Assembly: GCA_001828855.1 (NCBI GenBank)
Contig: MHZT01000024.1
Span: forward strand, 1-64,000
Direction: 5' to 3'
DNA from: Rhodobacterales bacterium RIFCSPHIGHO2_02_FULL_62_130
Lineage (GTDB): Bacteria; Pseudomonadota; Alphaproteobacteria; Rhodobacterales; Rhodobacteraceae
DNA: 64,000 nt
Made by a program: the position numbers and the translations under genes. The first letter of the stretch is position 1; every line of letters begins with the position of its first letter. Shown in pieces: positions 1-64,000 of the stretch. The notes under the pieces are model-generated. The model was not told the origin of the DNA and did no database searches. It worked only from the letters and a program-made list of their open reading frames with translations.

Positions 1-232
1 CAACATGTCGATGATGGCGCATCCTATGCACTTGCACGGTCATGCGTTTCAAGTGGTCAGCACGGGTGGTGCGCGCTTTGCAGGTGCGGTGCGCGACACC
101 GTGCATGTGCCACCGATGGGCATGGTGACGGTCGCGGTGGATGCAGGCGAAGCTGCGCGGTGGATGCTGCACTGCCACCACATGCCCCACCTTTCGACGG
201 GCATGATGACGGAGTTCGCAGTATCGGCCTAA
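1..232 (+). CDS. Multicopper oxidase, C-terminal fragment (window edge)
   Basis: The reading frame is already open at the left edge, so only the last ~77 residues are visible. They form the end of a third cupredoxin domain. HPMHLHGHAFQ supplies trinuclear-site histidines, and HCHHMPHLSTGMM is the HCH-x3-H-x4-M type 1 / type 3 copper signature. Enzymes of this kind (CopA/PcoA/CueO) oxidise Cu(I) in the periplasm during copper resistance. The stop codon is followed at once by a strong terminator. The paralogues at 8588 and 58777 are different genes. Subfamily cannot be assigned without the N-terminus. Confidence 0.85.
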   Translation, partial: NMSMMAHPMHLHGHAFQVVSTGGARFAGAVRDTVHVPPMGMVTVAVDAGEAARWMLHCHHMPHLSTGMMTEFAVSA

Positions 233-237
233 AAGCC

Positions 238-276
238 GCCGAGGCCCGCAGTATGCCTGCGGGCCTCGGCCCTTTT
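238..276 (+). terminator. Rho-independent terminator of the multicopper oxidase unit
   Basis: A perfect 14-bp stem (238-251 pairs with 257-270) with a 5-nt loop TATGC is followed by CCTTTT. It lies 5 bases after the stop codon of the left-edge oxidase. The T run is short, but the stem is long and GC-rich. Confidence 0.85.
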
Positions 277-291
277 CGCAGGAGATAGGCA

Positions 292-813
292 ATGACGCGA
301 TTCTTTGGACGACGCGCCGTTCTTGCGGCACTGGCCATGCCATTCGTCACGCAGCGCGCACACGCGCGCGCGCCCTTTCGACTTCGTGGGGACCCGCAGC
401 CTTTGCTCTCGCCCCCGATCGTGGACGAGTCAGGGCGCGACCGGCGTCTCGAAGACTTCGGGAGCCGTGTGATTCTCTTGAACATCTGGGCAACATGGTG
501 CCCGCCGTGCCGGGAAGAAATGCCAATGCTCGACCGACTTCAGGCGCGGATCGGCGGTGCAGATTTCATGGTGCTGCCTCTTTGCATCGATGATGCGGGA
601 ATTGACAGGGGGCGGCGTTTCTACAATGAGGTTGGCATTGCGAATTTGTCATTGTTCTGGGCTGAATCCCTTCGTGTTCAACTGGCCCTCGCCTTTGTCG
701 GACTTCCGACGACGCTACTGATCGACCGAGAAAGTCGTGAGATCGGGCGCCTGCAAGGCCCGTTTGATTGGGACAGTGATGACACCGCCACCCAGATCCG
801 TGGTCTCCTTTAA
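292..813 (+). CDS. TlpA-family periplasmic thioredoxin-like protein
   Basis: A 173-residue protein with a Tat/Sec-like N-terminus (RR at 8-9, hydrophobic run to about 20). Its thioredoxin fold carries the redox motif WCPPC (C70, C73), and the cis-proline loop VGLPTT is near residue 150. TlpA/ResA-type proteins act as periplasmic thiol reductants, often for copper-site or cytochrome assembly. A GGAG lies 8 bases before the ATG. The gene follows the oxidase terminator and converges on the DUF411 gene with an 11-bp gap. A role in keeping copper-chaperone thiols reduced is inferred from the neighbours (two SCO proteins and PCuAC). Confidence 0.85.
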   Translation: MTRFFGRRAVLAALAMPFVTQRAHARAPFRLRGDPQPLLSPPIVDESGRDRRLEDFGSRVILLNIWATWCPPCREEMPMLDRLQARIGGADFMVLPLCIDDAGIDRGRRFYNEVGIANLSLFWAESLRVQLALAFVGLPTTLLIDRESREIGRLQGPFDWDSDDTATQIRGLL

Positions 814-824
814 CCTCTGGTCGC

Positions 825-1301
825 TCAGTCGGATGGATAGCTGGTGAACACTTTCAAACTGCCATCGCGCTTGATCAGAAGCACCTCATATGCGTCGCGG
901 CTGTCTTCTGAACCCATGCCTGGCGAGCCGTAGGGCATGTCTGGCACAGAAAGTCCAAACGCATCCGGTCTTTCGACGAGCAACCGGCGGATGTCGGCAG
1001 CGGGAACATGTCCTTCGAGCACATACCCGTCGACGGTTCCTGTGTGGCAAGAGAAGGCTTTTACCGGGACCCCGTGGTCCATCTTGTAGCGGATCAACAG
1101 GGTCCCCATCGAGACTTCATCAGTCACTGTGAAGCCTTGCTCGCGCAGGTAGTCGACCCAAGCTTCGCAACATTCACAACCGCGCCCTTTGACGACATGA
1201 ATGGGGGGCTCTACCTGCGAATTTGCACTGTCTACTGGCAAGGCCCAGAAGGCCGCCGCAGCAAGTATAAATTCACGTCGTTTGACCAGCAATCCCGTCA
1301 T
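825..1301 (-). CDS. DUF411 metal-binding protein, exported
   Basis: 158 residues with an RREFI twin-arginine-like N-terminus followed by a hydrophobic stretch, then a Cys-rich motif GRGCECCEAW near residues 39-48, typical of DUF411. Proteins of this family bind copper or other metals and lie in metal-resistance clusters. It is the last gene of the SCO operon, and its ATG overlaps the stop of the M23 peptidase gene (ATGA). The biochemical function of the family is not firmly established. Confidence 0.85.
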   Translation of the reverse strand: MTGLLVKRREFILAAAAFWALPVDSANSQVEPPIHVVKGRGCECCEAWVDYLREQGFTVTDEVSMGTLLIRYKMDHGVPVKAFSCHTGTVDGYVLEGHVPAADIRRLLVERPDAFGLSVPDMPYGSPGMGSEDSRDAYEVLLIKRDGSLKVFTSYPSD

Positions 1302-2464
1302 CCCCGATCCTCCATTTTGGCCGACTTGAAGCCGGTCTCTTTTCGCCAGGTTGTAAGAGCATTCAGATCGTCAACTGAAGCGATCTCCTGAGCAGAAAGG
1401 GCCTCGCGATCCGTCGGATCGATGGGCCGACCGTCCACACGAACTTCATAGTGAAGGTTTGGTCCACTCACGAGCCCTGTAGCTCCGACTGCTCCGATCC
1501 TGCTCCCGGCTTTTACCCTTGTTCCCTGTTCCGCCGTGTCGGTGATTTCCGACAGATGCGCATATCGCGTCACGACGCCACCGCCATGATCAATATCAAC
1601 CGTCAAACCGTACCCGCGAATTGTCCCGGCAAAGATGATGCGGCCCGCCCCGGTTGCTGACACTTCGGTCCCTACAGGCGCTGCATAGTCTATACCGGTA
1701 TGCATCCGTACCCCGCCCAGCACAGGATGATTGCGCCTGCCAAAGACAGAGGAAAGACGCGCCCCAAGGATTGGCGCAGCGGAGCGTTGGACGGCTTCTC
1801 CATCCTCAAAAACGATGACTGGCCCTGCAGCGTCAGACGCTACAAGTTCGAGAACGCGATCTGTCAGTTCCAGCCGCGCATAGTTCAAGCGTGGCTCGCC
1901 CGCGATGCTTCCGTCGGGAAGTTGGTCCTCCCGCCAGACAAGAGCGAAGCTTTCACCACCTTTTATGTCGCGCCTGAAATCAACCTGGCCCGCGAGAAGC
2001 GCTGTCAGGTCAACGGCGAACCTTTCGGGCGCGTTGGCTGCGACAAGCGCCTCATACAGGGGACCCTGCAGGGTCAAAGTCTCCCGTCTGTCGACTTCCC
2101 GGATCGGGGGATCAAGCCTCTCGGCTGTGATCGGTCCGTTGAACGACAAGTTGATCTCGACCCCATCATCAACAAACAGCGACAGTCGCAAGAGTCTCGT
2201 GGGGTCAATTTTTTCTGCAGCCCACTCCAGCCGATGTCCGGGGCGCAGTTCTGTCAGATCATAAACACCCGCAAGGGCCAATGCTGCCTCGGCCCTGACG
2301 TTTGGCGAAATGCTCGCTCTGCCAAGAACGCTGTCCAGAGTATCACCGGATGCGATCGTCGCCGTCGACTGCGAAAGAACATGTGACGTCGGTGGGTCCG
2401 CGAAGACCGGGACGGGTGCGGCAAGCCCGAAAGCAAGAAGCAAAAGCGTGGTGTGTCTGATCAT
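1298..2464 (-). CDS. M23-family peptidoglycan metallopeptidase
   Basis: 388 residues from the ATG at 2462-2464. The frame stays open farther upstream, but this start gives a clear signal peptide (MIRHTTLLLLAFGLAAPV, cleavage near A22) and avoids overlap with the SCO gene. The C-terminal LytM/M23 domain has the zinc ligands H255 and D259 (MHTGIDY) and H338 (LHYE), with H303 catalytic. The N-terminal half resembles the OapA/LysM-like part of envelope M23 proteins. It probably cuts peptidoglycan cross-links. Its place in an operon of copper chaperones is unusual and suggests envelope remodelling under metal stress. Confidence 0.88.
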   Translation of the reverse strand: MIRHTTLLLLAFGLAAPVPVFADPPTSHVLSQSTATIASGDTLDSVLGRASISPNVRAEAALALAGVYDLTELRPGHRLEWAAEKIDPTRLLRLSLFVDDGVEINLSFNGPITAERLDPPIREVDRRETLTLQGPLYEALVAANAPERFAVDLTALLAGQVDFRRDIKGGESFALVWREDQLPDGSIAGEPRLNYARLELTDRVLELVASDAAGPVIVFEDGEAVQRSAAPILGARLSSVFGRRNHPVLGGVRMHTGIDYAAPVGTEVSATGAGRIIFAGTIRGYGLTVDIDHGGGVVTRYAHLSEITDTAEQGTRVKAGSRIGAVGATGLVSGPNLHYEVRVDGRPIDPTDREALSAQEIASVDDLNALTTWRKETGFKSAKMEDRG

Positions 2465-2480
2465 CTGGCAGGATGGCCTT

Positions 2481-3083
2481 TCAACTGAGGGCACGGCGAA
2501 TTTTGGGCACGGCGAAGCGCCGGTCTTCGTGGAAGTCGATGATGCTGGCAAAGCGCCCGTCCGGGTAGAACAGGAAAACTCCAGCTGTATGGTCCATTGT
2601 GTAGTCGTCTCCATCACGCGGTACCTTGCGGTAGGACACACGAAAATCCTCAGCAGCCTGAGCAATTTGACTGGGAGTTCCGGTCAGACCAGCAATCCGC
2701 GGGTCGAAATTGGCGACATACTCGGCCAACACGTCCGGCGTATCGCGGTCGGGATCAACCGAGATGAGGGCGATGTTCAGCCGGTCGGCATCTGGCCCCA
2801 ACTCCTCCAGCCAGCCGGATATGTCACTTAGCGTGGTTGGGCAAACATCGGGACACCAGGTAAAGCCGAAGAACACCATTGTCGAGCGGCCGATCCAGTC
2901 AGCGGATCGAACGGCCCGTTTGCGGTGGTCGGTCAGTTGCCAACTCATTTCGCTCATCGACAGCGGCAGGTCCGCATTCAAGACCGGGCCATTGCTCGTG
3001 CGGTAGGCGCCAAGGCCCAACATGAAGGCCATGGCGCCGACTACGCTCCCAACCCCAAGAATTATTGTTCTGCGTCGGCGCAA
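2481..3083 (-). CDS. SCO1/SenC-family copper chaperone (copy 1)
   Basis: 200 residues with an N-terminal membrane anchor (about 7-26) and a thioredoxin-like SCO domain. The copper motif CPDVCP is present (C77, C81), and the distal histidine is in MDHTAG near residue 168. SCO proteins deliver copper to the CuA site of cytochrome oxidase or act as periplasmic thiol reductants. The start lies inside the 3' end of the PCuAC gene (22-bp overlap), so the two are translationally coupled. A second SCO paralogue lies two genes upstream. Confidence 0.92.
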   Translation of the reverse strand: MRRRRTIILGVGSVVGAMAFMLGLGAYRTSNGPVLNADLPLSMSEMSWQLTDHRKRAVRSADWIGRSTMVFFGFTWCPDVCPTTLSDISGWLEELGPDADRLNIALISVDPDRDTPDVLAEYVANFDPRIAGLTGTPSQIAQAAEDFRVSYRKVPRDGDDYTMDHTAGVFLFYPDGRFASIIDFHEDRRFAVPKIRRALS

Positions 3084-3535
3084 TCCGGACCCTCCGCACG
3101 CACGGAAAGCACTTCTACATTCACTGTCACCTCGCCTGCCTTCTCGAAAGACAACGTGACAGGAAAACTGTCACCCTCCTTCAGGGCCGCAGTCAGACCC
3201 ATGAGCATCCCGTGATAGCCACCCGGCGAAAGTTGGACGCTTTGGCCCGCCAGGACAGGGATCGACATGGCATGCGGCATCGACGCGACGCCATCCTTGA
3301 GCACAGTCTCGTGCAACATCGGCATCCCCGCTGCTGGCGTGGAAATGCCGACAAGAGCATCGTCGGTAGCGCCAGCATTGCTGATCGAGACATAGAAAAC
3401 GCCAGGACGGCCAGCGCCGATGGTGACCTTAGACCAGCCATGCTCGACGCTCAGATCACCGACTGTCACGGTTTCGCAGGCAAAGGCCGCTGATGCAGTC
3501 AACGACAGGGTCGCAGCAAGCAACAAGTGTTTCAT
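3062..3535 (-). CDS. PCuAC periplasmic copper(I) chaperone
   Basis: 157 residues with a signal peptide ending near A19. The family copper-binding signature H-x10-M-x21-H-x-M is complete: H75, M86, H108, M110. PCuAC hands Cu(I) to SCO proteins and cytochrome oxidase. Here it sits between two SCO genes, with 3 bp to the upstream one and an overlap with the downstream one, which matches the known PCuAC-SCO partnership. The C-terminus carries one extra Cys of unknown role. Confidence 0.92.
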   Translation of the reverse strand: MKHLLLAATLSLTASAAFACETVTVGDLSVEHGWSKVTIGAGRPGVFYVSISNAGATDDALVGISTPAAGMPMLHETVLKDGVASMPHAMSIPVLAGQSVQLSPGGYHGMLMGLTAALKEGDSFPVTLSFEKAGEVTVNVEVLSVRAEGPDCADAEQ

Positions 3536-3538
3536 GGG

Positions 3539-4132
3539 TCAAAACCTCGTCTGAAGGTCGGAAAGGATGTCGGCGGCCGGAGTGCCGTAGGTGAATTGGC
3601 GAAGCCATTCACCATCCGGACCAATCAGGAAAAGGCCGGGACTGTGCGCCATGGAATAGCCGTCAGGCGATGCAGCATCGTTCTCGCGTTCATAGAAAAT
3701 CTTGAAGCTGTCGGCCGCGGCTTTCGTCTCGGTCTCGGTCCCTGCCAGACCCAGGATCGCCGGATGAAAGGCTGCAGTGTAGGCCGCAAGGCCGAGCCGC
3801 CGGTCGCGTTCGGGGTCAATCGAGACGAAAAGCGGTTGAACTTTCTCGGCATCCGCCCCGAGATCGTCCATAACTTGGGCTACGTCAGAAAGCGTCGTAG
3901 GGCAGACATCGGGGCAGTTTGTGAAGCCGAAGAAGACGAGAAGGAATTTCCCGCGAAACTCTGCACTCGTCCTGATACGGCCTTCCTCATCCGCAAGTGT
4001 AAAGACTGGCGTGAAAGCCGGACTGGTTTCAGCAACACCCTCGCCTTGGATGGCCCACCTTGTTCCGGCAAAAATGATCATCGCCGCGATGGCGGCGACC
4101 CATAACCCAATTTGAAGGCGTCTAAGGCGCAT
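3539..4132 (-). CDS. SCO1/SenC-family copper chaperone (copy 2), first gene of operon
   Basis: 197 residues with one N-terminal membrane segment (about 8-24). The CPDVCP motif (C73, C77) and the later MAHSPG histidine complete the copper site. It is the first gene of a five-gene unit (SCO, PCuAC, SCO, M23, DUF411). The start codon is about 32 bp downstream of the -10 element of a MerR-type promoter (4164-4194), so expression is probably metal-induced. It is clearly diverged from copy 1, so this is not a recent duplication. Confidence 0.92.
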   Translation of the reverse strand: MRLRRLQIGLWVAAIAAMIIFAGTRWAIQGEGVAETSPAFTPVFTLADEEGRIRTSAEFRGKFLLVFFGFTNCPDVCPTTLSDVAQVMDDLGADAEKVQPLFVSIDPERDRRLGLAAYTAAFHPAILGLAGTETETKAAADSFKIFYERENDAASPDGYSMAHSPGLFLIGPDGEWLRQFTYGTPAADILSDLQTRF

Positions 4133-4163
4133 CGAAATATCCGACCAAGAGGTTCATTTGAGT

Positions 4164-4194
4164 GGTCTAGAACCTTGAGCAGCTAGAGGTTCAA
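4164..4194 (-). promoter_or_regulatory. MerR-family operator/promoter of the SCO-PCuAC operon (box A)
   Basis: On the minus strand, TTGAAC (-35, 4189-4194) and TAGACC (-10, 4164-4169) are separated by 19 bp, the stretched spacing typical of MerR-activated promoters. Inside lies the dyad AACCTctAGC..., imperfect in its middle but with perfect AACCT/AGGTT ends (4171-4191). The core resembles the boxes at 6006 and 14923 and known CadR/PbrR operators. The likely regulator is the MerR protein at 14965. Confidence 0.8.
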
Positions 4195-4239
4195 GCGACA
4201 TTGGTGTGAGTTTTTTGACGACCGGCGATGTTTCGCCGA

Positions 4240-4413
4240 TCAGTGCGCCCCAAGAAACCGCCCCAAGGCGATCCCTAGGAAGATACCGAAAAGACCAAAT
4301 GCGATGGCGAAACCGGCCCCATGCTGCAGCCGGTCCATCCGTTTGCCTCCACGCTGTCGCGCGAGAAGATCGCCCCACACAAATCCGATGCCCCCAAATA
4401 GCAGTCCGATCAT
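4240..4413 (-). CDS. Small two-pass membrane protein of unknown function
   Basis: 57 residues from the ATG at 4411-4413, which is preceded by AAGGA. The frame extends upstream into the lnt stop region, but that start has no ribosome site. There are two glycine-rich hydrophobic segments (about 3-15 and 34-54) separated by a basic loop (RQRGGKRMDR). It lies 29 bp downstream of lnt on the same strand, so it is likely in the same metal-induced transcript. I do not recognise the family. Confidence 0.6.
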   Translation of the reverse strand: MIGLLFGGIGFVWGDLLARQRGGKRMDRLQHGAGFAIAFGLFGIFLGIALGRFLGAH

Positions 4414-4442
4414 GGCGATTTCCTTGTCAAGAACGCTGAATT

Positions 4443-5993
4443 CTACAGTCGCGGTCGCAGTCTGATGGTAGCCCATGCAAGCAGGACCAGCGCCAGCGCG
4501 GTCCAGTCGCCGAAGCGAGCATAAGGGGTCGGCGAAAGCGGTCGTGGCAAGCGCGTGTCAATTATTCCTGCCGTTCCAAGCTCGAGCATAGCCACCGTCC
4601 GACCGTAGGCATCAACCACGGCGGATATTCCGGTGTTGGCGGCACGAACAAGCGGGAGACCTTCTTCGACCGCTCGCATTCGGGCTGAAGCCAGATGTTG
4701 CCATGGTCCGATCGAGGTGCCGAACCAGGCATCGTTGGTTGCGTTGAAGATCCAGTCCGGACGGATCGCGTCATCGGCGACATGGCCGGGAAAGATTGCC
4801 TCATAGCATATCGCCACTCCAACATAGGGGTGGGGCCCAATCGCCAGCGTGCGCGGTCCAGGGCCGGGCGCAAAATCACCCAGAGATTGAACCAACCGCT
4901 GAAACTGCAACACACTGCGCCAGGGAACATACTCGCCAAAGGGTACGAGGTGATGCTTGGCGTAACGTGTGAGGATTGTGCCGTCCGGAGCGATAGCGAG
5001 GACGGAATTGCGGTAGACCATTCCCGCCCCGGTTTTTTCCCGCTCCGGGCTGCCGGTGAGCAAGACACCAGTTTCGGACAACAGCCACCCCAACATGACC
5101 CGTGCGCCAGGATCCTCTGCAAGGAACCCAGGCCAGGCGGTTTCGGGCCAAAGCAGAAGATCGAACGACCCTGAGCGGGCCGACAGGGAAAAAAGCCGCA
5201 GGATGTTCGCTTTTCGGGAAGTTTCATCCCATTTGGCATTTTGTGCGATGTTTGGCTGCACGACCCGAACCTGCGTGCCACGGTCCGAAGCCGGGCCTGA
5301 GGTGGCAAGCCGTACCACTCCAAAGCCCGCAACGCTGACCAAAATCGCGGCCGCACCAGTCAGGCGAAGAACCCGCAGATGGCGGTCAGCACGACCGAAG
5401 GCGAGACCAGCAAGTGACGCACACAGCACGAGGAGAAATCCAAGCCCGTAGCTGCCGACCACCGAAGCTGCTTGGGACAGAACGGTCCAGTCAGCCAGCG
5501 TGTAGGCTGCAAGATTCCACGGAAACCCGGTGACGACATGTCCTCGCAGCCACTCAGACGCCGCCCAGGCCGTGGCCAGCGACAGTGCCGGAGGCAGGCC
5601 GGACCGCGCCATGCGCGCCGCAACGACACATGCCAATGCTGGAAACGCTGATAGCAGCCCGGCGAGGCCGAAAACAGCAGGCAGGGCGAGCCATCCGAAC
5701 CGGTCTGCCTCGACCTGAAAGCTTTCAGTGATCCAGAACAGGCCAAGCACAAACTGTCCCAAGCCGAACATATATCCAAGCCCGAACGCCCTAAGCGACG
5801 ATGCGCCACGCAACACCAGTGCAAGCGCCACGAAGGCAACCAGCGCGAGCGGCAAAATCGAATACGGCGGCAGGGCGAGGACAAGGCACGCGCCTGCCGC
5901 TACGACGATCCCCAGTCTGGCCAGACTTCGCAGGTGCGTCCTGCCGGAAAACGGATGTCCATCCGAAATTATCAATTCTGTCAGATCCTCCAA
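4443..5993 (-). CDS. lnt: Apolipoprotein N-acyltransferase
   Basis: A 516-residue polytopic inner-membrane protein followed by a periplasmic nitrilase-like domain. The catalytic triad is visible: E284 (WPETAWPG), K346 (AKHHLVPFGEY) and C396 (GVAICYEAIFP). It adds the third acyl chain to lipoproteins. The frame opens with TTG at 5991-5993, only about 7 bases after the predicted transcription start. A second TTG at 5973-5975, 11 bases after GGAGG, is an equally good start. Lnt is normally a chromosomal housekeeping enzyme. Here it is controlled by a MerR-type box and sits among metal genes, so it is probably an extra, metal-induced copy. Confidence 0.92.
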   Translation of the reverse strand: MEDLTELIISDGHPFSGRTHLRSLARLGIVVAAGACLVLALPPYSILPLALVAFVALALVLRGASSLRAFGLGYMFGLGQFVLGLFWITESFQVEADRFGWLALPAVFGLAGLLSAFPALACVVAARMARSGLPPALSLATAWAASEWLRGHVVTGFPWNLAAYTLADWTVLSQAASVVGSYGLGFLLVLCASLAGLAFGRADRHLRVLRLTGAAAILVSVAGFGVVRLATSGPASDRGTQVRVVQPNIAQNAKWDETSRKANILRLFSLSARSGSFDLLLWPETAWPGFLAEDPGARVMLGWLLSETGVLLTGSPEREKTGAGMVYRNSVLAIAPDGTILTRYAKHHLVPFGEYVPWRSVLQFQRLVQSLGDFAPGPGPRTLAIGPHPYVGVAICYEAIFPGHVADDAIRPDWIFNATNDAWFGTSIGPWQHLASARMRAVEEGLPLVRAANTGISAVVDAYGRTVAMLELGTAGIIDTRLPRPLSPTPYARFGDWTALALVLLAWATIRLRPRL

Positions 5994-6005
5994 ATTGCAG
6001 AGTGA

Positions 6006-6036
6006 CGCCTAACTGCTCTAGCAACTAGAGGTGCAA
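6006..6036 (-). promoter_or_regulatory. MerR-family operator/promoter of lnt (box B)
   Basis: On the minus strand, TTGCAC (6031-6036) and TAGGCG (6006-6011) are 19 bp apart. The spacer holds the perfect 15-bp dyad CTCTAGCAACTAGAG (6016-6030). This is very close to published PbrR/CadR operators. The rest of the 5994-6247 gap between lnt and the L,D-transpeptidase shows nothing else I can name. Confidence 0.82.
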
Positions 6037-6247
6037 CATATCCTTCAGCAGATCACGGCATTGTCAGAATGGCGCGGCAAGTCGCGCTATTTTTCAATAG
6101 CTGAAGTGTTGCGGTGAAAACCGTTACGCGAGGCCAAAAGTCACATAGACTTGACTGGACAACCGGGCCGCTTTGCCAGCCGCTAATATAACGATACGTA
6201 CGCAATCGAAGGATTTGCGCTGCGATAATTTGAAGAAAGCGAAGCCA

Positions 6248-6913
6248 ATGTTCACACGACGCCATTTAATTGCAACGACAGCCGCGCTGTTTTCGGCACC
6301 GATTGCTGCCCCGGTGCTCGCCGCGTCGCATCTGCAAGACCAGTGGGCGGCCTGGGATGCGGAGGTTACTCCGCCGGGCTATGACGCTGCAACGACCAAT
6401 CCATGGGGGTTGCACCCGCGCCTGCTGCCGACCCGCGTCGAAGCGCGAGCGGGGCTTGTGGCTGGTGATATCCATGTCGACGCGATCGCGAGGTATCTCT
6501 ACCACATTCAGGCTGATGGAACGGCCATGCGCTACGGCGTCGCCATCGGCCGTGATGGTCTGTACGAGCCCGGAACTTACACGATCCGCCGCAAGGCGAA
6601 ATGGCCAAGCTGGACGCCGACCCCCGCCATGATTGAACGTGAGCCGGAAATCTACGCGAAATATGTCGATGGCATGGCCCCCGGTCCGGCAAATGCCTTG
6701 GGTTCCCGCGCGCTCTATCTCTTTGTCGGTGAGCGCGACACCTATCTGCGAATCCACGGCTCACCGCTGCCGGGTTCAATCGGAAGCCGCGCGAGTTCGG
6801 GCTGTGTGCGCATGGTCATGCCACATATCAACGACCTGTTCGATCAGGTCGAGGTTGGCGTAACGGCGCATCTCTACCCCGCCGAAGAAGGGAATGTGGC
6901 GACGACCCTGTGA
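6248..6913 (+). CDS. L,D-transpeptidase (YkuD domain), exported
   Basis: 221 residues from the ATG at 6248, chosen because it begins a twin-arginine-like signal sequence (FTRRHL, then a hydrophobic stretch ending at AASH). The C-terminal half carries the YkuD signature H-G-S-x-L-P-G-S-I-G-x-R-x-S-S-G-C-V-R-M (about 174-193), including the catalytic cysteine and histidine. It would form 3-3 cross-links in peptidoglycan or attach proteins to it. It is divergent from lnt and close to a secreted M23 peptidase, another envelope enzyme. Confidence 0.9.
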   Translation: MFTRRHLIATTAALFSAPIAAPVLAASHLQDQWAAWDAEVTPPGYDAATTNPWGLHPRLLPTRVEARAGLVAGDIHVDAIARYLYHIQADGTAMRYGVAIGRDGLYEPGTYTIRRKAKWPSWTPTPAMIEREPEIYAKYVDGMAPGPANALGSRALYLFVGERDTYLRIHGSPLPGSIGSRASSGCVRMVMPHINDLFDQVEVGVTAHLYPAEEGNVATTL

Positions 6914-6962
6914 CGGACACCGCCCATTTGCGCGCTTGTGGCTGCCAGCGGGACTTTTTGGA

Positions 6963-7286
6963 TCAGCCCACCGAGGCAGTGTTGGCTGCAGCGTCGGTGC
7001 AAATCGGCCTGCCCCTAACCGATCGCAGCGGCAACATCGTCGTCTCAACCGGCCCGACATGGCGGTACCAATAGCAGCCGTCTTCGGGTTTCAGGATCAC
7101 TTCTTGCAGGTTCTGATACGGTGCCGCAATCAGGGCGACCCCTTCCGGCAGCTCCTTGAGAAACCCAGTCGTCTTGTCAGTTGCCTGATTGATCGGGACA
7201 GTGCAGGCCCCAAGTGCCAGAAACCCAATCGCAAGACAAATCGGCCGCAACCGTTTCAAAGCCACGGGCGGGGCTCGGTTTATCAT
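6963..7286 (-). CDS. Putative outer-membrane lipoprotein
   Basis: 107 residues from the ATG at 7284-7286, which follows a GAGGA site. The frame is open farther upstream, but only this start places a lipobox correctly: the hydrophobic run CLAIGFLALGAC ends in LGAC at about residue 27. The mature part is short with no domain I recognise. It lies downstream of the ZIP transporter gene on the same strand with a 123-bp gap and may share its transcript. Confidence 0.65.
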   Translation of the reverse strand: MINRAPPVALKRLRPICLAIGFLALGACTVPINQATDKTTGFLKELPEGVALIAAPYQNLQEVILKPEDGCYWYRHVGPVETTMLPLRSVRGRPICTDAAANTASVG

Positions 7287-7409
7287 CGCGACGTCCTCGG
7301 CTGTGATCGCTGACCTGTTAATACTGCTCGGCCGCATAGGATATCCTTGTTTCTTGTTCTGTCGCGTTCCCGATCCGGTCCGTGCGACTTTGGCCAAAAC
7401 CTGCGGAGA

Positions 7410-8591
7410 TTATACCTTGATCAGCGCCGCTGTGACATACATGAACGCGACGCCGCCAAGAAAGCCGCCAAGAACAGCAGGCGAGAACAGCACGGCCGGC
7501 CGGTCAGGGTTCTGGCGCATCAGGTAGGCGGTGACTTCGACAATCACCTGCAGGATCGCCCCGGCCCCGACGGCGAGCGCCAGTGCTGACCATTGCGGGG
7601 CGTAGGCGAGGCTGCCCGCCCACATGCCCAGTACAGCCGGGCCGCCAGCCAAAAGCGTCAGCGCAGCAAAGGTCCAAAGTGGTGGCCGGACACGCAGCAT
7701 CGGTGCAGCAATACCGATCCCTTCGGTCACATTGTGCAGTGCAAATCCGAGGACGAGGAAGGTACCAAGCCCCGCCGATCCGGCGGCGAAAGCCCCACCG
7801 ATGGCCAGCCCTTCTCCGAAATTGTGCAACCCGATTCCGAGCGCGATGTAGAACGCCAGCGCCAGCCCCTCGGGTTGACCGCGCCAGCGACCGATGGCCA
7901 TCAGCAGCAAGAAACTCGCCAGCGCCGCCAGCCAGACCATCGCCGATCCCTGGAACAGGGCAGCCGCGTCCGCCGACAATTCCAGCGCCTCGCCTGTCAT
8001 GTCAATCAGCAGGAAGGCCAGCAGACCCACCGTCAACGCCAGAAGGACGTTCATGCCCTGCCGACCCAAGCCGCGCATCGCAGGATAGAACATCAACCCA
8101 AGTGCCACCGGCAGCAAGCCGACAATCGCGCCCACCAGCGCCTGCAGGCGCAACTGTCCGGCGCTGACCTTGGGTGTCGGCACAGCCACGGGAATTTCGT
8201 GTTCGAACACTGTGCCGGTATTGGTGACCATGGCGACGCGATGTGCCTCGCCCAGAACCCAAGGATAGGGCATGCGCAGCCAGACGGTATCGCCGCGCGC
8301 GACAGGCCCGGCAGGGTCTTGCGTGAAGGACCAGTAAGCGTCATCCACCGCGACCTGCGCGATGACCATTGCTTCTGACCCACCAGCCCGCACCAGAAGC
8401 TGGATGCCGGTTTCGTCGAGGATGGTGCGCTCAATCGTCAGCGCCTCGACCGGCGGAGCGCCATTGTTGAAGCTGCGCAGGGGATCGAGCGAGGCGATCC
8501 AGACAAAGGAAGCCAACATCGCCGCCAGCGGCAGCAACACCAGCAGAAGCCGGATGAGGGGGGACCGGGCGGATTGGCTCTGGTCGCTCAT
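7410..8591 (-). CDS. ZIP-family metal transporter with periplasmic N-terminal domain
   Basis: 393 residues. One N-terminal membrane segment (12-31) leads to a soluble domain of about 110 residues, followed by at least seven further membrane segments. The ZIP metal-site motifs HNFGEGLAIG and HNVTEGIGIA are clear, in the paired histidine/glutamate arrangement of transmembrane helices 4 and 5. ZIP proteins import divalent metals such as zinc, manganese or iron. The start overlaps the stop of the upstream multicopper oxidase (ATGA), so the two are coupled. The MntR-like regulator opposite suggests manganese or iron, which is inference. Confidence 0.85.
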   Translation of the reverse strand: MSDQSQSARSPLIRLLLVLLPLAAMLASFVWIASLDPLRSFNNGAPPVEALTIERTILDETGIQLLVRAGGSEAMVIAQVAVDDAYWSFTQDPAGPVARGDTVWLRMPYPWVLGEAHRVAMVTNTGTVFEHEIPVAVPTPKVSAGQLRLQALVGAIVGLLPVALGLMFYPAMRGLGRQGMNVLLALTVGLLAFLLIDMTGEALELSADAAALFQGSAMVWLAALASFLLLMAIGRWRGQPEGLALAFYIALGIGLHNFGEGLAIGGAFAAGSAGLGTFLVLGFALHNVTEGIGIAAPMLRVRPPLWTFAALTLLAGGPAVLGMWAGSLAYAPQWSALALAVGAGAILQVIVEVTAYLMRQNPDRPAVLFSPAVLGGFLGGVAFMYVTAALIKV

Positions 8592-9733
8592 GCTGCTGGC
8601 CCCCGTACGTCGAACATGCCGACCCAGCCCAGTTCGGTGAATTCGGACTGATGGGCATGGAACATGTACATGCCATCTTCATGGTCGGCGAAACTGAACT
8701 CGAGGATGCCGCGCTGCGCCTGACACTGCATGATGAGATCGACGGTGCGCTGCGTGGGCCTCAGGGTGGTGCCAGTATCGTAGTAGTCGAAGAAATTGGC
8801 GTGCAGATGGAACGAGTTGATCGGGTCGAACTCGGTGACGTTCAGAAGGTAGATGCGCACCGGGCGCGATTTGTCGATGCGGATCGGGACGTTCATGTAG
8901 GCTTGGCCCACGGTGTTGCAGGCGTAGACCTCGTTGCCGCCATCGAAATTGGTGTCGAAGGCGTTCATCACCATCGCCATTTCCTGCCAGTTGGCATTTT
9001 CGGGGCTGCCCAGCAGTCGCGAAGCGGCGACGGCGGTCAGGGCTGGGTCAGATTGCCGTGCGGGATCAGGGTCGATCACGAACAGCCCGTACATGCCCTT
9101 GTGCATATGCCGCTTCAGCGGCAGGGCGTGGCAGTGGTAGAGGTGGCAACCGAACGGTTTGGCGTCGAACTCGTAAATGAATTCCTCACCTGGGCCGATC
9201 AGGCCCGCACCGGGAACCCCGTCCATCCGCGCCGAATGGATGCCGTGGAAATGCATCGAATGCGGGTGCGAACCAAAGTTCCGGAAGATGATCCGCAGTC
9301 GCTCGCCCTCCTTGGCACGGAGCGCAGGTCCGGGAACGCGACCATTGAAGGTCCAGGCGGGAAAGAAGATGCCGGGGGCAATCTCGATTTCCTTGTCGAT
9401 GGCATCGACATCGAAGGTACGCAGGGTGCGCCCGTCGGGCAAAAGCTCGGTCGTGCCGGTGTCCCAGTCGGTCAGCATCGGCGTCGGGTCAAAGCCGTTC
9501 CGGGCGTGATCGACCTGACCAACCGTGGTCATGTTGCCGTGTGCCATGCCGGACATCGGTGTCGCATAGGGATCGGCAGCCATGGCGGACATGTCGTGAC
9601 CGGCCATGGGATCGGGGGCAGACTGCGACCGCGCACCGCTCGCCAGCACCGCAGCGCCGCCGGCGGCAGTAAGGCCTCCGATCAGCAATGCGCGGCGCGC
9701 GGGATCGACAGATTGCTGTTTTTCGTCAGGCAC
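8588..9733 (-). CDS. Multicopper oxidase, short form with Met/His-rich N-terminus
   Basis: 381 residues. A twin-arginine-like signal (RRALLIGG) is followed by a Met/His-rich linker (about 43-68: GHDMSAM..., GMAHGNM). Two cupredoxin domains carry the four copper motifs HFHG, HLYHCHALPLKRHMHKGM, FHLHANF and FHAHQ. The order and the YHCH motif resemble two-domain oxidases or nitrite-reductase-like proteins rather than three-domain CueO. It begins a unit with the ZIP transporter and is divergent from the mntR-like gene across a 161-bp region with a dyad. Substrate unknown; Mn(II), Fe(II) or Cu(I) are all possible. Confidence 0.88.
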   Translation of the reverse strand: MPDEKQQSVDPARRALLIGGLTAAGGAAVLASGARSQSAPDPMAGHDMSAMAADPYATPMSGMAHGNMTTVGQVDHARNGFDPTPMLTDWDTGTTELLPDGRTLRTFDVDAIDKEIEIAPGIFFPAWTFNGRVPGPALRAKEGERLRIIFRNFGSHPHSMHFHGIHSARMDGVPGAGLIGPGEEFIYEFDAKPFGCHLYHCHALPLKRHMHKGMYGLFVIDPDPARQSDPALTAVAASRLLGSPENANWQEMAMVMNAFDTNFDGGNEVYACNTVGQAYMNVPIRIDKSRPVRIYLLNVTEFDPINSFHLHANFFDYYDTGTTLRPTQRTVDLIMQCQAQRGILEFSFADHEDGMYMFHAHQSEFTELGWVGMFDVRGPAA

Positions 9734-9827
9734 TGAGGATCCTCATTTCGGATTGCGCATGGTCTGGAAGGGCAGTTGTCTCTATTTCGGCAATCCCGCT
9801 CGCCATGAACAAGTCTGAGCAAATAAA

Positions 9828-9843
9828 GTTAGGCTTGGCTAAC
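9828..9843. promoter_or_regulatory. Candidate MntR-like operator between oxidase and mntR genes
   Basis: A 16-bp near-perfect inverted repeat, GTTAGGCTTGGCTAAC, lies in the divergent region about 95 bp from the oxidase start and 52 bp from the mntR-like start. It has the TTAG...CTAA half-sites seen in operators of DtxR/MntR-family repressors. Only the innermost base pairs mismatch. Function is inferred from position and form. Confidence 0.55.
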
Positions 9844-9894
9844 ATTCTGCTCTTTGCCTTTGCCTGTCAACAAGGTTCATGCAAGACTGGGTTG

Positions 9895-10353
9895 ATGATG
9901 CAGGATAACCACCTTGAGAGCATGCCCGCCGAACCCGATCCCCGCCCGCACGATGCCCGGGCCGAGGCGTTTCAGGGTGTGCGCGAAGCGCGGCGCAGCG
10001 AATTGGCTGAAGACTATGTCGAACTGATTGCCGAGCTTATTCATGCGAATGGCGAGGCGCGACCAGTCGATATAGCGACAAAGATGGGCGTCAAAGCCCC
10101 GACTGTTGCCAAGACGCTGGATCGTCTGGCTAGAGACGGTCTGATCACCCGCGCGAAGTATCGCTCAGTCTTCCTTACGGAAGAGGGCAGGGCGCTAGCG
10201 GGGGAGTGCCGCCGCCGCCACGAGATCGTGCTGCGCTTCCTGATCAGCCTTGGCCTGGACCCCGAAACAGCTGAACGCGATGCCGAGGGGATCGAGCATC
10301 ACGTCAGCGCTCGCACGCTGGCCGTCTTCGCAGCTTTCTCCGACCGATCCTAG
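9895..10353 (+). CDS. mntR: MntR/DtxR-family metal-dependent transcriptional regulator
   Basis: 152 residues from the ATG at 9895 (a second ATG follows directly). The body closely follows Escherichia coli MntR: FQGVREARRSELAEDYVELIAELI, then the winged helix VDIATKMGVKAPTVAKTLDRLARDGLI, then the RRHEIVLRFL and DAEGIEHHVS metal-site helices with conserved H and E ligands. It binds Mn(II), or possibly Fe(II), and represses metal-uptake genes. It is divergent from the oxidase-ZIP unit and ends 10 bp from the convergent dsbA-like gene. Control of its neighbours is inferred. Confidence 0.88.
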   Translation: MMQDNHLESMPAEPDPRPHDARAEAFQGVREARRSELAEDYVELIAELIHANGEARPVDIATKMGVKAPTVAKTLDRLARDGLITRAKYRSVFLTEEGRALAGECRRRHEIVLRFLISLGLDPETAERDAEGIEHHVSARTLAVFAAFSDRS

Positions 10354-10363
10354 GTCTGTCGGA

Positions 10364-11023
10364 TCATGGGCTCTCGACGGCAAGCTTCACGTCGGCAATC
10401 AGGCTTTCGGCACTGACGTTCTCTAGCCGCTTGCCGTTAAGGAAGAACGTCGGGGTTTGCCGGATGCCAAGCGCCTCGACATCTGCCGCGTCCTGATTGA
10501 GGACGCCGGTGATGCCGGGGAAAAGCCGTTCGGTTTCGGATTTCTTGAGATCCAGGCCGACAGCGCCAGCCACCCGCCAGGCCACATCCATTTGCGGGCC
10601 ATCATGCAGGGCCCAAGTGGGCTGTTTTTCGAGAATGGCGTCCAGCACCTGCTCGAACTTGTCCTGCATCCGGGCGACCTCAAGAATGCGCACCGCCTCG
10701 TCCGATCCCTGGTGGAACACGGTATAGCGCATCACGACCCGCACCTGGGTCGGGAACTGGCGGCGGATTTCCTGCACGACGGGGTGAAACGCGCGGCACG
10801 CCTCGCAAGAGGGGTCGAAGAATTCGACCAGCGTGACAGGCGCGTCCGCGGGGCCAAGAACGGGCGAATGCGGGCGGATTAGCAGGTTAGTTTCAGCAGC
10901 GGGCGTCGCTGCGGCTGCGGCCTCTGCCTCGGCAGTGCGGCGCTGGTTCAGCACGTAAGCGCCGCCGGCAAAGGCCGCAATGCCAAGGGCGGAGACCCCG
11001 AGAAGAAGAGTGCGGCGGTTCAA
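10364..11023 (-). CDS. DsbA-family thiol:disulfide oxidoreductase
   Basis: 219 residues, anchored by an N-terminal hydrophobic segment (5-24) and an Ala-rich linker. The thioredoxin fold carries the redox motif CEAC (C73, C76) and a late cis-Pro (RQTPTFF). DsbA-like proteins introduce or shuffle disulfides in the periplasm. It is the last gene of the ATPase-lspA-dsbB unit and overlaps dsbB by ATGA, so the pair likely works as oxidant and re-oxidase. The motif also resembles ScsC/DsbG-type proteins of copper resistance. Confidence 0.88.
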   Translation of the reverse strand: MNRRTLLLGVSALGIAAFAGGAYVLNQRRTAEAEAAAAATPAAETNLLIRPHSPVLGPADAPVTLVEFFDPSCEACRAFHPVVQEIRRQFPTQVRVVMRYTVFHQGSDEAVRILEVARMQDKFEQVLDAILEKQPTWALHDGPQMDVAWRVAGAVGLDLKKSETERLFPGITGVLNQDAADVEALGIRQTPTFFLNGKRLENVSAESLIADVKLAVESP

Positions 11024-11457
11024 GTTTTTGGTCCTTTCGTAACGGCAAGGCAGGCAGAGATCGCGGCAAAGGCGACCAGTGAAAGATAGGGAATCGGCAG
11101 CCCTAGGATCATCTGCGCCTCACCGGTGCAGGATGGGCCATCCTTGGTGCAGGGAACGATGGGCGCGGGCAATATTCCGGCATAAAGACCCGAATGCCAG
11201 GTGGCGATCGCCAGACCGGCCAGTGCCAGCGGCAACCCATAGGCTCTGGCCGCCCCGTCGCCGCGCCAGAGCGACACTCCGAGGACCGGCACCAGCGGGA
11301 ACATGGCGATCCGCTGATACCAGCACAGCGTGCAAGGCATCTGGCCCAGCACCTCGCCGATGAACAGGGCACCAAGCGTAGCGGCTAGGGCTAACAGGAA
11401 CGCGCCGGTAAGGGCATACTCTTCGCCTGAAAGGGTTGGATTGGTCCGCTCAGTCAA
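11020..11457 (-). CDS. dsbB: DsbB-like disulfide bond formation membrane protein
   Basis: 145 residues starting at TTG (11455-11457). This start is chosen because AAAGGAG lies 7 bases upstream and it overlaps the lspA stop by 8 bp; the open frame reaches 11598 but inside lspA. There are four membrane segments and two cysteine pairs: PCTLC in the first periplasmic loop, and the cysteines of VPCTKDGPSC in the second. DsbB re-oxidises DsbA with quinone, and dsbA is the next gene. Confidence 0.88.
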   Translation of the reverse strand: MTERTNPTLSGEEYALTGAFLLALAATLGALFIGEVLGQMPCTLCWYQRIAMFPLVPVLGVSLWRGDGAARAYGLPLALAGLAIATWHSGLYAGILPAPIVPCTKDGPSCTGEAQMILGLPIPYLSLVAFAAISACLAVTKGPKT

Positions 11458-11923
11458 CCGTGGTCTCCTTTTGTCGTCTGGTCGGAATGGCCGCGCAAAG
11501 GATGCACAGCGCGCCCGCAGTGATTGCGATGTCCGCTCCGTTGAAGGCTGGCCAGTGCCAGTCCTGCCAGTAAAGATCGAGGAAATCGGTGACGGCACCT
11601 TGCCGCAGACGGTCGATCAGGTTGCCGGTTGCCCCGCCCACAATCATGGCAAGGCCTGCGCTTTCCAGCGGGGATTTCGTGCGCAGGGCCATGATGGCGA
11701 AGACGAGGGTCAGCGCGCCGGTAAGCGCCGCCATCAGCAGCGGCCGTCCGGACATCACGCCCGACAGCATTCCGAAACTCGCGCCCTCATTGAAGCCGAG
11801 GGTCAGATTGAAGCCCGGCAGGACGGCAACGGGTGCTCCAGGGGCAAGCCACACAAGCGCCATTGCCTTGGACGACTGATCCACGAACACGCAGGCACCG
11901 GCCAGCAGCAACAGGTGCTTCAT
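11450..11923 (-). CDS. lspA: Lipoprotein signal peptidase II (PbrC-like context)
   Basis: 157 residues with four membrane segments. Conserved aspartate motifs are NLIDRLRQGAVTDF and FNGADIAI, which supply the catalytic pair. LspA cleaves prolipoprotein signal peptides. It lies in a unit with a Zn/Cd/Pb ATPase and near a PbrR-like regulator, the arrangement known from lead-resistance operons where the lsp-like gene is called pbrC. Its start overlaps the stop of the upstream membrane methyltransferase-like gene. Confidence 0.9.
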   Translation of the reverse strand: MKHLLLLAGACVFVDQSSKAMALVWLAPGAPVAVLPGFNLTLGFNEGASFGMLSGVMSGRPLLMAALTGALTLVFAIMALRTKSPLESAGLAMIVGGATGNLIDRLRQGAVTDFLDLYWQDWHWPAFNGADIAITAGALCILCAAIPTRRQKETTVD

Positions 11924-12543
11924 GTCTTGCTCCTATTCGGGAGGCCAATCCAACGCGGCACAGTGCCCGCATAGGTGTCGTAACCCGAACCAAGGCTGCC
12001 GCGCAGGGCAGTCTCTTCTGACTGAATCTGTGTGGACGCCGACCACAGGAACAGAATTGGTGCCAAGGCTGTCGGGATGGCTGGAAGCGCGAGTGCGACG
12101 CCCGTCAGCAGCACGAGCTGGCCCAGAAACGTCGGGTTGCGGCTGAAGCGGTAGAGCCCGCCGGAAACCAACTCGCCCGTCTCGCCCGGAATGACGCCGA
12201 CCCGCCAGGAACGGCCCATCGACATCTGCGCGGCGAAGGCGATCATTGCACCGATGCTTGCCAGAAGAATGCCGATAACGCCAAGCAGCAGTCCTTTCCC
12301 CTCAGTCCAGAGCGGGTCCGCCTTGTGCAGCATCGGCCAGACGAGCCAGAGAAGCGGCCCGAAGAACGCCAGTGCGAATGCCGCGCGAAACCCGATGGCC
12401 GCGAGGCGGTCCCGCCCCGTGGCGCGTCCGAACAGCCAGATCGGCTTGCCGGCAGCCTCTGCCGCCTGCGCGCTGCCCCAGAAGAACAGCCCAAGATAAC
12501 CCACAAGGATGGCCAAGGCGGCCCAGCCGAAGCCCGAAATCAT
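11920..12543 (-). CDS. Isoprenylcysteine carboxyl methyltransferase (ICMT)-like membrane protein
   Basis: 207 residues from the ATG at 12541-12543, 4 bp after the ATPase stop. Several membrane segments are followed by the family signature VSGGLYRFSRNPTFLGQLV and the late glutamate/arginine region EETALRGSLGSGYDTY. Bacterial members of this phospholipid-methyltransferase/ICMT superfamily occur with metal ATPases but mostly lack a proven substrate. Coupling to lspA by ATGA overlap suggests work on lipids or lipoproteins, which is inference. Confidence 0.8.
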   Translation of the reverse strand: MISGFGWAALAILVGYLGLFFWGSAQAAEAAGKPIWLFGRATGRDRLAAIGFRAAFALAFFGPLLWLVWPMLHKADPLWTEGKGLLLGVIGILLASIGAMIAFAAQMSMGRSWRVGVIPGETGELVSGGLYRFSRNPTFLGQLVLLTGVALALPAIPTALAPILFLWSASTQIQSEETALRGSLGSGYDTYAGTVPRWIGLPNRSKT

Positions 12544-12547
12544 CGGC

Positions 12548-14875
12548 TCAGCCCTCGCGTTCCGGATTAAACCGCAGCAACCGTAGCGCGTTGAGCGTAA
12601 CGAGTACTGTGGCCCCGGTATCAGCAAGGATGGCGATCCAGAGGCCGGTCAACCCCAGAACCGACGTCACCAGGAATACCGCTTTCAGTCCAAGTGCGAT
12701 GGTCACGTTCTGGCGGATGTTGGCCATCGCCGCACGGGCTAGCCGGATCGAGGCCGCAACATCCGTCACCCGGTCGCGCAGGATGGCGGCATCCGCCGTT
12801 TCCAGCGCCACATCGGTGCCCGATCCCATCGCCACGCCGACGGAGGCCTGTTTCAGCGCAGGTGCGTCGTTGATGCCGTCGCCGATCATCATCACGCCGC
12901 CCGCCTCGGCCATTTTGCGGATGGCGTTCAGCTTGTCTTCGGGCATCATGTCGGCTTGGAATTCCATGCCCAGACTGCCGGCAATGGCCGCCGCCGTGCG
13001 CGGGTTATCCCCGGTAAGGATGACTGAGGACACCCCCATGGCCTTCAACTGCCGCACCGCGTATGGTGCGTCTTTGCGGGGCTCGTCGCGCATGGCGATC
13101 AGGCCGAGTGGGACCTTCTCGCGAAACACCGCCACGGCCGTCTTGCCGTCCTCTTCGAAGATCGTCGCTTGCCGCAGACCCAGCCCGTCAAGTCCGCCGT
13201 TGTCCATCGCAAAGCGGGGCGAGGCGACCCAGGCGGGCGCGTCGCCGACCGTGGCCACAACGCCATTTCCCATCAACGCCTTTGCGTCCTTCGACGGCAG
13301 CGCGGCAATACCCGCCGCCTTGGCACGTGCGAGAATGGCGATGGCCAGAGGATGGCTCGATCCGGTCTCGACCCCCGCCGCCACGGCCAAAACTTCGGCT
13401 TCGGTCGCTTCGCCAAAGGTCACGACATCGGTCACCACCGGGCGGCCATGGGTCAGCGTGCCAGTCTTGTCAAAGGCGACGCGGTTCACCTTGGCAGCTG
13501 CCTCGATCACTGCACCACCTTTCATCAGCAAGCCGCGCCGCGCTCCGGTGGACAGCGCCGAAGCGATGGAAGCGGGCACCGAGATGACCAGCGCGCAGGG
13601 GCAGCCGATCAGCAGCAGGGCAAGGCCCCGGTAAACCCAAGTGTCCCAGGGCTGGCCAAAGGCGAGGGGCGGCACAAGAATCACCAGCGCCGCGACCGCG
13701 ACGATGGCGGGCATGTACCAACGGCTGAAGCGGTCGATGAAACGTTCGGTCGGCGCGCGTGCCTCCTCGGCCTCTTCGACCAGACGAATGATACGAGAGA
13801 TTGTGTTGTCCTCGGCGGCCTTGGTGACTTTCACCTGCAAGACGGCCTCGGTGTTGATCGACCCGGCAAAGACGTTCTCGCCCGGCCCACGGTTCTTCGG
13901 GATGCTTTCGCCGGTCACCGGGCTTTCGTCGATGCCAGAGGTGCCTTCGGTGATCTCGCCATCCGCCGGGATGCGGTCCCCGGGGCGGACCATGACGATC
14001 TGGCCGACGGTCAGGCTTTCAGCGGGCACCTCGCGGGTGGTGTTGCCCGTAACCAGTTGCGCGGTCTTGGGCACCAGATTGGCCAGCGCCCGGATACCGT
14101 CGCGCGCCTTGCCGGCAGCGACACCTTCCAGCACCTCGCCCACGGCGAACAGGAACACCACGATCGCCGCTTCCGCAGCGGCGTCGATGAACAAAGCACC
14201 AATCGCGGCCACGGTCATCAGGCTTTCGATTGTAAAGGGCTGACCCATCCGCAGCGCCGCAAAAGCACGCTTCGCCACCGGGGCCACACCGATCAAGCAG
14301 GCAGCAATGAAGGGCCACTTGCCGATCTCGGGCGCGAGATATTCGATGATCCAGGCCGCACCCAGCAGAATTGCGGTGAAGATGACCAACTTGCCCTTGC
14401 TGGTCAGATACCAAGGCTTTCCCCGGTCGGCGGGGTCGTCATGCACATGGCCGGGGCTGCCGTGGCCGCTGTCGTCATGGCCGGCTGATTTCGCAGACCC
14501 CACGCCAGCGGTGCTGCTAACACTGGCGCTGGCAGTCTTGGGGCCGTGGTCGTGGCCATCGGCCTCGTCGTGGGCGTCTTCCGGCACCTCGCTTGGCAGC
14601 ACGAAATCCTTCTTCGCCCCGGCCTTGCGCGGCGCGATCTCATAGCCAAGCGCTCGCACCGTGCCTTCGATCTTGTCGTGTGACGCGCCGCCCTCGGCCA
14701 GCGTCAGCTTTAGCCGCTCGGACATGATTGCCACGTTGACGCCGCTGACGCCCGGCAGGCGCCCGACTGCATTCTTGATCTTGGTCGCGCAGGACGCGCA
14801 ATCCATTCCGGTCACGGTCCATTCGACCGTGGCGGCACCTGTGGCGCCTGCAGTAGGTGTTTTTTTGTCAGACAT
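12548..14875 (-). CDS. zntA: P1B-2 type Zn(II)/Cd(II)/Pb(II)-exporting ATPase
   Basis: 775 residues. Order: N-terminal HMA domain with MDCASC (C26, C29); a His/Asp-rich linker (about 100-146); the membrane core with CPC at 425-427; the phosphorylation motif DKTGT (D469); GDGINDAP; and a last helix containing ADTGATVLVTLNALRLL. The lysine in ALGLK and the aspartate in ADTG mark the Zn/Cd/Pb subclass rather than copper. The start follows GGGGGAG and lies 48 bp below the -10 of a MerR-type promoter. It heads a unit with the ICMT-like gene, lspA, dsbB and dsbA. Cadmium or lead may be the main substrate. Confidence 0.93.
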   Translation of the reverse strand: MSDKKTPTAGATGAATVEWTVTGMDCASCATKIKNAVGRLPGVSGVNVAIMSERLKLTLAEGGASHDKIEGTVRALGYEIAPRKAGAKKDFVLPSEVPEDAHDEADGHDHGPKTASASVSSTAGVGSAKSAGHDDSGHGSPGHVHDDPADRGKPWYLTSKGKLVIFTAILLGAAWIIEYLAPEIGKWPFIAACLIGVAPVAKRAFAALRMGQPFTIESLMTVAAIGALFIDAAAEAAIVVFLFAVGEVLEGVAAGKARDGIRALANLVPKTAQLVTGNTTREVPAESLTVGQIVMVRPGDRIPADGEITEGTSGIDESPVTGESIPKNRGPGENVFAGSINTEAVLQVKVTKAAEDNTISRIIRLVEEAEEARAPTERFIDRFSRWYMPAIVAVAALVILVPPLAFGQPWDTWVYRGLALLLIGCPCALVISVPASIASALSTGARRGLLMKGGAVIEAAAKVNRVAFDKTGTLTHGRPVVTDVVTFGEATEAEVLAVAAGVETGSSHPLAIAILARAKAAGIAALPSKDAKALMGNGVVATVGDAPAWVASPRFAMDNGGLDGLGLRQATIFEEDGKTAVAVFREKVPLGLIAMRDEPRKDAPYAVRQLKAMGVSSVILTGDNPRTAAAIAGSLGMEFQADMMPEDKLNAIRKMAEAGGVMMIGDGINDAPALKQASVGVAMGSGTDVALETADAAILRDRVTDVAASIRLARAAMANIRQNVTIALGLKAVFLVTSVLGLTGLWIAILADTGATVLVTLNALRLLRFNPEREG

Positions 14876-14922
14876 GATTGCTCCCCCGCCCGAACCGGGG
14901 CAGTTGCCATTATTGATTCGGG

Positions 14923-14953
14923 AACATAAAGTCTCTAGCAGCTATAGCTTCAA
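14923..14953 (-). promoter_or_regulatory. MerR-family operator/promoter of the zntA operon (box C)
   Basis: On the minus strand, TTGAAG (14948-14953) and TATGTT (14923-14928) are 19 bp apart and flank the dyad CTATAGCTGCTAGAG. It lies in the 89-bp gap between zntA and the divergent MerR gene, the classical arrangement. The sequence matches boxes A and B and is very similar to known PbrR/CadR sites. Confidence 0.88.
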
Positions 14954-14964
14954 GAGGTATTTCT

Positions 14965-15402
14965 GTGCTGACCATCGGAAAACTGGGAGATGCGGCCGGC
15001 GTCAAGGTGCCAACGATCCGCTATTATGAGCAGATCGGCCTCTTGCCAGAGCCGGACCGGAGTTCCGGCAACCAAAGACTCTATGCCCGACGCACACTGG
15101 ATCGGCTGAGTTTCATACGTCACGCCCGCGAGTTGGGCTTTCCGCTGGAGGCGATCCGTGACCTCCTCAGTCTGCAAGACAGCCCCGATCAGCCCTGCGC
15201 GGCAGCCGATACCATCGCAAAAGCCCAACTTCTGGCCGTTCGTGCCCGGCTTGCAAGGCTGAAGGCGCTCGAGACAGAACTAGAGCGGATGATAGTGCAA
15301 TGCGCCCACGGCACGATTGCGGATTGCCGGGTAATCGAGGTTCTGGGCGACCATGCCAACTGTGCTCACGACCACCACGGCGGGCAGGAAGCGGCGTTGT
15401 AA
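14965..15402 (+). CDS. MerR-family regulator, CadR/PbrR type
   Basis: 145 residues. The N-terminal MerR helix-turn-helix (TIGKLGDAAGVKVPTIRYYE) and dimer helix are followed by metal-site cysteines C78, C113 and C121. This three-cysteine pattern is that of CadR/PbrR/ZntR proteins and unlike CueR, which has two C-terminal cysteines and a serine at the first site. The tail ANCAHDHHGG is His-rich as in CadR. Divergent from zntA across box C, it probably activates zntA and also the SCO and lnt units. Confidence 0.9.
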   Translation: MLTIGKLGDAAGVKVPTIRYYEQIGLLPEPDRSSGNQRLYARRTLDRLSFIRHARELGFPLEAIRDLLSLQDSPDQPCAAADTIAKAQLLAVRARLARLKALETELERMIVQCAHGTIADCRVIEVLGDHANCAHDHHGGQEAAL

Positions 15403-15494
15403 GGCGAGTAATGTGGCCGCAGGCGTTGCGAGAGATTCCGGCGCTCACGGCGATGCGACTTGATCTCGCCGCTTAAATCCAACACAAAACAACG

Positions 15495-15821
15495 ATGCGA
15501 GCAGTCCTGCGCCTTTTCCTTGCCCTATTCCTGACCGTGGCGGTGCTCGTCTCGGCCACGTCGCAACCTGCCTCTGCACTGACGAACGAAATCGCCATGG
15601 CCGCGATGCCCTGCTGTGACGATGATTGCCCCGATGACCCGTCTTGCGAATTGGCCTGCATAGCGATGCTGCGCTGTGCCGTCAGCACAACTGTCTTGCC
15701 GACACCCTTGGTAGACACCGGTGTCTTCGCGGCACTGATTTCCGGGATCGGATATCCGGACCCACCCTGGTCAGGCGACGGCCTGCGACCAGAAGGATTG
15801 AAACGACCTCCGCGCATCTGA
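15495..15821 (+). CDS. Small exported Cys-rich protein
   Basis: 108 residues with a signal peptide (about 1-28, VSATSQPASA) and a compact cysteine cluster PCCDDDCPDDPSCELACIAMLRC (about 39-61). Acidic residues between the cysteines suggest a metal-binding or disulfide-stabilised peptide. It is the first gene before the Cus-type operon, with a 95-bp gap to the next gene. No strong ribosome site is visible before the ATG. I do not recognise a named family; similar small Cys-rich proteins precede copper genes in related bacteria. Confidence 0.6.
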   Translation: MRAVLRLFLALFLTVAVLVSATSQPASALTNEIAMAAMPCCDDDCPDDPSCELACIAMLRCAVSTTVLPTPLVDTGVFAALISGIGYPDPPWSGDGLRPEGLKRPPRI

Positions 15822-15916
15822 CGCCTGCGTGTTTCGACACGCGGCCGATGCAAGTGGTTTCCGGGCCTATGGCTCGGGCTCCTGTCGTTCCATTCAATCC
15901 TCATGAGGTCCCCAAG

Positions 15917-16306
15917 ATGCGTCTTTCCCGCATTCGTTGCGCCGTTCTGGCGCTTGCCCTGTCTTCCACGACTGCCTTTGGCGGCGCTGAAGACTTCCGT
16001 TTTGAACTTGTATCCACTGATCATCGCGTCGGGTCAGGCGCGATCGTCGAGGTCAGCCTGACCGACCTGCGCACTGGCACGCCCGTCGAGGGTGCCGTGA
16101 TCTTTGCCACACGCATGGACATGGCCCCAGATGGCATGGAGACGATGACCTCACCCGTGACCGCTATGTCTGCAGAGACGCCAGGCAACTACCGCTTTGC
16201 GACAGATATCACTATGGCCGGCGGCTGGCGGTTTTCGATTGCCGCCAAGGTGCAGGGCGAAGAGGAGACGGTTGAAACCCAGATCGAGCTGAAAGCAACG
16301 CCATGA
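15917..16306 (+). CDS. YtkA-like (FixH-like) exported protein
   Basis: 129 residues from the ATG at 15917, preceded by GAGG, with a signal peptide ending near G23. The remainder is a beta-rich domain of the YtkA/FixH type (VEVSLTDLRTGTPVEGA... GNYRFATDITMAGGWRFSI). It contains several methionines (MDMAPDGMETM) that could bind copper. Its stop overlaps the cusB start (ATGA). Such proteins are common companions of RND copper pumps; their role is unknown. Confidence 0.8.
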   Translation: MRLSRIRCAVLALALSSTTAFGGAEDFRFELVSTDHRVGSGAIVEVSLTDLRTGTPVEGAVIFATRMDMAPDGMETMTSPVTAMSAETPGNYRFATDITMAGGWRFSIAAKVQGEEETVETQIELKATP

Positions 16307-17727
16307 GCGCCCTTGGCAAACTGGTGGCGATCACGCTTGTCGCCGCAGGTGCCGGATGGGCTGGCCTCAAGGCCGGAGAGGGTGGCATCACCCTCTCCGG
16401 CCTGCGGGATCTCGCGGAAATGCAGATCGCTATGCTTGTGGGCCAAGAGGCTGCCGCTATGCAGGGCCCGGATGCAACCGGACCCGTCATCTACTGGCGC
16501 CACCCGGACGGACTGCCCGAGTGGTCGGCGGTCGAAGCATCGTCCTCGGATGGTCGACCCTTCCTGCCTGTCTTCGCCAGCGAGGATTTGACGTTCGATC
16601 CGGTAGCCGTGCCCGAACCTGAGACCGCGGGCGACCGGCGCGTTCTTTACTACCGAAATCCGATGGGACTGCCCGACACCTCGCCGGTGCCGAAGCAGGA
16701 TTCGATGGGGATGGACTACATCCCGGTTTACGACGGCGAGAGCAGTGACGACGGGTCAATCACGGTCTCTCCCGGCAAGTTGCAGCGCACGGGAGTGCGG
16801 AGCACGGAGGCCGTTCTGGCACCACTGGTCGCCATATTGCGTGCGCCCGGGATCGTGACGCTAGACGAGCGACGAGTCAGTGTAATTTCGTTGCGCGCTG
16901 ACGCGTTCATCGAATCCGTGGCAGACGTGACGACCGGCAGCGTGATTGCCGAAGGTGCACCGCTGGTCACGCTCTACTCGCCAGAGATTGCGCAGGCCAT
17001 CGCGCAGTTCGTCACAGATGTGCGAAGCGAAGGGCAGCAGCGACCAGGTGCACGCCAGCGGCTGGAAAACCTCGGGATACCCGCCGAAGTGATCGACCGG
17101 ATCGCCGCAGAAGGTCAGGCAACGGTCAGCATCCCGATCATGGCCCCGCGCAGCGGTGTGGTGCTGGAGCGGATGGCGGTCGAAGGCATGATGTCCGAGG
17201 CGGGCGAGACGTTGTTCCGCATTGCCGATATCTCCACGATCTGGGTGATTGCGGAGGTGCCGGAAGCCACACTGATGGAGATCGCCGAAGGAGACGAGGT
17301 TCGGGTCAGCTTTCGTGGTCTGGCGGATGGTTCGATGACGGGCCGGATCGACGCGATCTATCCTGAGGTGGACATGATGACCCGCACCGGCAAGCTGCGG
17401 ATCGAACTGCCGAACCCCGACGGTCGCCTGCGCGCCAACATGTTTGCCGAGGTGGAGATCCGTTTGGGCGGCGCACCCGTGGTGCAGGTGCCCGAAGGCG
17501 CGGTGATTGACACCGGTGACCGGCAGGTCGTGATCCTCGATTTGGGCGAGGGGCGGTTCCGGCCCGAACCGGTGACCGTGGGTCGACGAGGCGGCGGCAT
17601 GATCGAGATCGTCAGCGGCGTGGCGGCGGGCGACGTGGTGGTCAGCACCGCGACGTTCCTGATCGACGCGGAAAGCAACCTGAACGCCGCCCTTGCTGCG
17701 CTGGCCACGCCGGAGGTGCAGCAATGA
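16303..17727 (+). CDS. cusB: CusB-type RND periplasmic adaptor protein
   Basis: 474 residues with an N-terminal membrane/signal segment. Two small heavy-metal-binding-type domains follow (about 62-92 with VIYWRHPDG, about 113-143 with LYYRNPMGL...MGMDYIPVY), then barrel-sandwich, alpha-hairpin and beta-barrel domains of membrane fusion proteins. The methionines of MGMDY are likely Cu(I)/Ag(I) ligands. It joins CusA to an outer-membrane channel. No channel gene is adjacent; the TolC-family gene at 60141 is the only candidate in the window. It overlaps cusA by ATGA. Confidence 0.9.
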   Translation: MSALGKLVAITLVAAGAGWAGLKAGEGGITLSGLRDLAEMQIAMLVGQEAAAMQGPDATGPVIYWRHPDGLPEWSAVEASSSDGRPFLPVFASEDLTFDPVAVPEPETAGDRRVLYYRNPMGLPDTSPVPKQDSMGMDYIPVYDGESSDDGSITVSPGKLQRTGVRSTEAVLAPLVAILRAPGIVTLDERRVSVISLRADAFIESVADVTTGSVIAEGAPLVTLYSPEIAQAIAQFVTDVRSEGQQRPGARQRLENLGIPAEVIDRIAAEGQATVSIPIMAPRSGVVLERMAVEGMMSEAGETLFRIADISTIWVIAEVPEATLMEIAEGDEVRVSFRGLADGSMTGRIDAIYPEVDMMTRTGKLRIELPNPDGRLRANMFAEVEIRLGGAPVVQVPEGAVIDTGDRQVVILDLGEGRFRPEPVTVGRRGGGMIEIVSGVAAGDVVVSTATFLIDAESNLNAALAALATPEVQQ

Positions 17728-20700
17728 TCGCCAAAGTTATCGCCTGGTCGGCCCGCAACATACTTTTGGTCCTGTTCGCGACCGCCTTCACCGTGGCGGC
17801 GGGCATCTGGTCGCTGCGCACCTTGCCCATCGACGCCATCCCTGACCTGTCGGATGTGCAGGTGATCGTGCTGACCGAGTTTCCCGGACAGGCGCCGCAG
17901 GTCGTCGAAGATCAGGTCACCTATCCCCTGACATCCGCCATGCTGACAGTGCCGCGCTCCCGCGTGGTTCGCGGGTTCTCGTTTTTCGGCATCTCCTTCG
18001 TCTATGTGATCTTCGAGGACGGCGTCGATCCCTACTGGGCGCGCTCGCGCGTGCTGGAATACCTCAATGCCGCTGAGGCGCGGCTGCCTGACGGGGTAAC
18101 GCCCGCACTTGGCCCGGATGCCACCGGCGTGGGCTGGGTCTATCAATACGCGTTGAAGGGCGAAAACCTGAGCCTCGCCGAACTGCGGTCTCTGCAGGAC
18201 TGGGTGATGCGCTTTGCCATCAGCCGCGCCGACGGCGTGTCCGAAGTGGCCAGCGTCGGCGGCTTCGTCAAGCAATACTCGATCACTGTCGACCCGGTAC
18301 GGATGCGGGCACTGAACGTCACCCTGTCGGAGATCGGCGACGCGGTTGCCGCCAGCAACATGGACACCGGTGGCCGCACGGTCGAGCTGTCCGAGTTCGA
18401 GTTCATGGTGCGCGGGCGCGGCTATCTGGGCGGCATCGCCGATCTGGAAATGGTGCCGATCCGCGCCGATGGCGGCGTGCCGCTGTTGTTGCGCGATGTG
18501 GCGCGGGTCGAGATCGTGCCGGATGAACGCCGGGGCATTGCGGAACTGGACGGCGAGGGCGAGGTTGCCTCGGGCATCGTACTGCAACGGGTGGGTGCGA
18601 ACGCGCTCGACGTGATCGACAACGCCAAAGCCGAGATCGCCACCATCGCCACAAGCCTGCCCGAGGGGGTGGAGATCGTGACGGTCTATGACCGCTCCGG
18701 CCTGATCCTCTCGGCCATCGAGACATTGCGCACGACGCTCTTGGAGGAAAGCATCGTCGTTGCATTGGTGACCTTCCTGTTCCTTCTGCATGTCCGCTCA
18801 TCGCTCGTCGCGATCATCATGCTGCCGGTCGGCCTTCTGATGGCCTTCGCCGCAATGCGCGCGCTTGGCATCGGGGCCAACATCATGAGCTTGGGCGGCA
18901 TCGCCATTGCCATTGGTGCCATGATCGACGCGGCAATCGTGATGATCGAAAACGCGCACAAACATCTGGAACGCGCCGAGCCGGGCGCAGACAGGGTAGA
19001 GGTGCTGATCAAGGCAGCCTCCGAGGTTGGCCCCGCGCTTTTCTTCAGCCTTCTGATCATCACCGTGTCGTTTTTGCCGATCTTCGCGCTGGAAGGGCAG
19101 GAGGGGCGGCTGTTCGGTCCGCTCGCCTTTACCAAGACCTTTGCCATGGCCGCCGCGGCCCTGCTGTCGGTTACGCTGGTGCCAGCACTGATGGTGATCT
19201 TTGTGCGGGGGCATATTGTGCCCGAACACAAGAACCCGGTGAACCGTATCCTGATTGCGCTTTACCGACCCGTCATCGCCTGGGTCCTGAAGGCACGGGT
19301 GTTCACGATCCTGCTGGCCGTGGTGGCGCTCGTCGCCACCGTCTGGCCCGCGCGCCAACTGGGGTCGGAGTTCATGCCGGCACTGGACGAAGGCACGCTG
19401 ATGTACATGCCCACCACGCTGCCGGGTCTATCCGTCACCAAGGCAGCAGAGTTGATGCAGATGCAGGATCGCATCATCAGGTCTTTCCCCGAGGTAGAGA
19501 CGGTCTTCGGCAAGGCCGGGCGCGCGCTGACGGCCACTGATCCTGCACCGACGGAAATGTTCGAGACGATCATTCAGCTTCGCCCGCGCGAGGAATGGCG
19601 ACCGGGTGTTACGATGGAATCTCTGCGCGCCGAGATGGACGCGGCCCTGCAGTTTCCCGGCGTGTCGAACGCCTGGACGCAGCCGATCCGTGCGCGCATC
19701 GACATGCTGGCGACGGGAATTCGGACCCCGGTCGGGGTGAAAGTCTTTGGCACGAGCCTTCCCGAGATGGAGCGCATCGCGCGCGAGGTCGAAGCGGTCT
19801 TGCGCGCCGTGCCCGGCACCACCAGCGCCTATGCCGAACGGGTGATCGGCGGCTATTACCTGGACATCGTGCCCGACCGCGAAAGGTTGGCGCGCTATGG
19901 CCTGTCGATCGCGGATGTGCAGGAGGTCATTGCAATGGCACTCGGGGCCGAGGCGATCACCCAGACGGTGGAAGGGCGCGAGCGTTACAACGTTGCGCTG
20001 CGCTATCCGGCGGCCTTGCGGCAAGACCCCGACGCCATCGCCCGCGAGGTTCAGATTGCCTTGTCCGGCGGCGGTACCGTGCCCCTCGGGGAAGTGGCAA
20101 AGGTGGAGCGCACGCGCGGCGCCACCTCGATCCGCACCGAGAACGGGCAGCTTGCCGTCTATATCTTCGTCGACATCGCGGGGCGCGATCTGGGCGGCTA
20201 CGTTGCTGACGCGCAGGCGGCTGTGGCGGGTGAGGTGGCCCTGCCGCCTGGCTATTCGCTGGGGTGGAGCGGGCAGTTCGAATATCTCGAACGCGCCAAG
20301 GCACGGCTTGCGATCGTGGTGCCTGCCACGCTTGCCGTGATTTTTCTGCTGCTATTCCTGAACTTCCGCAGGCTGACCGAAACCCTGATCGTCATGCTGT
20401 CGCTGCCGTTCGCGCTGGTCGGCGGGGTATGGCTGATGTGGGCGATGGGCTTCAACCTGTCCGTCGCCGTCGCTGTCGGCTTCATTGCCTTGGCAGGCGT
20501 TGCTGCCGAAACCGGGGTGATCATGCTGATCTACCTTGACCATGCTCTGGCAGAACGCCGCGCAGAAGTCGCTCGTGATGGAAGGGCCTTTACCCGCGCC
20601 GACCTGAACGCCGCGATCATGGTGGGCGCGGTAGAGCGGGTGCGCCCGAAGATGATGACCGTGGTCGCCATCATGGCCGGCCTGATGCCGATCCTCTGGG

Positions 20701-20888
20701 CGAGCGGCACCGGATCCGAGGTGATGAGCCGTATTGCCGTGCCGATGATCGGCGGCATGGTGTCGTCGACAGTTCTAACGCTTGTAGTGATTCCCGCGGT
20801 CTATGCGCTGATCAAGGGCCAACAGCTGAAATCAGCCTCAAGGAATGATAGCCAGCTTGAAGGGAAGCTGATGCACGACGTCGGATGA
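17724..20888 (+). CDS. cusA: CusA-type heavy-metal efflux RND transporter
   Basis: 1054 residues, full length for HME-RND pumps, with twelve membrane segments and two large periplasmic loops. The transmembrane helix 4 motif GGIAIAIGAMIDAAIVM with the HKHLE that follows is typical of the Cu/Ag CusA/SilA group. The methionine in RARIDMLATG matches one of the CusA metal-site methionines. It exports Cu(I)/Ag(I) by proton exchange with CusB. The codon context and ATGA overlap show a single transcript from 15495 or 15917. Confidence 0.94.
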   Translation: MIAKVIAWSARNILLVLFATAFTVAAGIWSLRTLPIDAIPDLSDVQVIVLTEFPGQAPQVVEDQVTYPLTSAMLTVPRSRVVRGFSFFGISFVYVIFEDGVDPYWARSRVLEYLNAAEARLPDGVTPALGPDATGVGWVYQYALKGENLSLAELRSLQDWVMRFAISRADGVSEVASVGGFVKQYSITVDPVRMRALNVTLSEIGDAVAASNMDTGGRTVELSEFEFMVRGRGYLGGIADLEMVPIRADGGVPLLLRDVARVEIVPDERRGIAELDGEGEVASGIVLQRVGANALDVIDNAKAEIATIATSLPEGVEIVTVYDRSGLILSAIETLRTTLLEESIVVALVTFLFLLHVRSSLVAIIMLPVGLLMAFAAMRALGIGANIMSLGGIAIAIGAMIDAAIVMIENAHKHLERAEPGADRVEVLIKAASEVGPALFFSLLIITVSFLPIFALEGQEGRLFGPLAFTKTFAMAAAALLSVTLVPALMVIFVRGHIVPEHKNPVNRILIALYRPVIAWVLKARVFTILLAVVALVATVWPARQLGSEFMPALDEGTLMYMPTTLPGLSVTKAAELMQMQDRIIRSFPEVETVFGKAGRALTATDPAPTEMFETIIQLRPREEWRPGVTMESLRAEMDAALQFPGVSNAWTQPIRARIDMLATGIRTPVGVKVFGTSLPEMERIAREVEAVLRAVPGTTSAYAERVIGGYYLDIVPDRERLARYGLSIADVQEVIAMALGAEAITQTVEGRERYNVALRYPAALRQDPDAIAREVQIALSGGGTVPLGEVAKVERTRGATSIRTENGQLAVYIFVDIAGRDLGGYVADAQAAVAGEVALPPGYSLGWSGQFEYLERAKARLAIVVPATLAVIFLLLFLNFRRLTETLIVMLSLPFALVGGVWLMWAMGFNLSVAVAVGFIALAGVAAETGVIMLIYLDHALAERRAEVARDGRAFTRADLNAAIMVGAVERVRPKMMTVVAIMAGLMPILWASGTGSEVMSRIAVPMIGGMVSSTVLTLVVIPAVYALIKGQQLKSASRNDSQLEGKLMHDVG

Positions 20889-21044
20889 AGCCTTCCCGGC
20901 GATGTCACAGCCAATGCGAGATTGCGATCCAACTCATCTAGGTGTTTCGGGAATGATCAGCCGTTGCCGACTTGGGCAGCAGCTTGAATTACTGCCAACC
21001 AAGCGGCGGACTTGGCACAGTAGATCGGTCGAATGCTGTTTAGC

Positions 21045-21362
21045 TCAGGCATTCGCTTTTTTCGCGGGCCCGCAGGATTCAGGGTCGCATTGCGCCCCTT
21101 CGGAAAGGTTCGGAACCTGCGCCTGCACGCGTCTGTTTCGTTGCCACAGCCAGACGGCACCGCCAGCCAGCGCGGCAAGGGCGATGCCGCCGCACAGGAT
21201 GACATCGAGGCTCAGACCCGCCAACCAGCCGCCACCGGCACCACCAGTGCCGACCAGACCGGCGGCGATCAAGACTGGCCAGACGACGGGCACGACCAGT
21301 GGCGCACAACAGGCAGCGCAGGCGGCAACCGTCCCGGTGATGGCAAGTTTTCGCGAGAACAT
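21045..21362 (-). CDS. MerF/MerT-like small membrane protein
   Basis: 105 residues with two or three membrane segments. The first contains a vicinal cysteine pair (AACAACCAPLVVPV), as in MerT/MerF mercury-uptake proteins, and the C-terminal tail has a second pair (CDPESC). GGAGG precedes the ATG. It is divergent from a MerR gene across a stretched promoter with a perfect dyad. No mercuric reductase is nearby, so the substrate may be another soft metal. Family assignment is tentative. Confidence 0.65.
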   Translation of the reverse strand: MFSRKLAITGTVAACAACCAPLVVPVVWPVLIAAGLVGTGGAGGGWLAGLSLDVILCGGIALAALAGGAVWLWQRNRRVQAQVPNLSEGAQCDPESCGPAKKANA

Positions 21363-21390
21363 GGAATCCTCCAGTTTGATGGCTTGCTTC

Positions 21391-21421
21391 GGCGTAGCAC
21401 TTAAAGCTACTTTAAGAGCAA
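21391..21421 (-). promoter_or_regulatory. MerR-family operator/promoter (box D)
   Basis: TTGCTC (21416-21421) and TACGCC (21391-21396) on the minus strand are 19 bp apart. The perfect 17-bp dyad CTTAAAGCTACTTTAAG (21400-21416) fills the spacer. The sequence differs from boxes A-C, so it should be read by the adjacent MerR protein (21444) and not by the CadR/PbrR-like one. Confidence 0.8.
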
Positions 21422-21443
21422 GATAAATTTTTAAGGTGGCGTG

Positions 21444-21866
21444 ATGTCCCTCTCGATCGGTCAGGCAGCAGACAAGTCTGGCTGCACACCACCCACAATT
21501 CGCTACTACGAAAGCATCGGCCTCTTGCCACCGACGCCGCGCAGCGACGCGGGCCGCAGGGCCTACGGCTCGAAGGAAGTGGCGCGGCTTGCCTTAATTC
21601 GGCGAGCTCGCGATTTCGGATTGGGCATACCGCAGGTCCGCGATCTGCTGGCTGCAGCTGAGGCTCCCGCAACGGCCTGCGTTATGGCGCGCCCGGTCGT
21701 CGAGGAACACATTCGCGCGCTGCGAGCCAAACGTGCGGAGCTGAAGGCGCTGGAAGCCGCTCTCGCTGCGATCCTTGTCCGTTGCGATGAAGGCTGCCGC
21801 GGCGGGAACCCGGGAGCCTGCGCCATTTTCGATGATTTCCATTTGCCGGGAGCTGCTTCAACTTGA
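21444..21866 (+). CDS. MerR-family regulator (soft-metal type)
   Basis: 140 residues from the ATG at 21444, which follows an AAGGTGG site (a GTG directly upstream is also in frame). A MerR helix-turn-helix ([21 protein letters not shown]) and dimer helix lead to the cysteines C79, C114, C118 and C126. The segment [13 protein letters not shown] differs from the CadR-like regulator at 14965. The spacing of cysteines recalls mercury or zinc-type MerR proteins. It is divergent from the MerF-like gene and overlaps the YnfA-like gene. Confidence 0.85.
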
Positions 21867-22189
21867 GGACCATCCTGATCTACGCCGGGGCGGCCATGGC
21901 CGAAATCGTCGGCTGCTTTGCGGTCTGGGCTTGGATGCGGCAGGGCGCGAGCGCGCTTTGGCTGGCGCCCGGTCTAGTCAGCCTTGCCGTGTTCGCCTGG
22001 CTCCTGACCCTCGCGCCATCGGATTTCGCCGGGCGGTCCTACGCGGCTTATGGAGGCGTCTATATCGCGGCGTCGCTTATTTGGCTTTGGGCCGTTGAGA
22101 AGCAGCGCCCCGATGCGTGGGATGTGACTGGGGGTGCAATTTGCCTTCTCGGCGCGGCAGTCATTCTTCTTGCGCCAAGGTCAGTCTGA
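21863..22189 (+). CDS. YnfA/UPF0060-family small membrane protein
   Basis: 108 residues with four membrane segments. It aligns with E. coli YnfA at EI(V/I)GCF, FVWLLTL..., YAAYGGVYI and DWTG-like positions. The start is TTG at 21863, overlapping the MerR stop (TTGA); the family's usual N-terminus begins here, so the later ATG at 21896 would remove half the first helix. The fold is like SMR exporters, but function is unproven. Fusion to a MerR unit suggests a role in metal or cation efflux. Confidence 0.85.
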
Positions 22190-22269
22190 CCATTCACGCC
22201 TAACCGGCATTATGCTGTCGATGAGACTTTCGCTACTGATCGGTGCTGTTTGCTGAATCGTCCAGAGAA

Positions 22270-22782
22270 TCACACCGTCTCCGCGACAATGGATTGTCTG
22301 CACCACTGGACCACACTGGCGACATCGGTGGGCAGTGCAATTGCGTCCTCGCCAGCAAAGGACAGAAACGCCGCAAGGTTAAGGCCGTTGACACCTACAA
22401 GGACCGGAATTCCCAGATCGACCGCATCGCCAATGACGGGGATCAGACCTTTGCCCTCGGCCTCGCGCTTGCCGAATTTGTTCACAATGAGCATGTCAGC
22501 GCCCGATAGGCGTCGCTGAACCTCGGCGACTGACTGTTCAAGCGCGCCCGAGTCAAGCGTGCAGCCCCACGCGAGGTCGCCGCGATCCTCACTGATCCGG
22601 ACAACGGGACCTTGAGGAAGGATCATCAGATCCATGTCGCATTTGCGCCGATCCGGACGTTCGATATTCGACTGAACCGTTCCGGAAAGACGCAGTCCAT
22701 CCGTCTGCAGCTGTTGGGCGACGGCTGCGATGAGCGCATCGGTCCGCCCACGACCCTGAAGTGTAACGTAAGCTAGTTGCAA
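22270..22782 (-). CDS. DUF2478 nucleotide-binding-like protein
   Basis: 170 residues. The N-terminus has a P-loop-like segment (LQGRGRTDALIAAVAQQL), followed by a Cys in RKCDMD and a C-terminal Rossmann-type pattern. DUF2478 proteins accompany molybdenum enzymes and transporters. It lies directly downstream of aioA on the same strand (66-bp gap with a hairpin), so a role in molybdenum cofactor supply to arsenite oxidase is likely but unproven. Confidence 0.78.
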   Translation of the reverse strand: MQLAYVTLQGRGRTDALIAAVAQQLQTDGLRLSGTVQSNIERPDRRKCDMDLMILPQGPVVRISEDRGDLAWGCTLDSGALEQSVAEVQRRLSGADMLIVNKFGKREAEGKGLIPVIGDAVDLGIPVLVGVNGLNLAAFLSFAGEDAIALPTDVASVVQWCRQSIVAETV

Positions 22783-22809
22783 GGCTGCCTCCTCACCGGC
22801 GTGGATTGT

Positions 22810-22836
22810 GCGCCGCCGGAAACGATCCGGCGGCGC
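22810..22836. terminator. Strong hairpin between aioA and the DUF2478 gene
   Basis: A perfect 10-bp stem, GCGCCGCCGG with CCGGCGGCGC, and a 7-nt loop. In the direction of aioA transcription no T run follows, so it may reduce read-through or protect the aioBA message and not fully terminate. A T-rich stretch follows on the other strand, where no gene ends. Confidence 0.6.
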
Positions 22837-22848
22837 ATCAATTTTCTT

Positions 22849-25308
22849 TTAGAGTTCCACTTCCCACGACTTGTAGGACACCGCCGCCGAAGCCGGGGTG
22901 GCATCCGAGATTTTGCGGATGTTGGCCCATGTGTGCTTGTAGTCCGGCAGGATCAGTTCGTTGACGCCCGGGTTCACGATGTTCCCCTGGGCGCCGTTTG
23001 GCGCACCGAAGACCATGAAGGTTTCATTGCGCTTCGCCGTGGGTTCCGGGTAGGCCAAGGCCTGCGTCGCGCCCATATCGTTGTGCACCTCCACCATATC
23101 GCCCGCCTTGATGCCCAGATCGGCCATGTCGTCGGGGTTGATCTGGATGAAGGGAACCGGGAAGCGGTCCATGACAAACTCGTTGCCCTGATCGAGGAAC
23201 CAGTTCTGCCAGTTCATGTTGGCGCGGCCGTTGTTGATCAGGAAGCGGTGGTTCGCTTGTTGCTGCGCCTTGCCTGCTGCCTGCCAACCCCGCCATTCGC
23301 CCATGCAGAACAGGGCTTTGCCATCTTCGCGCCCATGACGCTTGAACACGCCGTCTTCATAAAGGCGGTTGGTCCCGACCAGTTTGCCATCGGCAAAGCC
23401 GGTCACCGGCTCCAGCACCCCGTCGTTGCCCATGGCGCGGAGGCGTTCATAGGTGACTTCGGGATTGCCTTTGTTGTAACCGTCCATGAAGGAGTCTTCT
23501 TCACTGGCCCAGTCGTAGCCTTTGAACTGGTCGGCATACTCGGTCCGGCCCTCTTCGCGCAGCACGCGTTCAAGGGCTTGCGCGATCCCGGCCGCGATCA
23601 TGCAATCGGGTTTGGCCGATCCGGGGGCGTCCATGTACTTTTCTGTCAGCCGCAGGCGGCGTTCGCCGTTCATCGATGTCAGGTTCATCTCGCCGGATTC
23701 CACCGCCGGAAGGATGACATGGGCCGCCTGGCCGATCTGGCTGTGGATGATGTCCACGTCCACGACGAACAGCCCGCCCGCATTGATTGCGCCGACGATG
23801 GCATCGACCATCTCCTCGCGCGTCGCCCCGGCGCGGGCGTCCATCGCTTCCTTCACCATGTTGGACCGCCGATTGTAGACGCGCTTGAACTCAGAGGCGT
23901 TCAGCGTGGTCTTGAAGTGGTCGTTGGCCCAGATGTGATGCACCTTGCCGCCGCCCGCGATGATCAACTGGTCGATGTAAGGAGCAGGGCGGCCGACATG
24001 GGCGTCGGACGGACGGTAGTAGCCTTCCTGGTGACCGCCCAGACGGCAAACGCCACCGCCTTCGCGGCCCACATTGCCGGTGGCAAGACCGATGTTCAGC
24101 AGGCTGCCAATGGCACGATAGTTGTCGTTGCCCCAGATGATGCCTTTCTCGTAGCCGGTCACGCATTTACGGCGGCTACCGTCTTCTTTCGGTTTGGCGA
24201 TCCATTCAGCGGCCTGAATTAGCTGCGCTTCGGTCAAACCCGTGGCTGCGGCTCCGTCGGCAAGGCTCATCTTGCAGGCGACGCGTGCAGCCTCGAACGA
24301 TCCGAGGGACGCCGGATAGGCCGAGTCTGCGGCCACTGCCACATCACCCTGGAAGGTGGACTTGGCGATGAAGTCGGCATCGACCCAGCCCTGATCGGCG
24401 ATATAGGTGAAGAGCGTGTTGTGCAGCGCGACGTCCGAGCCAGTGGTAATGGGCAGATGCAGGACGTTCTCGGCCCCTGCCACCTGTTCACAGCTGTCGA
24501 CCGTCACGGTGCGGCGCGGGTCCGAGATGACAACCTTCGCCCCGTTCTGCATGCCCTTGACCATGTGGTTCAGGAACAGGTTGGTCTGGCATTCCATCGG
24601 GTTGGTGCCGACAAGGAAGATGGTGTCGGTGACTTCATAGTCAGCGTAGTTGTAGTTCAGCTCGTCCACGCCCATGTCGCGACTGGAGTGCACCTCAGAC
24701 ATGTAGGCCGGGCGGTTGTGGATGCGGCAATGCTTGACCTTCATCGACTCGAAGTAAAGCTTGCCCGTGCCCCAGGTGTTCTCATAGCCACCGGCGGAGC
24801 CGCCATGGTCGAACATCGAGACGTAGAGGTCGTTCTCGTTGTCCTTGTCGATCACCCTTGCCGTCACGCGGGCGACCAGATCCAGCGCGTCATCCCACGA
24901 TGTCGGCTGCCAAGTGCCATAGCGCCAGACCATCGGATCTGTCAGACGCTGCTTCTGGCTGCCGGTCACATCCGAGCGCCGGTTTTCCGCCATTCGCGCG
25001 CCGCGGATTGAGCCGAGGCCCGAGTTCACCTGGCAATTTACATCCGGCTTGATTACCAAATGCACGTCGGCGCCATTCTGCTTCACGACGTTATACATCG
25101 ACGGCGCATACCAAGCTTCGGTTTCGGCGCCCTGCTGCTTGGAAAGGTCTTCGCCCATCCAGTTGCTGTCAGTTGTGCCCTGCTTTTTCAGCGGCCAAGT
25201 GTAGGCTTTGTATCCGCATCCGACGATGCAGTAGTGGCAGGTGACATTGTGCTCTTTTGCGCCTGCGGGAATGATTGGCAGGCGGTCGATGTTGCGTTTG
25301 TAAGCCAT
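22849..25308 (-). CDS. aioA: Arsenite oxidase large (molybdopterin) subunit
   Basis: 819 residues, typical for AioA. The [3Fe-4S] ligands are C24, C27 and C31 in CHYCIVGC near the N-terminus. Further family-specific motifs include CRIHNRPAYMSEVHSSRDMG and GREGGGVCRLGGHQEGYYRP. The enzyme oxidises arsenite to arsenate in the periplasm with a bis-MGD molybdenum centre and passes electrons through the Rieske subunit. It has no signal peptide of its own and is carried across with AioB. The gene is 10 bp downstream of aioB. Confidence 0.97.
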   Translation of the reverse strand: MAYKRNIDRLPIIPAGAKEHNVTCHYCIVGCGYKAYTWPLKKQGTTDSNWMGEDLSKQQGAETEAWYAPSMYNVVKQNGADVHLVIKPDVNCQVNSGLGSIRGARMAENRRSDVTGSQKQRLTDPMVWRYGTWQPTSWDDALDLVARVTARVIDKDNENDLYVSMFDHGGSAGGYENTWGTGKLYFESMKVKHCRIHNRPAYMSEVHSSRDMGVDELNYNYADYEVTDTIFLVGTNPMECQTNLFLNHMVKGMQNGAKVVISDPRRTVTVDSCEQVAGAENVLHLPITTGSDVALHNTLFTYIADQGWVDADFIAKSTFQGDVAVAADSAYPASLGSFEAARVACKMSLADGAAATGLTEAQLIQAAEWIAKPKEDGSRRKCVTGYEKGIIWGNDNYRAIGSLLNIGLATGNVGREGGGVCRLGGHQEGYYRPSDAHVGRPAPYIDQLIIAGGGKVHHIWANDHFKTTLNASEFKRVYNRRSNMVKEAMDARAGATREEMVDAIVGAINAGGLFVVDVDIIHSQIGQAAHVILPAVESGEMNLTSMNGERRLRLTEKYMDAPGSAKPDCMIAAGIAQALERVLREEGRTEYADQFKGYDWASEEDSFMDGYNKGNPEVTYERLRAMGNDGVLEPVTGFADGKLVGTNRLYEDGVFKRHGREDGKALFCMGEWRGWQAAGKAQQQANHRFLINNGRANMNWQNWFLDQGNEFVMDRFPVPFIQINPDDMADLGIKAGDMVEVHNDMGATQALAYPEPTAKRNETFMVFGAPNGAQGNIVNPGVNELILPDYKHTWANIRKISDATPASAAVSYKSWEVEL

Positions 25309-25318
25309 GATCGCCCCC

Positions 25319-25846
25319 TTACCCTTGCAGCACGTTGGACAGACGGCCGTAGATCAGCTCGTCAGCGCCTTCGGCATAGATGTCGCCCTTGTCGTCCACA
25401 CGCAGCGCGAATTGCGGCAAGTTTTGCGTGGCATGACCCCAGACCTGCTGGCCACCCTTTTCACAGTCGAAGCGCGAGAAGTGGCCCGGGCAGTTCAAGG
25501 TTTTGTCGGCAGCGTGATAGCTCATGTAAAAGCCCTTGTGCGGGCACAGGACCGTATAGGCGACGATGTCCCCATCAGGTCCGGCACCGCCTTCAACAGC
25601 GGTGCCCAATTTCAAGAGGATACCGGGGCTTTCCGCGTCAGGATAGCCGATATCCATAGGCTCGTTCACCTTGAGATCGGCGAGGTTCGCCAGTTTGGTG
25701 GACGGGTAGTCCAGCATCGCGCGCGCCGTCTGCGCCTGAGCCTGCCCTGCAGGCATGACCGTTGCCGCCGCAGCCCCTGCAACGCCGAGAACACCCCCGC
25801 GCAGGAACTGACGGCGGCCGACATCGACCAACCGGTTGCATTTCAT
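25319..25846 (-). CDS. aioB: Arsenite oxidase small (Rieske) subunit
   Basis: 175 residues from the ATG at 25844-25846, preceded by GAGGAA; the longer frame has no ribosome site. The twin-arginine signal RRQFLRG exports the folded AioBA dimer. The [2Fe-2S] ligands are C101, H103 (CPHKGF) and C119, H122 (CPGHF). Residues F106 and G121 occupy the places where some AioB proteins have a disulfide, so that disulfide is absent, as known for alphaproteobacterial forms such as that of strain NT-26. It is the first structural gene below aioXSR. Confidence 0.95.
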   Translation of the reverse strand: MKCNRLVDVGRRQFLRGGVLGVAGAAAATVMPAGQAQAQTARAMLDYPSTKLANLADLKVNEPMDIGYPDAESPGILLKLGTAVEGGAGPDGDIVAYTVLCPHKGFYMSYHAADKTLNCPGHFSRFDCEKGGQQVWGHATQNLPQFALRVDDKGDIYAEGADELIYGRLSNVLQG

Positions 25847-25968
25847 GGTAGCTATTCCTCCCTTGGCTCCCTTGCCCAAAGGTTAGCAGGAGACAGCTTC
25901 GGTCTGGTCGGCTGAATGTCTTGCCTGCCCGTTTGCAAACCGCTCAAAAACATGGCTTATTTTCAGGT

Positions 25969-25984
25969 GTTCGGGTTTCCGAAC
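25969..25984. promoter_or_regulatory. Dyad upstream of aioBA, candidate AioR site
   Basis: GTTCGGGTTTCCGAAC is a 6-4-6 perfect inverted repeat about 125 bp upstream of the aioB start, in the 171-bp gap after aioR. A second, shorter palindrome GTTTGCAAAC lies at 25931-25940. I found no convincing -24/-12 (sigma-54) element in this gap. Confidence 0.5.
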
Positions 25985-26017
25985 ATGCCAATGACCAGAA
26001 GTCAGGCGCTTGCCCAG

Positions 26018-27226
26018 TCAAAGACCAAGCTTCTGCATCTTCTCCCACAGCGTGGTCCGGGAGACCCGCAGAAGCTTTGCCGCCTCGCCGACCTGGCCCC
26101 CGGTTCTCTCCAGTGCAGCCGCGATTTGCGACCGCTCGGCTGCATCTCGCACCTCGGCAAGGGATCGTAGCCCTGCATCTCCGGCGCGCTCTGGAAACAG
26201 GTCCGATGTCAGCACAAGATCACCAACTGCAGCCTCGACAGCACGCAGCAATCTAGCGCGCAGCTCGCGACCATTGCCCGGCCAGTCATGCGCCCGGATG
26301 GCCTCTTCGGCGGACGCGGCAATGCCGGTCAGCAGAACTACCCTGCGGGCATTCATCGCGGGAAAAAGCCGGGCCGCAAGCCAGACAGCATCTTCCGGCC
26401 GCTCGGCCAGAGCCGGGATGACGATTTCATGGGAGGTCAGGAGCGACTGGAGGTCGGACCGAAAATGATCAGCCCCCTTTTCCTCAAGCCGCAGCCCGGC
26501 AGTAGCGATGAGCCGGAAGTCTCTCTCTCTGAGACTGGCCAGCAGTAGGCCTTGGCTATCCGAGGGGAGGCGACCGATGCCAACGATGATCAAGCTTCCC
26601 TCGCCGACGTCAGCGATGGCCCTGGCGAGCGTCTCGTTTTCAACTGGCCCCGCCAAAGCGTCGAGGATGATTGCAGGGGCCGCGCGTCGGTCGGAATGAT
26701 CGTGAATGCGCCGGGCAAGCCGGAGTTTACCAAGCCCAGGGCCACCCCGCAGGAGAACATGTGAAGCGCGGCCTGCCGCATCGCTCACTTGCCGGTCGAC
26801 CGCTCGGGCTACGTCGGAAATACCGGTTTCGGGGGGCATCTCCTGATCGGCGCGCGGCTGCATCACTTGGGTCAAGCGGGTAAGGAACTGGCCGATGTCG
26901 AAGGGCTTGGCGATGTAATCCAACGCGCCGGAGCGGATCAGACGCACCGCCTGATCAATTGACCCCTGACCCGTGATGAACAGGAACGGCGGTGGGTGTC
27001 CGGTCCTTGTCAGGGTCTCGTAGAGGTCTTCGCCCGTGCCATCTGGCAGCCGGATATCGCAGATAACGGCATCGACCGGCTTTCTGGGCGTGCGGATCGC
27101 GGGTAGGGCGCGCAGGATATGGCGGTGCCAGTGAACCTCGGCGCCCTCTAGTTCCAGACGCTGAACGAGCGAGGCCCCCATGATTTCGTCGTCCTCGACC
27201 AGGACAATGCGTCTGCCTTCAAGCAT
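26018..27226 (-). CDS. aioR: AioR-like response regulator with degenerate AAA+ domain
   Basis: 402 residues. Receiver domain with the phosphoacceptor D57 (VICDIRLPDG), then an NtrC-type central region, then a Fis-type helix-turn-helix at the C-terminus (GGQVGEAAKLLRVSRTTLWEKM). The Walker A remnant GGPGLGKL is at 161-168. The GAFTGA loop that contacts sigma-54 is missing, and the Walker B position reads GSLIIVGIGRL without the acidic pair. It probably activates aioBA without sigma-54 or ATP hydrolysis. It overlaps the kinase gene by 8 bp. Confidence 0.9.
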   Translation of the reverse strand: MLEGRRIVLVEDDEIMGASLVQRLELEGAEVHWHRHILRALPAIRTPRKPVDAVICDIRLPDGTGEDLYETLTRTGHPPPFLFITGQGSIDQAVRLIRSGALDYIAKPFDIGQFLTRLTQVMQPRADQEMPPETGISDVARAVDRQVSDAAGRASHVLLRGGPGLGKLRLARRIHDHSDRRAAPAIILDALAGPVENETLARAIADVGEGSLIIVGIGRLPSDSQGLLLASLRERDFRLIATAGLRLEEKGADHFRSDLQSLLTSHEIVIPALAERPEDAVWLAARLFPAMNARRVVLLTGIAASAEEAIRAHDWPGNGRELRARLLRAVEAAVGDLVLTSDLFPERAGDAGLRSLAEVRDAAERSQIAAALERTGGQVGEAAKLLRVSRTTLWEKMQKLGL

Positions 27227-28646
27227 CGCTACTGTCCTTCATCGGCAAAATGACGCGGACGTATGTCCGGGCATCCTTGCGCTCGTGCTGGATTTCCCCC
27301 CCAAGCCCGCGCACCAGATCGTGCACGAGGCGCAGACCCACGCCGCCGCCCGGCGGCAGGGGGCCTGATGCCAGCAATCGGTCGAGATCAGCCTGGCCCA
27401 AGCCAGGACCACTGTCTGTAACCTCAATGGCAAGACGGTCCTGTTCCGCAGCTACGGATAGACCCACAATACCATTCTGTCCTGCCGCGGCACCAGCGTT
27501 GAGAAGGAGGTTCAGCACCACCTGACGCACGGGCGCGGCTGGAAACCTTGCCAACTCATCCTGTCCCGCTTCCGCTTTCCAGGTCAGAGATTGCGCGCGG
27601 CTGGATACTTCCGGTTCGAAGAGAAGCTTGAGGTCTTCCAGGTCTTCGCGTCGGAGCACCTGGCCGATGCGATCAAGGCGGTTCTCATCAAGAATCGCGC
27701 GGGTGACGTCTCGCAAATGCGACAACCCACGTAGCATCAGTTCTGCGGATTGGCGCACAACCTCCGGACGGTCCGAATAAGTGCGGATGGTGTCCGCTGC
27801 ATTGAGGAGACCTCCCAGCGGGTTGTTCACCTCATGCGCCAGCGAAGACGAAAGGCGCCCGAGGCTGACGAAGCGTTCACGCTCGGCCAAGCGACGCTCG
27901 GCCTCGGCGCGGCTTTCGACAGCCGTGGTCATCCGGTTGTACGTGAGGATCAAACGCGACAGGCCGGGGTCGCCTCGGGGAATATCCGCCTCGGAAATCG
28001 GGCGGGGTGCGCCTTTGGAATCGTCCATCGCCAGCACCAACGTGCCGACTGGTCGCAGGATCCGGGCAACCGCCAGCCAGCCGCCGAATGCGAGAAGGGC
28101 CGTTGCAGCCGCGTTTCCGAACAAGAGCCACATCGAGACATTCCGACGCTCGGTCAGCAGGTCGGTCACATCAAGCTCGGTCACGATCTGACCGATCTGG
28201 CGTCCCTGAAAGAGGAGCGGTGCCATGACCCGAAGCGTGGAGTCACCGGTCATCCGGATGGCGTCCGGTGGCACCGCGTTTACCTCGAAGCCCGCAACAG
28301 CTTCCCCTACTGGTGCACGTCGCGGATCGGTTGCGGCAAGGATGCGCCCGCGCTCGTCCGCCACGATCGACAGCAGCAGGCGTTGACCATCATAGGCAGA
28401 GCGGGCCCGGTCCAGAATGTCATAGACCTCCCAGACATCCTGCCGCAAAACGGAGGGCCCAAGGGCCACGGACAAGCCTTCGACATGCAGCCGCGCGGTC
28501 TCTGACAGACGCGCATCCTGAACGCGGCCCAAAGCCGAAAGGACGCTTTGGCTCGCAAGAAAACCCAACAGCACCATTAGGCCGGCCATCACAAGTGGCA
28601 CGCGCAAAGTTACGGGCAGATCGCGAAAGCGGGGCACGGCTCTCAT
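27219..28646 (-). CDS. aioS: AioS-like sensor histidine kinase
   Basis: 475 residues. Two membrane segments (about 13-36 and 170-193) enclose a periplasmic sensor region, followed by a HAMP-like linker. The HisKA box is LAHEVNNPLGG with phosphoacceptor H271, and the HATPase domain has NLLLNAGAAA and DSGPGLG. In the Aio system the kinase senses arsenite through periplasmic AioX and phosphorylates AioR. Its ATG overlaps the aioX stop, so the three genes are coupled. Confidence 0.92.
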   Translation of the reverse strand: MRAVPRFRDLPVTLRVPLVMAGLMVLLGFLASQSVLSALGRVQDARLSETARLHVEGLSVALGPSVLRQDVWEVYDILDRARSAYDGQRLLLSIVADERGRILAATDPRRAPVGEAVAGFEVNAVPPDAIRMTGDSTLRVMAPLLFQGRQIGQIVTELDVTDLLTERRNVSMWLLFGNAAATALLAFGGWLAVARILRPVGTLVLAMDDSKGAPRPISEADIPRGDPGLSRLILTYNRMTTAVESRAEAERRLAERERFVSLGRLSSSLAHEVNNPLGGLLNAADTIRTYSDRPEVVRQSAELMLRGLSHLRDVTRAILDENRLDRIGQVLRREDLEDLKLLFEPEVSSRAQSLTWKAEAGQDELARFPAAPVRQVVLNLLLNAGAAAGQNGIVGLSVAAEQDRLAIEVTDSGPGLGQADLDRLLASGPLPPGGGVGLRLVHDLVRGLGGEIQHERKDARTYVRVILPMKDSSDA

Positions 28647-29503
28647 CCGTCCGCCAAGATTGCCATGCGGGCAGCGATCCCTTCGAACAGCGCATCTTCC
28701 CCCGGAATAATCCCGTCAAGGCTCAGAAGCTTCAGCGCCTGCTTGCCGAGTGGATTGTCCGAGAGAGCCAAAAGGGCAGTCCGGCACGCCTGAACGGACG
28801 GGTCGTCCATGCGATCCTTCCGCGCGACCATTGGGGGGAAACCCAGCCATTCCGAGCGGGCGATGACCTTCGTTTGGGCAGTCAGCTCCGGCTCTGCCAC
28901 GCTGAGGGCTTCCCACACATAGCCGTCCACGCTGCCGGATCTCGTCAGGCCTCCCGCGACGGAACGAACAACGTTGCGGTGGCCATAGGTGAAGATCACC
29001 CTGGAAAAGAACTCCTCAGGCGTTTGGTGGTCGCCGGCGAGGTCGGAAGCCGTGACGAGAAAACCGGAATTGCTGTCAGGATCAGAGAAGGCGTGCGCAG
29101 CACCACGCAGATCTGACAAGGTCTTTGCCGCGTCGTCCTTGCCGACGATCAGGTAGGATTGATAGAGCGGCTGTCCTCTCCAGACCGGCACGCCGAGCAG
29201 CGAGAGTTCGGTCCGATGCTGAAGATAAGGAAAACCGCAGGTCCAGGCGGCATCGACGGAGCCGTCGAGCAGGGCGCCAGAAATCTCCTGATAGGTTCGC
29301 CGCTGGACGAGTTCGATCTCTTGTCCCATGCCTTGCGATAAAGCGAGCCGAAGGGCATCGATGACTGCGGCGTCATTGTCGAGGAAGACTGGCGTCAGGG
29401 CAAACTTGAAGGGCGCGGGGCCTTGAGCCCAGCCTCTTGTACCAACGAAAGGCGCGGCCACGGCAGCCGCACCAAAAAGCACCGCGCGGCGTGTGCTTTG
29501 CAT
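28643..29503 (-). CDS. aioX: AioX-like periplasmic arsenite-binding protein
   Basis: 286 residues from the ATG at 29501-29503, preceded by GAGGAC; the upstream extension covers the arsR promoter region. A twin-arginine-like signal (TRRAVLFGAAA...GWAQ) leads to a PhnD-type periplasmic binding fold. C89 in WTCGFPY fits the cysteine required for arsenite sensing in AioX proteins. It starts the aioX-S-R-B-A unit and is divergent from arsR-acr3-arsH. Confidence 0.92.
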   Translation of the reverse strand: MQSTRRAVLFGAAAVAAPFVGTRGWAQGPAPFKFALTPVFLDNDAAVIDALRLALSQGMGQEIELVQRRTYQEISGALLDGSVDAAWTCGFPYLQHRTELSLLGVPVWRGQPLYQSYLIVGKDDAAKTLSDLRGAAHAFSDPDSNSGFLVTASDLAGDHQTPEEFFSRVIFTYGHRNVVRSVAGGLTRSGSVDGYVWEALSVAEPELTAQTKVIARSEWLGFPPMVARKDRMDDPSVQACRTALLALSDNPLGKQALKLLSLDGIIPGEDALFEGIAARMAILADG

Positions 29504-29587
29504 CTTTGTCCTCCTCGCGGCGCGTCTCCCCTCGCACCAACTTCGATGTCCTGCATCCTTGAACAAGCTTGTCCTATGGCGCACGAA

Positions 29588-29603
29588 ATCGTAAATCGAC
29601 GAT
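29588..29603. promoter_or_regulatory. Candidate ArsR operator before arsR-acr3-arsH
   Basis: ATCGT and ACGAT half-sites separated by 6 bp form an inverted repeat 33 bases upstream of the arsR start, within the divergent aioX/arsR region. The site is AT-rich compared with the surroundings, as expected of an ArsR-type operator. Weak on its own. Confidence 0.4.
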
Positions 29604-29636
29604 ATACGGAAACGGATCGGCTTGGAAAGCGTCCAG

Positions 29637-29960
29637 ATGGCAACAGACGAAACGACCACCGCCGCTTTGGCGAAAGCGCTTGCGCATCCGGCACGTATCC
29701 GGATCCTCCGCCTGCTTCAGGCGACGCCCGGCTGTATTGGCGGTGAGATCGTCGGGGCGGTCGGTCTGGCACAATCGACGGTGTCAGAGCATCTGCGTAT
29801 CCTGAAGGCTGCGGGCGTGATCACCGGTGAGATTGACGGGCCGCGGGTCTGCTACGCGCTGAACCCGGCCGCACTCGCCCCGCTTGCCGAACTGATCATG
29901 GGCCTTACCCCACCACCCAATGGAGCCTGCTGCATTCCAGGCCAAAAGGAAACTGCATGA
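29637..29960 (+). CDS. arsR: ArsR-family repressor (acr3 operon)
   Basis: 107 residues from the ATG at 29637; a TTG 15 bases upstream is an alternative. A winged helix ([30 protein letters not shown]) is followed by RVCYALNP. Cysteines at about 32, 84 and the pair CC near 102 could bind As(III); the CVC motif of classical ArsR is absent. Its stop overlaps the acr3 start (ATGA). It should repress acr3 and arsH until arsenite binds. Confidence 0.9.
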
Positions 29961-30976
29961 GTCTCTTTGAACGCTGGCTTACCCTTTGGGTCGCCCTGTG
30001 CATTTTTGCGGGCCTGCTTCTGGGCAACCTGATGCCCGATCTGTTCGCTGCCCTGGCCGGTCTTGAATACGCCTCGGTCAATCTTGTCGTGGCGATACTG
30101 ATCTGGGCTATGGTCTATCCGATGATGATCGCCATCGACTTCGGGTCGCTGAAGGACGTCGGGCGCAGACCAAAGGGATTGGTCATCACGCTGGTCATCA
30201 ACTGGCTGATCAAGCCGTTCACCATGGCCGCCCTTGGCGTGCTGTTCTTCAACCACCTCTTTGTTGGTCTGATCGACCCGGCCAAGGCCCCGGAATACAT
30301 TGCAGGCCTTATTCTCTTGGGCGCAGCCCCCTGCACCGCGATGGTCTTTGTCTGGTCGCAGCTGACCAAGGGCGACCCGAACTACACGCTGGTGCAGGTC
30401 AGTGTGAATGACCTCGTCATGGTGGTGGCCTTCGCCCCCATCGTGGCCTTCCTCTTGGGAGTGACCGATATCAACGTCCCTTGGGAGACGCTGATCCTTT
30501 CTGTCGTCCTCTACATCGTTATCCCACTGATCGCTGGGGCACTCACGCGGCGCGCCCTGATATCGCGCGGCGGTGAGGCTGCCCTCAGCGCCTTTACCGC
30601 CCGGATCAAGCCAGCCTCAGTTCTCGGGCTCCTACTAACCGTCGTGCTTCTGTTCGGGTTTCAGGGACAGGTGATCATCGCAGAGCCCCTGTTGATTGCC
30701 TTGATCGCCGTGCCGATCATCATTCAGTCCTATGGCATCTTCGCGCTCGGGTATGCTTGGGCTTTTGCGTGGAAGCTGCCGCACAAGGTGGCGGCTCCTT
30801 GCGCGTTGATCGGGACGTCGAACTTCTTTGAGTTGGCCGTGGCAGTGGCCATCGGCCTCTTTGGCCTGAACTCCGGTGCCGCATTGGCCACGGTGGTCGG
30901 CGTCCTTGTCGAAGTACCGGTGATGCTGTCGCTCGTAGCCTTTGCCAACCGCACCCGCGACAGGTTCCCAGCATGA
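29957..30976 (+). CDS. acr3: ACR3-family arsenite efflux permease
   Basis: 339 residues with ten membrane segments. The essential cysteine is C126 in [13 protein letters not shown] and the essential glutamate E305 in [11 protein letters not shown], both standard for ACR3 carriers. It extrudes arsenite (and possibly antimonite) across the inner membrane. Coupled by 4-bp overlaps to arsR before it and arsH after it. Confidence 0.95.
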
Positions 30977-31689
30977 CCGATACCCCCAATATCGACGACG
31001 CGCTATTCCCCGGCATTGACGAGGCGGCGCTGATGACCCCGCCGCACAAGACGCACGCCCCGCGCATCCTGATCCTTTACGGCTCGCTTCGTCCGCGCAG
31101 TTTCAGCCGGCTGTCGGGTGAAGAGGCCGGACGCATCCTTACGCGGCTTGGGGCGGATGTGCGGTTCTTCAACCCCTCAGGGCTGCCGCTGGTCGATGAC
31201 GGGGTGGACGCGACGCACCCCAAGGTCCGCGAGTTGCGCGATTTGGTGGCATGGAGCGAGGGGATGGTGTGGTCCTCGCCCGAACGTCACGGCTCGATGA
31301 CCGGACTGATGAAGACACAGATCGACTGGATTCCGCTGTCCGACGGTGCGGTGCGTCCAACCCAAGGCAAAACACTGGCGGTCATGCAAGTCTCGGGCGG
31401 ATCGCAAAGCTTCAACGCGGTCAACCAGATGCGCATTCTGGGGCGCTGGATGCGGCTGATCACCATTCCTAACCATTCCTCGATCCCCAAGGCGTTTCAG
31501 GAGTTTGACGCCGAAGGCAGGATGCGCCCTTCGCCGCTTTACGACCGGATCGTGGATGTGATGGAAGAACTGATGAAGTTCACCCTGCTGACGCGCGACC
31601 GGGCGGATTACCTTGTTGATCGCTATTCCGAACGCAAGGAAAGCGCCGAGGCCCTGATGACGCGGGTGAACCTGTCGGCCGCCATATGA
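30973..31689 (+). CDS. arsH: ArsH NADPH-dependent FMN reductase / organoarsenical oxidase
   Basis: 238 residues. The flavodoxin-like FMN-binding segment [15 protein letters not shown] starts near residue 34; [20 protein letters not shown] and [13 protein letters not shown] are typical ArsH motifs. ArsH oxidises trivalent organoarsenicals to less toxic pentavalent forms. It overlaps acr3 by ATGA and ends 2 bp from the convergent TauE/SafE gene. A broken copy of its 3' end occurs at 32578-32664. Confidence 0.94.
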
Positions 31690-31691
31690 TC

Positions 31692-32486
31692 TCAGCCGTG
31701 ACGCCAGACTTTGACGGAGGATACCAGCAGGATAGCGACCAGCACCGGCAGCAGCACAGCCTCGGGCACGATCCCCAGAAGTTGGCCGCCGATGGCGACG
31801 CCGATCACTGAACCCAGTGCCATGAACAGCACGAAGCCCCGGTTGCGCGCCAGGACCGTGAAGCTGTCGTCCTGACTGTATCGCGCGAACCCGACCAGCA
31901 TGGTCGGCAGGCTGATGGCCAGCGACAGGCTGCCTGCAAGTTTGAGATCGATCCCGAACAGAAGGACCAGCGTAGGGATCAGAAGCTCACCCCCCGCAAC
32001 GCCCATCAGCGAAGCCACGATGCCGATGCCGAACCCCGCGACAAGCCCCGCAACGATCTGCGCAGGTCCGGTGACAAGGGCAGCGGGCGACAGGCTCGTG
32101 CTGTGGCTGAGTGCCAGGACTGCCGCGATCAGTACCAAAAGCCCGGCCAGAACGCGATAGAGAGTGCGAGATTTCATCCGAACGGCCAGCCCGGCGCCGA
32201 TCCATGCGCCAAGAAGGCTTCCCGCGAGAAGGTTCAGGATGATCGGCCATTCGGCCAGCACCTGATCCAGCGGCACGGTTCCCGCCCGGAACGGTAGCGC
32301 TGTGGCCACCACAATCAGACTGGTGGCTTTGTTCAGGATCACAGCTTCCAAGGCCGCAAAGCCAAACAGGCCGATCAAGAGTGGCAGGCGGAACTCTGCC
32401 CCGCCAAGGCCGATCAGCCCGCCAACAAGGCCGACGGCCGCCCCAGCCAATACGATCCGCGGCCATCCGACCATGCCTGCCCCCAA
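31692..32486 (-). CDS. TauE/SafE-family membrane permease
   Basis: 264 residues with eight membrane segments and the two internally repeated glycine-rich halves of the TauE/SafE family (GGLIGLGGAEFRLPLLIGLF and VASLMGVAGGELLIPTLVLLFG). Members export sulfite, sulfonates or related anions. In ars clusters its substrate is unknown. It is convergent to arsH and may be transcribed from the region holding two gene remnants. Confidence 0.88.
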   Translation of the reverse strand: MGAGMVGWPRIVLAGAAVGLVGGLIGLGGAEFRLPLLIGLFGFAALEAVILNKATSLIVVATALPFRAGTVPLDQVLAEWPIILNLLAGSLLGAWIGAGLAVRMKSRTLYRVLAGLLVLIAAVLALSHSTSLSPAALVTGPAQIVAGLVAGFGIGIVASLMGVAGGELLIPTLVLLFGIDLKLAGSLSLAISLPTMLVGFARYSQDDSFTVLARNRGFVLFMALGSVIGVAIGGQLLGIVPEAVLLPVLVAILLVSSVKVWRHG

Positions 32487-32495
32487 ATGACCCTG

Positions 32496-32597
32496 TCACA
32501 CCTTGCGACGCAGGCTTCCCTCGAGCGGCACGGCACCTGACAGGGTGTTCGAGATGGTGCCGTATTTCAAGATGCTGCTGTGCGAAAAGCGCAGCCG
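32496..32597 (-). pseudogene. Remnant: 3' end of an OsmC-family gene
   Basis: About 33 codons ending in TGA at 32496-32498 read ILKYGTISNTLSGAVPLEGSLRRKV, almost identical to the last residues of the intact OsmC protein encoded at 33548. An in-frame TAG lies at 32598-32600 and similarity ends there. It is a second, diverged copy (for example GSLRRKV against GTLTRKV), not a simple recent duplication. Together with the intact gene it brackets the CDF transporter gene. Confidence 0.8.
32539..32574. repeat. Direct repeat flanking the CDF gene (copy 1; copy 2 at 33591-33626)
   Basis: Thirty-six bases here match 33591-33626 with three mismatches, in the same orientation. Both encode the C-terminal part of OsmC-family proteins. 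The CDF transporter gene lies between them. Confidence 0.85.
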
Positions 32598-32664
32598 CTA
32601 TTTCGAACGCAAGGGATTCTCTGAAGCCCTGAAAGAGCGGTTGAATCCTTCGGCCGTGACGTAA
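32578..32664 (+). pseudogene. Remnant: 3' end of an arsH-like gene
   Basis: The frame ending TAA at 32662-32664 reads RYFERKGFSEALKERLNPSAVT, which lines up with the end of ArsH ([22 protein letters not shown]) with about half of the positions identical. There is no start or upstream arsH sequence: the homology stops where the OsmC remnant begins. The two tails meet head-on at about 32590-32597. Confidence 0.65.
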
Positions 32665-33543
32665 TCAAGCTGCTCTGTCGCAGGGGCGGCCTTCCAGTTG
32701 CAGTGTGACATTGGCGATGCCATGCGCCTCGGCCAAGGCATCGGTCACCCGGTCGATGAAGGCGTCGGGGTCGGCTCCCTGCCAGACCAGATGCACAGCC
32801 AGCGCGGTGCGCGTGGTGGACAGTGGCCAGATGTGCAGGTCGTGCAGGCCCTGCACGCCATCCTGTCTCTCCAGCCAGTCTGCAATGGCAGCACGATCAA
32901 TCTCGAACGGCACACCATCAAGGCTCAGGTGCAGCGCCTCGCGGAATAATCCGGCGGCGGTAACGGCGATCAGCAGGCTGACCGCAATCGCCACGGCGGG
33001 GTCGAGCCAGTTCCATCCAGTCACCATGATCCCGGCCGCTGCCAGCACCACGGCGCCCGAAACCGCCGCATCTGCCGCCATGTGCAGGAACGCGCCCTTC
33101 GCGTTCAGATCGCCCTTGCGCGAAGACATGAACAAGAGCGCAGAGCCGGTGTTCACCCCGATCCCGATCAGGGCGACCAGCATCACCGTCAGGCCGGGCA
33201 CGGCGACTGGGTCAGACAGCCGCTGCACCGCCTCCCATGTCACCGCACCGACACCCACAAGAATGGCGATGGCATTGAGCAACGCGGCAAGGATCGTGGC
33301 CCGCCCCAGACCCCAGGTATGCCGCGCGGTGACCGCCCGCTTTGCGAGCACAGCCGCGCCCCAAGCGATCATTAGCCCGGCCACATCGGTCAGGTTGTGC
33401 GCCGCGTCGGCCAAGAGGGCGAGCGATCCGGTAATCCAGCCCGCAGAACCTTCCACGAGAACATAGGCCGCGTTCAGGCCAACGGCCCAGCGGAACGCAG
33501 GACCAAGATCGGCGGGCGGGCTGTGGTCATGATCGTGGGCCAT
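32665..33543 (-). CDS. Cation diffusion facilitator (CDF) divalent metal exporter
   Basis: 292 residues with a His-rich start (HDHDH) and six membrane segments. The metal site residues are in HNLTD (helix 2) and HMAADA (helix 5), giving a His/Asp pair in each helix, the pattern of Zn/Cd exporters such as CzcD/ZitB. A cytoplasmic C-terminal domain contains HDLHIWPL. It is the last gene of the arsR-permease-Trx-OsmC unit, 4 bp after OsmC, though its substrate is unlikely to be arsenic. Confidence 0.92.
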   Translation of the reverse strand: MAHDHDHSPPADLGPAFRWAVGLNAAYVLVEGSAGWITGSLALLADAAHNLTDVAGLMIAWGAAVLAKRAVTARHTWGLGRATILAALLNAIAILVGVGAVTWEAVQRLSDPVAVPGLTVMLVALIGIGVNTGSALLFMSSRKGDLNAKGAFLHMAADAAVSGAVVLAAAGIMVTGWNWLDPAVAIAVSLLIAVTAAGLFREALHLSLDGVPFEIDRAAIADWLERQDGVQGLHDLHIWPLSTTRTALAVHLVWQGADPDAFIDRVTDALAEAHGIANVTLQLEGRPCDRAA

Positions 33544-33547
33544 TTGG

Positions 33548-33952
33548 TCAGACCTTTCGGGTCAACGTGCCTTCCAATGGCACCGCCCCGGACAGCGTGT
33601 TCGAGATGGTGCCGTACTTCAGGATGTTGCGGTGCAGTAGGTCCAGCCGCTGGTCCGTCTCGGCACTTTCCACGGTGATCTGATAGCGGATCAGCGTCAG
33701 CTTAGGTGGCGCGTCCTGGCGGATCGCCTCCAACGCAACCTCGGCGCCGTCGATCTGGAATTGCAGCATCGGCGTCACCCGCTCGATCCCCTTCAGCATG
33801 CAGGCGGCAAGGGCAGACAGCAGCAGTTCCACCGGGTTCATCGCATCGCGCCGCCCGGCCATGTCGGTGTCCAGCACCACCTCGGCCTCTTTGGCCACCG
33901 CAAGGCTGCCGTGGCTGTCGATGCGGCGGGCGGAGACGCTATACTCCGTCAT
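33548..33952 (-). CDS. OsmC/Ohr-family protein
   Basis: 134 residues. The OsmC fold is marked by NPVELLLSALAACMLKGIERV with one central cysteine near residue 52, and a second resolving cysteine is not seen, so peroxidase activity is uncertain. OsmC proteins detoxify organic hydroperoxides. Its start overlaps the stop of the thioredoxin-like gene (ATGA). A remnant of a similar gene lies 1 kb downstream. Confidence 0.88.
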   Translation of the reverse strand: MTEYSVSARRIDSHGSLAVAKEAEVVLDTDMAGRRDAMNPVELLLSALAACMLKGIERVTPMLQFQIDGAEVALEAIRQDAPPKLTLIRYQITVESAETDQRLDLLHRNILKYGTISNTLSGAVPLEGTLTRKV

Positions 33953-34176
33953 AGCAGGCGCCCGATTTCTTCGGCGGTCAGCACCTTGCCCGCCGACAGC
34001 ACCTTTTCATCCACGACCAGGCCGGGCGTGGACATGATGCCATAGGCCGCGATTTCGGCAAAGTCGGTGACTTTGACGATCTGGGCGTCCTTGCCCGCCG
34101 CATCGGCCGCTGCTTTGGCGTTTTCGCCAAGCGTCACGCATTTCTTGCAGCCCGAGCCGAGGATCTTGATGATCAT
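33949..34176 (-). CDS. Small thioredoxin-like redox protein
   Basis: 75 residues from the ATG at 34174-34176, preceded by AAAGGA. It is a compact thioredoxin fold with the motif GCKKC (C10, C13) and cis-proline in STPGLVVDEKV, as in redox-active disulfide protein 2. The usual partner of this family is the DUF318/YraQ-type permease encoded directly upstream. It probably reduces the permease substrate or a cysteine pair in the permease. Confidence 0.9.
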   Translation of the reverse strand: MIIKILGSGCKKCVTLGENAKAAADAAGKDAQIVKVTDFAEIAAYGIMSTPGLVVDEKVLSAGKVLTAEEIGRLL

Positions 34177-34187
34177 GATCTGTCCTT

Positions 34188-35186
34188 TCAGATGAACCAG
34201 TGGGTGATGGCGTTGAAGGTGAAGCCGATGGTGAGGATGCCCACGGTCACGACGCCGGTGAACGTGGCCAGCAGCGGCAGCTTGACCACGCGCTTGAGCA
34301 TGATGAGCGAGGGCAGCGACAGCGCCGTCACCGCCATCATGAAGGCCAGCACGGTGCCAAGGCCAACGCCCTTGCCCACCAGCGCTTCGGCTATCGGCAG
34401 GGTGCCGAAGATGTCGGCGTACATCGGGATGCCCACCAAGGTGGCCACCGGCACTGCCCACCACTTGTCCTGCCCGAGCAGCGCCCCGATGGTTTCGGCC
34501 GGCACCCAGTTGTGGATCGCCGCGCCGATGCCGACCCCGATCAGGACGTATGGCCAGACCTTGCGCACGATCTCCAGCACCTGATCACGAGCGAAGGCCA
34601 GACGCTCGGCCCGCGTCATGGTTTCATCCGCATCCGTGACCGGCACGTTGCGCACGAAGCCAGCGACCTGATCCTCCATCCCCAGCTTGCCGATGATCGT
34701 GCCGCCAATGATCGCCACCAGCAGGCCGACCCCCACATAGGCCAACGCGATGGGCCAGCTGAAGATCGAGGCCAGCAGGATGACCGAGGCCATGTCCACC
34801 AGAGGTGATGAGATCAGGAACGAAAACGTCACCCCTAACGGCAGCCCGGCAGCGGTAAAGCCGATGAACAGCGGGATAGACGAGCACGAGCAGAACGGCG
34901 TGATGGTGCCCAGAAGTGCGCCAAGGATGTTTGCGCCGATCCCCGACCGCCCACCGAGGATGCGTCGCGTGCGTTCGGGCGGGAAATAGCTTTGCACGTA
35001 GGAGATGACAAAGATCAGGACAGACAGCAGAATGAATATCTTGATTACATCATAGACGAAGAACTGCACCGAGCCGCCGATGCGCGAGGCCGGGTCCAGC
35101 CCGACCGCCTGCACCCCCGCTGTCACGAGGTCGGACAGCCACTGCATCCGCAAAAGCTGGTCGTTCATCCAGGTGAAGAGGTTCAT
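34188..35186 (-). CDS. DUF318/YraQ (ArsP-like) permease
   Basis: 332 residues from the ATG at 35184-35186, which overlaps the arsR stop (ATGA). Eight or more membrane segments. The signature TPFCSCSSIPLFIGFTAAG and SFLISSPLVDMAS identify the DUF318 family. One branch, ArsP, exports trivalent organoarsenicals; others are of unknown substrate. The link to an arsenic-type ArsR and a thioredoxin supports an arsenical substrate. Confidence 0.87.
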   Translation of the reverse strand: MNLFTWMNDQLLRMQWLSDLVTAGVQAVGLDPASRIGGSVQFFVYDVIKIFILLSVLIFVISYVQSYFPPERTRRILGGRSGIGANILGALLGTITPFCSCSSIPLFIGFTAAGLPLGVTFSFLISSPLVDMASVILLASIFSWPIALAYVGVGLLVAIIGGTIIGKLGMEDQVAGFVRNVPVTDADETMTRAERLAFARDQVLEIVRKVWPYVLIGVGIGAAIHNWVPAETIGALLGQDKWWAVPVATLVGIPMYADIFGTLPIAEALVGKGVGLGTVLAFMMAVTALSLPSLIMLKRVVKLPLLATFTGVVTVGILTIGFTFNAITHWFI

Positions 35187-35458
35187 GCCATCACCTCTTC
35201 GACCAAGGCAGCAGCCAGCAGGGCGCGCAGATGCGGCGGCAGGTCTGTCCTGATCCGGTAGCGCACCCATTGCGCATCCCGCTTGTCTACCACCAGCCCG
35301 GCTTGCTTCAGCACCTGCATGTGCCGCGACATCCGGCTTTGCGTCGCGCCCAGCTTGCGCATCAGCTCGCAGACGCAGTGTTCCGAGCCATCAGACAGGA
35401 GACGCATCGCCTCAAGACGGGTTGGCTCGGCAAGGGCGGAAAGGACGGAGACGATCAT
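35183..35458 (-). CDS. arsR: ArsR-family repressor with CVC arsenic site
   Basis: 91 residues from the ATG at 35456-35458, chosen because GGAG lies 9 bases upstream and the longer frame would start inside an operator-like dyad. The helix EHCVCELMRKLG carries the classic CVC As(III)-binding motif at the start of the DNA-binding region (ATQSRMSRHMQVLKQAGLV). It is the first gene of the permease-Trx-OsmC-CDF unit and should control it. Divergent from the arsR::arsC fusion. Confidence 0.92.
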   Translation of the reverse strand: MIVSVLSALAEPTRLEAMRLLSDGSEHCVCELMRKLGATQSRMSRHMQVLKQAGLVVDKRDAQWVRYRIRTDLPPHLRALLAAALVEEVMA

Positions 35459-35474
35459 CAGGGAACTCCACTTC

Positions 35475-35490
35475 ATGCGCATCTGCGCAT
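35475..35490. promoter_or_regulatory. Operator-like dyad of the CVC-type arsR unit
   Basis: ATGCGCATCTGCGCAT is a perfect 7-2-7 inverted repeat 16 bases upstream of the chosen start codon, a good position for autoregulation by the ArsR protein. Confidence 0.65.
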
Positions 35491-35562
35491 AAGCGGGCAA
35501 TGTCCGCAGTGATCTGGATCAATCAGGCTGGCATTTCGACCCGGGTTGTCATGAAACCTTCA

Positions 35563-35599
35563 TTGGACGCACTCATTTACTTCCTTTAATCGGGAAGTA
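35563..35599 (+). promoter_or_regulatory. Promoter with overlapping ArsR-type operator; leaderless start
   Basis: TTGGAC (35563-35568) and TTAATC (35586-35591) have a 17-bp spacer. A perfect inverted repeat TACTTCC-N8-GGAAGTA (35578-35599) covers the -10 region and ends on the first base of the ATG. The transcription start would fall on or next to the start codon, so the message is probably leaderless and blocked by repressor bound to the dyad. Confidence 0.7.
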
Positions 35600-36453
35600 T
35601 GGAACAGAATCGCGCCGCCCATGCCTTCGCCACACTCGGCCATCCCGGTCGGATGGCTGTCTTTCGTCTCTTGATGCGCTTTGCCCCGCAGGGCGTGCGG
35701 CCGACCGAGATCGCCGAGGCGCTTGGGATGAAACAGAACACGCTGTCGCACCATCTGGCAGACCTGACGGCGTCTGGCCTCGTGCAGGTCACGCGGGTCG
35801 GCCGGTCCCTCTACTACGCCGTCGATCTCGACACGACCGAAGGATTGATCGGCTACCTCGCCCTCGATGTTGGTCGTGCCCGGCCCGATCTCCTTGCCCC
35901 CTTGCTCTCTGCCCCAAAGGACGCCGCCCAAATGGACCCGAATATCCCCGACACCGACTTTGACGTGCTTTTCATCTGCTCAGGCAACTCGGCCCGCTCG
36001 ATCTTTGCAGAGGCCTTGCTCCGCGATCTGGGCAAGGGCAAGTTCCAGGCCTTCTCCGCCGGAACGCGCCCCAACACCGAGTTGAACCCCTTCGCGCTGG
36101 AAATCCTGAAGCGCAACGGCCATGACACCTCGTTACTGCGATCCAAGCACATCTCGGAGTTCCAGCGGCCGGGCGCTATCGTGATGGATTTCGTCTTCAC
36201 CGTCTGCGACACGGCGGCGGCCGAGGAATGTCCGCCTTGGCCAGGTCAGCCCATTACCGGCCATTGGGGCTTGCCAGACCCGGTGAAAGCAACGGGAACG
36301 GATGCAGAGAAGGCGCTTGTCTTTGCTCAGACCTACGCTGGCCTGCGGCGGCGCATCATGACCTTCGTCGAGCTGCCTTTTGAGTCGCTTAGCCGGATGT
36401 CTCTCCAATCCCGTGTTGATGCTATCGGCACTGACGCACAAGCAAAGGCCTGA
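35599..36453 (+). CDS. ArsR::ArsC fusion (repressor plus LMW-phosphatase-type arsenate reductase)
   Basis: 284 residues. Residues 1-105 are an ArsR-type winged helix ([30 protein letters not shown]), but without a CVC motif. Residues 122-265 are a thioredoxin-coupled arsenate reductase of the low-molecular-weight phosphatase fold, with the catalytic loop CSGNSARS starting at C127 and further cysteines in FTVCD and EECPPW. It reduces arsenate to arsenite and probably represses its own operon. Transcribed with gapdh and arsJ (5-bp gap). Natural fusions of this type occur in other alphaproteobacteria. Confidence 0.93.
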
Positions 36454-36458
36454 CCCAC

Positions 36459-37466
36459 ATGACCCGCATCGCTCTCAACGGCCTTGGCCGCATTGGAAAG
36501 CTTGTCCTGCGCGACCTGATCGACACCGGTGCTGGCGGTGAGATCGTGATGCTAAACGATCCCGTCGGCGATGCCGAACAGCATGCCCTGCTTATGGAAT
36601 TTGACTCCGTCCATGGCCGCTGGCACACGCCGGTCGCGGCCGGTGAAGGAGCACTGGTTCTGAACGGCCAGACCATCCGGCTGACGCATGAGAAGACTAT
36701 CGAAGCACTGCCGCTGGCGGAACAGGGCGTTGATCTGGTCATCGACTGCACGGGAGTCTTCAAGACCGCCGCAAAGGTGGCGCCTTACTATGCGGCGGGG
36801 GTCAAGAAGGTTGTGGTCTCGGCCCCGGTCAAGGACGGTGGCGCGCTTAACCTGGTCTATGGCGTCAATCATCACCTTTACGATGGCTCGCAGACTCTGG
36901 TCACTGCGGCCTCTTGCACGACGAACTGCCTCGCCCCGGTGGTCAAGGTGATCCACGAGGCGCTTGGCATCCGCCACGGGTCGATCACCACGATCCATGA
37001 TGTCACCAACACACAAACCATCGTGGATCGCCCGGCCAAAGACATGCGCCGGGCGCGGTCTGCGCTTTTGAACCTGATCCCGACCACTACCGGATCCGCT
37101 ACCGCCATCACCCTGATCTATCCTGAACTCAAGGGCCGCTTGAACGGCCACGCCGTGCGGGTGCCGCTCTTGAACGCATCGCTCACCGATTGCGTGTTCG
37201 AAGTAGAGCGGGCGACGACAGTAGACGAAGTGAACGCGCTGTTCAAGGCCGCCGCAGAAGGCCCGCTGGAGGGCATTCTGGGGTATGAGACGCGCCCGCT
37301 GGTGTCATGCGACTTCACCAACGATCCGCGGTCGTCGATCATAGACGCGCTGTCGACCATGGTCATCAACGGCACGCAGGTGAAAATCTACGCCTGGTAT
37401 GACAACGAGTGGGGCTATTCCTGCCGCCTCGCCGACATCGCGCGGATGGTCGCGGGGTCGCTGTGA
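36459..37466 (+). CDS. Glyceraldehyde-3-phosphate dehydrogenase of the ArsJ pathway
   Basis: 335 residues, full-length GAPDH. The NAD site [13 protein letters not shown] and the active site ASCTTNCL with C153 are intact. In ars operons the enzyme uses arsenate to make 1-arseno-3-phosphoglycerate, which ArsJ exports. The gene overlaps arsJ at GTGA, and this tight coupling supports the pathway role over glycolysis. Confidence 0.94.
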
Positions 37467-38734
37467 CCGAAGCCGTGACCACGGCCGCCCCGCCGCCGAA
37501 CCCGTTGCGCGCCTATGCGGCCGTGACGGCGGCCTATTGGGCCTTCATGCTGTCCGACGGCGCGCTGCGGATGCTGGTGCTCTTGCACTTCAACAGCCTT
37601 GGCTTCACGCCGGTGCAGCTTGCGTGGCTGTTCTTGCTGTATGAAGTGGCGGGCATCGTGACGAACCTTGCGGCAGGCTGGCTGGCCGCGCGCTTCGGGC
37701 TGGCCGCTACGCTTTATGGCGGGCTAGTCTTGCAGATTGGGGCGCTGGTCGCGCTCGCCCAGCTTGACCCGTCGTGGGGTGTTGCCGCCTCGGTCGCCTT
37801 TGTCATGGCTGTGCAGGGCGTCTCGGGCGTGGCCAAGGATCTGGCCAAGATGTCTTCGAAATCCGCCGTGAAACTGCTTGCGCCCAAGGAAGATGGGGGA
37901 CTCTTCCGTTGGGTGGCGTTGCTGACCGGGTCGAAGAATGCCGTAAAGGGGCTGGGCTTCTTCCTCGGCGCGGCGCTTCTGGCTCTGGCAGGTTTTCAGA
38001 CAGCTGTCTGGGGCATGGCGGCGGTGCTTGCGGTCATCTTGATTGCGGTTGTTCTGTTCTTGCCAGCGGGCTTGCCCGGACGGATGAAATCGGACGAGGC
38101 CTGGGGCGGCTGGCGGTCGCGCGATGCACGCGTGAACCGCCTGAGCCTCGCCCGCATGTTCCTGTTCGGTGCGCGCGATGTGTGGTTTGTTGTTGGCATC
38201 CCGGTTTATTTCCAATCTGTCCTGTCCGACGGTACTGCCGAAGGGCGGCGCGAGGCGTTCTTCCTGATCGGCAGCTTCCTTGCGCTTTGGATCATCGCCT
38301 ATGGCGTGGTGCAGGCCTTTGCCCCCCGGCTTCTGGGTGGCAAGGGCCAGCCCGAGGCCGAGACAACCCGCAAGGCCATTCTCTGGGCCGGGCTGCTGGT
38401 GCCGATCCCGTTCCTTCTGGCCGGTGCGGCATGGGCGGCCGAAGGGCCTGCGCCATGGCTGACCGCCACGCTGATCGGGGGCCTTCTGTTGTTCGGCTTC
38501 GTCTTTGCAGTGAATTCCTCGGTCCATTCCTATCTGATCCTCGCCTTCGGATCGGCGGAACGGATCACACGAGATGTGGGCTTTTACTACATGGCCAATG
38601 CCGCAGGCCGCCTGATCGGCACGCTCCTGTCGGGCCTAAGCTACCAGATCGGGGGGCTGCCCCTGTGCCTTGCCACAGCAGGCATCATGGCCCTTGCAAG
38701 CTGGGTTGCGGCACGGAGGCTCAGGTTCGCCTGA
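37463..38734 (+). CDS. arsJ: ArsJ, MFS exporter of 1-arseno-3-phosphoglycerate
   Basis: 423 residues starting with GTG at 37463, which overlaps the GAPDH stop. About twelve membrane segments of the MFS type. Family marks include [20 protein letters not shown] and [19 protein letters not shown]. Working with the adjacent GAPDH, it gives arsenate resistance by exporting the unstable arsenate ester. The last 14 bp overlap the convergent arsK-like gene. Confidence 0.93.
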
Positions 38735-39881
38735 GCAGGAGCAGCGCCGCGGTCGCCAGCAAACCGATCATTGCGGTCAGCCAAATCGCCTGCAAACCCC
38801 AAGTCGCCAACGCCGCACCGAAGATAAGCGGAGCGGCAGCTTGGAGCAAACGGGCTGGCGCATTGAGCCAACCAAGACGCGCGCCATAGCCAGCCGCCCC
38901 AAATAGGGCGAGCGGCAAGGTGCCTTTGGCAATGGTCAGGATACCGTTGCCAGCCCCGTGCAATATGGCAAATCCATAGGCGGCAGGACCACCGAAAACC
39001 ACCAGACAAAGCGCAGCCAGCGGATGGGCCGAAGCGGCCAGTCGGGCCGATGCCAGCGGATGGAACCGCCGCAACAACCCGAACTCCAGGATACGCGCCG
39101 CTACTTGGGCTGGGCCAATCAGGGCGCCTGCAGCGATGGCGACGGCCGTGCTGGCCCCCGCCGCTTGCAACAGCCCCGGCAAATGCGCGGCCATGGCGGT
39201 CGAGTTGAACCAGGTTGCTGCAAAGACAAAAGCCAGCAACCAGAGCGCAAAACGTGGGGGAGGTGGTCCCTCTGCCGCGTCCGGCATTGGGGCAGTGATC
39301 TTTTGCGCTCCTCTGGGCAGAAGCGCGTTCAGCGGGAGCGCAAGAAAGAGGTGGATCAGCGCCCAGCCAATGCAGGCCTCGCGCCAGCCCCAGCTTGCCA
39401 GCATCAGCCCTGACAGGGGCCAACCCACGGTGCTGGCAAAACCGGCAATCAGGGTAATGCCGGTGATTGGTCCCCGCGCCTCCTTGCCGTAGATGCCTGC
39501 CAACGAGGCAAATGCCGCCTCGTATAGCCCTATGCCCATGCCAAGTCCGATGATAGCCCATCCGGCGAACAACACGACCGGAGAAGGCGCTGCCGCCAGC
39601 AACGCCAGTCCGGCGGCAAAGATCAGGTTCGACAGCATCAGCACGCCCCGCCCGCCGATCCGGTCGATCCGCGCCCCCGCCCATGGCCCGATCGTGGCCG
39701 AAACCACCATCGCCATGGAAAACGCTCCGAACACCCAGACAGGCGACAGGCCGAAGCTGGCCGCCATCGGTGCGGCCAGAACGGCAGGGATGTAGTAACT
39801 GGACGCCCAGCCGATAGTTTGCGCGATGCCAAGCGCCGTGACGATCCAGCCGCGACGGGCAGGCGGCAGGGTCAACAGCAT
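38721..39881 (-). CDS. arsK: ArsK-like MFS transporter
   Basis: 386 residues with twelve membrane segments and typical MFS loops (GAFSMAMVVSATIGPWAGARIDRIGGR). It is coupled to the arsO-like gene (10-bp overlap) in an arsR-arsO-arsK unit. ArsK of Agrobacterium exports arsenite, antimonite and organoarsenicals; the assignment here rests on family type and context, so general MFS is the fallback. Confidence 0.78.
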   Translation of the reverse strand: MLLTLPPARRGWIVTALGIAQTIGWASSYYIPAVLAAPMAASFGLSPVWVFGAFSMAMVVSATIGPWAGARIDRIGGRGVLMLSNLIFAAGLALLAAAPSPVVLFAGWAIIGLGMGIGLYEAAFASLAGIYGKEARGPITGITLIAGFASTVGWPLSGLMLASWGWREACIGWALIHLFLALPLNALLPRGAQKITAPMPDAAEGPPPPRFALWLLAFVFAATWFNSTAMAAHLPGLLQAAGASTAVAIAAGALIGPAQVAARILEFGLLRRFHPLASARLAASAHPLAALCLVVFGGPAAYGFAILHGAGNGILTIAKGTLPLALFGAAGYGARLGWLNAPARLLQAAAPLIFGAALATWGLQAIWLTAMIGLLATAALLLLRRT

Positions 39882-41239
39882 GCGGTGACCTTGGCCAGTT
39901 CAACCGTTGTGCCGCAGCCGCAGCCCGAGGCACCCTTGTCTTTTGCCACCTCATCCTTGGCACAGCAGGCATCCGCCCGCGTCTTTGCGGGCCCCCCGCA
40001 ACAGCTTGCAGCAACAGCCTGCGTTGCCTTCGGCCCCGGGCCGTTGCAGACCCCCGTCTCGGGCAGGTCAAGTTCCACCCGGGCTGCGGCGACATGATCT
40101 CCGGCGAGGGCTGCAACGATCGAACGCACCTGTTCATGCCCCGTGGCCAAAAGGAAAGTCGGCGCCCGGCCATAGGACTTCATCCCCGCGATGTAGAAAC
40201 CGGGTTCGGGCTGCTCGAGTTCCATTGCCCCATGCGGCCGCACCGTGCCGCAGGAATGTTGGTTCGGGTCAATCAGAGGGGCGAGAACCGGCGGGCATTC
40301 CAGTGATGGATCAAGAGACACCCGAAGCTCCCGAAGAATGGAGAGGTCCGGCCGAAACCCCGTCGCGATCACCAATTCATCAACGTCAACTTGCCTGCCA
40401 TCGGTCGCCGTTGCTTTCAGCGGGCTGGTTCCTTCGACGGACGCAAGGCGGAAACTGCTTTCCAGCTTGATGCGGCCTTCCTTTACCAGCCGCGCAAGCT
40501 CGGTCCCAAGAGCACCCCGCGCGGCCAGCTGGTCAGCCGCTCCACCGCCCAAGGCCCGCGTGATCGTAGGGGCGCGGCAAAGCCAGATCACTTGCGTAGC
40601 TGGCAGATCAGACAGGGCGATCAGTGTTCCAATCGCAGAATGGCCGCCACCAAGAACCGCCACCTGCTTTCCAGCAAAGCGCGACTTGTCCTGCCCAGCC
40701 ACGTCAGGCATGCCATAGGTAATCCGCGCGTTGCCGGTTTCGCCCGGCACAGGACGACCTGCTCCGCCCGGGTTCGGCTGGAACCATGTCCCGGTCGCGT
40801 CGATCACGGCATCAGCGCGATGCCATTCTCTGCCGGTAACCCCTTCGGTTTCGATCACGAAAGGCGTCTTCACACGGCCTGCATCCTTGACCTTGTCGAT
40901 TCCCTCACGGGAGACCGCCACGACGCGGCGACCGAGTTGCAGCCAAGGCGCAAGTGATTGGCCAAGCGGTTCGAGGTAGTCCGTCAGAAGATCATCCCCG
41001 GTCGGATGTGCCTCCGGATCCGGTCGTTTCCAGCCCTCCCCTTCGAGCCGGCGAGCTGCTGAGGCATCAATGTTGTAGCGCCAGTTCGAAAACATGGGCA
41101 CGTGGCCCCAGGCCCGGACAGCGTGTCCGACGGCATCGCCTTGCTCGAGAACCAAGGGGAGCATGCCGCGCTCCAGCACATGAGCGGCGGCGGCAAGCCC
41201 GACTGGACCCGCGCCAAGGATCGCAACTGTCTTTGTCAT
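39872..41239 (-). CDS. arsO: ArsO-like flavin monooxygenase with Cys-rich tail
   Basis: 455 residues. FAD site GAGPVGLAAAAHVLERG at 9-25; second nucleotide site GGGHSAIGT near 197. The last ~60 residues form a Cys-rich extension with CC pairs (SCCGGP, DACCAKD, SGCGCG, TACC), ten cysteines in all, likely a metalloid-binding tail. Flavoproteins of this type are frequent in arsenic operons (ArsO), but their exact reaction is not settled. The start is 18-36 bases below an ArsR-box-like site. Confidence 0.83.
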   Translation of the reverse strand: MTKTVAILGAGPVGLAAAAHVLERGMLPLVLEQGDAVGHAVRAWGHVPMFSNWRYNIDASAARRLEGEGWKRPDPEAHPTGDDLLTDYLEPLGQSLAPWLQLGRRVVAVSREGIDKVKDAGRVKTPFVIETEGVTGREWHRADAVIDATGTWFQPNPGGAGRPVPGETGNARITYGMPDVAGQDKSRFAGKQVAVLGGGHSAIGTLIALSDLPATQVIWLCRAPTITRALGGGAADQLAARGALGTELARLVKEGRIKLESSFRLASVEGTSPLKATATDGRQVDVDELVIATGFRPDLSILRELRVSLDPSLECPPVLAPLIDPNQHSCGTVRPHGAMELEQPEPGFYIAGMKSYGRAPTFLLATGHEQVRSIVAALAGDHVAAARVELDLPETGVCNGPGPKATQAVAASCCGGPAKTRADACCAKDEVAKDKGASGCGCGTTVELAKVTACC

Positions 41240-41255
41240 TCCGCTGTTCCTTTTC

Positions 41256-41274
41256 TGCTAGAAATATCGAAATA
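41256..41274 (-). promoter_or_regulatory. ArsR-type box before arsO (site 1)
   Basis: On the minus strand TATTTCGATATTTCTAGCA lies between arsR and arsO. It matches site 2 before arsR nearly base for base, so arsO likely has its own regulated promoter. Confidence 0.55.
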
Positions 41275-41294
41275 TAGAGGCTGAGGATATGCCC

Positions 41295-41597
41295 TCATTT
41301 GCTCGTCACGCAGGCGTCGGCGCAGCATTCCGCCGCCAGATCATCGATCAGTCCGCGCATCACAGGGTAATTCGTCCGGCAGATCAATGAGGTGCCGGCC
41401 CGCTCCTGCTGGATCAGATCGACCTGAAGCAATGCGCGGCAGTGGTGTGACAGCGTGGATCCAGGAATGCCCAGCTTTTCCTGACACTGGCCCATCGAAA
41501 GCCCGGTCTCGCCCGCACGCACAAGCAGACGATACAAACGCAAGCGTGTCGAGTTCCCAAGAGCGGCGAGGCGAGATGCAGCAAGGTCGATGTCCAT
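41295..41597 (-). CDS. arsR: ArsR-family repressor of the arsO-arsK unit
   Basis: 100 residues. Winged helix GLSMGQCQEKLGIPGSTLSHHCRALLQVDLI with cysteines at about 38 and 53, and a Cys-rich C-terminus ECCADACV. Arsenic would be bound by a set different from the CVC type. It lies 55 bp upstream of arsO on the same strand, with similar AT-rich boxes before both genes. Confidence 0.88.
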   Translation of the reverse strand: MDIDLAASRLAALGNSTRLRLYRLLVRAGETGLSMGQCQEKLGIPGSTLSHHCRALLQVDLIQQERAGTSLICRTNYPVMRGLIDDLAAECCADACVTSK

Positions 41598-41610
41598 GGC
41601 GGCGACTCCT

Positions 41611-41638
41611 TATTCGGTATTTCTAGCATATTCGAAAT
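41611..41638. promoter_or_regulatory. ArsR-type box before arsR (site 2)
   Basis: The plus strand reads TATTCGGTATTTCTAGCA at 41611-41628, nearly the same as site 1 in opposite orientation relative to transcription. An ATTTC-N10-GAAAT inverted repeat (41619-41638) overlaps it. It is 14 bases from the arsR start. Confidence 0.6.
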
Positions 41639-41734
41639 ATAATGCAAGATGAAGTTCTTGTGGACCCTCAGACCCTCACCGCATCGCTTCTTGTGAGGCC
41701 TAGTTGGGCCGCCGGAGGTTACGAACGAACTCGC

Positions 41735-42598
41735 TTATCGCACCAGGACGACGGGCACTTTGCAGCTCCGGATCATCGCGGTCGTGGTCGAGCCGATGAT
41801 CAGGCTGCGGATACGGCTGTGGCCGTAGGCGCCCATGACCAGTAAGTCGAACTGTGCGTCCTCCACCAGCTTGGCCAATGCTGCTTCAGGCTGGCCGGGA
41901 AGGACGGAGGTTTCCGCTTCGATTCCTGCGGCCTTCAGGATCGCGCGCGCATCGATCAGAATTCTGGTGACCTCGGGCGTGGCAGCGCCCACGGTGACCA
42001 AATGCACGGTAAGACCCTGAAAAAGCGGGCTACGGGCGATGTGATCGACAGCCTTCATTGCCGAAGCGCCGCCGTCATAGGCGACCAGCACCTTCGAGAT
42101 CGGCTTGAAGGCGCGCGAGGCGACGAACACCGGTTTGTGGCTGGCTCGGATGATGCGCTCCAGGTTCGAACCAAGGTGCCCCTTGGCGAAATCTGCCGCC
42201 TCGCCCCGCTTGCCGATCAGGATCACCCGGGCGTCGGCTTCGACAGCGGTGAGCGCTTCGACAATGTCGCCTTGACGCAAGCGGGTGGTGACTTCGGTCA
42301 CGCCTGCCTTTTCCAGCAAAGCCTGCGCGTCGTCGAGGATCGCCCGGCCACGATGGCTGATAAGCTTCGCGCGCTGTGCGTCCAGTTCGGCCAGTTGCTC
42401 CATCAGAGCCGTTCGCGCCCCGAGCGCAATCGCGCCGGAATGATCGTGTGTATCGGACGCCTCGCGACGGCCGAGGACGTGGATCAGTTCCACCGGTGCC
42501 CCGGTGCGGCTGGCGATCCAGGCCGCATGGTCGCAAACGCTGGCGGAATAGATCGAGCCGTCAACAAGGGCGACAATCTTCTGTGGTTGGTTGGTCAT
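41735..42598 (-). CDS. Tandem universal stress protein (UspA family)
   Basis: 287 residues made of two Usp domains (about 1-150 and 155-287). The second has the ATP-binding motif G-x2-G-x9-G-S/T (GAYGHSRIRSLIIGST). The first lacks a clear version. Found 12 bp downstream of a SulP transporter on the same strand; such pairs are common and may link stress sensing to anion or bicarbonate transport. Relation to arsenic is only by position. Confidence 0.9.
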   Translation of the reverse strand: MTNQPQKIVALVDGSIYSASVCDHAAWIASRTGAPVELIHVLGRREASDTHDHSGAIALGARTALMEQLAELDAQRAKLISHRGRAILDDAQALLEKAGVTEVTTRLRQGDIVEALTAVEADARVILIGKRGEAADFAKGHLGSNLERIIRASHKPVFVASRAFKPISKVLVAYDGGASAMKAVDHIARSPLFQGLTVHLVTVGAATPEVTRILIDARAILKAAGIEAETSVLPGQPEAALAKLVEDAQFDLLVMGAYGHSRIRSLIIGSTTTAMIRSCKVPVVLVR

Positions 42599-42610
42599 AT
42601 GCCTGTCCCC

Positions 42611-44101
42611 TTAATGCGCCATCAACTTGTCTATCGCACCCGGCTTGTCATGCGTGCCAAGCTTGTCGACGATGGTTTCGGTCGCTGCGTTCATGCCGAC
42701 GATTTCCACCTCGGCCCCGTCACGGCGGAACTTCAGCACCGCCATGTCCAGTGCCTGCACGGACGAGATGTCCCAGATATGCGCTAGGCTCACGTCGATG
42801 ACGACGCGGTCGAGCGCCTCCTTGAAGTCGAAGGCGTTCATGAAATCCTCCACCGACCCGTAGAAGAGTTGGCCTTCGACGATGTAGGTCCGCACGCGCC
42901 CATCCTTCGAGATGGTCGAGGTCACCTTGAAGAGCTGCGCGATCTTGCCAGCGAAGAAGATGCCCGACAGCAGCACACCTACCAGCACCCCGATGGCCAG
43001 ATTGTGGGTGTAAACCACGGTCACAACGGTCGCGATCATCACGACGGAGGATGACCGCGGATGCAGCGTCAGGTTCTTGATCGACGACCAGGAGAAGGTG
43101 CCGACGCTGACCATGATCATGATGGCCACCAGCGCGGGCATCGGGATCTGCGCCACCCAGTCGCCGAGGAACACCACGAGGATCAAGAGCACCGTTCCGG
43201 CTGTAAAGGCCGACAGCCGTCCGCGCCCACCAGACTTCACGTTGATCATGCTCTGCCCGATCATCGCACAACCCGCCATGCCACCGATGAACCCGGTCGC
43301 GGTGTTAGCGATGCCCTGGCCGATGCATTCCTGATCCCGGCTCGATTTCGTATCGGTCAGCTCATCGACCAGATTCTGCGTCATCAGGCTTTCCAAAAGG
43401 CCCACCACTGCAATGGCCAGCGCATACGGCAAGATGATCCAAAGGGTCTCCAGCGTCAGCGGAATATCTGGGATCAGAAACACGGGCAGCGTGTCGGGCA
43501 GCGCGCCCATGTCCCCCACGGTCCGCACGTCCCAGCCGAAGTACATCGTCAAGGCGGTCAGGATCAGGATGGTCACGAGGGGTGATGGGATGGCCTTGGT
43601 GATATAGGGGAATAGGTAAATGACTGCGAGGCTGGCCGCCACCAGCACATAGGTCAGCCAGTTGACCACCCTCGGATCAAGCTCCGGCAACTGCGCCATG
43701 AAAATCAGGATCGCGAGCGCGTTGACGAAGCCGGTCATGACTGACTTTGAAACATAGCGCATGACGAAGCCAAGGCGCAGCAAACCCATGGCGATCTGGA
43801 TCAGTCCGGTCAAAACAGTTGCGGCCAGCAGGTATTGCAGCCCGTGGTCGCGGACCAGCGTCACCATAAGTACCGCCGTCGCGGCCGTTGCGGCCGAGAT
43901 CATCCCAGGTCGCCCGCCCACAAAGGCGATCAACACCGCGATAGAAAAGCTGGCGTAGAGCCCGACCTTAGGGTCGACGCCTGCAATGATTGAAAAGGCA
44001 ATCGCCTCAGGGATAAGTGCGAGGGCCACGACAAGCCCGGCCAGGACGTCGGCGCGGATGTTGCCGAACCACTGCGCGCGGTAGGCATCGAGTGAAATCA
44101 T
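42611..44101 (-). CDS. SulP-family anion transporter with STAS domain
   Basis: 496 residues. The membrane part has the SulP repeats ([45 protein letters not shown]), followed by a C-terminal STAS domain (about 390-490). Substrates in the family include sulfate and bicarbonate. It is first in a two-gene unit with UspA; the promoter should lie in the 169-bp gap 44102-44270, where no clear element is visible. Confidence 0.9.
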
Positions 44102-44270
44102 ATGAAAGTCTTCCTGATCGACCCGGGCCTAAAGTCCGCGCGTCGAAATGTGATCTGTTGGTCAGTTCAGGTTGTCCGGCGGATCGGCGGCCGGAAGAGC
44201 CACCCGAGGATTGCACCCAGGTCCATGTTGCTTGCGTTGGCCGATACGCGAAAATGACACGAATGCCAAG

Positions 44271-45113
44271 TCACGCTGCAATTTCGCCCGCGAGTACTGC
44301 CTTTCCATGCACGGCAAGCGTCGCAGCAAACTTCGGGCAACCGAACAGCCTCACGGCGTCTAGGACTCTCTCATTGTAGGCTGTCTGGCCAATCACCCGG
44401 AGAAGGTCTGCTTCGTGGAACCCCCTGTTCGTACTAGGCGCTAGTGCGATCAAGCGATGGAGTTCAATTTCCACCGAGCCAAGAACACTCTTAGGTCTTG
44501 TGGAAGCCATTGGCCTGGCTTTTGAACTTGCCGACGCCCGCCACTTCCGCATAAAGCCCAGCAGATATCCTGCCGGCACCTGCTCGTGGCCTCTCGCCCT
44601 GTTGAATGCGCGAAACGCGTCCCAGATGACCTGCGTATCGACATTCCAACACGGCAGGGCGGTCTTGGCCGCTTTGATCATCTCAGCCCAAGGCGTGCGG
44701 TGGACGTTTGACGCAGTCGCAATCTCGATTTTCCCAGCGAACATCATTTTGTTCTTAGAATCTCTAGATAGTGATGTGTCATCTGTGGCTGACACGAGAT
44801 TTGGCTCAGTTTCAGGGTTATCCACAGAGCCAAAGCGGAAGACCCAAGGCGCGAACTTGCCATACGGCTTCCAGCGAATGAGTCCCAGGGCCGATGCCGC
44901 CAATTCAGCCAGCAGTCGGGTCAGGTGCTGGCGAGACACGCCCATCTTGTCCGCAAGACTGCCGAGCGTGAATGCCGCGGTGCCGCGCTCGAGGCCATTG
45001 TAGCCGTCCTTCCAGGCGATGCCGTCCAGGATGATGGTGGCCAGCTTATGGGCCGAGACCGACAAGGGCGTTTCGGTGATGCGGCGCAGGATGGCGCCGG
45101 TTGTCAGTTCCAT
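44271..45113 (-). CDS. Helix-turn-helix protein of unknown function
   Basis: 280 residues from the ATG at 45111-45113 (GAGAGGA upstream; an in-frame ATG 18 bases earlier is an alternative). Residues about 45-75 form a likely winged helix (FTLGSLADKMGVSRQHLTRLLAELAASALGLI). The rest has no domain I recognise, although WNVDTQVIWDAFRAFNRARG and the layout recall plasmid replication or loader-type proteins. It stands alone at the edge between the arsenic island and the conjugation cluster. No replication function is claimed. Confidence 0.7.
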   Translation of the reverse strand: MELTTGAILRRITETPLSVSAHKLATIILDGIAWKDGYNGLERGTAAFTLGSLADKMGVSRQHLTRLLAELAASALGLIRWKPYGKFAPWVFRFGSVDNPETEPNLVSATDDTSLSRDSKNKMMFAGKIEIATASNVHRTPWAEMIKAAKTALPCWNVDTQVIWDAFRAFNRARGHEQVPAGYLLGFMRKWRASASSKARPMASTRPKSVLGSVEIELHRLIALAPSTNRGFHEADLLRVIGQTAYNERVLDAVRLFGCPKFAATLAVHGKAVLAGEIAA

Positions 45114-45120
45114 GTGCAGT

Positions 45121-45139
45121 CGTCCTCTCATTCAGGACG
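45121..45139. promoter_or_regulatory. Inverted repeat before the HTH gene
   Basis: CGTCCT and AGGACG with a 7-nt spacer, 8 bases upstream of the HTH gene start and covering its ribosome site. It could be an autoregulatory operator or a translation-blocking hairpin. The remaining gap to 45320 shows nothing else clear. Confidence 0.35.
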
Positions 45140-45320
45140 CCGGACCAACGGGCAACAAAAAATGGTGTCCAGCAAGCATGTTGCCGGTTGAACGGATCCG
45201 ATGCTCGCGCTAGATTCCCACTGCTACGAGGAAATCAGTGCGGCGTCGGACCTATGGTCTGGCGTCGTTTTTCTTTCTGGGGTTGCGTTCTTCCTGATCA
45301 GTTCAAGCGTCGTCAGATGA

Positions 45321-45962
45321 TCAGTAATGTACCTCTTCATGGCCATAGGTGCCCTCGGCATCGCGCCACTCCACGAAGACCGAGCGGTGCCGGATACTGC
45401 GGCAATCCGCTGTGAGGTCGAGATCAGAGGCTTCAGGGACAGCTGAAGGCGTGCTGCCCCGACGCCTGTATCCACCTTGCTCGCCGTAACTGCCTTCATG
45501 GATGGTCCACCAGCGGTTGCAGGCCCCTCCATCGTCATCGGCATGCTGTATGTAGTGGATCTCGAACACCCTGATCGAGCGTACGAAGTCGAAGGCTGGA
45601 TCGGAGATGTCGATATCGGCCTGATCCGCGACGGGCAGCAGGACTGCCGAGGCCCATGGCGGAGCGACCTGAAGTAACGGCTGTCTGGAAGGAGTACCGA
45701 CCTCGAACAGCCGTTCCATCGCCGTAGGCGCACGGAAACTCGCCCGCATCGGGCAGTTCCATATCTGCAGCGGCGGTTCGATCGGCCAGGGGGTGATACG
45801 ACGGATGAACACCGCGCGGGCCTGCGCGCATTCGGTCGAAGATGGCCAGCCGCCCGCAAGGCAAAGCAGGATCGCACAATCGACGGGATAAGCCACGGCT
45901 GGACTAGCAAGTGAGATCAGAGCGGATGTTGCGAATCCGACGGCGAGGTTGCGGAGGGGCAT
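45321..45962 (-). CDS. Exported protein, possibly TrbM-like
   Basis: 213 residues with signal peptide (MPLRNLAVGFATSALISLASPAVAYPV) and AAGGAG 8 bases before the ATG. The first mature part, VDCAILLCLAGGWPSSTECAQAR followed by WNCPM, has the cysteine spacing of TrbM/KikA-like conjugation proteins; the C-terminal half is unrecognised. Its position next to the virB cluster supports a conjugation role, but the family call is tentative. Confidence 0.6.
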   Translation of the reverse strand: MPLRNLAVGFATSALISLASPAVAYPVDCAILLCLAGGWPSSTECAQARAVFIRRITPWPIEPPLQIWNCPMRASFRAPTAMERLFEVGTPSRQPLLQVAPPWASAVLLPVADQADIDISDPAFDFVRSIRVFEIHYIQHADDDGGACNRWWTIHEGSYGEQGGYRRRGSTPSAVPEASDLDLTADCRSIRHRSVFVEWRDAEGTYGHEEVHY

Positions 45963-46016
45963 GAGGAAGACTCCTTGAGGAGGGGAGGGGGCGTTCGCGG
46001 CGTCAGGTTCGCGACT

Positions 46017-46319
46017 TCAGTCGGCTGGGTCAGGGCCAAGCATCTGATAGTCAGCGAGGGCGCGATTGACCTCCGCCGTCACCTCGGCGCGGGCGGATTC
46101 GAGGCAATGGAGATAGATCTGCGCCTCGTCGAAGTACGCGACGTATTCCGCACGAATTTCAGAGGCATAGGTCGTGCGGGTTGCACCGTCATTGACTTGG
46201 GCAGGGACGAGTGGCGGCAGACAATCGAGCGCCGTTGCGGCCCGGGTTAAAGAGCCGCAACAGAGCAGGGCGCAGCAGATCAAACCCGCCATGGGCAGGT
46301 TCGGGGAAGGGTCAGGCAT
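46017..46319 (-). CDS. Small exported protein of unknown function
   Basis: 100 residues; GAGGA precedes the ATG. A hydrophobic segment AGLICCALLCCGSLTRA suggests a signal peptide or a lipobox (LLCC). The mature part has two cysteines (about 33 and 72) and an acidic C-terminus. It is 54 bp upstream of the TrbM-like gene on the same strand, and the two likely form a unit divergent from virB. No family recognised. Confidence 0.55.
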   Translation of the reverse strand: MPDPSPNLPMAGLICCALLCCGSLTRAATALDCLPPLVPAQVNDGATRTTYASEIRAEYVAYFDEAQIYLHCLESARAEVTAEVNRALADYQMLGPDPAD

Positions 46320-46368
46320 GGTGAGTCCTCGCCATCTATGATGGTGAATAAATGCCTAAACACCACTA

Positions 46369-46397
46369 TTGACGCAACCGGATTCTATCGCTAGTTG
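46369..46397 (+). promoter_or_regulatory. Candidate sigma-70 promoter of the virB operon
   Basis: TTGACG (46369-46374) and TAGTTG (46392-46397) with a 17-bp spacer lie in the 169-bp divergent gap, about 90 bases before the first gene of the virB unit. Confidence 0.5.
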
Positions 46398-46488
46398 TGC
46401 GCCCCAAGTTGCGCGGTGACAGGTTTCTCAGCGGCGTGACATGCACTATGTTGGCGCCGAGCGATCAAGCTTCGGAGCGTGCTGAGCC

Positions 46489-46809
46489 ATGAGGAACTTA
46501 TACCCGGTGATTTTTCAGACCGGACTGAAGGAGGCCCGGAACGAAGGCGGCATCGTCGAAGCCCATAGCCTTGAGGACGCGAAGAAGGTTGGAAACACCT
46601 GGACGGGCGATTGGCGCATCTATCTGCGCATCGGCGACCAGGCAGCACTTCTCGTTGTCCAGCGCACGCTCCAACCCAGAGAGTTCAAGACCATTGCCGG
46701 TCTGATCTCCTTCGGGGTCGAGTTGGGTCTGACCACGGTGCCTGTGCCTTTGAAGAAGGGTGAGAAGGCGACCTGGACGCATGGAACGGAGGCAGATCCT
46801 CAGAGCTAG
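46489..46809 (+). CDS. Hypothetical protein, first gene of the virB unit
   Basis: 106 residues, soluble, without signal peptide or membrane segments. It reads [31 protein letters not shown] early and has alternating hydrophobic strands. It overlaps the virB1-like gene by 29 bp, so it is probably coupled to it. I do not recognise the family. Confidence 0.6.
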
Positions 46810-47485
46810 CCTGGCCCTTTGCGGTGGCCTGACCCTTACGGGTCTCGGCCTTTCGCAAGGTGCCGCGAAGGTCATCGACCTCGGGGTCGGCGGGAGCGAT
46901 CTGCGTGTCCAGTCCGGGGTCCTCGACTTCGGCAAACCCATCCCCGCGCGGCAGGTGCGTGAGGAACTCGAGACGGAGGCTGATCCGTCCCAAGATCCCA
47001 ATGCCACGGTGTGGCGTGCCTCCTACAGAAGCGAAAGGTCCGGGCGTGGCCCCACGGGGCGTGCCGCCATCGAGGAATTGGTGCTGGATGTTGGCGACGA
47101 CTACCTGCGCCATCCCGGGCTAAAAGAGGCCGGGCTCTCTGGTACTGAATGGCTGGCCCTCTTCCGCGCCAATATCGCGGTGGAATCAGGCTTCAATCCA
47201 GATGCCCGCTCGCCGGTGGGGGCCATCGGCCTTGGCCAGTTGATGCCGGACACGGCAGCAGTGCTGGGCGTCGATCCCCATGATCCCGAAGAAAACCTGC
47301 GTGGCTCCGCGCGGTATCTCCTGGCCCAACTTGAAGATTTTGGCGCGCCCGATCTGGCGCTTGCCGCCTACAACGCCGGGCCCGAAGCAGTCCGGGAGTA
47401 TGGCGGCATTCCCCCCTATGCCGAGACCGAGGGCCATGTGGCCAAGGTGCTGCGGCTGACCACAATCCCCCTTGCATTGGAGTAA
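46781..47485 (+). CDS. virB1: VirB1-like lytic transglycosylase
   Basis: 234 residues from the ATG at 46781, chosen since it starts a signal sequence ([21 protein letters not shown]). The SLT domain covers about 120-225 with the catalytic glutamate in [11 protein letters not shown] and motifs GLGQLMP and ALAAYNAGP. It opens the peptidoglycan for the secretion channel. Its SLT domain is closely similar to that in the chimeric gene at 50746. Confidence 0.87.
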
Positions 47486-47489
47486 CCTG

Positions 47490-47804
47490 ATGGTTCGATT
47501 TTTCACGGGCGCGCGCCTGCCGCGCCTTTCGCTGCACACCCTGCTTCTGGCCCTGCCATTCTTTGCTGTGCTGGCAGAACCGGCCCTCGCGCAGAACCTC
47601 GATCCGCTGGAAAATATGTTGCAGGTCGTGGTCGATGGGTTGACCGGCCCGATCGGTCGACTAATCGCGATCCTTGCCGTGGTGGCCGCAGGCTACATGA
47701 TGTTCACTGGGCGCCTCAACTGGCCGCTGTTCCTCGCGATCTTCTTCGGCGTCGTGCTGGTCTTCTCGGCCGCGACGATCATCGACGGCTTCGCCGCCCC
47801 CTGA
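47490..47804 (+). CDS. virB2: VirB2-like conjugative pilin
   Basis: 104 residues from the ATG at 47490 (GGAG upstream; overlaps the virB1 tail region by few bases only). A long leader ends near LAEPALAQ, followed by two hydrophobic helices (VDGLTGPIGRLIAILAVVAAGYMMF and LFLAIFFGVVLVFSAATII), the TrbC/VirB2 pilin pattern. A hairpin follows the gene. Confidence 0.88.
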   Translation: MVRFFTGARLPRLSLHTLLLALPFFAVLAEPALAQNLDPLENMLQVVVDGLTGPIGRLIAILAVVAAGYMMFTGRLNWPLFLAIFFGVVLVFSAATIIDGFAAP

Positions 47805-47823
47805 GTCAGATGGCGGTGGGGCA

Positions 47824-47842
47824 GGGGGCTCGTGAAGCCCCC
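47824..47842 (+). terminator. Hairpin between virB2 and virB3
   Basis: GGGGGCT and AGCCCCC form a 7-bp stem with a CGTGA loop in the 67-bp gap. There is no T run, so it more likely stabilises the pilin message or lowers read-through than ends transcription. Confidence 0.45.
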
Positions 47843-47871
47843 GCCCGTCGGCTCGATCCGGATCATTCCTC

Positions 47872-48147
47872 ATGCATGACGCGCCTCTATTCCTCGGCCT
47901 CACCCGGCCGCCGAAGATCTTCGGCCTGCCGATCGGGTATTTCGTGAGCCTGATGCTCGGCTCGGTCATCCCTTTCGTCGGGGCGAACGATTGGCGTTTC
48001 CTCCTGATCGGGATCTTGGGCTATCCGGTGCTGTGGTTTGTGGCGGACCGCAATCCGAACCTCTTCGAGACGGCAGCGGTGGTCTTTTCCCGCACCCCGC
48101 GCACGCGGGGAAAATCAGCCTTTGGCGGGGATCGCCATGTCAGCTGA
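47872..48147 (+). CDS. virB3: VirB3-like type IV secretion protein
   Basis: 91 residues with a short N-terminal part (PLFLGLTRPPKIFGLP) and two membrane segments, the standard VirB3 form. The 3' end overlaps the virB4 start by 11 bp. It is an inner-membrane component needed for pilus assembly with VirB4. Confidence 0.88.
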   Translation: MHDAPLFLGLTRPPKIFGLPIGYFVSLMLGSVIPFVGANDWRFLLIGILGYPVLWFVADRNPNLFETAAVVFSRTPRTRGKSAFGGDRHVS

Positions 48148-50518
48148 CCTGAAGTCCCTGTTCCCGACCACTCCGGCGCTGAAATCCGTCCTCCGCCCCG
48201 AGGATCTTCGGGCGGAGACTCTGGCGCGCCATCTGCCCTGGCTTTCCGCACCTGCGGACGATCTGATCCTGACTCGGCAGGGCGACCTGATCGCCTCTGC
48301 TGTGGTCGAGGGGCAGGACAGTTTCACGACGGAAGAGGGCGAGTTGTCGCTGGCCACCGCCTCACTGGCCCGGCTGATCGGGCAGTTGGGGGCGGGCTAT
48401 GGCTATCACATCTCGAAACTGACGCTTCCAGACGCCCCGGCGCTGAAACCTTTCGATGAGGAAGGTGGTGGAGATGGCTTTGCCGCTGCGGTCGACACGC
48501 GCTGGCAGAGCCATCTGCGGAGCCGGAACCTCAAACGCCGGGTGCTGGTCCTCTCACTGATCCTGCGCCCCACGGCGATGAAACGCATGCCCCTGATCGG
48601 CAGCTTGTTCAAAGTGGCCTTCACCGATGACATGAGCGCCCGGGCCGAGCGGCTGAATGAGGCCATGGGGCTTCTCGCCGGTGTTTGCCAGGGCCTTGGG
48701 TTTCGGCGGCTCACCATCTCGTCAGGAGAATGGCTGGGGCTTCTTGGCGGGCTGATTGGCCAACCGGTGGCGATGATCCTTCCGATGATGGGGCAGTTCC
48801 TTGCGGTGTCGGCCGCGGGGTTGCAGGCGACCTTTGCCGGGAAAAGAGTCGAACTCGAGACCGGGGCTGGCACGCGGCGCTTCGGCACGATCTTCGGGGT
48901 CAAATCCTATCCGGCGCGGACCTGGGCGCGGATGCTGGATGCGCTGGAACTTCCCTACGACATTACCATCACCAACAGCTTTACCCCGGCGCGGAACAAC
49001 GAGATCGAGGAGCGCATCAAGCGCACCGCACGGCAGATGCGGGCTTCGGAAGACGCCGCAGAAACCTTGCGGCAGGAACTCTATGAGGCAGCCGACAATG
49101 TCACCTCAGGTCGTCAGGTCTTCGGCAAGCATCACCTGACCGTCATGGTCACGGCCGAGACCCCGGAAAAGCTGGAGGAAGCCGCCTCCGAGGTCTGGCG
49201 GGCAGGGCAGGATTGCGGGGCCACTCTTGTACGCGAGAGCTTTGCCGCCCGCGCCGCCTGGTTCGCGCAAGCGCCCGGCAACTGGGCCTATCGGCCACGC
49301 ACGGCGCTGATCTCGGCAGAGAACTTCGCTCATCTGGCGGCGCTGCACCGCGTCGCCGAGGGCCGTCCGAAGGCGCAATCGCCTTGGGGCGAAACGATCA
49401 CCGGTTTGCCGACGGTGACCTCGAGTCTCTACCGCTTCAATTTCCACGACAAGGGCGCGCGCGGGGCGGAGCCGAGCGCGGGTCACACCCTTGTTCTGGG
49501 CCGCACCGGGTCGGGCAAGACCCTCGGCACCGCCTTCCTGATGGCTCAGGCGCGGCGGGTAAATGCCCGCATCCTCGTCATCGACAAGGACCGGGGCCTT
49601 GAAATGGCGGTGCGCGCCCTGGGCGGCAGCTATTCTGCAATCCGCATCGGCGAAGCCACAGGGCTGAACCCGTTCCAGACCGAGGTCGATGAACGGGGCG
49701 CGGCCTGGCTCACCGATTGGCTGGGCGACATTCTCGCCAGCACGCGCGGCTTCGAGACCGCGCAGACGGTCAGCCTCAATGCCGCCGTGCGCCAGATCGT
49801 GGCGGCCGATCCGCGTCTGCGCACCTTCGACGGGCTCGGCACGCTTGTCGCTTCGACTGATGACGAGGGCGATCTGGTGTCCCGCGTCCGCGAATGGGGG
49901 CAGGGGGGACGCTATGGTTGGCTTTTCGGATCGGGTGCTGCTTCCGCGATCAGCCTCGGCGAGGAAGTGGTCGGCATCGATATGTCAGAGATCCTCGATC
50001 TCGGCACGGAACGCTCGGCGCTTCTGGCCTATCTCTTCCGCCGCATCGAACGGGTGATCGAGGATCGCCGTCCGACCCTCATCGTGATCGATGAGGCCTG
50101 GAAGATGCTCGACGATCCGATTTTTGAGAAGCGCCTGCACGACTGGCTCGTCACCATGCGAAAGAAAAACGCCGCAGTGATGATGCTGACCCAGACGCCG
50201 ACGCACCTCACGCAGAGCAAAGTTGGCCAGATCATCGCGGAAAGCGTGGTGACGCAGCTCCTTTATCCGAACCCGCGGGCCAACCCCGAAGATTACCGGA
50301 TCCTGCGCCTGAACGAGAAGGAAGCCGAGTTCCTTTGCACGCCGACGGGAGGCCTGCGCCTCGCCTTGTTACGGTCGGCCGGAGATTCCGTGTTCGTCAA
50401 CATGGACCTCTCTGCCCTTGGCTCGCACCTCGCGGTGCTCGGCGGTGGGCGGACCGGCGAAGAGCGCGCGCCCTACGGTTGGCGCGATATCCCTGATTTC
50501 TGGAAGGACATGCAATGA
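48137..50518 (+). CDS. virB4: VirB4 conjugation ATPase
   Basis: 793 residues from the ATG at 48137. The N-terminal CagE/VirB4 domain is followed by the ATPase domain, with Walker A GRTGSGKT near residue 455 and Walker B TLIVIDEAWKML near 645. It powers pilus assembly and substrate transport at the inner membrane. Its stop overlaps the following lipoprotein start (ATGA). Confidence 0.95.
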   Translation: MSADLKSLFPTTPALKSVLRPEDLRAETLARHLPWLSAPADDLILTRQGDLIASAVVEGQDSFTTEEGELSLATASLARLIGQLGAGYGYHISKLTLPDAPALKPFDEEGGGDGFAAAVDTRWQSHLRSRNLKRRVLVLSLILRPTAMKRMPLIGSLFKVAFTDDMSARAERLNEAMGLLAGVCQGLGFRRLTISSGEWLGLLGGLIGQPVAMILPMMGQFLAVSAAGLQATFAGKRVELETGAGTRRFGTIFGVKSYPARTWARMLDALELPYDITITNSFTPARNNEIEERIKRTARQMRASEDAAETLRQELYEAADNVTSGRQVFGKHHLTVMVTAETPEKLEEAASEVWRAGQDCGATLVRESFAARAAWFAQAPGNWAYRPRTALISAENFAHLAALHRVAEGRPKAQSPWGETITGLPTVTSSLYRFNFHDKGARGAEPSAGHTLVLGRTGSGKTLGTAFLMAQARRVNARILVIDKDRGLEMAVRALGGSYSAIRIGEATGLNPFQTEVDERGAAWLTDWLGDILASTRGFETAQTVSLNAAVRQIVAADPRLRTFDGLGTLVASTDDEGDLVSRVREWGQGGRYGWLFGSGAASAISLGEEVVGIDMSEILDLGTERSALLAYLFRRIERVIEDRRPTLIVIDEAWKMLDDPIFEKRLHDWLVTMRKKNAAVMMLTQTPTHLTQSKVGQIIAESVVTQLLYPNPRANPEDYRILRLNEKEAEFLCTPTGGLRLALLRSAGDSVFVNMDLSALGSHLAVLGGGRTGEERAPYGWRDIPDFWKDMQ

Positions 50519-50739
50519 ACCCCCGCACACTGACGATCGGGCCTCTTGCCCGCCCGCTTCGTTTCCTTCTTGTCCTCACGGCGCTGTCGGCCTGCGATGG
50601 TGTGGAGACGGGTGCCGTCTCGCCCTGTCACGGTCAATTCCGCGCCGAGGGCAAATACTTCGCAGCCCGCACCCAAACCGATGGCAACCGGGTCGTTGTC
50701 AGCACAATGAATGCCCCCACTGCAGTGTGCGGGAACTGA
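50515..50739 (+). CDS. Small lipoprotein, VirB7-like by position
   Basis: 74 residues. A hydrophobic segment (LRFLLVLTALSAC) ends in the lipobox LSAC near residue 27. The mature peptide of ~48 residues has two more cysteines (SPCHG and AVCGN). VirB7 proteins are small lipoproteins that bind VirB9, often by disulfide; the size and place suit that role, though the order is not the canonical one. Confidence 0.65.
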   Translation: MNPRTLTIGPLARPLRFLLVLTALSACDGVETGAVSPCHGQFRAEGKYFAARTQTDGNRVVVSTMNAPTAVCGN

Positions 50740-50745
50740 AGCTTC

Positions 50746-51852
50746 ATGCGCTCCGCCCTTCTTCTCGGGTTTGCCGCAGCGACGGCGCTGCCACTGATCG
50801 CACTTGCCCAGGGTGTGCCGATCATCGATGGCACCGGGCTCTCGAACCTGGTCTCGCGCCTGGCCGAGCAGGCACAGGATGCCTTGAAGCAGGAAGAGAA
50901 GCTCGGGCAGCAGACCCGTCTGAACGAAATCGAGGGCGAACAGCTCGCGGCTTATCAGCGTTTTTTGGCGGATACGACCGGCACGACTGATCTGAGTGGA
51001 TTCGAAACGGGCAGCGCTGCGTTTCCGCCTGCGGACGAGGTCTATCCTGCGACTGAGACGAGCACCGAAAGCCAGCGGCTTTTCGGTGAGGGCGAGACGG
51101 TGGAGGCGATGATCATTGCCACGGCCCATCGCTACGAGACCCATCCCGGTGTGGTGAAGGTCGGCCTCACGCCCACGACTTGGCGGATCCTCTTTCAGTC
51201 TCTGGTGAAACAGGAAAGCGCCTTCAACAATGCCGCGATCAGCCCGGTCGGCGCCCTTGGTTTTTGCCAGCTGATGCCGGGCACGGCGGCAGACCTCGGT
51301 GTTGATCCAAGCGATCCCATGCAGAACCTCGATGGCGGCGCGCGCTATCTCGCAACCCAGCTCAACGCCTTCGGCCGGATCGATTTTGCGCTCGCGGCCT
51401 ATAACGCCGGGCCGGGCAACGTCCAGAAATACGGTGGCATCCCGCCCTTCGAGGAAACCCAAAACTACGTGCGCCGGATATCGGGCTTCTACGATGCGTA
51501 CCTTTCGGAAATCACCGGCGCCGATGTGACCGGCACGCTGGCAGGCGTCGAAGGTGCCAGTGCCGAATGGGGCAACATGTCCTCGGCCTTCATCGGCTAT
51601 TCGGGCCAGCAGTCCGGGCAGATCGAGGCCGCGATGGCGCGGATCAAGGGGTTTCTGGAAGTGGCCAAGCCCCAGACCCCGAAACAGGCGGTCGATCAGA
51701 ACACCTACATGATCGCCGAGCGTGCCCGGCTGATGGCGCTGACGCTGCGGCTTCGGGCCGGGGCCGTCAAGGTCGAGGCGGCGCATGGCCTCTCTGACGC
51801 AGCTCAAGCCCTGCAATATTCGACATTTTGGGAGTATTCCGATGGTCAATAA
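50746..51852 (+). CDS. VirB5 / lytic transglycosylase chimera
   Basis: 368 residues. After the signal peptide the sequence [12 protein letters not shown] matches the mature start of the VirB5 protein encoded next ([12 protein letters not shown]). The middle (about 150-235) is an SLT domain with catalytic E in [17 protein letters not shown] and ALAAYNAGP. The C-terminus (about 290-368) again resembles VirB5: [17 protein letters not shown] and the final FWEYS compare with [17 protein letters not shown] and FFDYS. It looks like a VirB5 in which the middle has been replaced by a VirB1-type enzyme. Confidence 0.8.
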
Positions 51853-52639
51853 ACGGATGGCGCCCGCCGCCGCGCTCTGCCTTTGCCTTCTTGGATCGGT
51901 GACCCATGCGCAGGGTGTGCCGGTCATCGACGGCACCAACCTCGCCAAAAACATCCAGCAGCTGAAGGCGGCGCTGCGCGATGCGGAAAACCAGATCGCG
52001 CAGATCGAAGAGCTGAAAAAGCAGGTCGAGAACGGCCTTGAACAAATCACCAATCTGGAAGGCATCCTGGGCTCGATTTCCGGCCTCAACGAGATCGCCA
52101 GCCTTTACAACTCGGCCCAGGATCTGCGCTCGCGGGCGGCAAAGATCACCGATTTGTCCAGTTTCACCGACGCCATCGCCATTGGAGATTTCGCCAGCCT
52201 GAGGAACAGCCTGCTCGATGGACAGGTCACCATGGGCGACAAGATGGCGGCCGAGTACATGGAAGACACCCTCGCCAGTGCGGGCCTCTCGTCGGAGGTG
52301 CTGGCTGGGCTGTCTTCGTCGGAAAACCCGCAGGACAAGCGGATTGCCGAGACGGCGGCGGCAAGTGCCACGGCTATGGGCGTGGCGCAGCTGTCCTATG
52401 AAGAGGCGGCGCAAAGCCTCGAGCGGATCGACGGGCTGGTGGCCGAGATCGCCCAGCAGGACACGCTGAAGGAAAGCATCGACCTCAACACCCGCATGGC
52501 AGCCGAAACCAATTTCATGCTGGGCCAGATGTGGCGGCTTAATGCGGCGAGCGGCCTTGCCAGCGGCCAGACAGGCGTGAACTGGGCGGCCGAACAGGCC
52601 AAGGAAAAGAGCTTCTTCGACTATTCGGGGGCAAACTGA
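51842..52639 (+). CDS. virB5: VirB5-like pilus-tip protein
   Basis: 265 residues from the ATG at 51842 (GGGAG upstream, inside the 3' end of the chimera gene). Signal peptide ending in THA, then [19 protein letters not shown] and a long coiled-coil region (about 40-75), as in TrbJ/VirB5 proteins. VirB5 sits at the pilus tip and helps in recipient contact. The stop overlaps the next start. Confidence 0.88.
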
Positions 52640-53142
52640 TGCGGAGGGACGTTCTTCTGGCGGCCGTAGCCGCCGTCACCTTTTCCCTGACGGGGTTCGT
52701 TGGAGCGGAGGATCTTTCAACCGTCAGCGATGTTGATCTGCTCAAGCAGACCCGGGAAGCCGTCGGGGTGCAGGATGCCGATCTTGCTTTGGAACTCCTG
52801 ACCGAGATGCAGCGGCGCGGGACGGGGATTTTCACAGGAGCCGAGAAGGTGGCCTGTGAGGAATCCATCGATTTACCTGCCGGGATCACCGATTGGCGGT
52901 TCAAAGGCGCCGCAAGGCAGGCTTACATCACTTCGGCCAAGAAACGGCAGCTTGCCAATGAGACCTGCGGCTGCCTCTTCACGGATTATCCGTTCGAGGC
53001 CTTCACCACCGAGGTCTTGGGCAAATCTGTAGCTGATCTGACCGACGCTGATCGCGCGGCGCTCGAAGTCTACCTCGCTGCGGAGCAGCGCGATGTCGAA
53101 GGCCGCTACCGCGCCCTTGAGAAATCCTGTCGGACAAATTGA
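52639..53142 (+). CDS. Exported protein of unknown function in the virB unit
   Basis: 167 residues with signal peptide (LLAAVAAVTFSLTGFVGA). Four cysteines in the mature part, including ETCGCLF, may form disulfides. The rest is helical and charged. Its overlap with virB5 (ATGA) and 3-bp gap to virB6 show it belongs to the operon. It could fill the role of an entry-exclusion protein or pilus cofactor, but I do not recognise it. Confidence 0.7.
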   Translation: MRRDVLLAAVAAVTFSLTGFVGAEDLSTVSDVDLLKQTREAVGVQDADLALELLTEMQRRGTGIFTGAEKVACEESIDLPAGITDWRFKGAARQAYITSAKKRQLANETCGCLFTDYPFEAFTTEVLGKSVADLTDADRAALEVYLAAEQRDVEGRYRALEKSCRTN

Positions 53143-53145
53143 TCC

Positions 53146-54165
53146 ATGGCCATCATTGCCGACATCCTGACCCAAGTGGACGCCGCCGCGGCGGCGGTCG
53201 GAGCCACGGCTTTTGATGCGGTTGCGGTGGAGATTGTGCCAGTTTTCCGCATCGGGTCGGTGTTGGTGGTAGCGCTGGTCGGCGTCAACTTGATGGCGCA
53301 GGCGGTGCCCATGACGCTCCGAAACGGGCTCGGCCTGATGGTCCGGATCGCCGTCGCCTCGGCCTTTCTGTCGTCCTGGACCAACTTCAACGCTGTCTAC
53401 GGTGTGCTGACCAATGCTCCAAGCGAGATAGGTGCCGTGGTGATGAACGCCTTCGGTGGCGGGTCCGGTAACCTCTATGACGGGCTGGATTCGCTCTATC
53501 TGCAGGCCCTCGATGTCGGCCAGGCAATCAGCCAGAACGGCAGCTACATTACGGGGGCCTTGGCTGGTCTTCTGATGTTCCTCGTTGCCGCTCTGATGGC
53601 CACGGTCTCGATCATCGTGATATCAGCGTCCAAGATCATGATCGGCGTCCTGGTCATCTTCGCCCCGATCGCCATCGCCTGTACGCTCTTCAAGGTGACG
53701 GCAGCGCTCTTCGACCGCTGGGTGAACCTGGCCTTGGGTTTTGCGTTCTACCCGATGCTGACCTCGGGCATGGCAGCTTTCACCATTGCCATTGCCCGCG
53801 ATCTCATCCCCGCCTCGCTTACTAATGTCGAGACCATTGGCGATGTACTGAGCTTCGTCGTGGTGACGATGCTCGGCACCGGCCTCATGGCCATGGTTCC
53901 GACCATCGCCCAATCGCTCGCACAAACCGCAACCGGCCTCAGCGGTGTCGCGAGTTCCACTTTCCGCGCGGCTGACAGCGTCAAAGGCTATGGCAGGTCC
54001 AGCATTGCCGCCGGGATCGGAGCCGGACGTGGTGCTGCAGGGCTGGATGCCGGGGGGCGTCGGCCATCGGACGCGCGCCTCAATGGCAATGCCGCAGGTC
54101 AGATCGGGCGATCAGCGGTGCAGACCGCGATGCGCCTCGCCAGCCGCACCCCGGACAAGAGTTGA
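53146..54165 (+). CDS. virB6: VirB6/TrbL-like inner-membrane channel protein
   Basis: 339 residues with six or so membrane segments (VVALVGVNLMAQAV; LAGLLMFLVAALMATVSIIVI; IMIGVLVIFAPIAIACTLF and others). The helical core and the FYPMLTSGMAAF region are typical of VirB6. The C-terminal 70 residues are hydrophilic and Gly/Arg-rich. It lines the DNA path through the inner membrane. Confidence 0.9.
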   Translation: MAIIADILTQVDAAAAAVGATAFDAVAVEIVPVFRIGSVLVVALVGVNLMAQAVPMTLRNGLGLMVRIAVASAFLSSWTNFNAVYGVLTNAPSEIGAVVMNAFGGGSGNLYDGLDSLYLQALDVGQAISQNGSYITGALAGLLMFLVAALMATVSIIVISASKIMIGVLVIFAPIAIACTLFKVTAALFDRWVNLALGFAFYPMLTSGMAAFTIAIARDLIPASLTNVETIGDVLSFVVVTMLGTGLMAMVPTIAQSLAQTATGLSGVASSTFRAADSVKGYGRSSIAAGIGAGRGAAGLDAGGRRPSDARLNGNAAGQIGRSAVQTAMRLASRTPDKS

Positions 54166-54198
54166 GCCCCCAATATGCCGAGTAACGGAGGAACGCCG

Positions 54199-54858
54199 AT
54201 GGAGGCGCATGGATTTGATGTCGATCTCATTCTCGAGCCGCGCCTCTCGGCCCGGCGTGCCTGGGCGGTTGCCGGTGGGGCAGGGGCCCTCAGCCTCGTT
54301 CTGGCTACGGCCCTCGTGCTGATCCTGCCGCTGAAGGAAACCCAGGTCTTTACCGTGCTGGTGGATCGCCAGACCGGCGATGCCGAAAAGGTGCTGCAGG
54401 TGGCCCCGACCGGCATCGAGGATCAGGAAGCGGTGAAGCAGAGCTTGCTCGTGGCTTATGTCTCCGACCGCGAAGGCTATTTCCTGCCCGGCATCCAAGC
54501 CCGGCTCGAAAGCGTGCAGCGCCGTTCGACGGCAGGAGCGGAGGAAAGTCTGCGGCTCCTCTGGTCCAAAGGCGGCGGCAACGCGGCCTATCCGCCCGAT
54601 GTCTATGGTCCGGGGGCGGAAGTTTCCGTGACGGTGCGCCGGATTACCTTCCTTGCGCCGAATGTGGCCCAAGTCCGCTTCCTCAAGACCCTGCGCAAGA
54701 CGAGGCAGGAACCAGTGACCCAGCCCTTCGTGGCCACGGTCGAATTCGCCTTCGCACCCAAGACCGAACGGTCCCTCGCCCATGTCTGGGAAAACCCGCT
54801 GGGTTTCACCGTCTCCTCCTACCGCGTCGATGCCGAAACCCTGGAGTCCAACCCATGA
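54199..54858 (+). CDS. virB8: VirB8-like assembly protein
   Basis: 219 residues from the ATG at 54199, preceded by GGAGG; an ATG 24 bases upstream has no ribosome site. One N-terminal membrane segment (about 22-44) and a periplasmic NTF2-like domain, as in VirB8. It nucleates the assembly of the channel. Overlaps virB9 by ATGA. Confidence 0.9.
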   Translation: MEAHGFDVDLILEPRLSARRAWAVAGGAGALSLVLATALVLILPLKETQVFTVLVDRQTGDAEKVLQVAPTGIEDQEAVKQSLLVAYVSDREGYFLPGIQARLESVQRRSTAGAEESLRLLWSKGGGNAAYPPDVYGPGAEVSVTVRRITFLAPNVAQVRFLKTLRKTRQEPVTQPFVATVEFAFAPKTERSLAHVWENPLGFTVSSYRVDAETLESNP

Positions 54859-55604
54859 CCCGCAGATCTTTCCTCCTTCTCGGGCTTCTGACGTCGACCC
54901 TAGTCCTGGCATGGCCAGCCTTCGCCGAGGTGGCCCCCGCTTCGATGGGTGCGGATGCCCGAGTGCGATCGGTGCTCTACAGCCCGGTCGATGTCATCCG
55001 CCTCGACACGCAGTTGCGGGTGAACACCGCCATTGAGCTTGGGGCAGGGGAACGGATCGACTCCGTGCTCTTGGGCGACAGCGAGGCCTTTGAAGTCGAA
55101 GTTCTGTCGAACCGCACCACGGTGTCGATCAAACCGGTGATCGGCGGGGCCGAGACAAACATGACGATATACACCGGGCGACGCACCATCACGCTGGCCA
55201 TCAGCGAGGGGCGATCGCGGAACCCGACCTTCCGGCTGGTGCTCCGCTATCCCGAGACGGGAGCGGGCAGGGCGGCAAAGCCTACCGTCGCTTCTGGCTC
55301 TCGGGACATCGGCTATGCCTGGTCAGGGGATGAGAAGCTGAAACCGGTCCATATCTGGAATGACGGGCAGGCAACCTATTTCGCGTTCGCTCCAGGCCTC
55401 AGGCCGTCGATTTTCGGGGTGGATGCCACGGGGCGCGAGGTCACGCTGAATTCCGGGACCCGTGGCAGTATCGTGCGCGTGCCGGGCTTGCGCGACGAAT
55501 ATTCGATCCGGATTGGCACGGAAGTGCTGTGCATCGAGCATGCGGAGGGCGGGATCACCACGGATCCTGCGCTTCTTGCCAAACTTCAGGGCTGGGAGTT
55601 CTGA
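54855..55604 (+). CDS. virB9: VirB9-like outer-membrane core protein
   Basis: 249 residues with signal peptide (LLLGLLTSTLVLAWPAFA). N-terminal beta domain with RVRSVLYSPVDVIRLDTQLRVNTAIELGAGE, and a C-terminal beta-sandwich (GDEKLKPVHIWNDGQATYFAF) typical of VirB9/CagX. It forms the outer core ring with VirB7 and VirB10. Confidence 0.93.
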   Translation: MTRRSFLLLGLLTSTLVLAWPAFAEVAPASMGADARVRSVLYSPVDVIRLDTQLRVNTAIELGAGERIDSVLLGDSEAFEVEVLSNRTTVSIKPVIGGAETNMTIYTGRRTITLAISEGRSRNPTFRLVLRYPETGAGRAAKPTVASGSRDIGYAWSGDEKLKPVHIWNDGQATYFAFAPGLRPSIFGVDATGREVTLNSGTRGSIVRVPGLRDEYSIRIGTEVLCIEHAEGGITTDPALLAKLQGWEF

Positions 55605-55605
55605 T

Positions 55606-56928
55606 ATGACCGATCAGCAAAAAACCGAGGCCCAGGCCAATCTCGAGACCGAATACAAGATCGAGCGCCCCAAGCCGAAGATGACGAAACATCAGAAGAT
55701 CGGCATGGGCGCGCTACTTGCCGGTGCGAGTATCGCCGCGATCTGGACGATCTGGCCTACGACCCCAGCTATCCCGGAAGTCGAAACCTCGGCTGTCGAG
55801 GAATTCCAGGATCAAGAAGGTGGTTCACCCTTCGGCCCCATCGAATCCGCGCCCAAGGCGGATGGCGGTGATGGCTTTGCCAATATCGAAGACGAGCTTG
55901 CCGCGCAGCGCGAGACCTTGGAGACGCGCAATGCTGCCCTGCAGGGGGAGGTCGATCGGTTGCAGAAAGAACTGGCCGACCTCGCTACCCGTGCCGATTC
56001 CGAAAAAGATGCCACGTCTAGGGATCTGGCCCTCGCCTTGGAAAAAGCACAGGCCCAAAACCTCGCACTGATCGAAGACATGCGCGGCCAGTTTGATCGT
56101 GAGATCGCTGCCTTGAAGGCCGAAGCTGACGGCACGAGCGCGGCCGATGCCGAACGGGAATCCGAACTGGCCGCCAAGCGTGTTGAGCGGGAAGAGCAAC
56201 TGGCCGCCCGGATCACCTCGCCCTCTGTCGTCTATGATGGGGGCGACAAGTCCGGGGCAGGGGAGGGGGGCATGGGCATGCCCGAAGAGGCAACCTCTGG
56301 CTCGCGCGACGCCGCAGGTCGGGATTTCGTGCAATCGGGCCGAGAAGCGACCGAGGTCGAGGCAAGCCAGATCATTGCCAATCCGTCGAACACGGTGCTG
56401 CAGGGCACGATGATCGAAGCCACGCTTGAGAACGCAGTGGATTCGAGCCTGCCCGGACAAATCACCGCCATCGTTACACGTCCGGTCTGGTCCTTCGATC
56501 AGGCGCAGATTCTGGTGCCAGCAGGTTCACGGCTCTTTGGCGAATATTCCTCCGAGGTCGCCATCGGTCAGGGCCGCATCCTCGTGGCCTGGACTCGGCT
56601 TGTGACGCCGGATGGTCAATCCGTGCAGATGGAAGCTTTCGGGGGGGATGCCCAAGGCCGATCCGGCATCACCGGCAAGGTCAACAGTCGCTTTGGCCAG
56701 CGCTTTGGATCGGCGGCGCTGATTTCGTTGTTGGGGGCGGCGCCCGCTGTCGCTGCCGCGAAATACACCACGGACATCTCGTCGGACACTGCAGAGAACA
56801 TCGGTCAAGACCTGAGTTCCGTCATGGGTTCTGCCGTCGAGGCCTATACCAGCCTGCCGCCGATCATCACCGCCGTGCCCGGGGCCGCCATCACTGTCAT
56901 GGTCGACCGCGATCTGGAATTCTGGTGA
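55606..56928 (+). CDS. virB10: VirB10-like core protein
   Basis: 440 residues from the ATG at 55606 (GGGAG upstream). Cytoplasmic N-terminus, one membrane segment (about 36-53), a coiled-coil region with repeated Asp/Glu/Ala (about 95-200), then the TrbI/VirB10 beta-barrel domain (about 270-440; VLQGTMIEATLENAVDSSLPGQ and IVAWTRL-type strands). It spans both membranes and senses ATP use by VirB4/VirB11. Confidence 0.94.
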   Translation: MTDQQKTEAQANLETEYKIERPKPKMTKHQKIGMGALLAGASIAAIWTIWPTTPAIPEVETSAVEEFQDQEGGSPFGPIESAPKADGGDGFANIEDELAAQRETLETRNAALQGEVDRLQKELADLATRADSEKDATSRDLALALEKAQAQNLALIEDMRGQFDREIAALKAEADGTSAADAERESELAAKRVEREEQLAARITSPSVVYDGGDKSGAGEGGMGMPEEATSGSRDAAGRDFVQSGREATEVEASQIIANPSNTVLQGTMIEATLENAVDSSLPGQITAIVTRPVWSFDQAQILVPAGSRLFGEYSSEVAIGQGRILVAWTRLVTPDGQSVQMEAFGGDAQGRSGITGKVNSRFGQRFGSAALISLLGAAPAVAAAKYTTDISSDTAENIGQDLSSVMGSAVEAYTSLPPIITAVPGAAITVMVDRDLEFW

Positions 56929-56941
56929 GGAGGACCCAAAG

Positions 56942-57970
56942 ATGGACGGGCAACCTTCATTTCTTGGAGCCTATCTTTCCTCCCTTGCACCCGTCCTGCA
57001 GCGGGAGGACTTGGTCGAGATCGCAATCAATCCTGACGGCAAGATCTGGATCGAGCGCAAGGGCGGTAGCCACATGGAGTTGGTTCCGGATCTGGTGATC
57101 GACCGGGCGCTGTCGGTAAATCTCGGACAGGCCATCGCCTCCTCGGTGGGAGTGCAGTTCTCCGACAAGAAGCCGACGGTGTCTGGGAAGATCACGTGGG
57201 GCACTACGGCGATCCGGGCGCAGGTCGTGGCGCCGCCCATCGTGGACGGCGGCATGGCGATCACGCTTCGACCGTTCCAGGTGGCAATGGATGCGCTGAT
57301 CAAACCGACGCTTCTCCACGGATCGCTGATCGATCTCGATCATCGAAAGCGCGAGCTTGGCAAGGAAGTTCTGGCTCTGGCCGAAGCGGGTGAGGTGGAG
57401 GCCGCGATGCGGCTCTGCGTTCGCAAGCGCCTCAATATGCTGATTTCTGGGGGGACATCGACGGGCAAGACGACCTTCGCGCGGTCTCTGCTGGCGATGG
57501 TCGATCCTGCCGAGCGGCTGGTGACGATCGAGGATGCTTATGAGCTCTTCCCGACACAGTCGAACGTTGTGGCGCTCAAGGCGGACAGGAATTCGCAAGG
57601 GGAGCGGACACCGGCGCGGTTGCTGGAGGCATCGCTGCGGATGCGGCCGGACCGGATCATTCTGGGCGAGTTGCGCGGGGAGGAGAGCCGGACGTTTCTG
57701 GAGGCGATCAACACCGGGCATGGTGGGTCCTTCACGACGATCCATGCAGACACCGCACGGAAGGCCATTGACCGGTTGGCGATCATGGTGATGGCGGCCG
57801 GGCTGGGCATGGGGTTTGAGGAGGTGAAGCGGTACTGCGAGGGCTCGGTGGATCTCGTGGTCCAACTCGAGCGTCGGGGTGGGGTGCGGGGAGTGGTGGA
57901 GATTTGGACGCCATCAAGAAACCATTGCACCGCAGGAATTGTTCCTGCGGTGCCTAATGTATTTACTTAA
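56942..57970 (+). CDS. virB11: VirB11 traffic ATPase with aberrant C-terminus
   Basis: 342 residues; GAGGAGG precedes the ATG. Walker A GGTSTGKTTF near residue 170, Walker B region RMRPDRIILGELRGEES near 230, and the histidine box GHGGSFTTIHADT. The normal end of the family is reached at about GVVEIWTP. The last ~20 residues (RNHCTAGIVPAVPNVFT) are encoded by a hairpin that looks like the terminator of the convergent CusF-like gene, and the frame overlaps that gene by 8 bp. The native stop was probably lost at a recombination junction. No virD4 follows. Confidence 0.92.
   Translation: MDGQPSFLGAYLSSLAPVLQREDLVEIAINPDGKIWIERKGGSHMELVPDLVIDRALSVNLGQAIASSVGVQFSDKKPTVSGKITWGTTAIRAQVVAPPIVDGGMAITLRPFQVAMDALIKPTLLHGSLIDLDHRKRELGKEVLALAEAGEVEAAMRLCVRKRLNMLISGGTSTGKTTFARSLLAMVDPAERLVTIEDAYELFPTQSNVVALKADRNSQGERTPARLLEASLRMRPDRIILGELRGEESRTFLEAINTGHGGSFTTIHADTARKAIDRLAIMVMAAGLGMGFEEVKRYCEGSVDLVVQLERRGGVRGVVEIWTPSRNHCTAGIVPAVPNVFT
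57927..57953. terminator. Hairpin at the virB11 / cusF-like junction
   Basis: A perfect 12-bp stem (GCACCGCAGGAA and its complement) with loop TTG lies inside the open frame of virB11 and 9 bases after the stop of the CusF-like gene. It is a good bidirectional terminator shape, with only a weak T run on either side. Confidence 0.65.
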
Positions 57971-58247
57971 GAGCCGTCACGGTCAGTTTGCCATTGACGC
58001 GATCGGCGGTGAACTCGATCTCCTTCCCCACTTCCAGTTGTTCTGCCATGGCCGCATCGCCCAGCACGAAGACCATGGTCATCGCGGGCATTTCCAGATC
58101 GACCAGTTCTTCGTGGATCAGCGTGACCTTTCCGGCCTTCTCGTCGATCTTCTTGACCGTGGCCTTGGTGAAGGTGGCAGCCCAGCTAGCGCCAGAGAGG
58201 GCGAAAGACGCGATTGCAGCAGCAGACAGAATGGTACGGATTTTCAT
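57963..58247 (-). CDS. CusF-like periplasmic copper-binding protein
   Basis: 94 residues with signal peptide ending near A23. The small beta-barrel of CusF/CusF_Ec type carries HEELVDLEMPAMTMVF: a histidine and two methionines as in CusF (H, M, M), while the tryptophan that caps the CusF copper is replaced. It probably binds Cu(I)/Ag(I) and feeds an RND pump or oxidase. It is the last gene of the copper unit and convergent to virB11. Confidence 0.9.
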   Translation of the reverse strand: MKIRTILSAAAIASFALSGASWAATFTKATVKKIDEKAGKVTLIHEELVDLEMPAMTMVFVLGDAAMAEQLEVGKEIEFTADRVNGKLTVTALK

Positions 58248-58270
58248 GATACTCTCCTTGGGGTGAAGGT

Positions 58271-58741
58271 TCAGTTGACTGCGACAGGGCTACGCATGCC
58301 CGCCTCATAATGCCCGGGCATCAGGCAGGCGAATTCGAAGGTTCCGGCATTGGAGAAGGTCCAGATGATGCTGCCTTTTTCGCCGGGTTCAAGGCGGACG
58401 GCGTTCGGATCGTCGTGCTCCATCTCGGGAAACTTTGCCATCAGTTCCATATGCTCGGCGTTCTTCGGCATTGTATCGAGGACGAATTCGTGTGGGTTTT
58501 CACCCTCGTTCACGATTTCAAATCGGATGGTCTCACCCGCTGCGATGGCCAGATCGCGCGGCTCATAGAGATATTCGCCATCTTCCGTTTCATACATCCG
58601 GACCGTGATCGTGCGGGTCACGTCGGCTGCGATCCCGGGTTGGCCCACTTCCATCTCATCATGGGAGTGGTTGCCGGTGCCCGCCGCAAAGGCCGCGCCA
58701 GCGGTCACGAGAGAAGCGACAATAAGAGACAGAGTTTTCAT
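58271..58741 (-). CDS. Periplasmic cupredoxin (blue copper-like)
   Basis: 156 residues from the ATG at 58739-58741 (AAGGAA upstream); signal peptide ending near A20. Type 1 copper ligands H84 (NPHEFVLD), C139, H144 and M149 (CLMPGHYEAGM). A His/Asp/Met-rich start (GNHSHDEM) and an EMEHDD stretch could bind more copper. Likely an electron or copper carrier for the oxidase encoded directly upstream. Confidence 0.92.
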   Translation of the reverse strand: MKTLSLIVASLVTAGAAFAAGTGNHSHDEMEVGQPGIAADVTRTITVRMYETEDGEYLYEPRDLAIAAGETIRFEIVNEGENPHEFVLDTMPKNAEHMELMAKFPEMEHDDPNAVRLEPGEKGSIIWTFSNAGTFEFACLMPGHYEAGMRSPVAVN

Positions 58742-58776
58742 TCGCGTTTCCTTGGTCTGTTTGGTTCGAGAAGGTT

Positions 58777-60129
58777 TCACGGCCTGCGCATGGCGGCAGG
58801 GTTCGGGGTCAGGACTGTCGCGGGGCTGTCGCTGATGACGGGGCTCGGCACCGCCCCGGTCCATTCGTAGGCTTCGGTTCCTGGTGGATTTTCATACCAG
58901 CCCGGGTCGGCGTAATCGTCGGCAGCAATGCCCTCGCGCACCTTCACGACCGAGAACATGCCGCCCATTTCGATGGGGCCATGCGGACCCCAGCCGGTCA
59001 TCATCGGCACGGTATTGGCGGGGATTTCCATCGACATCTCACCCATGTCGGCCATGCCTGCGGTGCCCATCGGCATGTATTCGGGCTGGTGCTTCTGGAT
59101 CAGCTTGGTCAGGCGCGACTTGTCCGCCCCGATGAAGGTCGGCACGTCATGACCCATGGCATTCATGGTGTGGTGCGACTTGTGGCAATGGATCGCCCAG
59201 TCGCCAGGGTATTTTGCATCGAACTCATAGGCCCGCATCGCCCCTACCGGGATGTCGATCGACACTTCGGGCCAGCGCGCTTCGGGGCGAACCCAGCCGC
59301 CATCGGTGCAGGTCACTTCGAAATCGTAACCATGCATATGGATCGGGTGGTTGGTCATGGTCAGGTTGCCAACCCGTACGCGGACCCGATCCCCCTTGTT
59401 CACCACCAGTGGGTCGATGCCAGGAAAGACCCGACTATTCCAGGTCCAGAGGTTGAAATCGGTCATCTGCATGACGCGCGGCATGTAGGTGCCGGGGTCG
59501 ATATCATAGGCGTTGAGCAGAAAGCAGAAGTCCCGGTCCACCCGCATGAATGCTGGATCTTTCGGGTGCACGATGAAAAGTCCCATCATGCCCATGGCCA
59601 TCTGCACCATCTCGTCGGCATGGGGATGATACATGAAGGTGCCGGATTTGATCAGGTCGAACTCGTAGACGAATGTCTTGCCCGGCGGGATCTGCTTTTG
59701 CGACAACCCGCCAACACCGTCCATGCCTGAAGGCAGGATCATGCCGTGCCAGTGAACCGTGGTATGTTCGGGCAGTTTGTTGGTGACGAAGATCCGCACT
59801 CTGTCACCTTCGACCGCTTCGATGGTCGGGCCGATGGACTGGCCGTTATAGCCCCAGAGGTAGGCGATCATGCCCTCGGCAAGCTCGCGCTCCACCGGTT
59901 CGGCGACCAAATGAAATTCCTTGATATTGCCGTTCATCCGGTAGGGAAGCGTCCAACCGTTCAGCGTGACGACCGGGTTGTAGTCCGGCCCCGATTGGGG
60001 GATGAGCGGTTTCTGGGTCTTCGCATCCGTTGCAACCGGTGCTTCCGGCAGACCCATATTGCTGGTCTGCGCCCAAGCGCCACTGGCGACCAGAGTCGCA
60101 CCTGCACCAAGAAGTTGGCGTCTGTTCAT
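58777..60129 (-). CDS. Multicopper oxidase (copper resistance)
   Basis: 450 residues. Twin-arginine-like signal (NRRQLLGAGATLVASGAWAQ). Copper motifs HWHG, YHPHADEM, HPIHMHGYDFE and HCHKSHHTM. A Met/His-rich C-terminal part (MPMGTAGMADMGEMSM) suits Cu(I) handling. It lies between the TolC-family gene and the cupredoxin gene in one unit. It differs in length and motif spacing from the oxidase at 8588. Confidence 0.92.
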   Translation of the reverse strand: MNRRQLLGAGATLVASGAWAQTSNMGLPEAPVATDAKTQKPLIPQSGPDYNPVVTLNGWTLPYRMNGNIKEFHLVAEPVERELAEGMIAYLWGYNGQSIGPTIEAVEGDRVRIFVTNKLPEHTTVHWHGMILPSGMDGVGGLSQKQIPPGKTFVYEFDLIKSGTFMYHPHADEMVQMAMGMMGLFIVHPKDPAFMRVDRDFCFLLNAYDIDPGTYMPRVMQMTDFNLWTWNSRVFPGIDPLVVNKGDRVRVRVGNLTMTNHPIHMHGYDFEVTCTDGGWVRPEARWPEVSIDIPVGAMRAYEFDAKYPGDWAIHCHKSHHTMNAMGHDVPTFIGADKSRLTKLIQKHQPEYMPMGTAGMADMGEMSMEIPANTVPMMTGWGPHGPIEMGGMFSVVKVREGIAADDYADPGWYENPPGTEAYEWTGAVPSPVISDSPATVLTPNPAAMRRP

Positions 60130-60140
60130 CTGCTGTCTCC

Positions 60141-61628
60141 TTAATGACCTGCTGGTTCTTCGGCAGCTGCAGTTACGCGGCCACCGCTCGACGGCGCAGT
60201 CGCACCGCCACCGCCGTAAAGAACGGCCGTCATATTTGCATCCGCGAGCCAGAAGTCCCGCCGAGCCGAAGCTTCGAGCAGGTTCGACTGCATCCTCGCC
60301 CGCGTGTCGGCCAAAAGTTCAAAGGTATTGGTGATCATGCCGTTGTAGGACAAGAGCGCCTCTTCCTCGATCGTCTCGCGCAGCGGCAGAACTGTGTCCC
60401 GATAGTGCCGGGCAATCTTGTGGGTGCCGGTCCAGGCCAGATGTGCTGCGCGGGCCTCCGATCTGACATTCACTGCCTTCTGCGCCAGTTGATGCGCGGC
60501 CTTCATGTACGCCACCTCTCCCTTCCGCAGGCGGGCCGCACCAGTGTCGAAGATCGGAATCTCGAAAGCCACTTCGAGGTCAAGGCTGTCGGTCTGGGTG
60601 CTGTGACGCTTGCCATCCTCAAGCTCGCGCTCGATCTCGGTGCCTGCTGCCAGCGCGATATCCGACACGATGCGCGTCCGGTCCGCCAGACGGTAGTCCA
60701 GCGCCACCGCTTCCAGCTCCAGCTTTGCCGTCGCAAGATCGACGCGGCCCGCCAGCGCCTCGCTTTCGAAGGCCTTGCGACCGGCAATGTTCGGCAGGCC
60801 CGGCAGGGTGTTTGGCACGAAGTAGTTCAGGTCGGCACCGAACAGACCCAAACTGCGGGTCAGATCCTCTTTAGCAAGTTTGGCGGCAAGGTCTGCTTGC
60901 GCCCTTTGGCCTGCCAGTTCGGCGGCAAAGGCATGTTCGCGAGCTTGATCGTCGCGGCCCAGATAGCCGGTTTTGCCCAATTCTGCTGCCAGTTCAGAGG
61001 CCGCATCTGCAGTCTCTTGTGTCTGGCGTACAAGACTCGCCGCCTCGAATGCCGCGACAGCGGTGATCCACGCTTTTCGAGTTTCAGTGGCGACCCGCAG
61101 GGTTTCTTCTGCTGCCACAAGCTGCGCCTGCCGGAACTGGACATCGGCGATCCGGTTGCGGCTTTTCTGCGTGGTCAGGGCAAGAAGATTTGCCGCGATG
61201 CCGCCCTCCAAAGTACGGAATCCATCAAGACTTTGGCTGCCAATGCCCAACACGCCCAGATGGAGTGACGGATTGGGCGCAAGCGCCACCTGCCAAGCGT
61301 CGGCAGCCGACAGGCCAAGATCGGCATAAGCCGCCTGCAGGCCGCGATTGTTCAACAGAGCGACTTGAACGGCAGTATCCGCCGAAATGGTTTTGCCTGC
61401 GACCAAAGCCGAAACGCGCTTGGCATTCGCGGCGATGGCCTCGGGGGACTGTAGCCACACCACTTCGGCTCCCGTCGCACGCTTGGCGGTCGCCGAAACC
61501 GTTGCCAAACCTGCGGAGGGAGATGAAAACCGTGCAATGTCGGAAGTCGGTGTGCAGGCCGCCAACAGAAGCGAGCCGCTGAGGCTCAAGGCGATAGCGC
61601 GGGGGATGACCATGCGAGAGAGGGTCAT
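60141..61628 (-). CDS. TolC-family outer-membrane efflux protein
   Basis: 495 residues starting at 61628, where GGGAGG lies 6 bases upstream. The N-terminal signal contains a lipobox-like LLLAAC near residue 25. Two repeated helical halves of the OEP family follow (for example VALLNNRGLQAAYADLGLSAADAWQ and LELEAVALDYRLADRTR). It is the only outer-membrane factor in the window and may serve the Cus pump at 16303-20888. Overlaps the preceding small lipoprotein gene (ATGA). Confidence 0.88.
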   Translation of the reverse strand: MTLSRMVIPRAIALSLSGSLLLAACTPTSDIARFSSPSAGLATVSATAKRATGAEVVWLQSPEAIAANAKRVSALVAGKTISADTAVQVALLNNRGLQAAYADLGLSAADAWQVALAPNPSLHLGVLGIGSQSLDGFRTLEGGIAANLLALTTQKSRNRIADVQFRQAQLVAAEETLRVATETRKAWITAVAAFEAASLVRQTQETADAASELAAELGKTGYLGRDDQAREHAFAAELAGQRAQADLAAKLAKEDLTRSLGLFGADLNYFVPNTLPGLPNIAGRKAFESEALAGRVDLATAKLELEAVALDYRLADRTRIVSDIALAAGTEIERELEDGKRHSTQTDSLDLEVAFEIPIFDTGAARLRKGEVAYMKAAHQLAQKAVNVRSEARAAHLAWTGTHKIARHYRDTVLPLRETIEEEALLSYNGMITNTFELLADTRARMQSNLLEASARRDFWLADANMTAVLYGGGGATAPSSGGRVTAAAEEPAGH

Positions 61629-61852
61629 TCATTACCTCCCGCGCCGGGCGCGCTGGCATCATTGACTGCTTGCCAATTGGCTGGGTCTGTAACTGGTCGC
61701 GGCGTGTAGGCGAGTTCCACCGAGGGAAGCGGTGCGGTGATACTGCTCGTCACAGCCGCAGGCGCTACTGAGCCCGCCGGTGGCAGGGGGACGGACTGGG
61801 CGCAAGCACCCACCGCCAGCGGCAAGACAGCCGCCGAAATTCTGAAAAGCAT
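61625..61852 (-). CDS. Small lipoprotein, first gene of the copper oxidase unit
   Basis: 75 residues with signal peptide and lipobox VGAC near residue 17. The mature peptide is short and rich in Pro, Ala and Val; no domain recognised. Coupled to the TolC-family gene by ATGA overlap. Confidence 0.6.
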   Translation of the reverse strand: MLFRISAAVLPLAVGACAQSVPLPPAGSVAPAAVTSSITAPLPSVELAYTPRPVTDPANWQAVNDASAPGAGGNE

Positions 61853-61939
61853 GAGGTTTCCTGATCCTGTATGTGCTTCCTGTCCCCCAACGAAGGGCGG
61901 GGGTTTCAGACGAACATGATCGCGCGAGAGGCGCGAGGA

Positions 61940-62302
61940 TCAGGCGATGGGAGGGCGGTGCAAACTACCGGCATCCAGAGAGGGGCGCAAAAGATCGCCA
62001 TGAGGGGTGGTATTCCCTGCGAGAAGCTGTTGCGAATGGCTCATGAGGTTCAAGCAGCCAACGACAGCGACGCAGCTGTGTTGAACGCAGCTCTGCCCCT
62101 CGGCCTCGTGATGCGATGCGTCTGTGGCCCCAGCCGCATGGTCATGTGGGGCGAGTTCTTCATCCTGCACAGCAGTTATGCAATGCGAACCATGCGACCC
62201 GCCATGATCTGCGTAAGCAATACCGCTTGCCCCGGTCGCAATGACCAAGATCAGGCAGATTACCCGCATCAAATAAGGCAAGACATATTGCATCATGTCC
62301 AT
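61940..62302 (-). CDS. His/Cys-rich exported protein (CopL-like?)
   Basis: 120 residues from the ATG at 62300-62302; in-frame ATGs at 62296, 62293 and 62269 are alternatives, the last giving the neatest signal peptide (MRVICLILVIATGASGIAYA). The mature part holds His and Cys clusters (DHGGSHGSHC, HDHAAGATDASHHEAEGQSC, QHSC, GC), consistent with metal binding. Small His/Cys-rich proteins before copper genes are sometimes called CopL; the match is only in character. Confidence 0.6.
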   Translation of the reverse strand: MDMMQYVLPYLMRVICLILVIATGASGIAYADHGGSHGSHCITAVQDEELAPHDHAAGATDASHHEAEGQSCVQHSCVAVVGCLNLMSHSQQLLAGNTTPHGDLLRPSLDAGSLHRPPIA

Positions 62303-62398
62303 TGCAGTGCCGCACCCCTGTCGGCCTGTCAATTGGCACTTTGATCGCGTCTTATCAGTTTCGCATCACTGTTTCGTCAGGGCATCAGGCAGGCTTGG

Positions 62399-62503
62399 TT
62401 AAGAGCGCAGGTATTTTATCAGTGCGGCGATGATCAGCCCTACCAGAACGACAAGCACCAGCATCCACAGCCAGCCAAATCCCATGCCAAATCCGGTCAT
62501 CAT
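62399..62503 (-). CDS. 34-residue single-pass membrane peptide next to copA
   Basis: AAGGAG lies 8 bases before ATGATG at 62498-62503. The 34 codons give a Gly/Met-rich start (MMTGFGMGFG), one hydrophobic segment (WLWMLVLVVLVGLIIAAL) and a basic end (IKYLRS). It lies 59 bp after the copA stop on the same strand. Size, ribosome site and clean composition support a real small protein that could modulate CopA, which is inference. Confidence 0.7.
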   Translation of the reverse strand: MMTGFGMGFGWLWMLVLVVLVGLIIAALIKYLRS

Positions 62504-62562
62504 CCGTCTTCTCCTTCGCTTGGGCCCCGCTCAGGGGCGGTTGTGGACCTTGCGGCCCGGTT

Positions 62563-64000
62563 TCAGATCCGCGTGGCCCGCAGGCGCAGGGCATTCAGAA
62601 CCACCGAAATTGACGACGCGCTCATGGCGAAGGCGGCAAACATCGGGCTGATGAGCATGCCGGTGAAGGGGTAAAGCAACCCTGCCGCCACTGGCACACC
62701 CGCCGCGTTGTAGATCAGCGCAAAGAACAGGTTCTGACGGATGTTGCGCATGGTTGCTTGCGACAGCCGTCGCGCCCGTACGATGCCGTCGAGGTTGCCT
62801 TTCACGAGCGTGAACCCAGCGCTTTCGATGGCGACATCCGCGCCCGTGCCCATGGCGATGCCGACATCGGCCTGCGCCAAGGCGGGCGCGTCGTTGACGC
62901 CATCCCCGGCCATCGCGACGCGGTGCCCCGCAGCTTGAAGTTCAGCAATGATCCGCGCCTTGTCTTGCGGCAACACATCGGCGCGGATTTCATCAATGCC
63001 AAGGCGGGCGGCGACGGCACGGGCGGTGCGTTCATTGTCGCCGGTGGCCATGATGATGCGCAGGCCAAGGTCGTGCAGTGCCTTCAGCGCGGCTGGGGTG
63101 GTTTCCTTCACTGGGTCAGCGACAGAGACCATGCCTGCAATTGCTCCGTCCAAGACTACAAACATCACGGTTTCGCCTTGGTCGCGGCGCTGGTCGGCGC
63201 GCGCCACCAGATCGGTGGCGTTCAGGCCCATGTCCTCGACCAACCGCAGGTTGCCAAGCGCAACCGCGTGGCCGTCGACAATGCCGCGCACACCCTTGCC
63301 AGTGATCGCCTCGAAATCAGTGGTGGCGGCAAGGTCCACGCCTTTGTCTTCCGCCCCACGCACGATGGCTTCGGCAAGGGGATGCTCGGACCCGCGCTCC
63401 AGCGAGGCGGCAAGGCGCAGCACTTCGGCTTCGCCATGACCGGGTTCGGCAAGCACGGCGATCAGGCGGGGTTTGCCTTCGGTTAGGGTGCCGGTCTTGT
63501 CGACGATCAGCGTGTCGATCTTTTCGAACCGCTCCAGTGCTTCAGCGTTCTTGATCAGCACACCGGCCTGTGCGCCGCGACCGGTGGCTGTCATGATCGA
63601 CATCGGCGTCGCAAGGCCAAGCGCGCAAGGGCAGGCAATGATCAGCACTGCCACAGCCGCAACCAGACCGTAAGACAGAGCCGGATCCGGCCCCCAGACC
63701 GCCCAGGCGATGAAGGACAGCACGGCAACCGCGATCACCGCAGGCACGAACAGGCCTGAGACATGATCGGCATATTTCTGAATCGGCGCGCGCGACCGCT
63801 GCGCTTTGGCGACCATCTCGACGATCTGGGAAAGCATCGTATCGGCGCCAACACGCGTGGCACGGATGATCAGCGATCCGGTGCCGTTGATCGTGGCTCC
63901 GGTTACGGGATCGTCCGCCACCTTTTCGACGGGCAGCGGTTCGCCGGAAATCATGCTTTCGTCGACCGAAGACCGCCCCTCGGAGACCAAGCCATCGACG
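62563..64000 (-). CDS. copA: CopA-type Cu(I)-exporting P1B-1 ATPase (N-terminus outside window)
   Basis: The frame is open to the right edge; about 479 C-terminal residues are visible. They include the TGES-like loop ([14 protein letters not shown]), [21 protein letters not shown], the HP motif (SEHPLAEAI) and [31 protein letters not shown] in helix 7 and [16 protein letters not shown] in helix 8 carry the Cu(I) subclass residues (YN and MxxSS). It exports Cu(I) to the periplasm. Distinct from the Zn/Cd/Pb ATPase at 12548. Confidence 0.94.

Follow-up and report, generated by a model that had tools for sequence, protein, structure and literature searches.

In the pbr system of Cupriavidus metallidurans (PbrR, PbrA, PbrB, PbrC), a MerR-family regulator and a promoter with a 19-bp spacer are combined with a P-type ATPase for metal efflux and with PbrC, a signal-peptidase gene; the portions of these accounts available to us mention no Lnt, SCO, PCuAC, DsbA/B, CcdA or YkuD (PMC3431237, PMC1526738). 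The cadR-cadA pair of Pseudomonas putida has a regulator divergent from the ATPase, with ligands of the Cys77/112/119 type, and its regulon, as the accessible part of the source describes it, is the transporter (PMC9909328). CueR and HmrR also act at MerR promoters with 19-bp spacers, and their targets include copper chaperones and multicopper oxidases (PMC1526738). In Rubrivivax gelatinosus the MerR-family cadmium sensor CadR binds the copA and cadA promoters in vitro, a CadR-CopR cross-talk in which a cadmium sensor also affects copper-tolerance genes, the targets in the accessible text being copA/copI and not lipoprotein or disulfide enzymes (PMC11591864). Metals have been tied to lipoproteins by other routes: Listeria lit2 is a mobile, copper-inducible lipoprotein-modifying enzyme within a metal-resistance operon, although it is an intramolecular transacylase of a Gram-positive host (PMC7387801). 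In E. coli, lipoprotein acylation is impaired by copper and cutE, the copper-sensitivity locus as which lnt was originally discovered, is lnt, but the NlpE-Cpx pathway as excerpted there is two-component envelope-stress sensing, not a cytosolic metal sensor over lnt (PMC6538781). Among titles and abstract openings of the open-licence literature, we found no metal regulon containing lnt. To our knowledge, the connection of metal tolerance with lipoprotein maturation has no accepted explanation.

The window analysed here is a stretch of 64,000 nucleotides of a Rhodobacterales genome. Its preliminary description had proposed one operator type uniting metal export with SCO/PCuAC copper chaperones, lipoprotein maturation (LspA, Lnt), disulfide formation (DsbA, DsbB) and an M23 peptidase, and the comparative evidence supports this proposal. 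The three 31-bp boxes lie where they had been placed, all on the minus strand with the layout TTG...-19 bp-TA...: box A (4164..4194, TTGAAC-N19-TAGACC), the putative operator/promoter of the SCO-PCuAC operon, box B (6006..6036, TTGCAC-N19-TAGGCG), that of lnt, and box C (14923..14953, TTGAAG-N19-TATGTT), the putative MerR-type operator/promoter of the zntA operon. They end 31 bp (A, sco1 at 4132), 30 bp (B, lnt at 5975) and 47 bp (C, zntA at 14875) before the start codon, and their half-sites are 3 bp apart. The core CT(C/A)TAG/CTAGAG ascribed to all three applies to box A in its first half only (CTCTAG), since its second half-site is an imperfect CTCAAG; it is the weakest of the three.

We scored the boxes with a PWM made from 59 distinct zntA boxes of relatives (80 loci) and no window sequence, which gave 19.5 bits for A, 29.7 for B and 48.2 for C. 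These are the sole strong matches to the zntA-only PWM in 64 kb, where no further site reaches 6 bits except one of 8.5 bits overlapping C, and we regard the boxes and their common spacer as real. As a control, one strand of first-order Markov sequence 5 Mb in length contained no match of at least 12 bits and one of at least 10 bits.

Box C stands between two divergent genes. On the plus strand, merR1 (14965..15402) encodes a MerR-family regulator (Pfam MerR_1/MerR-DNA-bind) that can be aligned to CadR (6jgv) and PbrR691 (5gpe). Its Cys78, Cys113 and Cys121 align with the CadR ligands Cys77/112/119, giving a complete divalent-metal cysteine triad, kept in 85/85, 84/85 and 85/85 merR1 homologues respectively, and its conserved tail reads H130-x2-C133-x3-H137. 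As in CadR/PbrR systems, the dyad lies within the 19-bp promoter spacer and the gene diverges from a metal-efflux ATPase. The earlier label of CadR/PbrR type thus holds for triad and promoter layout but not for the NCBI equivalog, as merR1 scores 108.4 bits against TIGR02047 (CadR-PbrR), whose cut-off is 151.45, although this is its top score among the NCBIfam models listed; in this the regulator differs from that of pbr. We call the protein CadR/PbrR-like and infer the metals to which it would respond.

On the minus strand, zntA (12548..14875) encodes a P1B-type heavy-metal efflux ATPase closest to the Zn/Cd/Pb type. Its best model, PRK11033 (Zn/Cd/Hg/Pb), gives 851 bits, under the cut-off of 1005, while TIGR01525 (592, cut-off 346) and the cadmium subfamily TIGR01512 (536, cut-off 313.5) are passed; the metal is not settled, because the copper subfamily TIGR01511 is narrowly passed as well (406, cut-off 397). 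Next on the same strand come an icmt-like membrane methyltransferase (ORF 11920..12627, PEMT/ICMT Pfam, with a start probably near 12543 by comparison with the relative L083, and the same gene order in relatives), lspA for signal peptidase II (11450..11923, TIGR00077 at 91.7 bits over a cut-off of 73.95, alignable to solved LspA), a dsbB-like disulfide oxidoreductase (ORF 11020..11598, true start downstream; Pfam DsbB 52.8 bits over 22.1, NCBIfam PRK03113 84 bits, below 124) and, last, a dsbA-like thioredoxin-fold protein (10364..11023, Thioredoxin_4 and DSBA Pfam over cut-off). A MerR-type regulator, a metal-efflux ATPase and an LspA-type gene thus occur together as in a pbr-type operon. The gene mix had been said to exceed the known pbr and cad operons; in the parts of the pbr accounts cited above this is so for Lnt, SCO, PCuAC and DsbA/B, but an LspA-type gene is already present in pbr as PbrC.

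Box B precedes lnt (4443..5975, minus strand), an accessory apolipoprotein N-acyltransferase and cutE homologue (TIGR00546 325 bits, over a cut-off of 132.9), whose start is probably the TTG at 5975, where the copy on the host contig C38 also begins. The alignment with solved E. coli Lnt spans the E, K and C regions, Glu-Lys-Cys being what we take to be the catalytic residues, and a C-Y/F-E motif is found in 34/34 full-length accessory copies. The idea of a cysteine-poor, metal-hardened isoform was refuted, as accessory Lnt proteins average 3.4 Cys (n=34, omitting the partial copy L195) versus 2.3 in housekeeping ones (n=21). A small ORF (4240..4476, minus strand) overlaps the end of lnt and adjoins it in many relatives. 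Divergent from lnt, a YkuD L,D-transpeptidase gene (6173..6913, plus strand, PF03734) has no box of its own. Copper inhibits L,D-transpeptidases.

Box A heads a minus-strand series consisting of sco1 (3539..4132), a PCu(A)C copper chaperone gene (3062..3535), sco2 for a second SCO-family protein (2481..3083), an M23 metallopeptidase gene (ORF 1298..2665) and, at the end, a DUF411 gene (825..1301, PF04214). The first three have no NCBIfam match and take their names from SCO and PCu(A)C annotations in Gemmobacter/Tabrizicola plasmids; the peptidase, for which ShyA/MepM-type models all fall below cut-off, is annotated M23 in a relative plasmid, and comparison with the p5 annotation puts its true start near 2464. 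Whereas the cadR-cadA regulon as described consists of the transporter, in the window this type of box also stands at the head of envelope operons.

The host genome (4.97 Mb) has eight sites at E<1e-4, all confined to a pair of metal islands (the window and C38), the next site having an E of 0.39; the model used for this search contained no box from either island, and 150 of 581 first-look candidates were scored. C38 carries five boxes, all recovered by the zntA-only PWM and including ones before ccdA and a dsbA-like gene, while four other stretches of the host genome contained no site of at least 8 bits and no box was found at the housekeeping lnt copy on C3. Lnt, LspA and DsbB of the window each have further copies elsewhere in the genome, with three genes for each in all.

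Earlier wording that only one matching regulator is present is right for this box type in the window but not for MerR genes, as a second one lies at 21441-21866 with a different palindrome upstream (21397-21419); beyond the window, C38 encodes a merR1-type regulator 77% identical to merR1, and C7 an HmrR/CueR-like protein (so named by inspection), in which Ser takes the place of the Cys78 of MerR1. Boxes A and/or B could then be read by the C7 or the 21441 regulator, with SCO and Lnt answering to copper and zntA to Zn/Cd, a division that would suit SCO and PCuAC as copper proteins and the intermediate sequence of box A. We consider it unlikely. The CueR/HmrR hallmark of Ser at position 77 in a two-cysteine Cu(I) site is replaced by Cys in 85/85 merR1 homologues and in 26/26 from a sister clade. 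Even with 3 mismatches allowed, none of boxes A-C matches the CueR-type operator ACCTTCC-7-GGAAGGT, whereas C7 has a 1-mismatch site close to the gene of a P-type ATPase (at 2 mismatches the pattern barely exceeds control, 19 vs 12). As a general regulator the 21441 protein was set aside, with close orthologues (at least 74%) in 3/149 genomes versus boxes in 53. Other 1-mismatch matches to the CueR-type pattern were seen on C51 and, in a separate search, on C31.

A motif search over the genome and its relatives had been suggested as a check, and there the boxes in front of sco1 and lnt in relatives could be predicted from zntA boxes alone. With the window and C38 included, boxes of at least 12 bits precede sco1 in 22/26 loci and lnt in 10/10; the 74/76 zntA loci are largely the training set of the model. 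No such box was found before icmt (0/43), dsbA (0/33), lspA (0/28), mntR (0/27), sco2 (0/23) or pcuAC (0/18), nor a box before 20 housekeeping lnt genes or before YkuD in 10 island loci. The sco1 loci lacking a directly upstream box of this strength are L014, L064, L079 and L013; in L014 and L064, as in L018, the sco genes sit behind zntA-icmt under the zntA box, and in L079 behind a boxed dsbB-dsbA. A merR1 homologue is present in all 53 box-bearing genomes among the 149 examined, a co-occurrence that is to some extent a given, since many boxes lie next to the gene for the regulator.

Since sco1 of the window contig (C24) and of C38 are 95% identical and the island is common to relatives, the likeness of the boxes might merely reflect recent inheritance of the island without functional constraint. 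This we hold to be very improbable. Identity is 0.77 in the box against 0.41 upstream and 0.32 downstream at sco1 loci, and 0.84 against 0.69 and 0.57 at lnt loci; in pairwise identities the box exceeds the flank in 150/153 sco1 pairs and 27/28 lnt pairs, a comparison that took only loci with a box of at least 12 bits and so favours the box, and in which the loci are related, not independent, samples. The near absence of boxes in front of operon-internal genes in these islands also speaks against simple inheritance, as do sister-clade islands that have only 43-60% identity in sco1, dsbA, dsbB and lnt and still retain the box.

The sister clade contributes 26 loci, and in every one a CadR-like homologue of merR1, Cys triad included, faces a single box, behind which the genes sco1-dsbB-dsbA-pcuAC-sco2-M23-lspA-lnt follow in this order on one strand. 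A nearby site is absent at the accessory lnt, about 55% identical, in 23/30 loci; we dropped this as a contradiction, as further upstream the gene falls inside a boxed gene run. The fall in scores from C (48) through B (30) to A (19.5) could suggest that zntA alone is effectively regulated, A and B being low-affinity relics or bound without useful induction. Visual inspection also shows separate sub-consensuses for the sco1 boxes and for the lnt boxes, perhaps a sign of lower affinity or of a different regulator. We give regulation of zntA alone little credence, because A/B-type sites, their 19-bp spacer intact, persist near start codons across diverged relatives, resemble one another more closely than the flanking DNA does and recur in C38, and because it is the gene for the regulator that lies opposite the sco1 box in the sister loci.

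The reading we prefer, to which we assign a probability of roughly 80%, is that merR1 acts on the 19-bp-spacer promoters of three units that are switched together by metal, envelope processes being restocked by their products. MerR1 would sit on the similar promoters of zntA-icmt-lspA-dsbB-dsbA, lnt and sco1-pcuAC-sco2-M23-DUF411, each presumably transcribed as a unit. The inducer would be a soft divalent metal, with Zn/Cd/Pb the likeliest and Cu a possibility at high load; once it occupied C78'/C113/C121, the regulator would underwind the spacer, which is over-long, and turn on all three units together. The ZntA pump would clear the cytosol of metal, while the other products would restock envelope processes poisoned by thiol-binding metals: lipoprotein signal cleavage, N-acylation, disulfide formation, copper delivery and peptidoglycan remodelling.

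The regulon seems to extend beyond what was first claimed, as judged from the boxes before ccdA and the dsbA-like gene of C38 and, in relatives, before YkuD (several other genomes) and a transglutaminase-like gene. The new part, so far as sequence comparison can suggest it, would be the widening of a CadR/PbrR-like regulon to envelope thiol and lipoprotein biogenesis. More speculatively, and with the odds somewhat against it, the islands may form a horizontally mobile, metal-triggered kit for envelope replacement, in which one cytosolic sensor of the Zn/Cd/Pb type co-induces export and a second set of extracytoplasmic thiol and lipoprotein enzymes (LspA, Lnt, DsbA, DsbB, CcdA, SCO, a YkuD transpeptidase, the transglutaminase-like protein and M23). 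If so, outer-membrane and disulfide biogenesis would go on even when the housekeeping enzymes are poisoned by soft metals. The proposed regulon, present on plasmids and across numerous genomes of Rhodobacterales, brings genes for lipoprotein maturation, disulfide formation and copper chaperones together behind a single type of operator. It supplies a regulator and an exact operator for genes that annotations usually list as dispersed extra copies, and it makes the link between metals and lipoproteins directly testable.

Three predicted operators, written here as transcribed, lie on the minus strand, at 4164-4194 (box A, before sco1; TTGAAC-19-TAGACC), 6006-6036 (box B, before lnt; TTGCAC-19-TAGGCG) and 14923-14953 (box C, before zntA; TTGAAG-19-TATGTT). 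The preliminary description gave all three a 19-bp spacer and a CT(C/A)TAG/CTAGAG core; the spacer is indeed common to them, and the inner pattern CT(C/A)TAG-N3-CTAGAG is found in B and C, but box A reads CTCTAG-N3-CTCAAG, one half-site being off. We built a weight matrix, window sequence excluded, from 59 distinct zntA-facing boxes in relatives' loci (the best 80 of 528 confirmed loci encoding homologues of the product of merR1, the regulator gene at 14965-15402, plus strand). This matrix recovered C (48.2 bits), B (29.7) and A (19.5), and at 6 bits or more the only other match in the 64-kb window was a self-overlap of C (8.5 bits). One strand of a 5 Mb first-order Markov sequence gave zero matches at 12 bits or more.

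The box sits at the head of operons. We surveyed the 160 bp 5' of each gene in the 80 relatives' loci, three plasmid loci, the window and C38 (another host contig, with a second copy of the island), keeping matches of at least 50% identity that start near the N-terminus and boxes of at least 12 bits; relatives' genes were labelled by tblastn to the island proteins, and the loci are related, so counts are not independent. As had been proposed, boxes head the copper-chaperone, lnt and zntA operons: they stand directly upstream of sco1 in 22/26 cases and of lnt in 10/10, both gene types unseen by the matrix, and of zntA in 74/76, mostly loci that trained it. At the same threshold none preceded icmt (0/43), dsbA (0/33), lspA (0/28), mntR (0/27), sco2 (0/23), pcuAC (0/18), mco (0/11), zip (0/11), ykuD (0/10), cusB (0/10), hyp78 (0/8) or hyp144 (0/4), and they were rare before dsbB (1/32), DUF411 (1/20) and M23 (1/8). 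In L030, L043 and L078 a wider scan found a box, dropped by the survey filter, before a small hyp78 ORF with M23 behind it; L030 (Paracoccus beibuensis) has separate boxes for its hyp78-M23 unit and DUF411 gene, at 10588-10618 and 13731-13761. For sco1 (18 distinct sequences), mean pairwise identity among box-bearing loci was 0.77 in the box, 0.41 over the 31 bp before it and 0.32 over the 20 bp after it; for lnt (8 distinct sequences) the values were 0.84, 0.69 and 0.57. Selecting loci by box score biases the comparison toward the box.

Where sco1 has no box of 12 bits, the sco genes lie downstream of zntA-icmt on the same strand (L014, L064) or behind a boxed dsbB-dsbA (L079), or a degenerate site of 6.7 bits is left (L013). 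In L018, a 34-bit box is followed by zntA-icmt-sco1-pcuAC-sco2-lspA-dsbB-dsbA, all in one direction. Since the sco genes are naturally fused behind boxed zntA-icmt or dsbB-dsbA, these arrangements suggest common control.

A search with the window Lnt against 292 genomes of the order found at least 37 with a copy of at least 50% identity, four of them partial only (G200, G291, G371, G372); the remaining copies among the matches listed were near 40%. Of the best 30 lnt loci, one (L195) is truncated and six carry a box before lnt, a weak one in L193 (14.6 bits); in the other 23, at about 55% identity, lspA comes directly before lnt and no box is near. Twenty-two of these 23, with four more, were read further upstream as a sister set (L239-L264, n = 26). 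In 26/26 a merR1 homologue (53-63%) faces one box of 16-29 bits, behind which sco1-dsbB-dsbA-pcuAC-sco2-M23-lspA-lnt lie on one strand (order from tblastn), a run broken in L250 and L264 by ykuD on the opposite strand; DUF411 is present in 25/26. The twenty-third boxless-lnt locus (L147, genome G050) has the same gene order, and in L147, L149, L182 and L184 the island's ATPase and ykuD each have their own box. A regulator facing a box with this gene run is the strongest evidence for the predicted shared regulon. The regulator's place thus differs between two lineages. In one it is a neighbour of zntA, and remote boxes would bring SCO and Lnt under its control; in the sister lineage its neighbour is the SCO-Dsb-LspA-Lnt run, and the ATPase would be controlled through a remote box. 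No site of at least 8 bits was found at twenty probable housekeeping lnt loci. On Gemmobacter fulvus plasmid p5 (L081, 12044-12885) lnt is annotated short and adjoins an IS6 transposase; lnt of G372 is also truncated, and L081 and L195 each have the sco1 box.

Across 149 family genomes (E<=1e-3, stricter filters), 53 carry the box, at 101 sites of which eight are the host's; survey and training sets coincide at G121/L001, G010/L017 and G065/L009. By BLAST to island proteins or our own motifs, the first downstream gene encodes a P1B-type ATPase at 39 sites (one merely 30% identical), a CDF-like exporter at 20, SCO at 16, a transglutaminase-like protein at 6, YkuD at 4, Lnt at 2 (both host) and a permease at 2, with ccdA, dsbA-like, DUF411 and pcuAC at 1 each and others at 8. 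A merR1 homologue (E<=1e-20, identity down to 37%) occurs in 53/53 box genomes versus 69/149 overall (Fisher p 2e-26, partly built in, as many boxes adjoin the regulator gene), and faces the box at 10/16 SCO sites. The transglutaminase-like gene, named by eye, is conserved behind the box in six genomes (G076:C19:69226, G043:C30:28139, G134:C10:408209, G112:C12:10467, G027:C25:128352, G081:C23:278134).

The window belongs to contig C24 (80,078 bp) of a 4.97 Mb genome. A whole-genome scan with a sequence-only model of 46 relatives' boxes, scoring 150 of 581 first-look candidates, gave eight sites at E<1e-4, namely A, B, C and five on C38; the next had E 0.39. The zntA-only matrix recovers the same five (53.2, 35.0, 22.2, 19.5 and 18.1 bits) and four further stretches of the genome contain no site reaching 8 bits. 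The C38 boxes stand before zntA, lnt, sco1, ccdA and a dsbA-like gene. This island (identity to the window: merR1 77%, zntA 83%, lnt 77%, sco1 95%) also holds icmt, lspA, dsbB, dsbA, an Nramp-like gene, ykuD, pcuAC, sco2, M23 and DUF411 (L082 guided the naming, by eye, of Nramp, ccdA and dsbA-like). lnt, lspA and DsbB each have three copies over cut-off, one per island and one elsewhere; the lnt on contig C3 shares 38% identity with that of the window and lies in a 10-kb stretch in which no box was found. The C38 island (47800-65000; L098, L099) lies beside conjugation-like and transposition-like genes, both named by eye. The window itself resembles a conjugative multi-metal replicon: 22849-25308, 29957-38734, 46760-57970 and 58777-63990 encode (some names by eye) an arsenite-oxidase-like large subunit, an SBF-family exporter, GAPDH with a neighbouring MFS-like ORF, VirB4/VirB6-type conjugation proteins, a multicopper oxidase and a second P-type ATPase.

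The regulator, a single one for all three operons in the preliminary description, had been called CadR/PbrR-type. Its best NCBIfam model is CadR-PbrR and it can be aligned to the CadR and PbrR691 structures, but its 108.4 bits fall below the 151.45-bit cut-off. C78, C113 and C121 are conserved in 85/85, 84/85 and 85/85 homologues and in all 26 sister regulators; H130, C133 and H137, found in 84, 84 and 81 of the 85 and in 25/26 sister regulators, belong to a DHxxCxxxH tail (residues 129-137) that may be a second metal site. At the selectivity position, divalent sensors have Cys and Cu(I) sensors Ser (PMC9909328). MerR1 is unlikely to be a strict copper sensor, because it has Cys there and the CueR pattern, allowing up to three mismatches, has no match on boxes A-C. 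A CueR-like protein on host contig C7 (named by eye) has Ser, and C7 also carries a near-match to the CueR pattern (one mismatch) close to a P-type ATPase gene; at two mismatches, matches are hardly above control (19 vs 12). Relaxed selectivity is documented for Rubrivivax CadR, which affects copper genes and binds the copA and cadA promoters (PMC11591864), and the zntA pump, best fitted by Zn/Cd models, also lies slightly above the cut-off of the copper subfamily (406 vs 397). A second MerR (plus strand), with close orthologues in only 3/149 family genomes, forms a divergon at 21045-21866 with a small Cys-rich membrane-like protein (minus strand), a different palindrome lying between them (21397-21419); the divergon recurs on C38, its MerR 91% identical.

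MerR proteins sit on promoters with an over-long spacer, and metal causes a distortion that aligns -35 and -10 (PMC3431237, PMC9909328). This mechanism is already known, as is the ATPase-LspA pairing, which the island shares with pbr, where PbrC is the LspA-type partner; among the open-licence papers listed, titles and abstract openings gave no MerR regulon with Lnt, DsbA/B or SCO beside a Zn/Cd/Pb ATPase. Metal-loaded MerR1 would turn on the three units at once. What their products have in common is lipoprotein maturation and thiol chemistry outside the cytoplasm. In E. coli, lipoprotein acylation is impaired by copper and cutE is lnt (PMC6538781), and Listeria lit2, a mobile copper-inducible lipoprotein transacylase, lies within copper-resistance operons (PMC7387801). 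The regulon may restock envelope enzymes under soft-metal stress. The accessory Lnt is richer, not poorer, in cysteine than housekeeping Lnt, which counts against a simple restocking version; it therefore more likely provides higher dosage than a hardened isoform.
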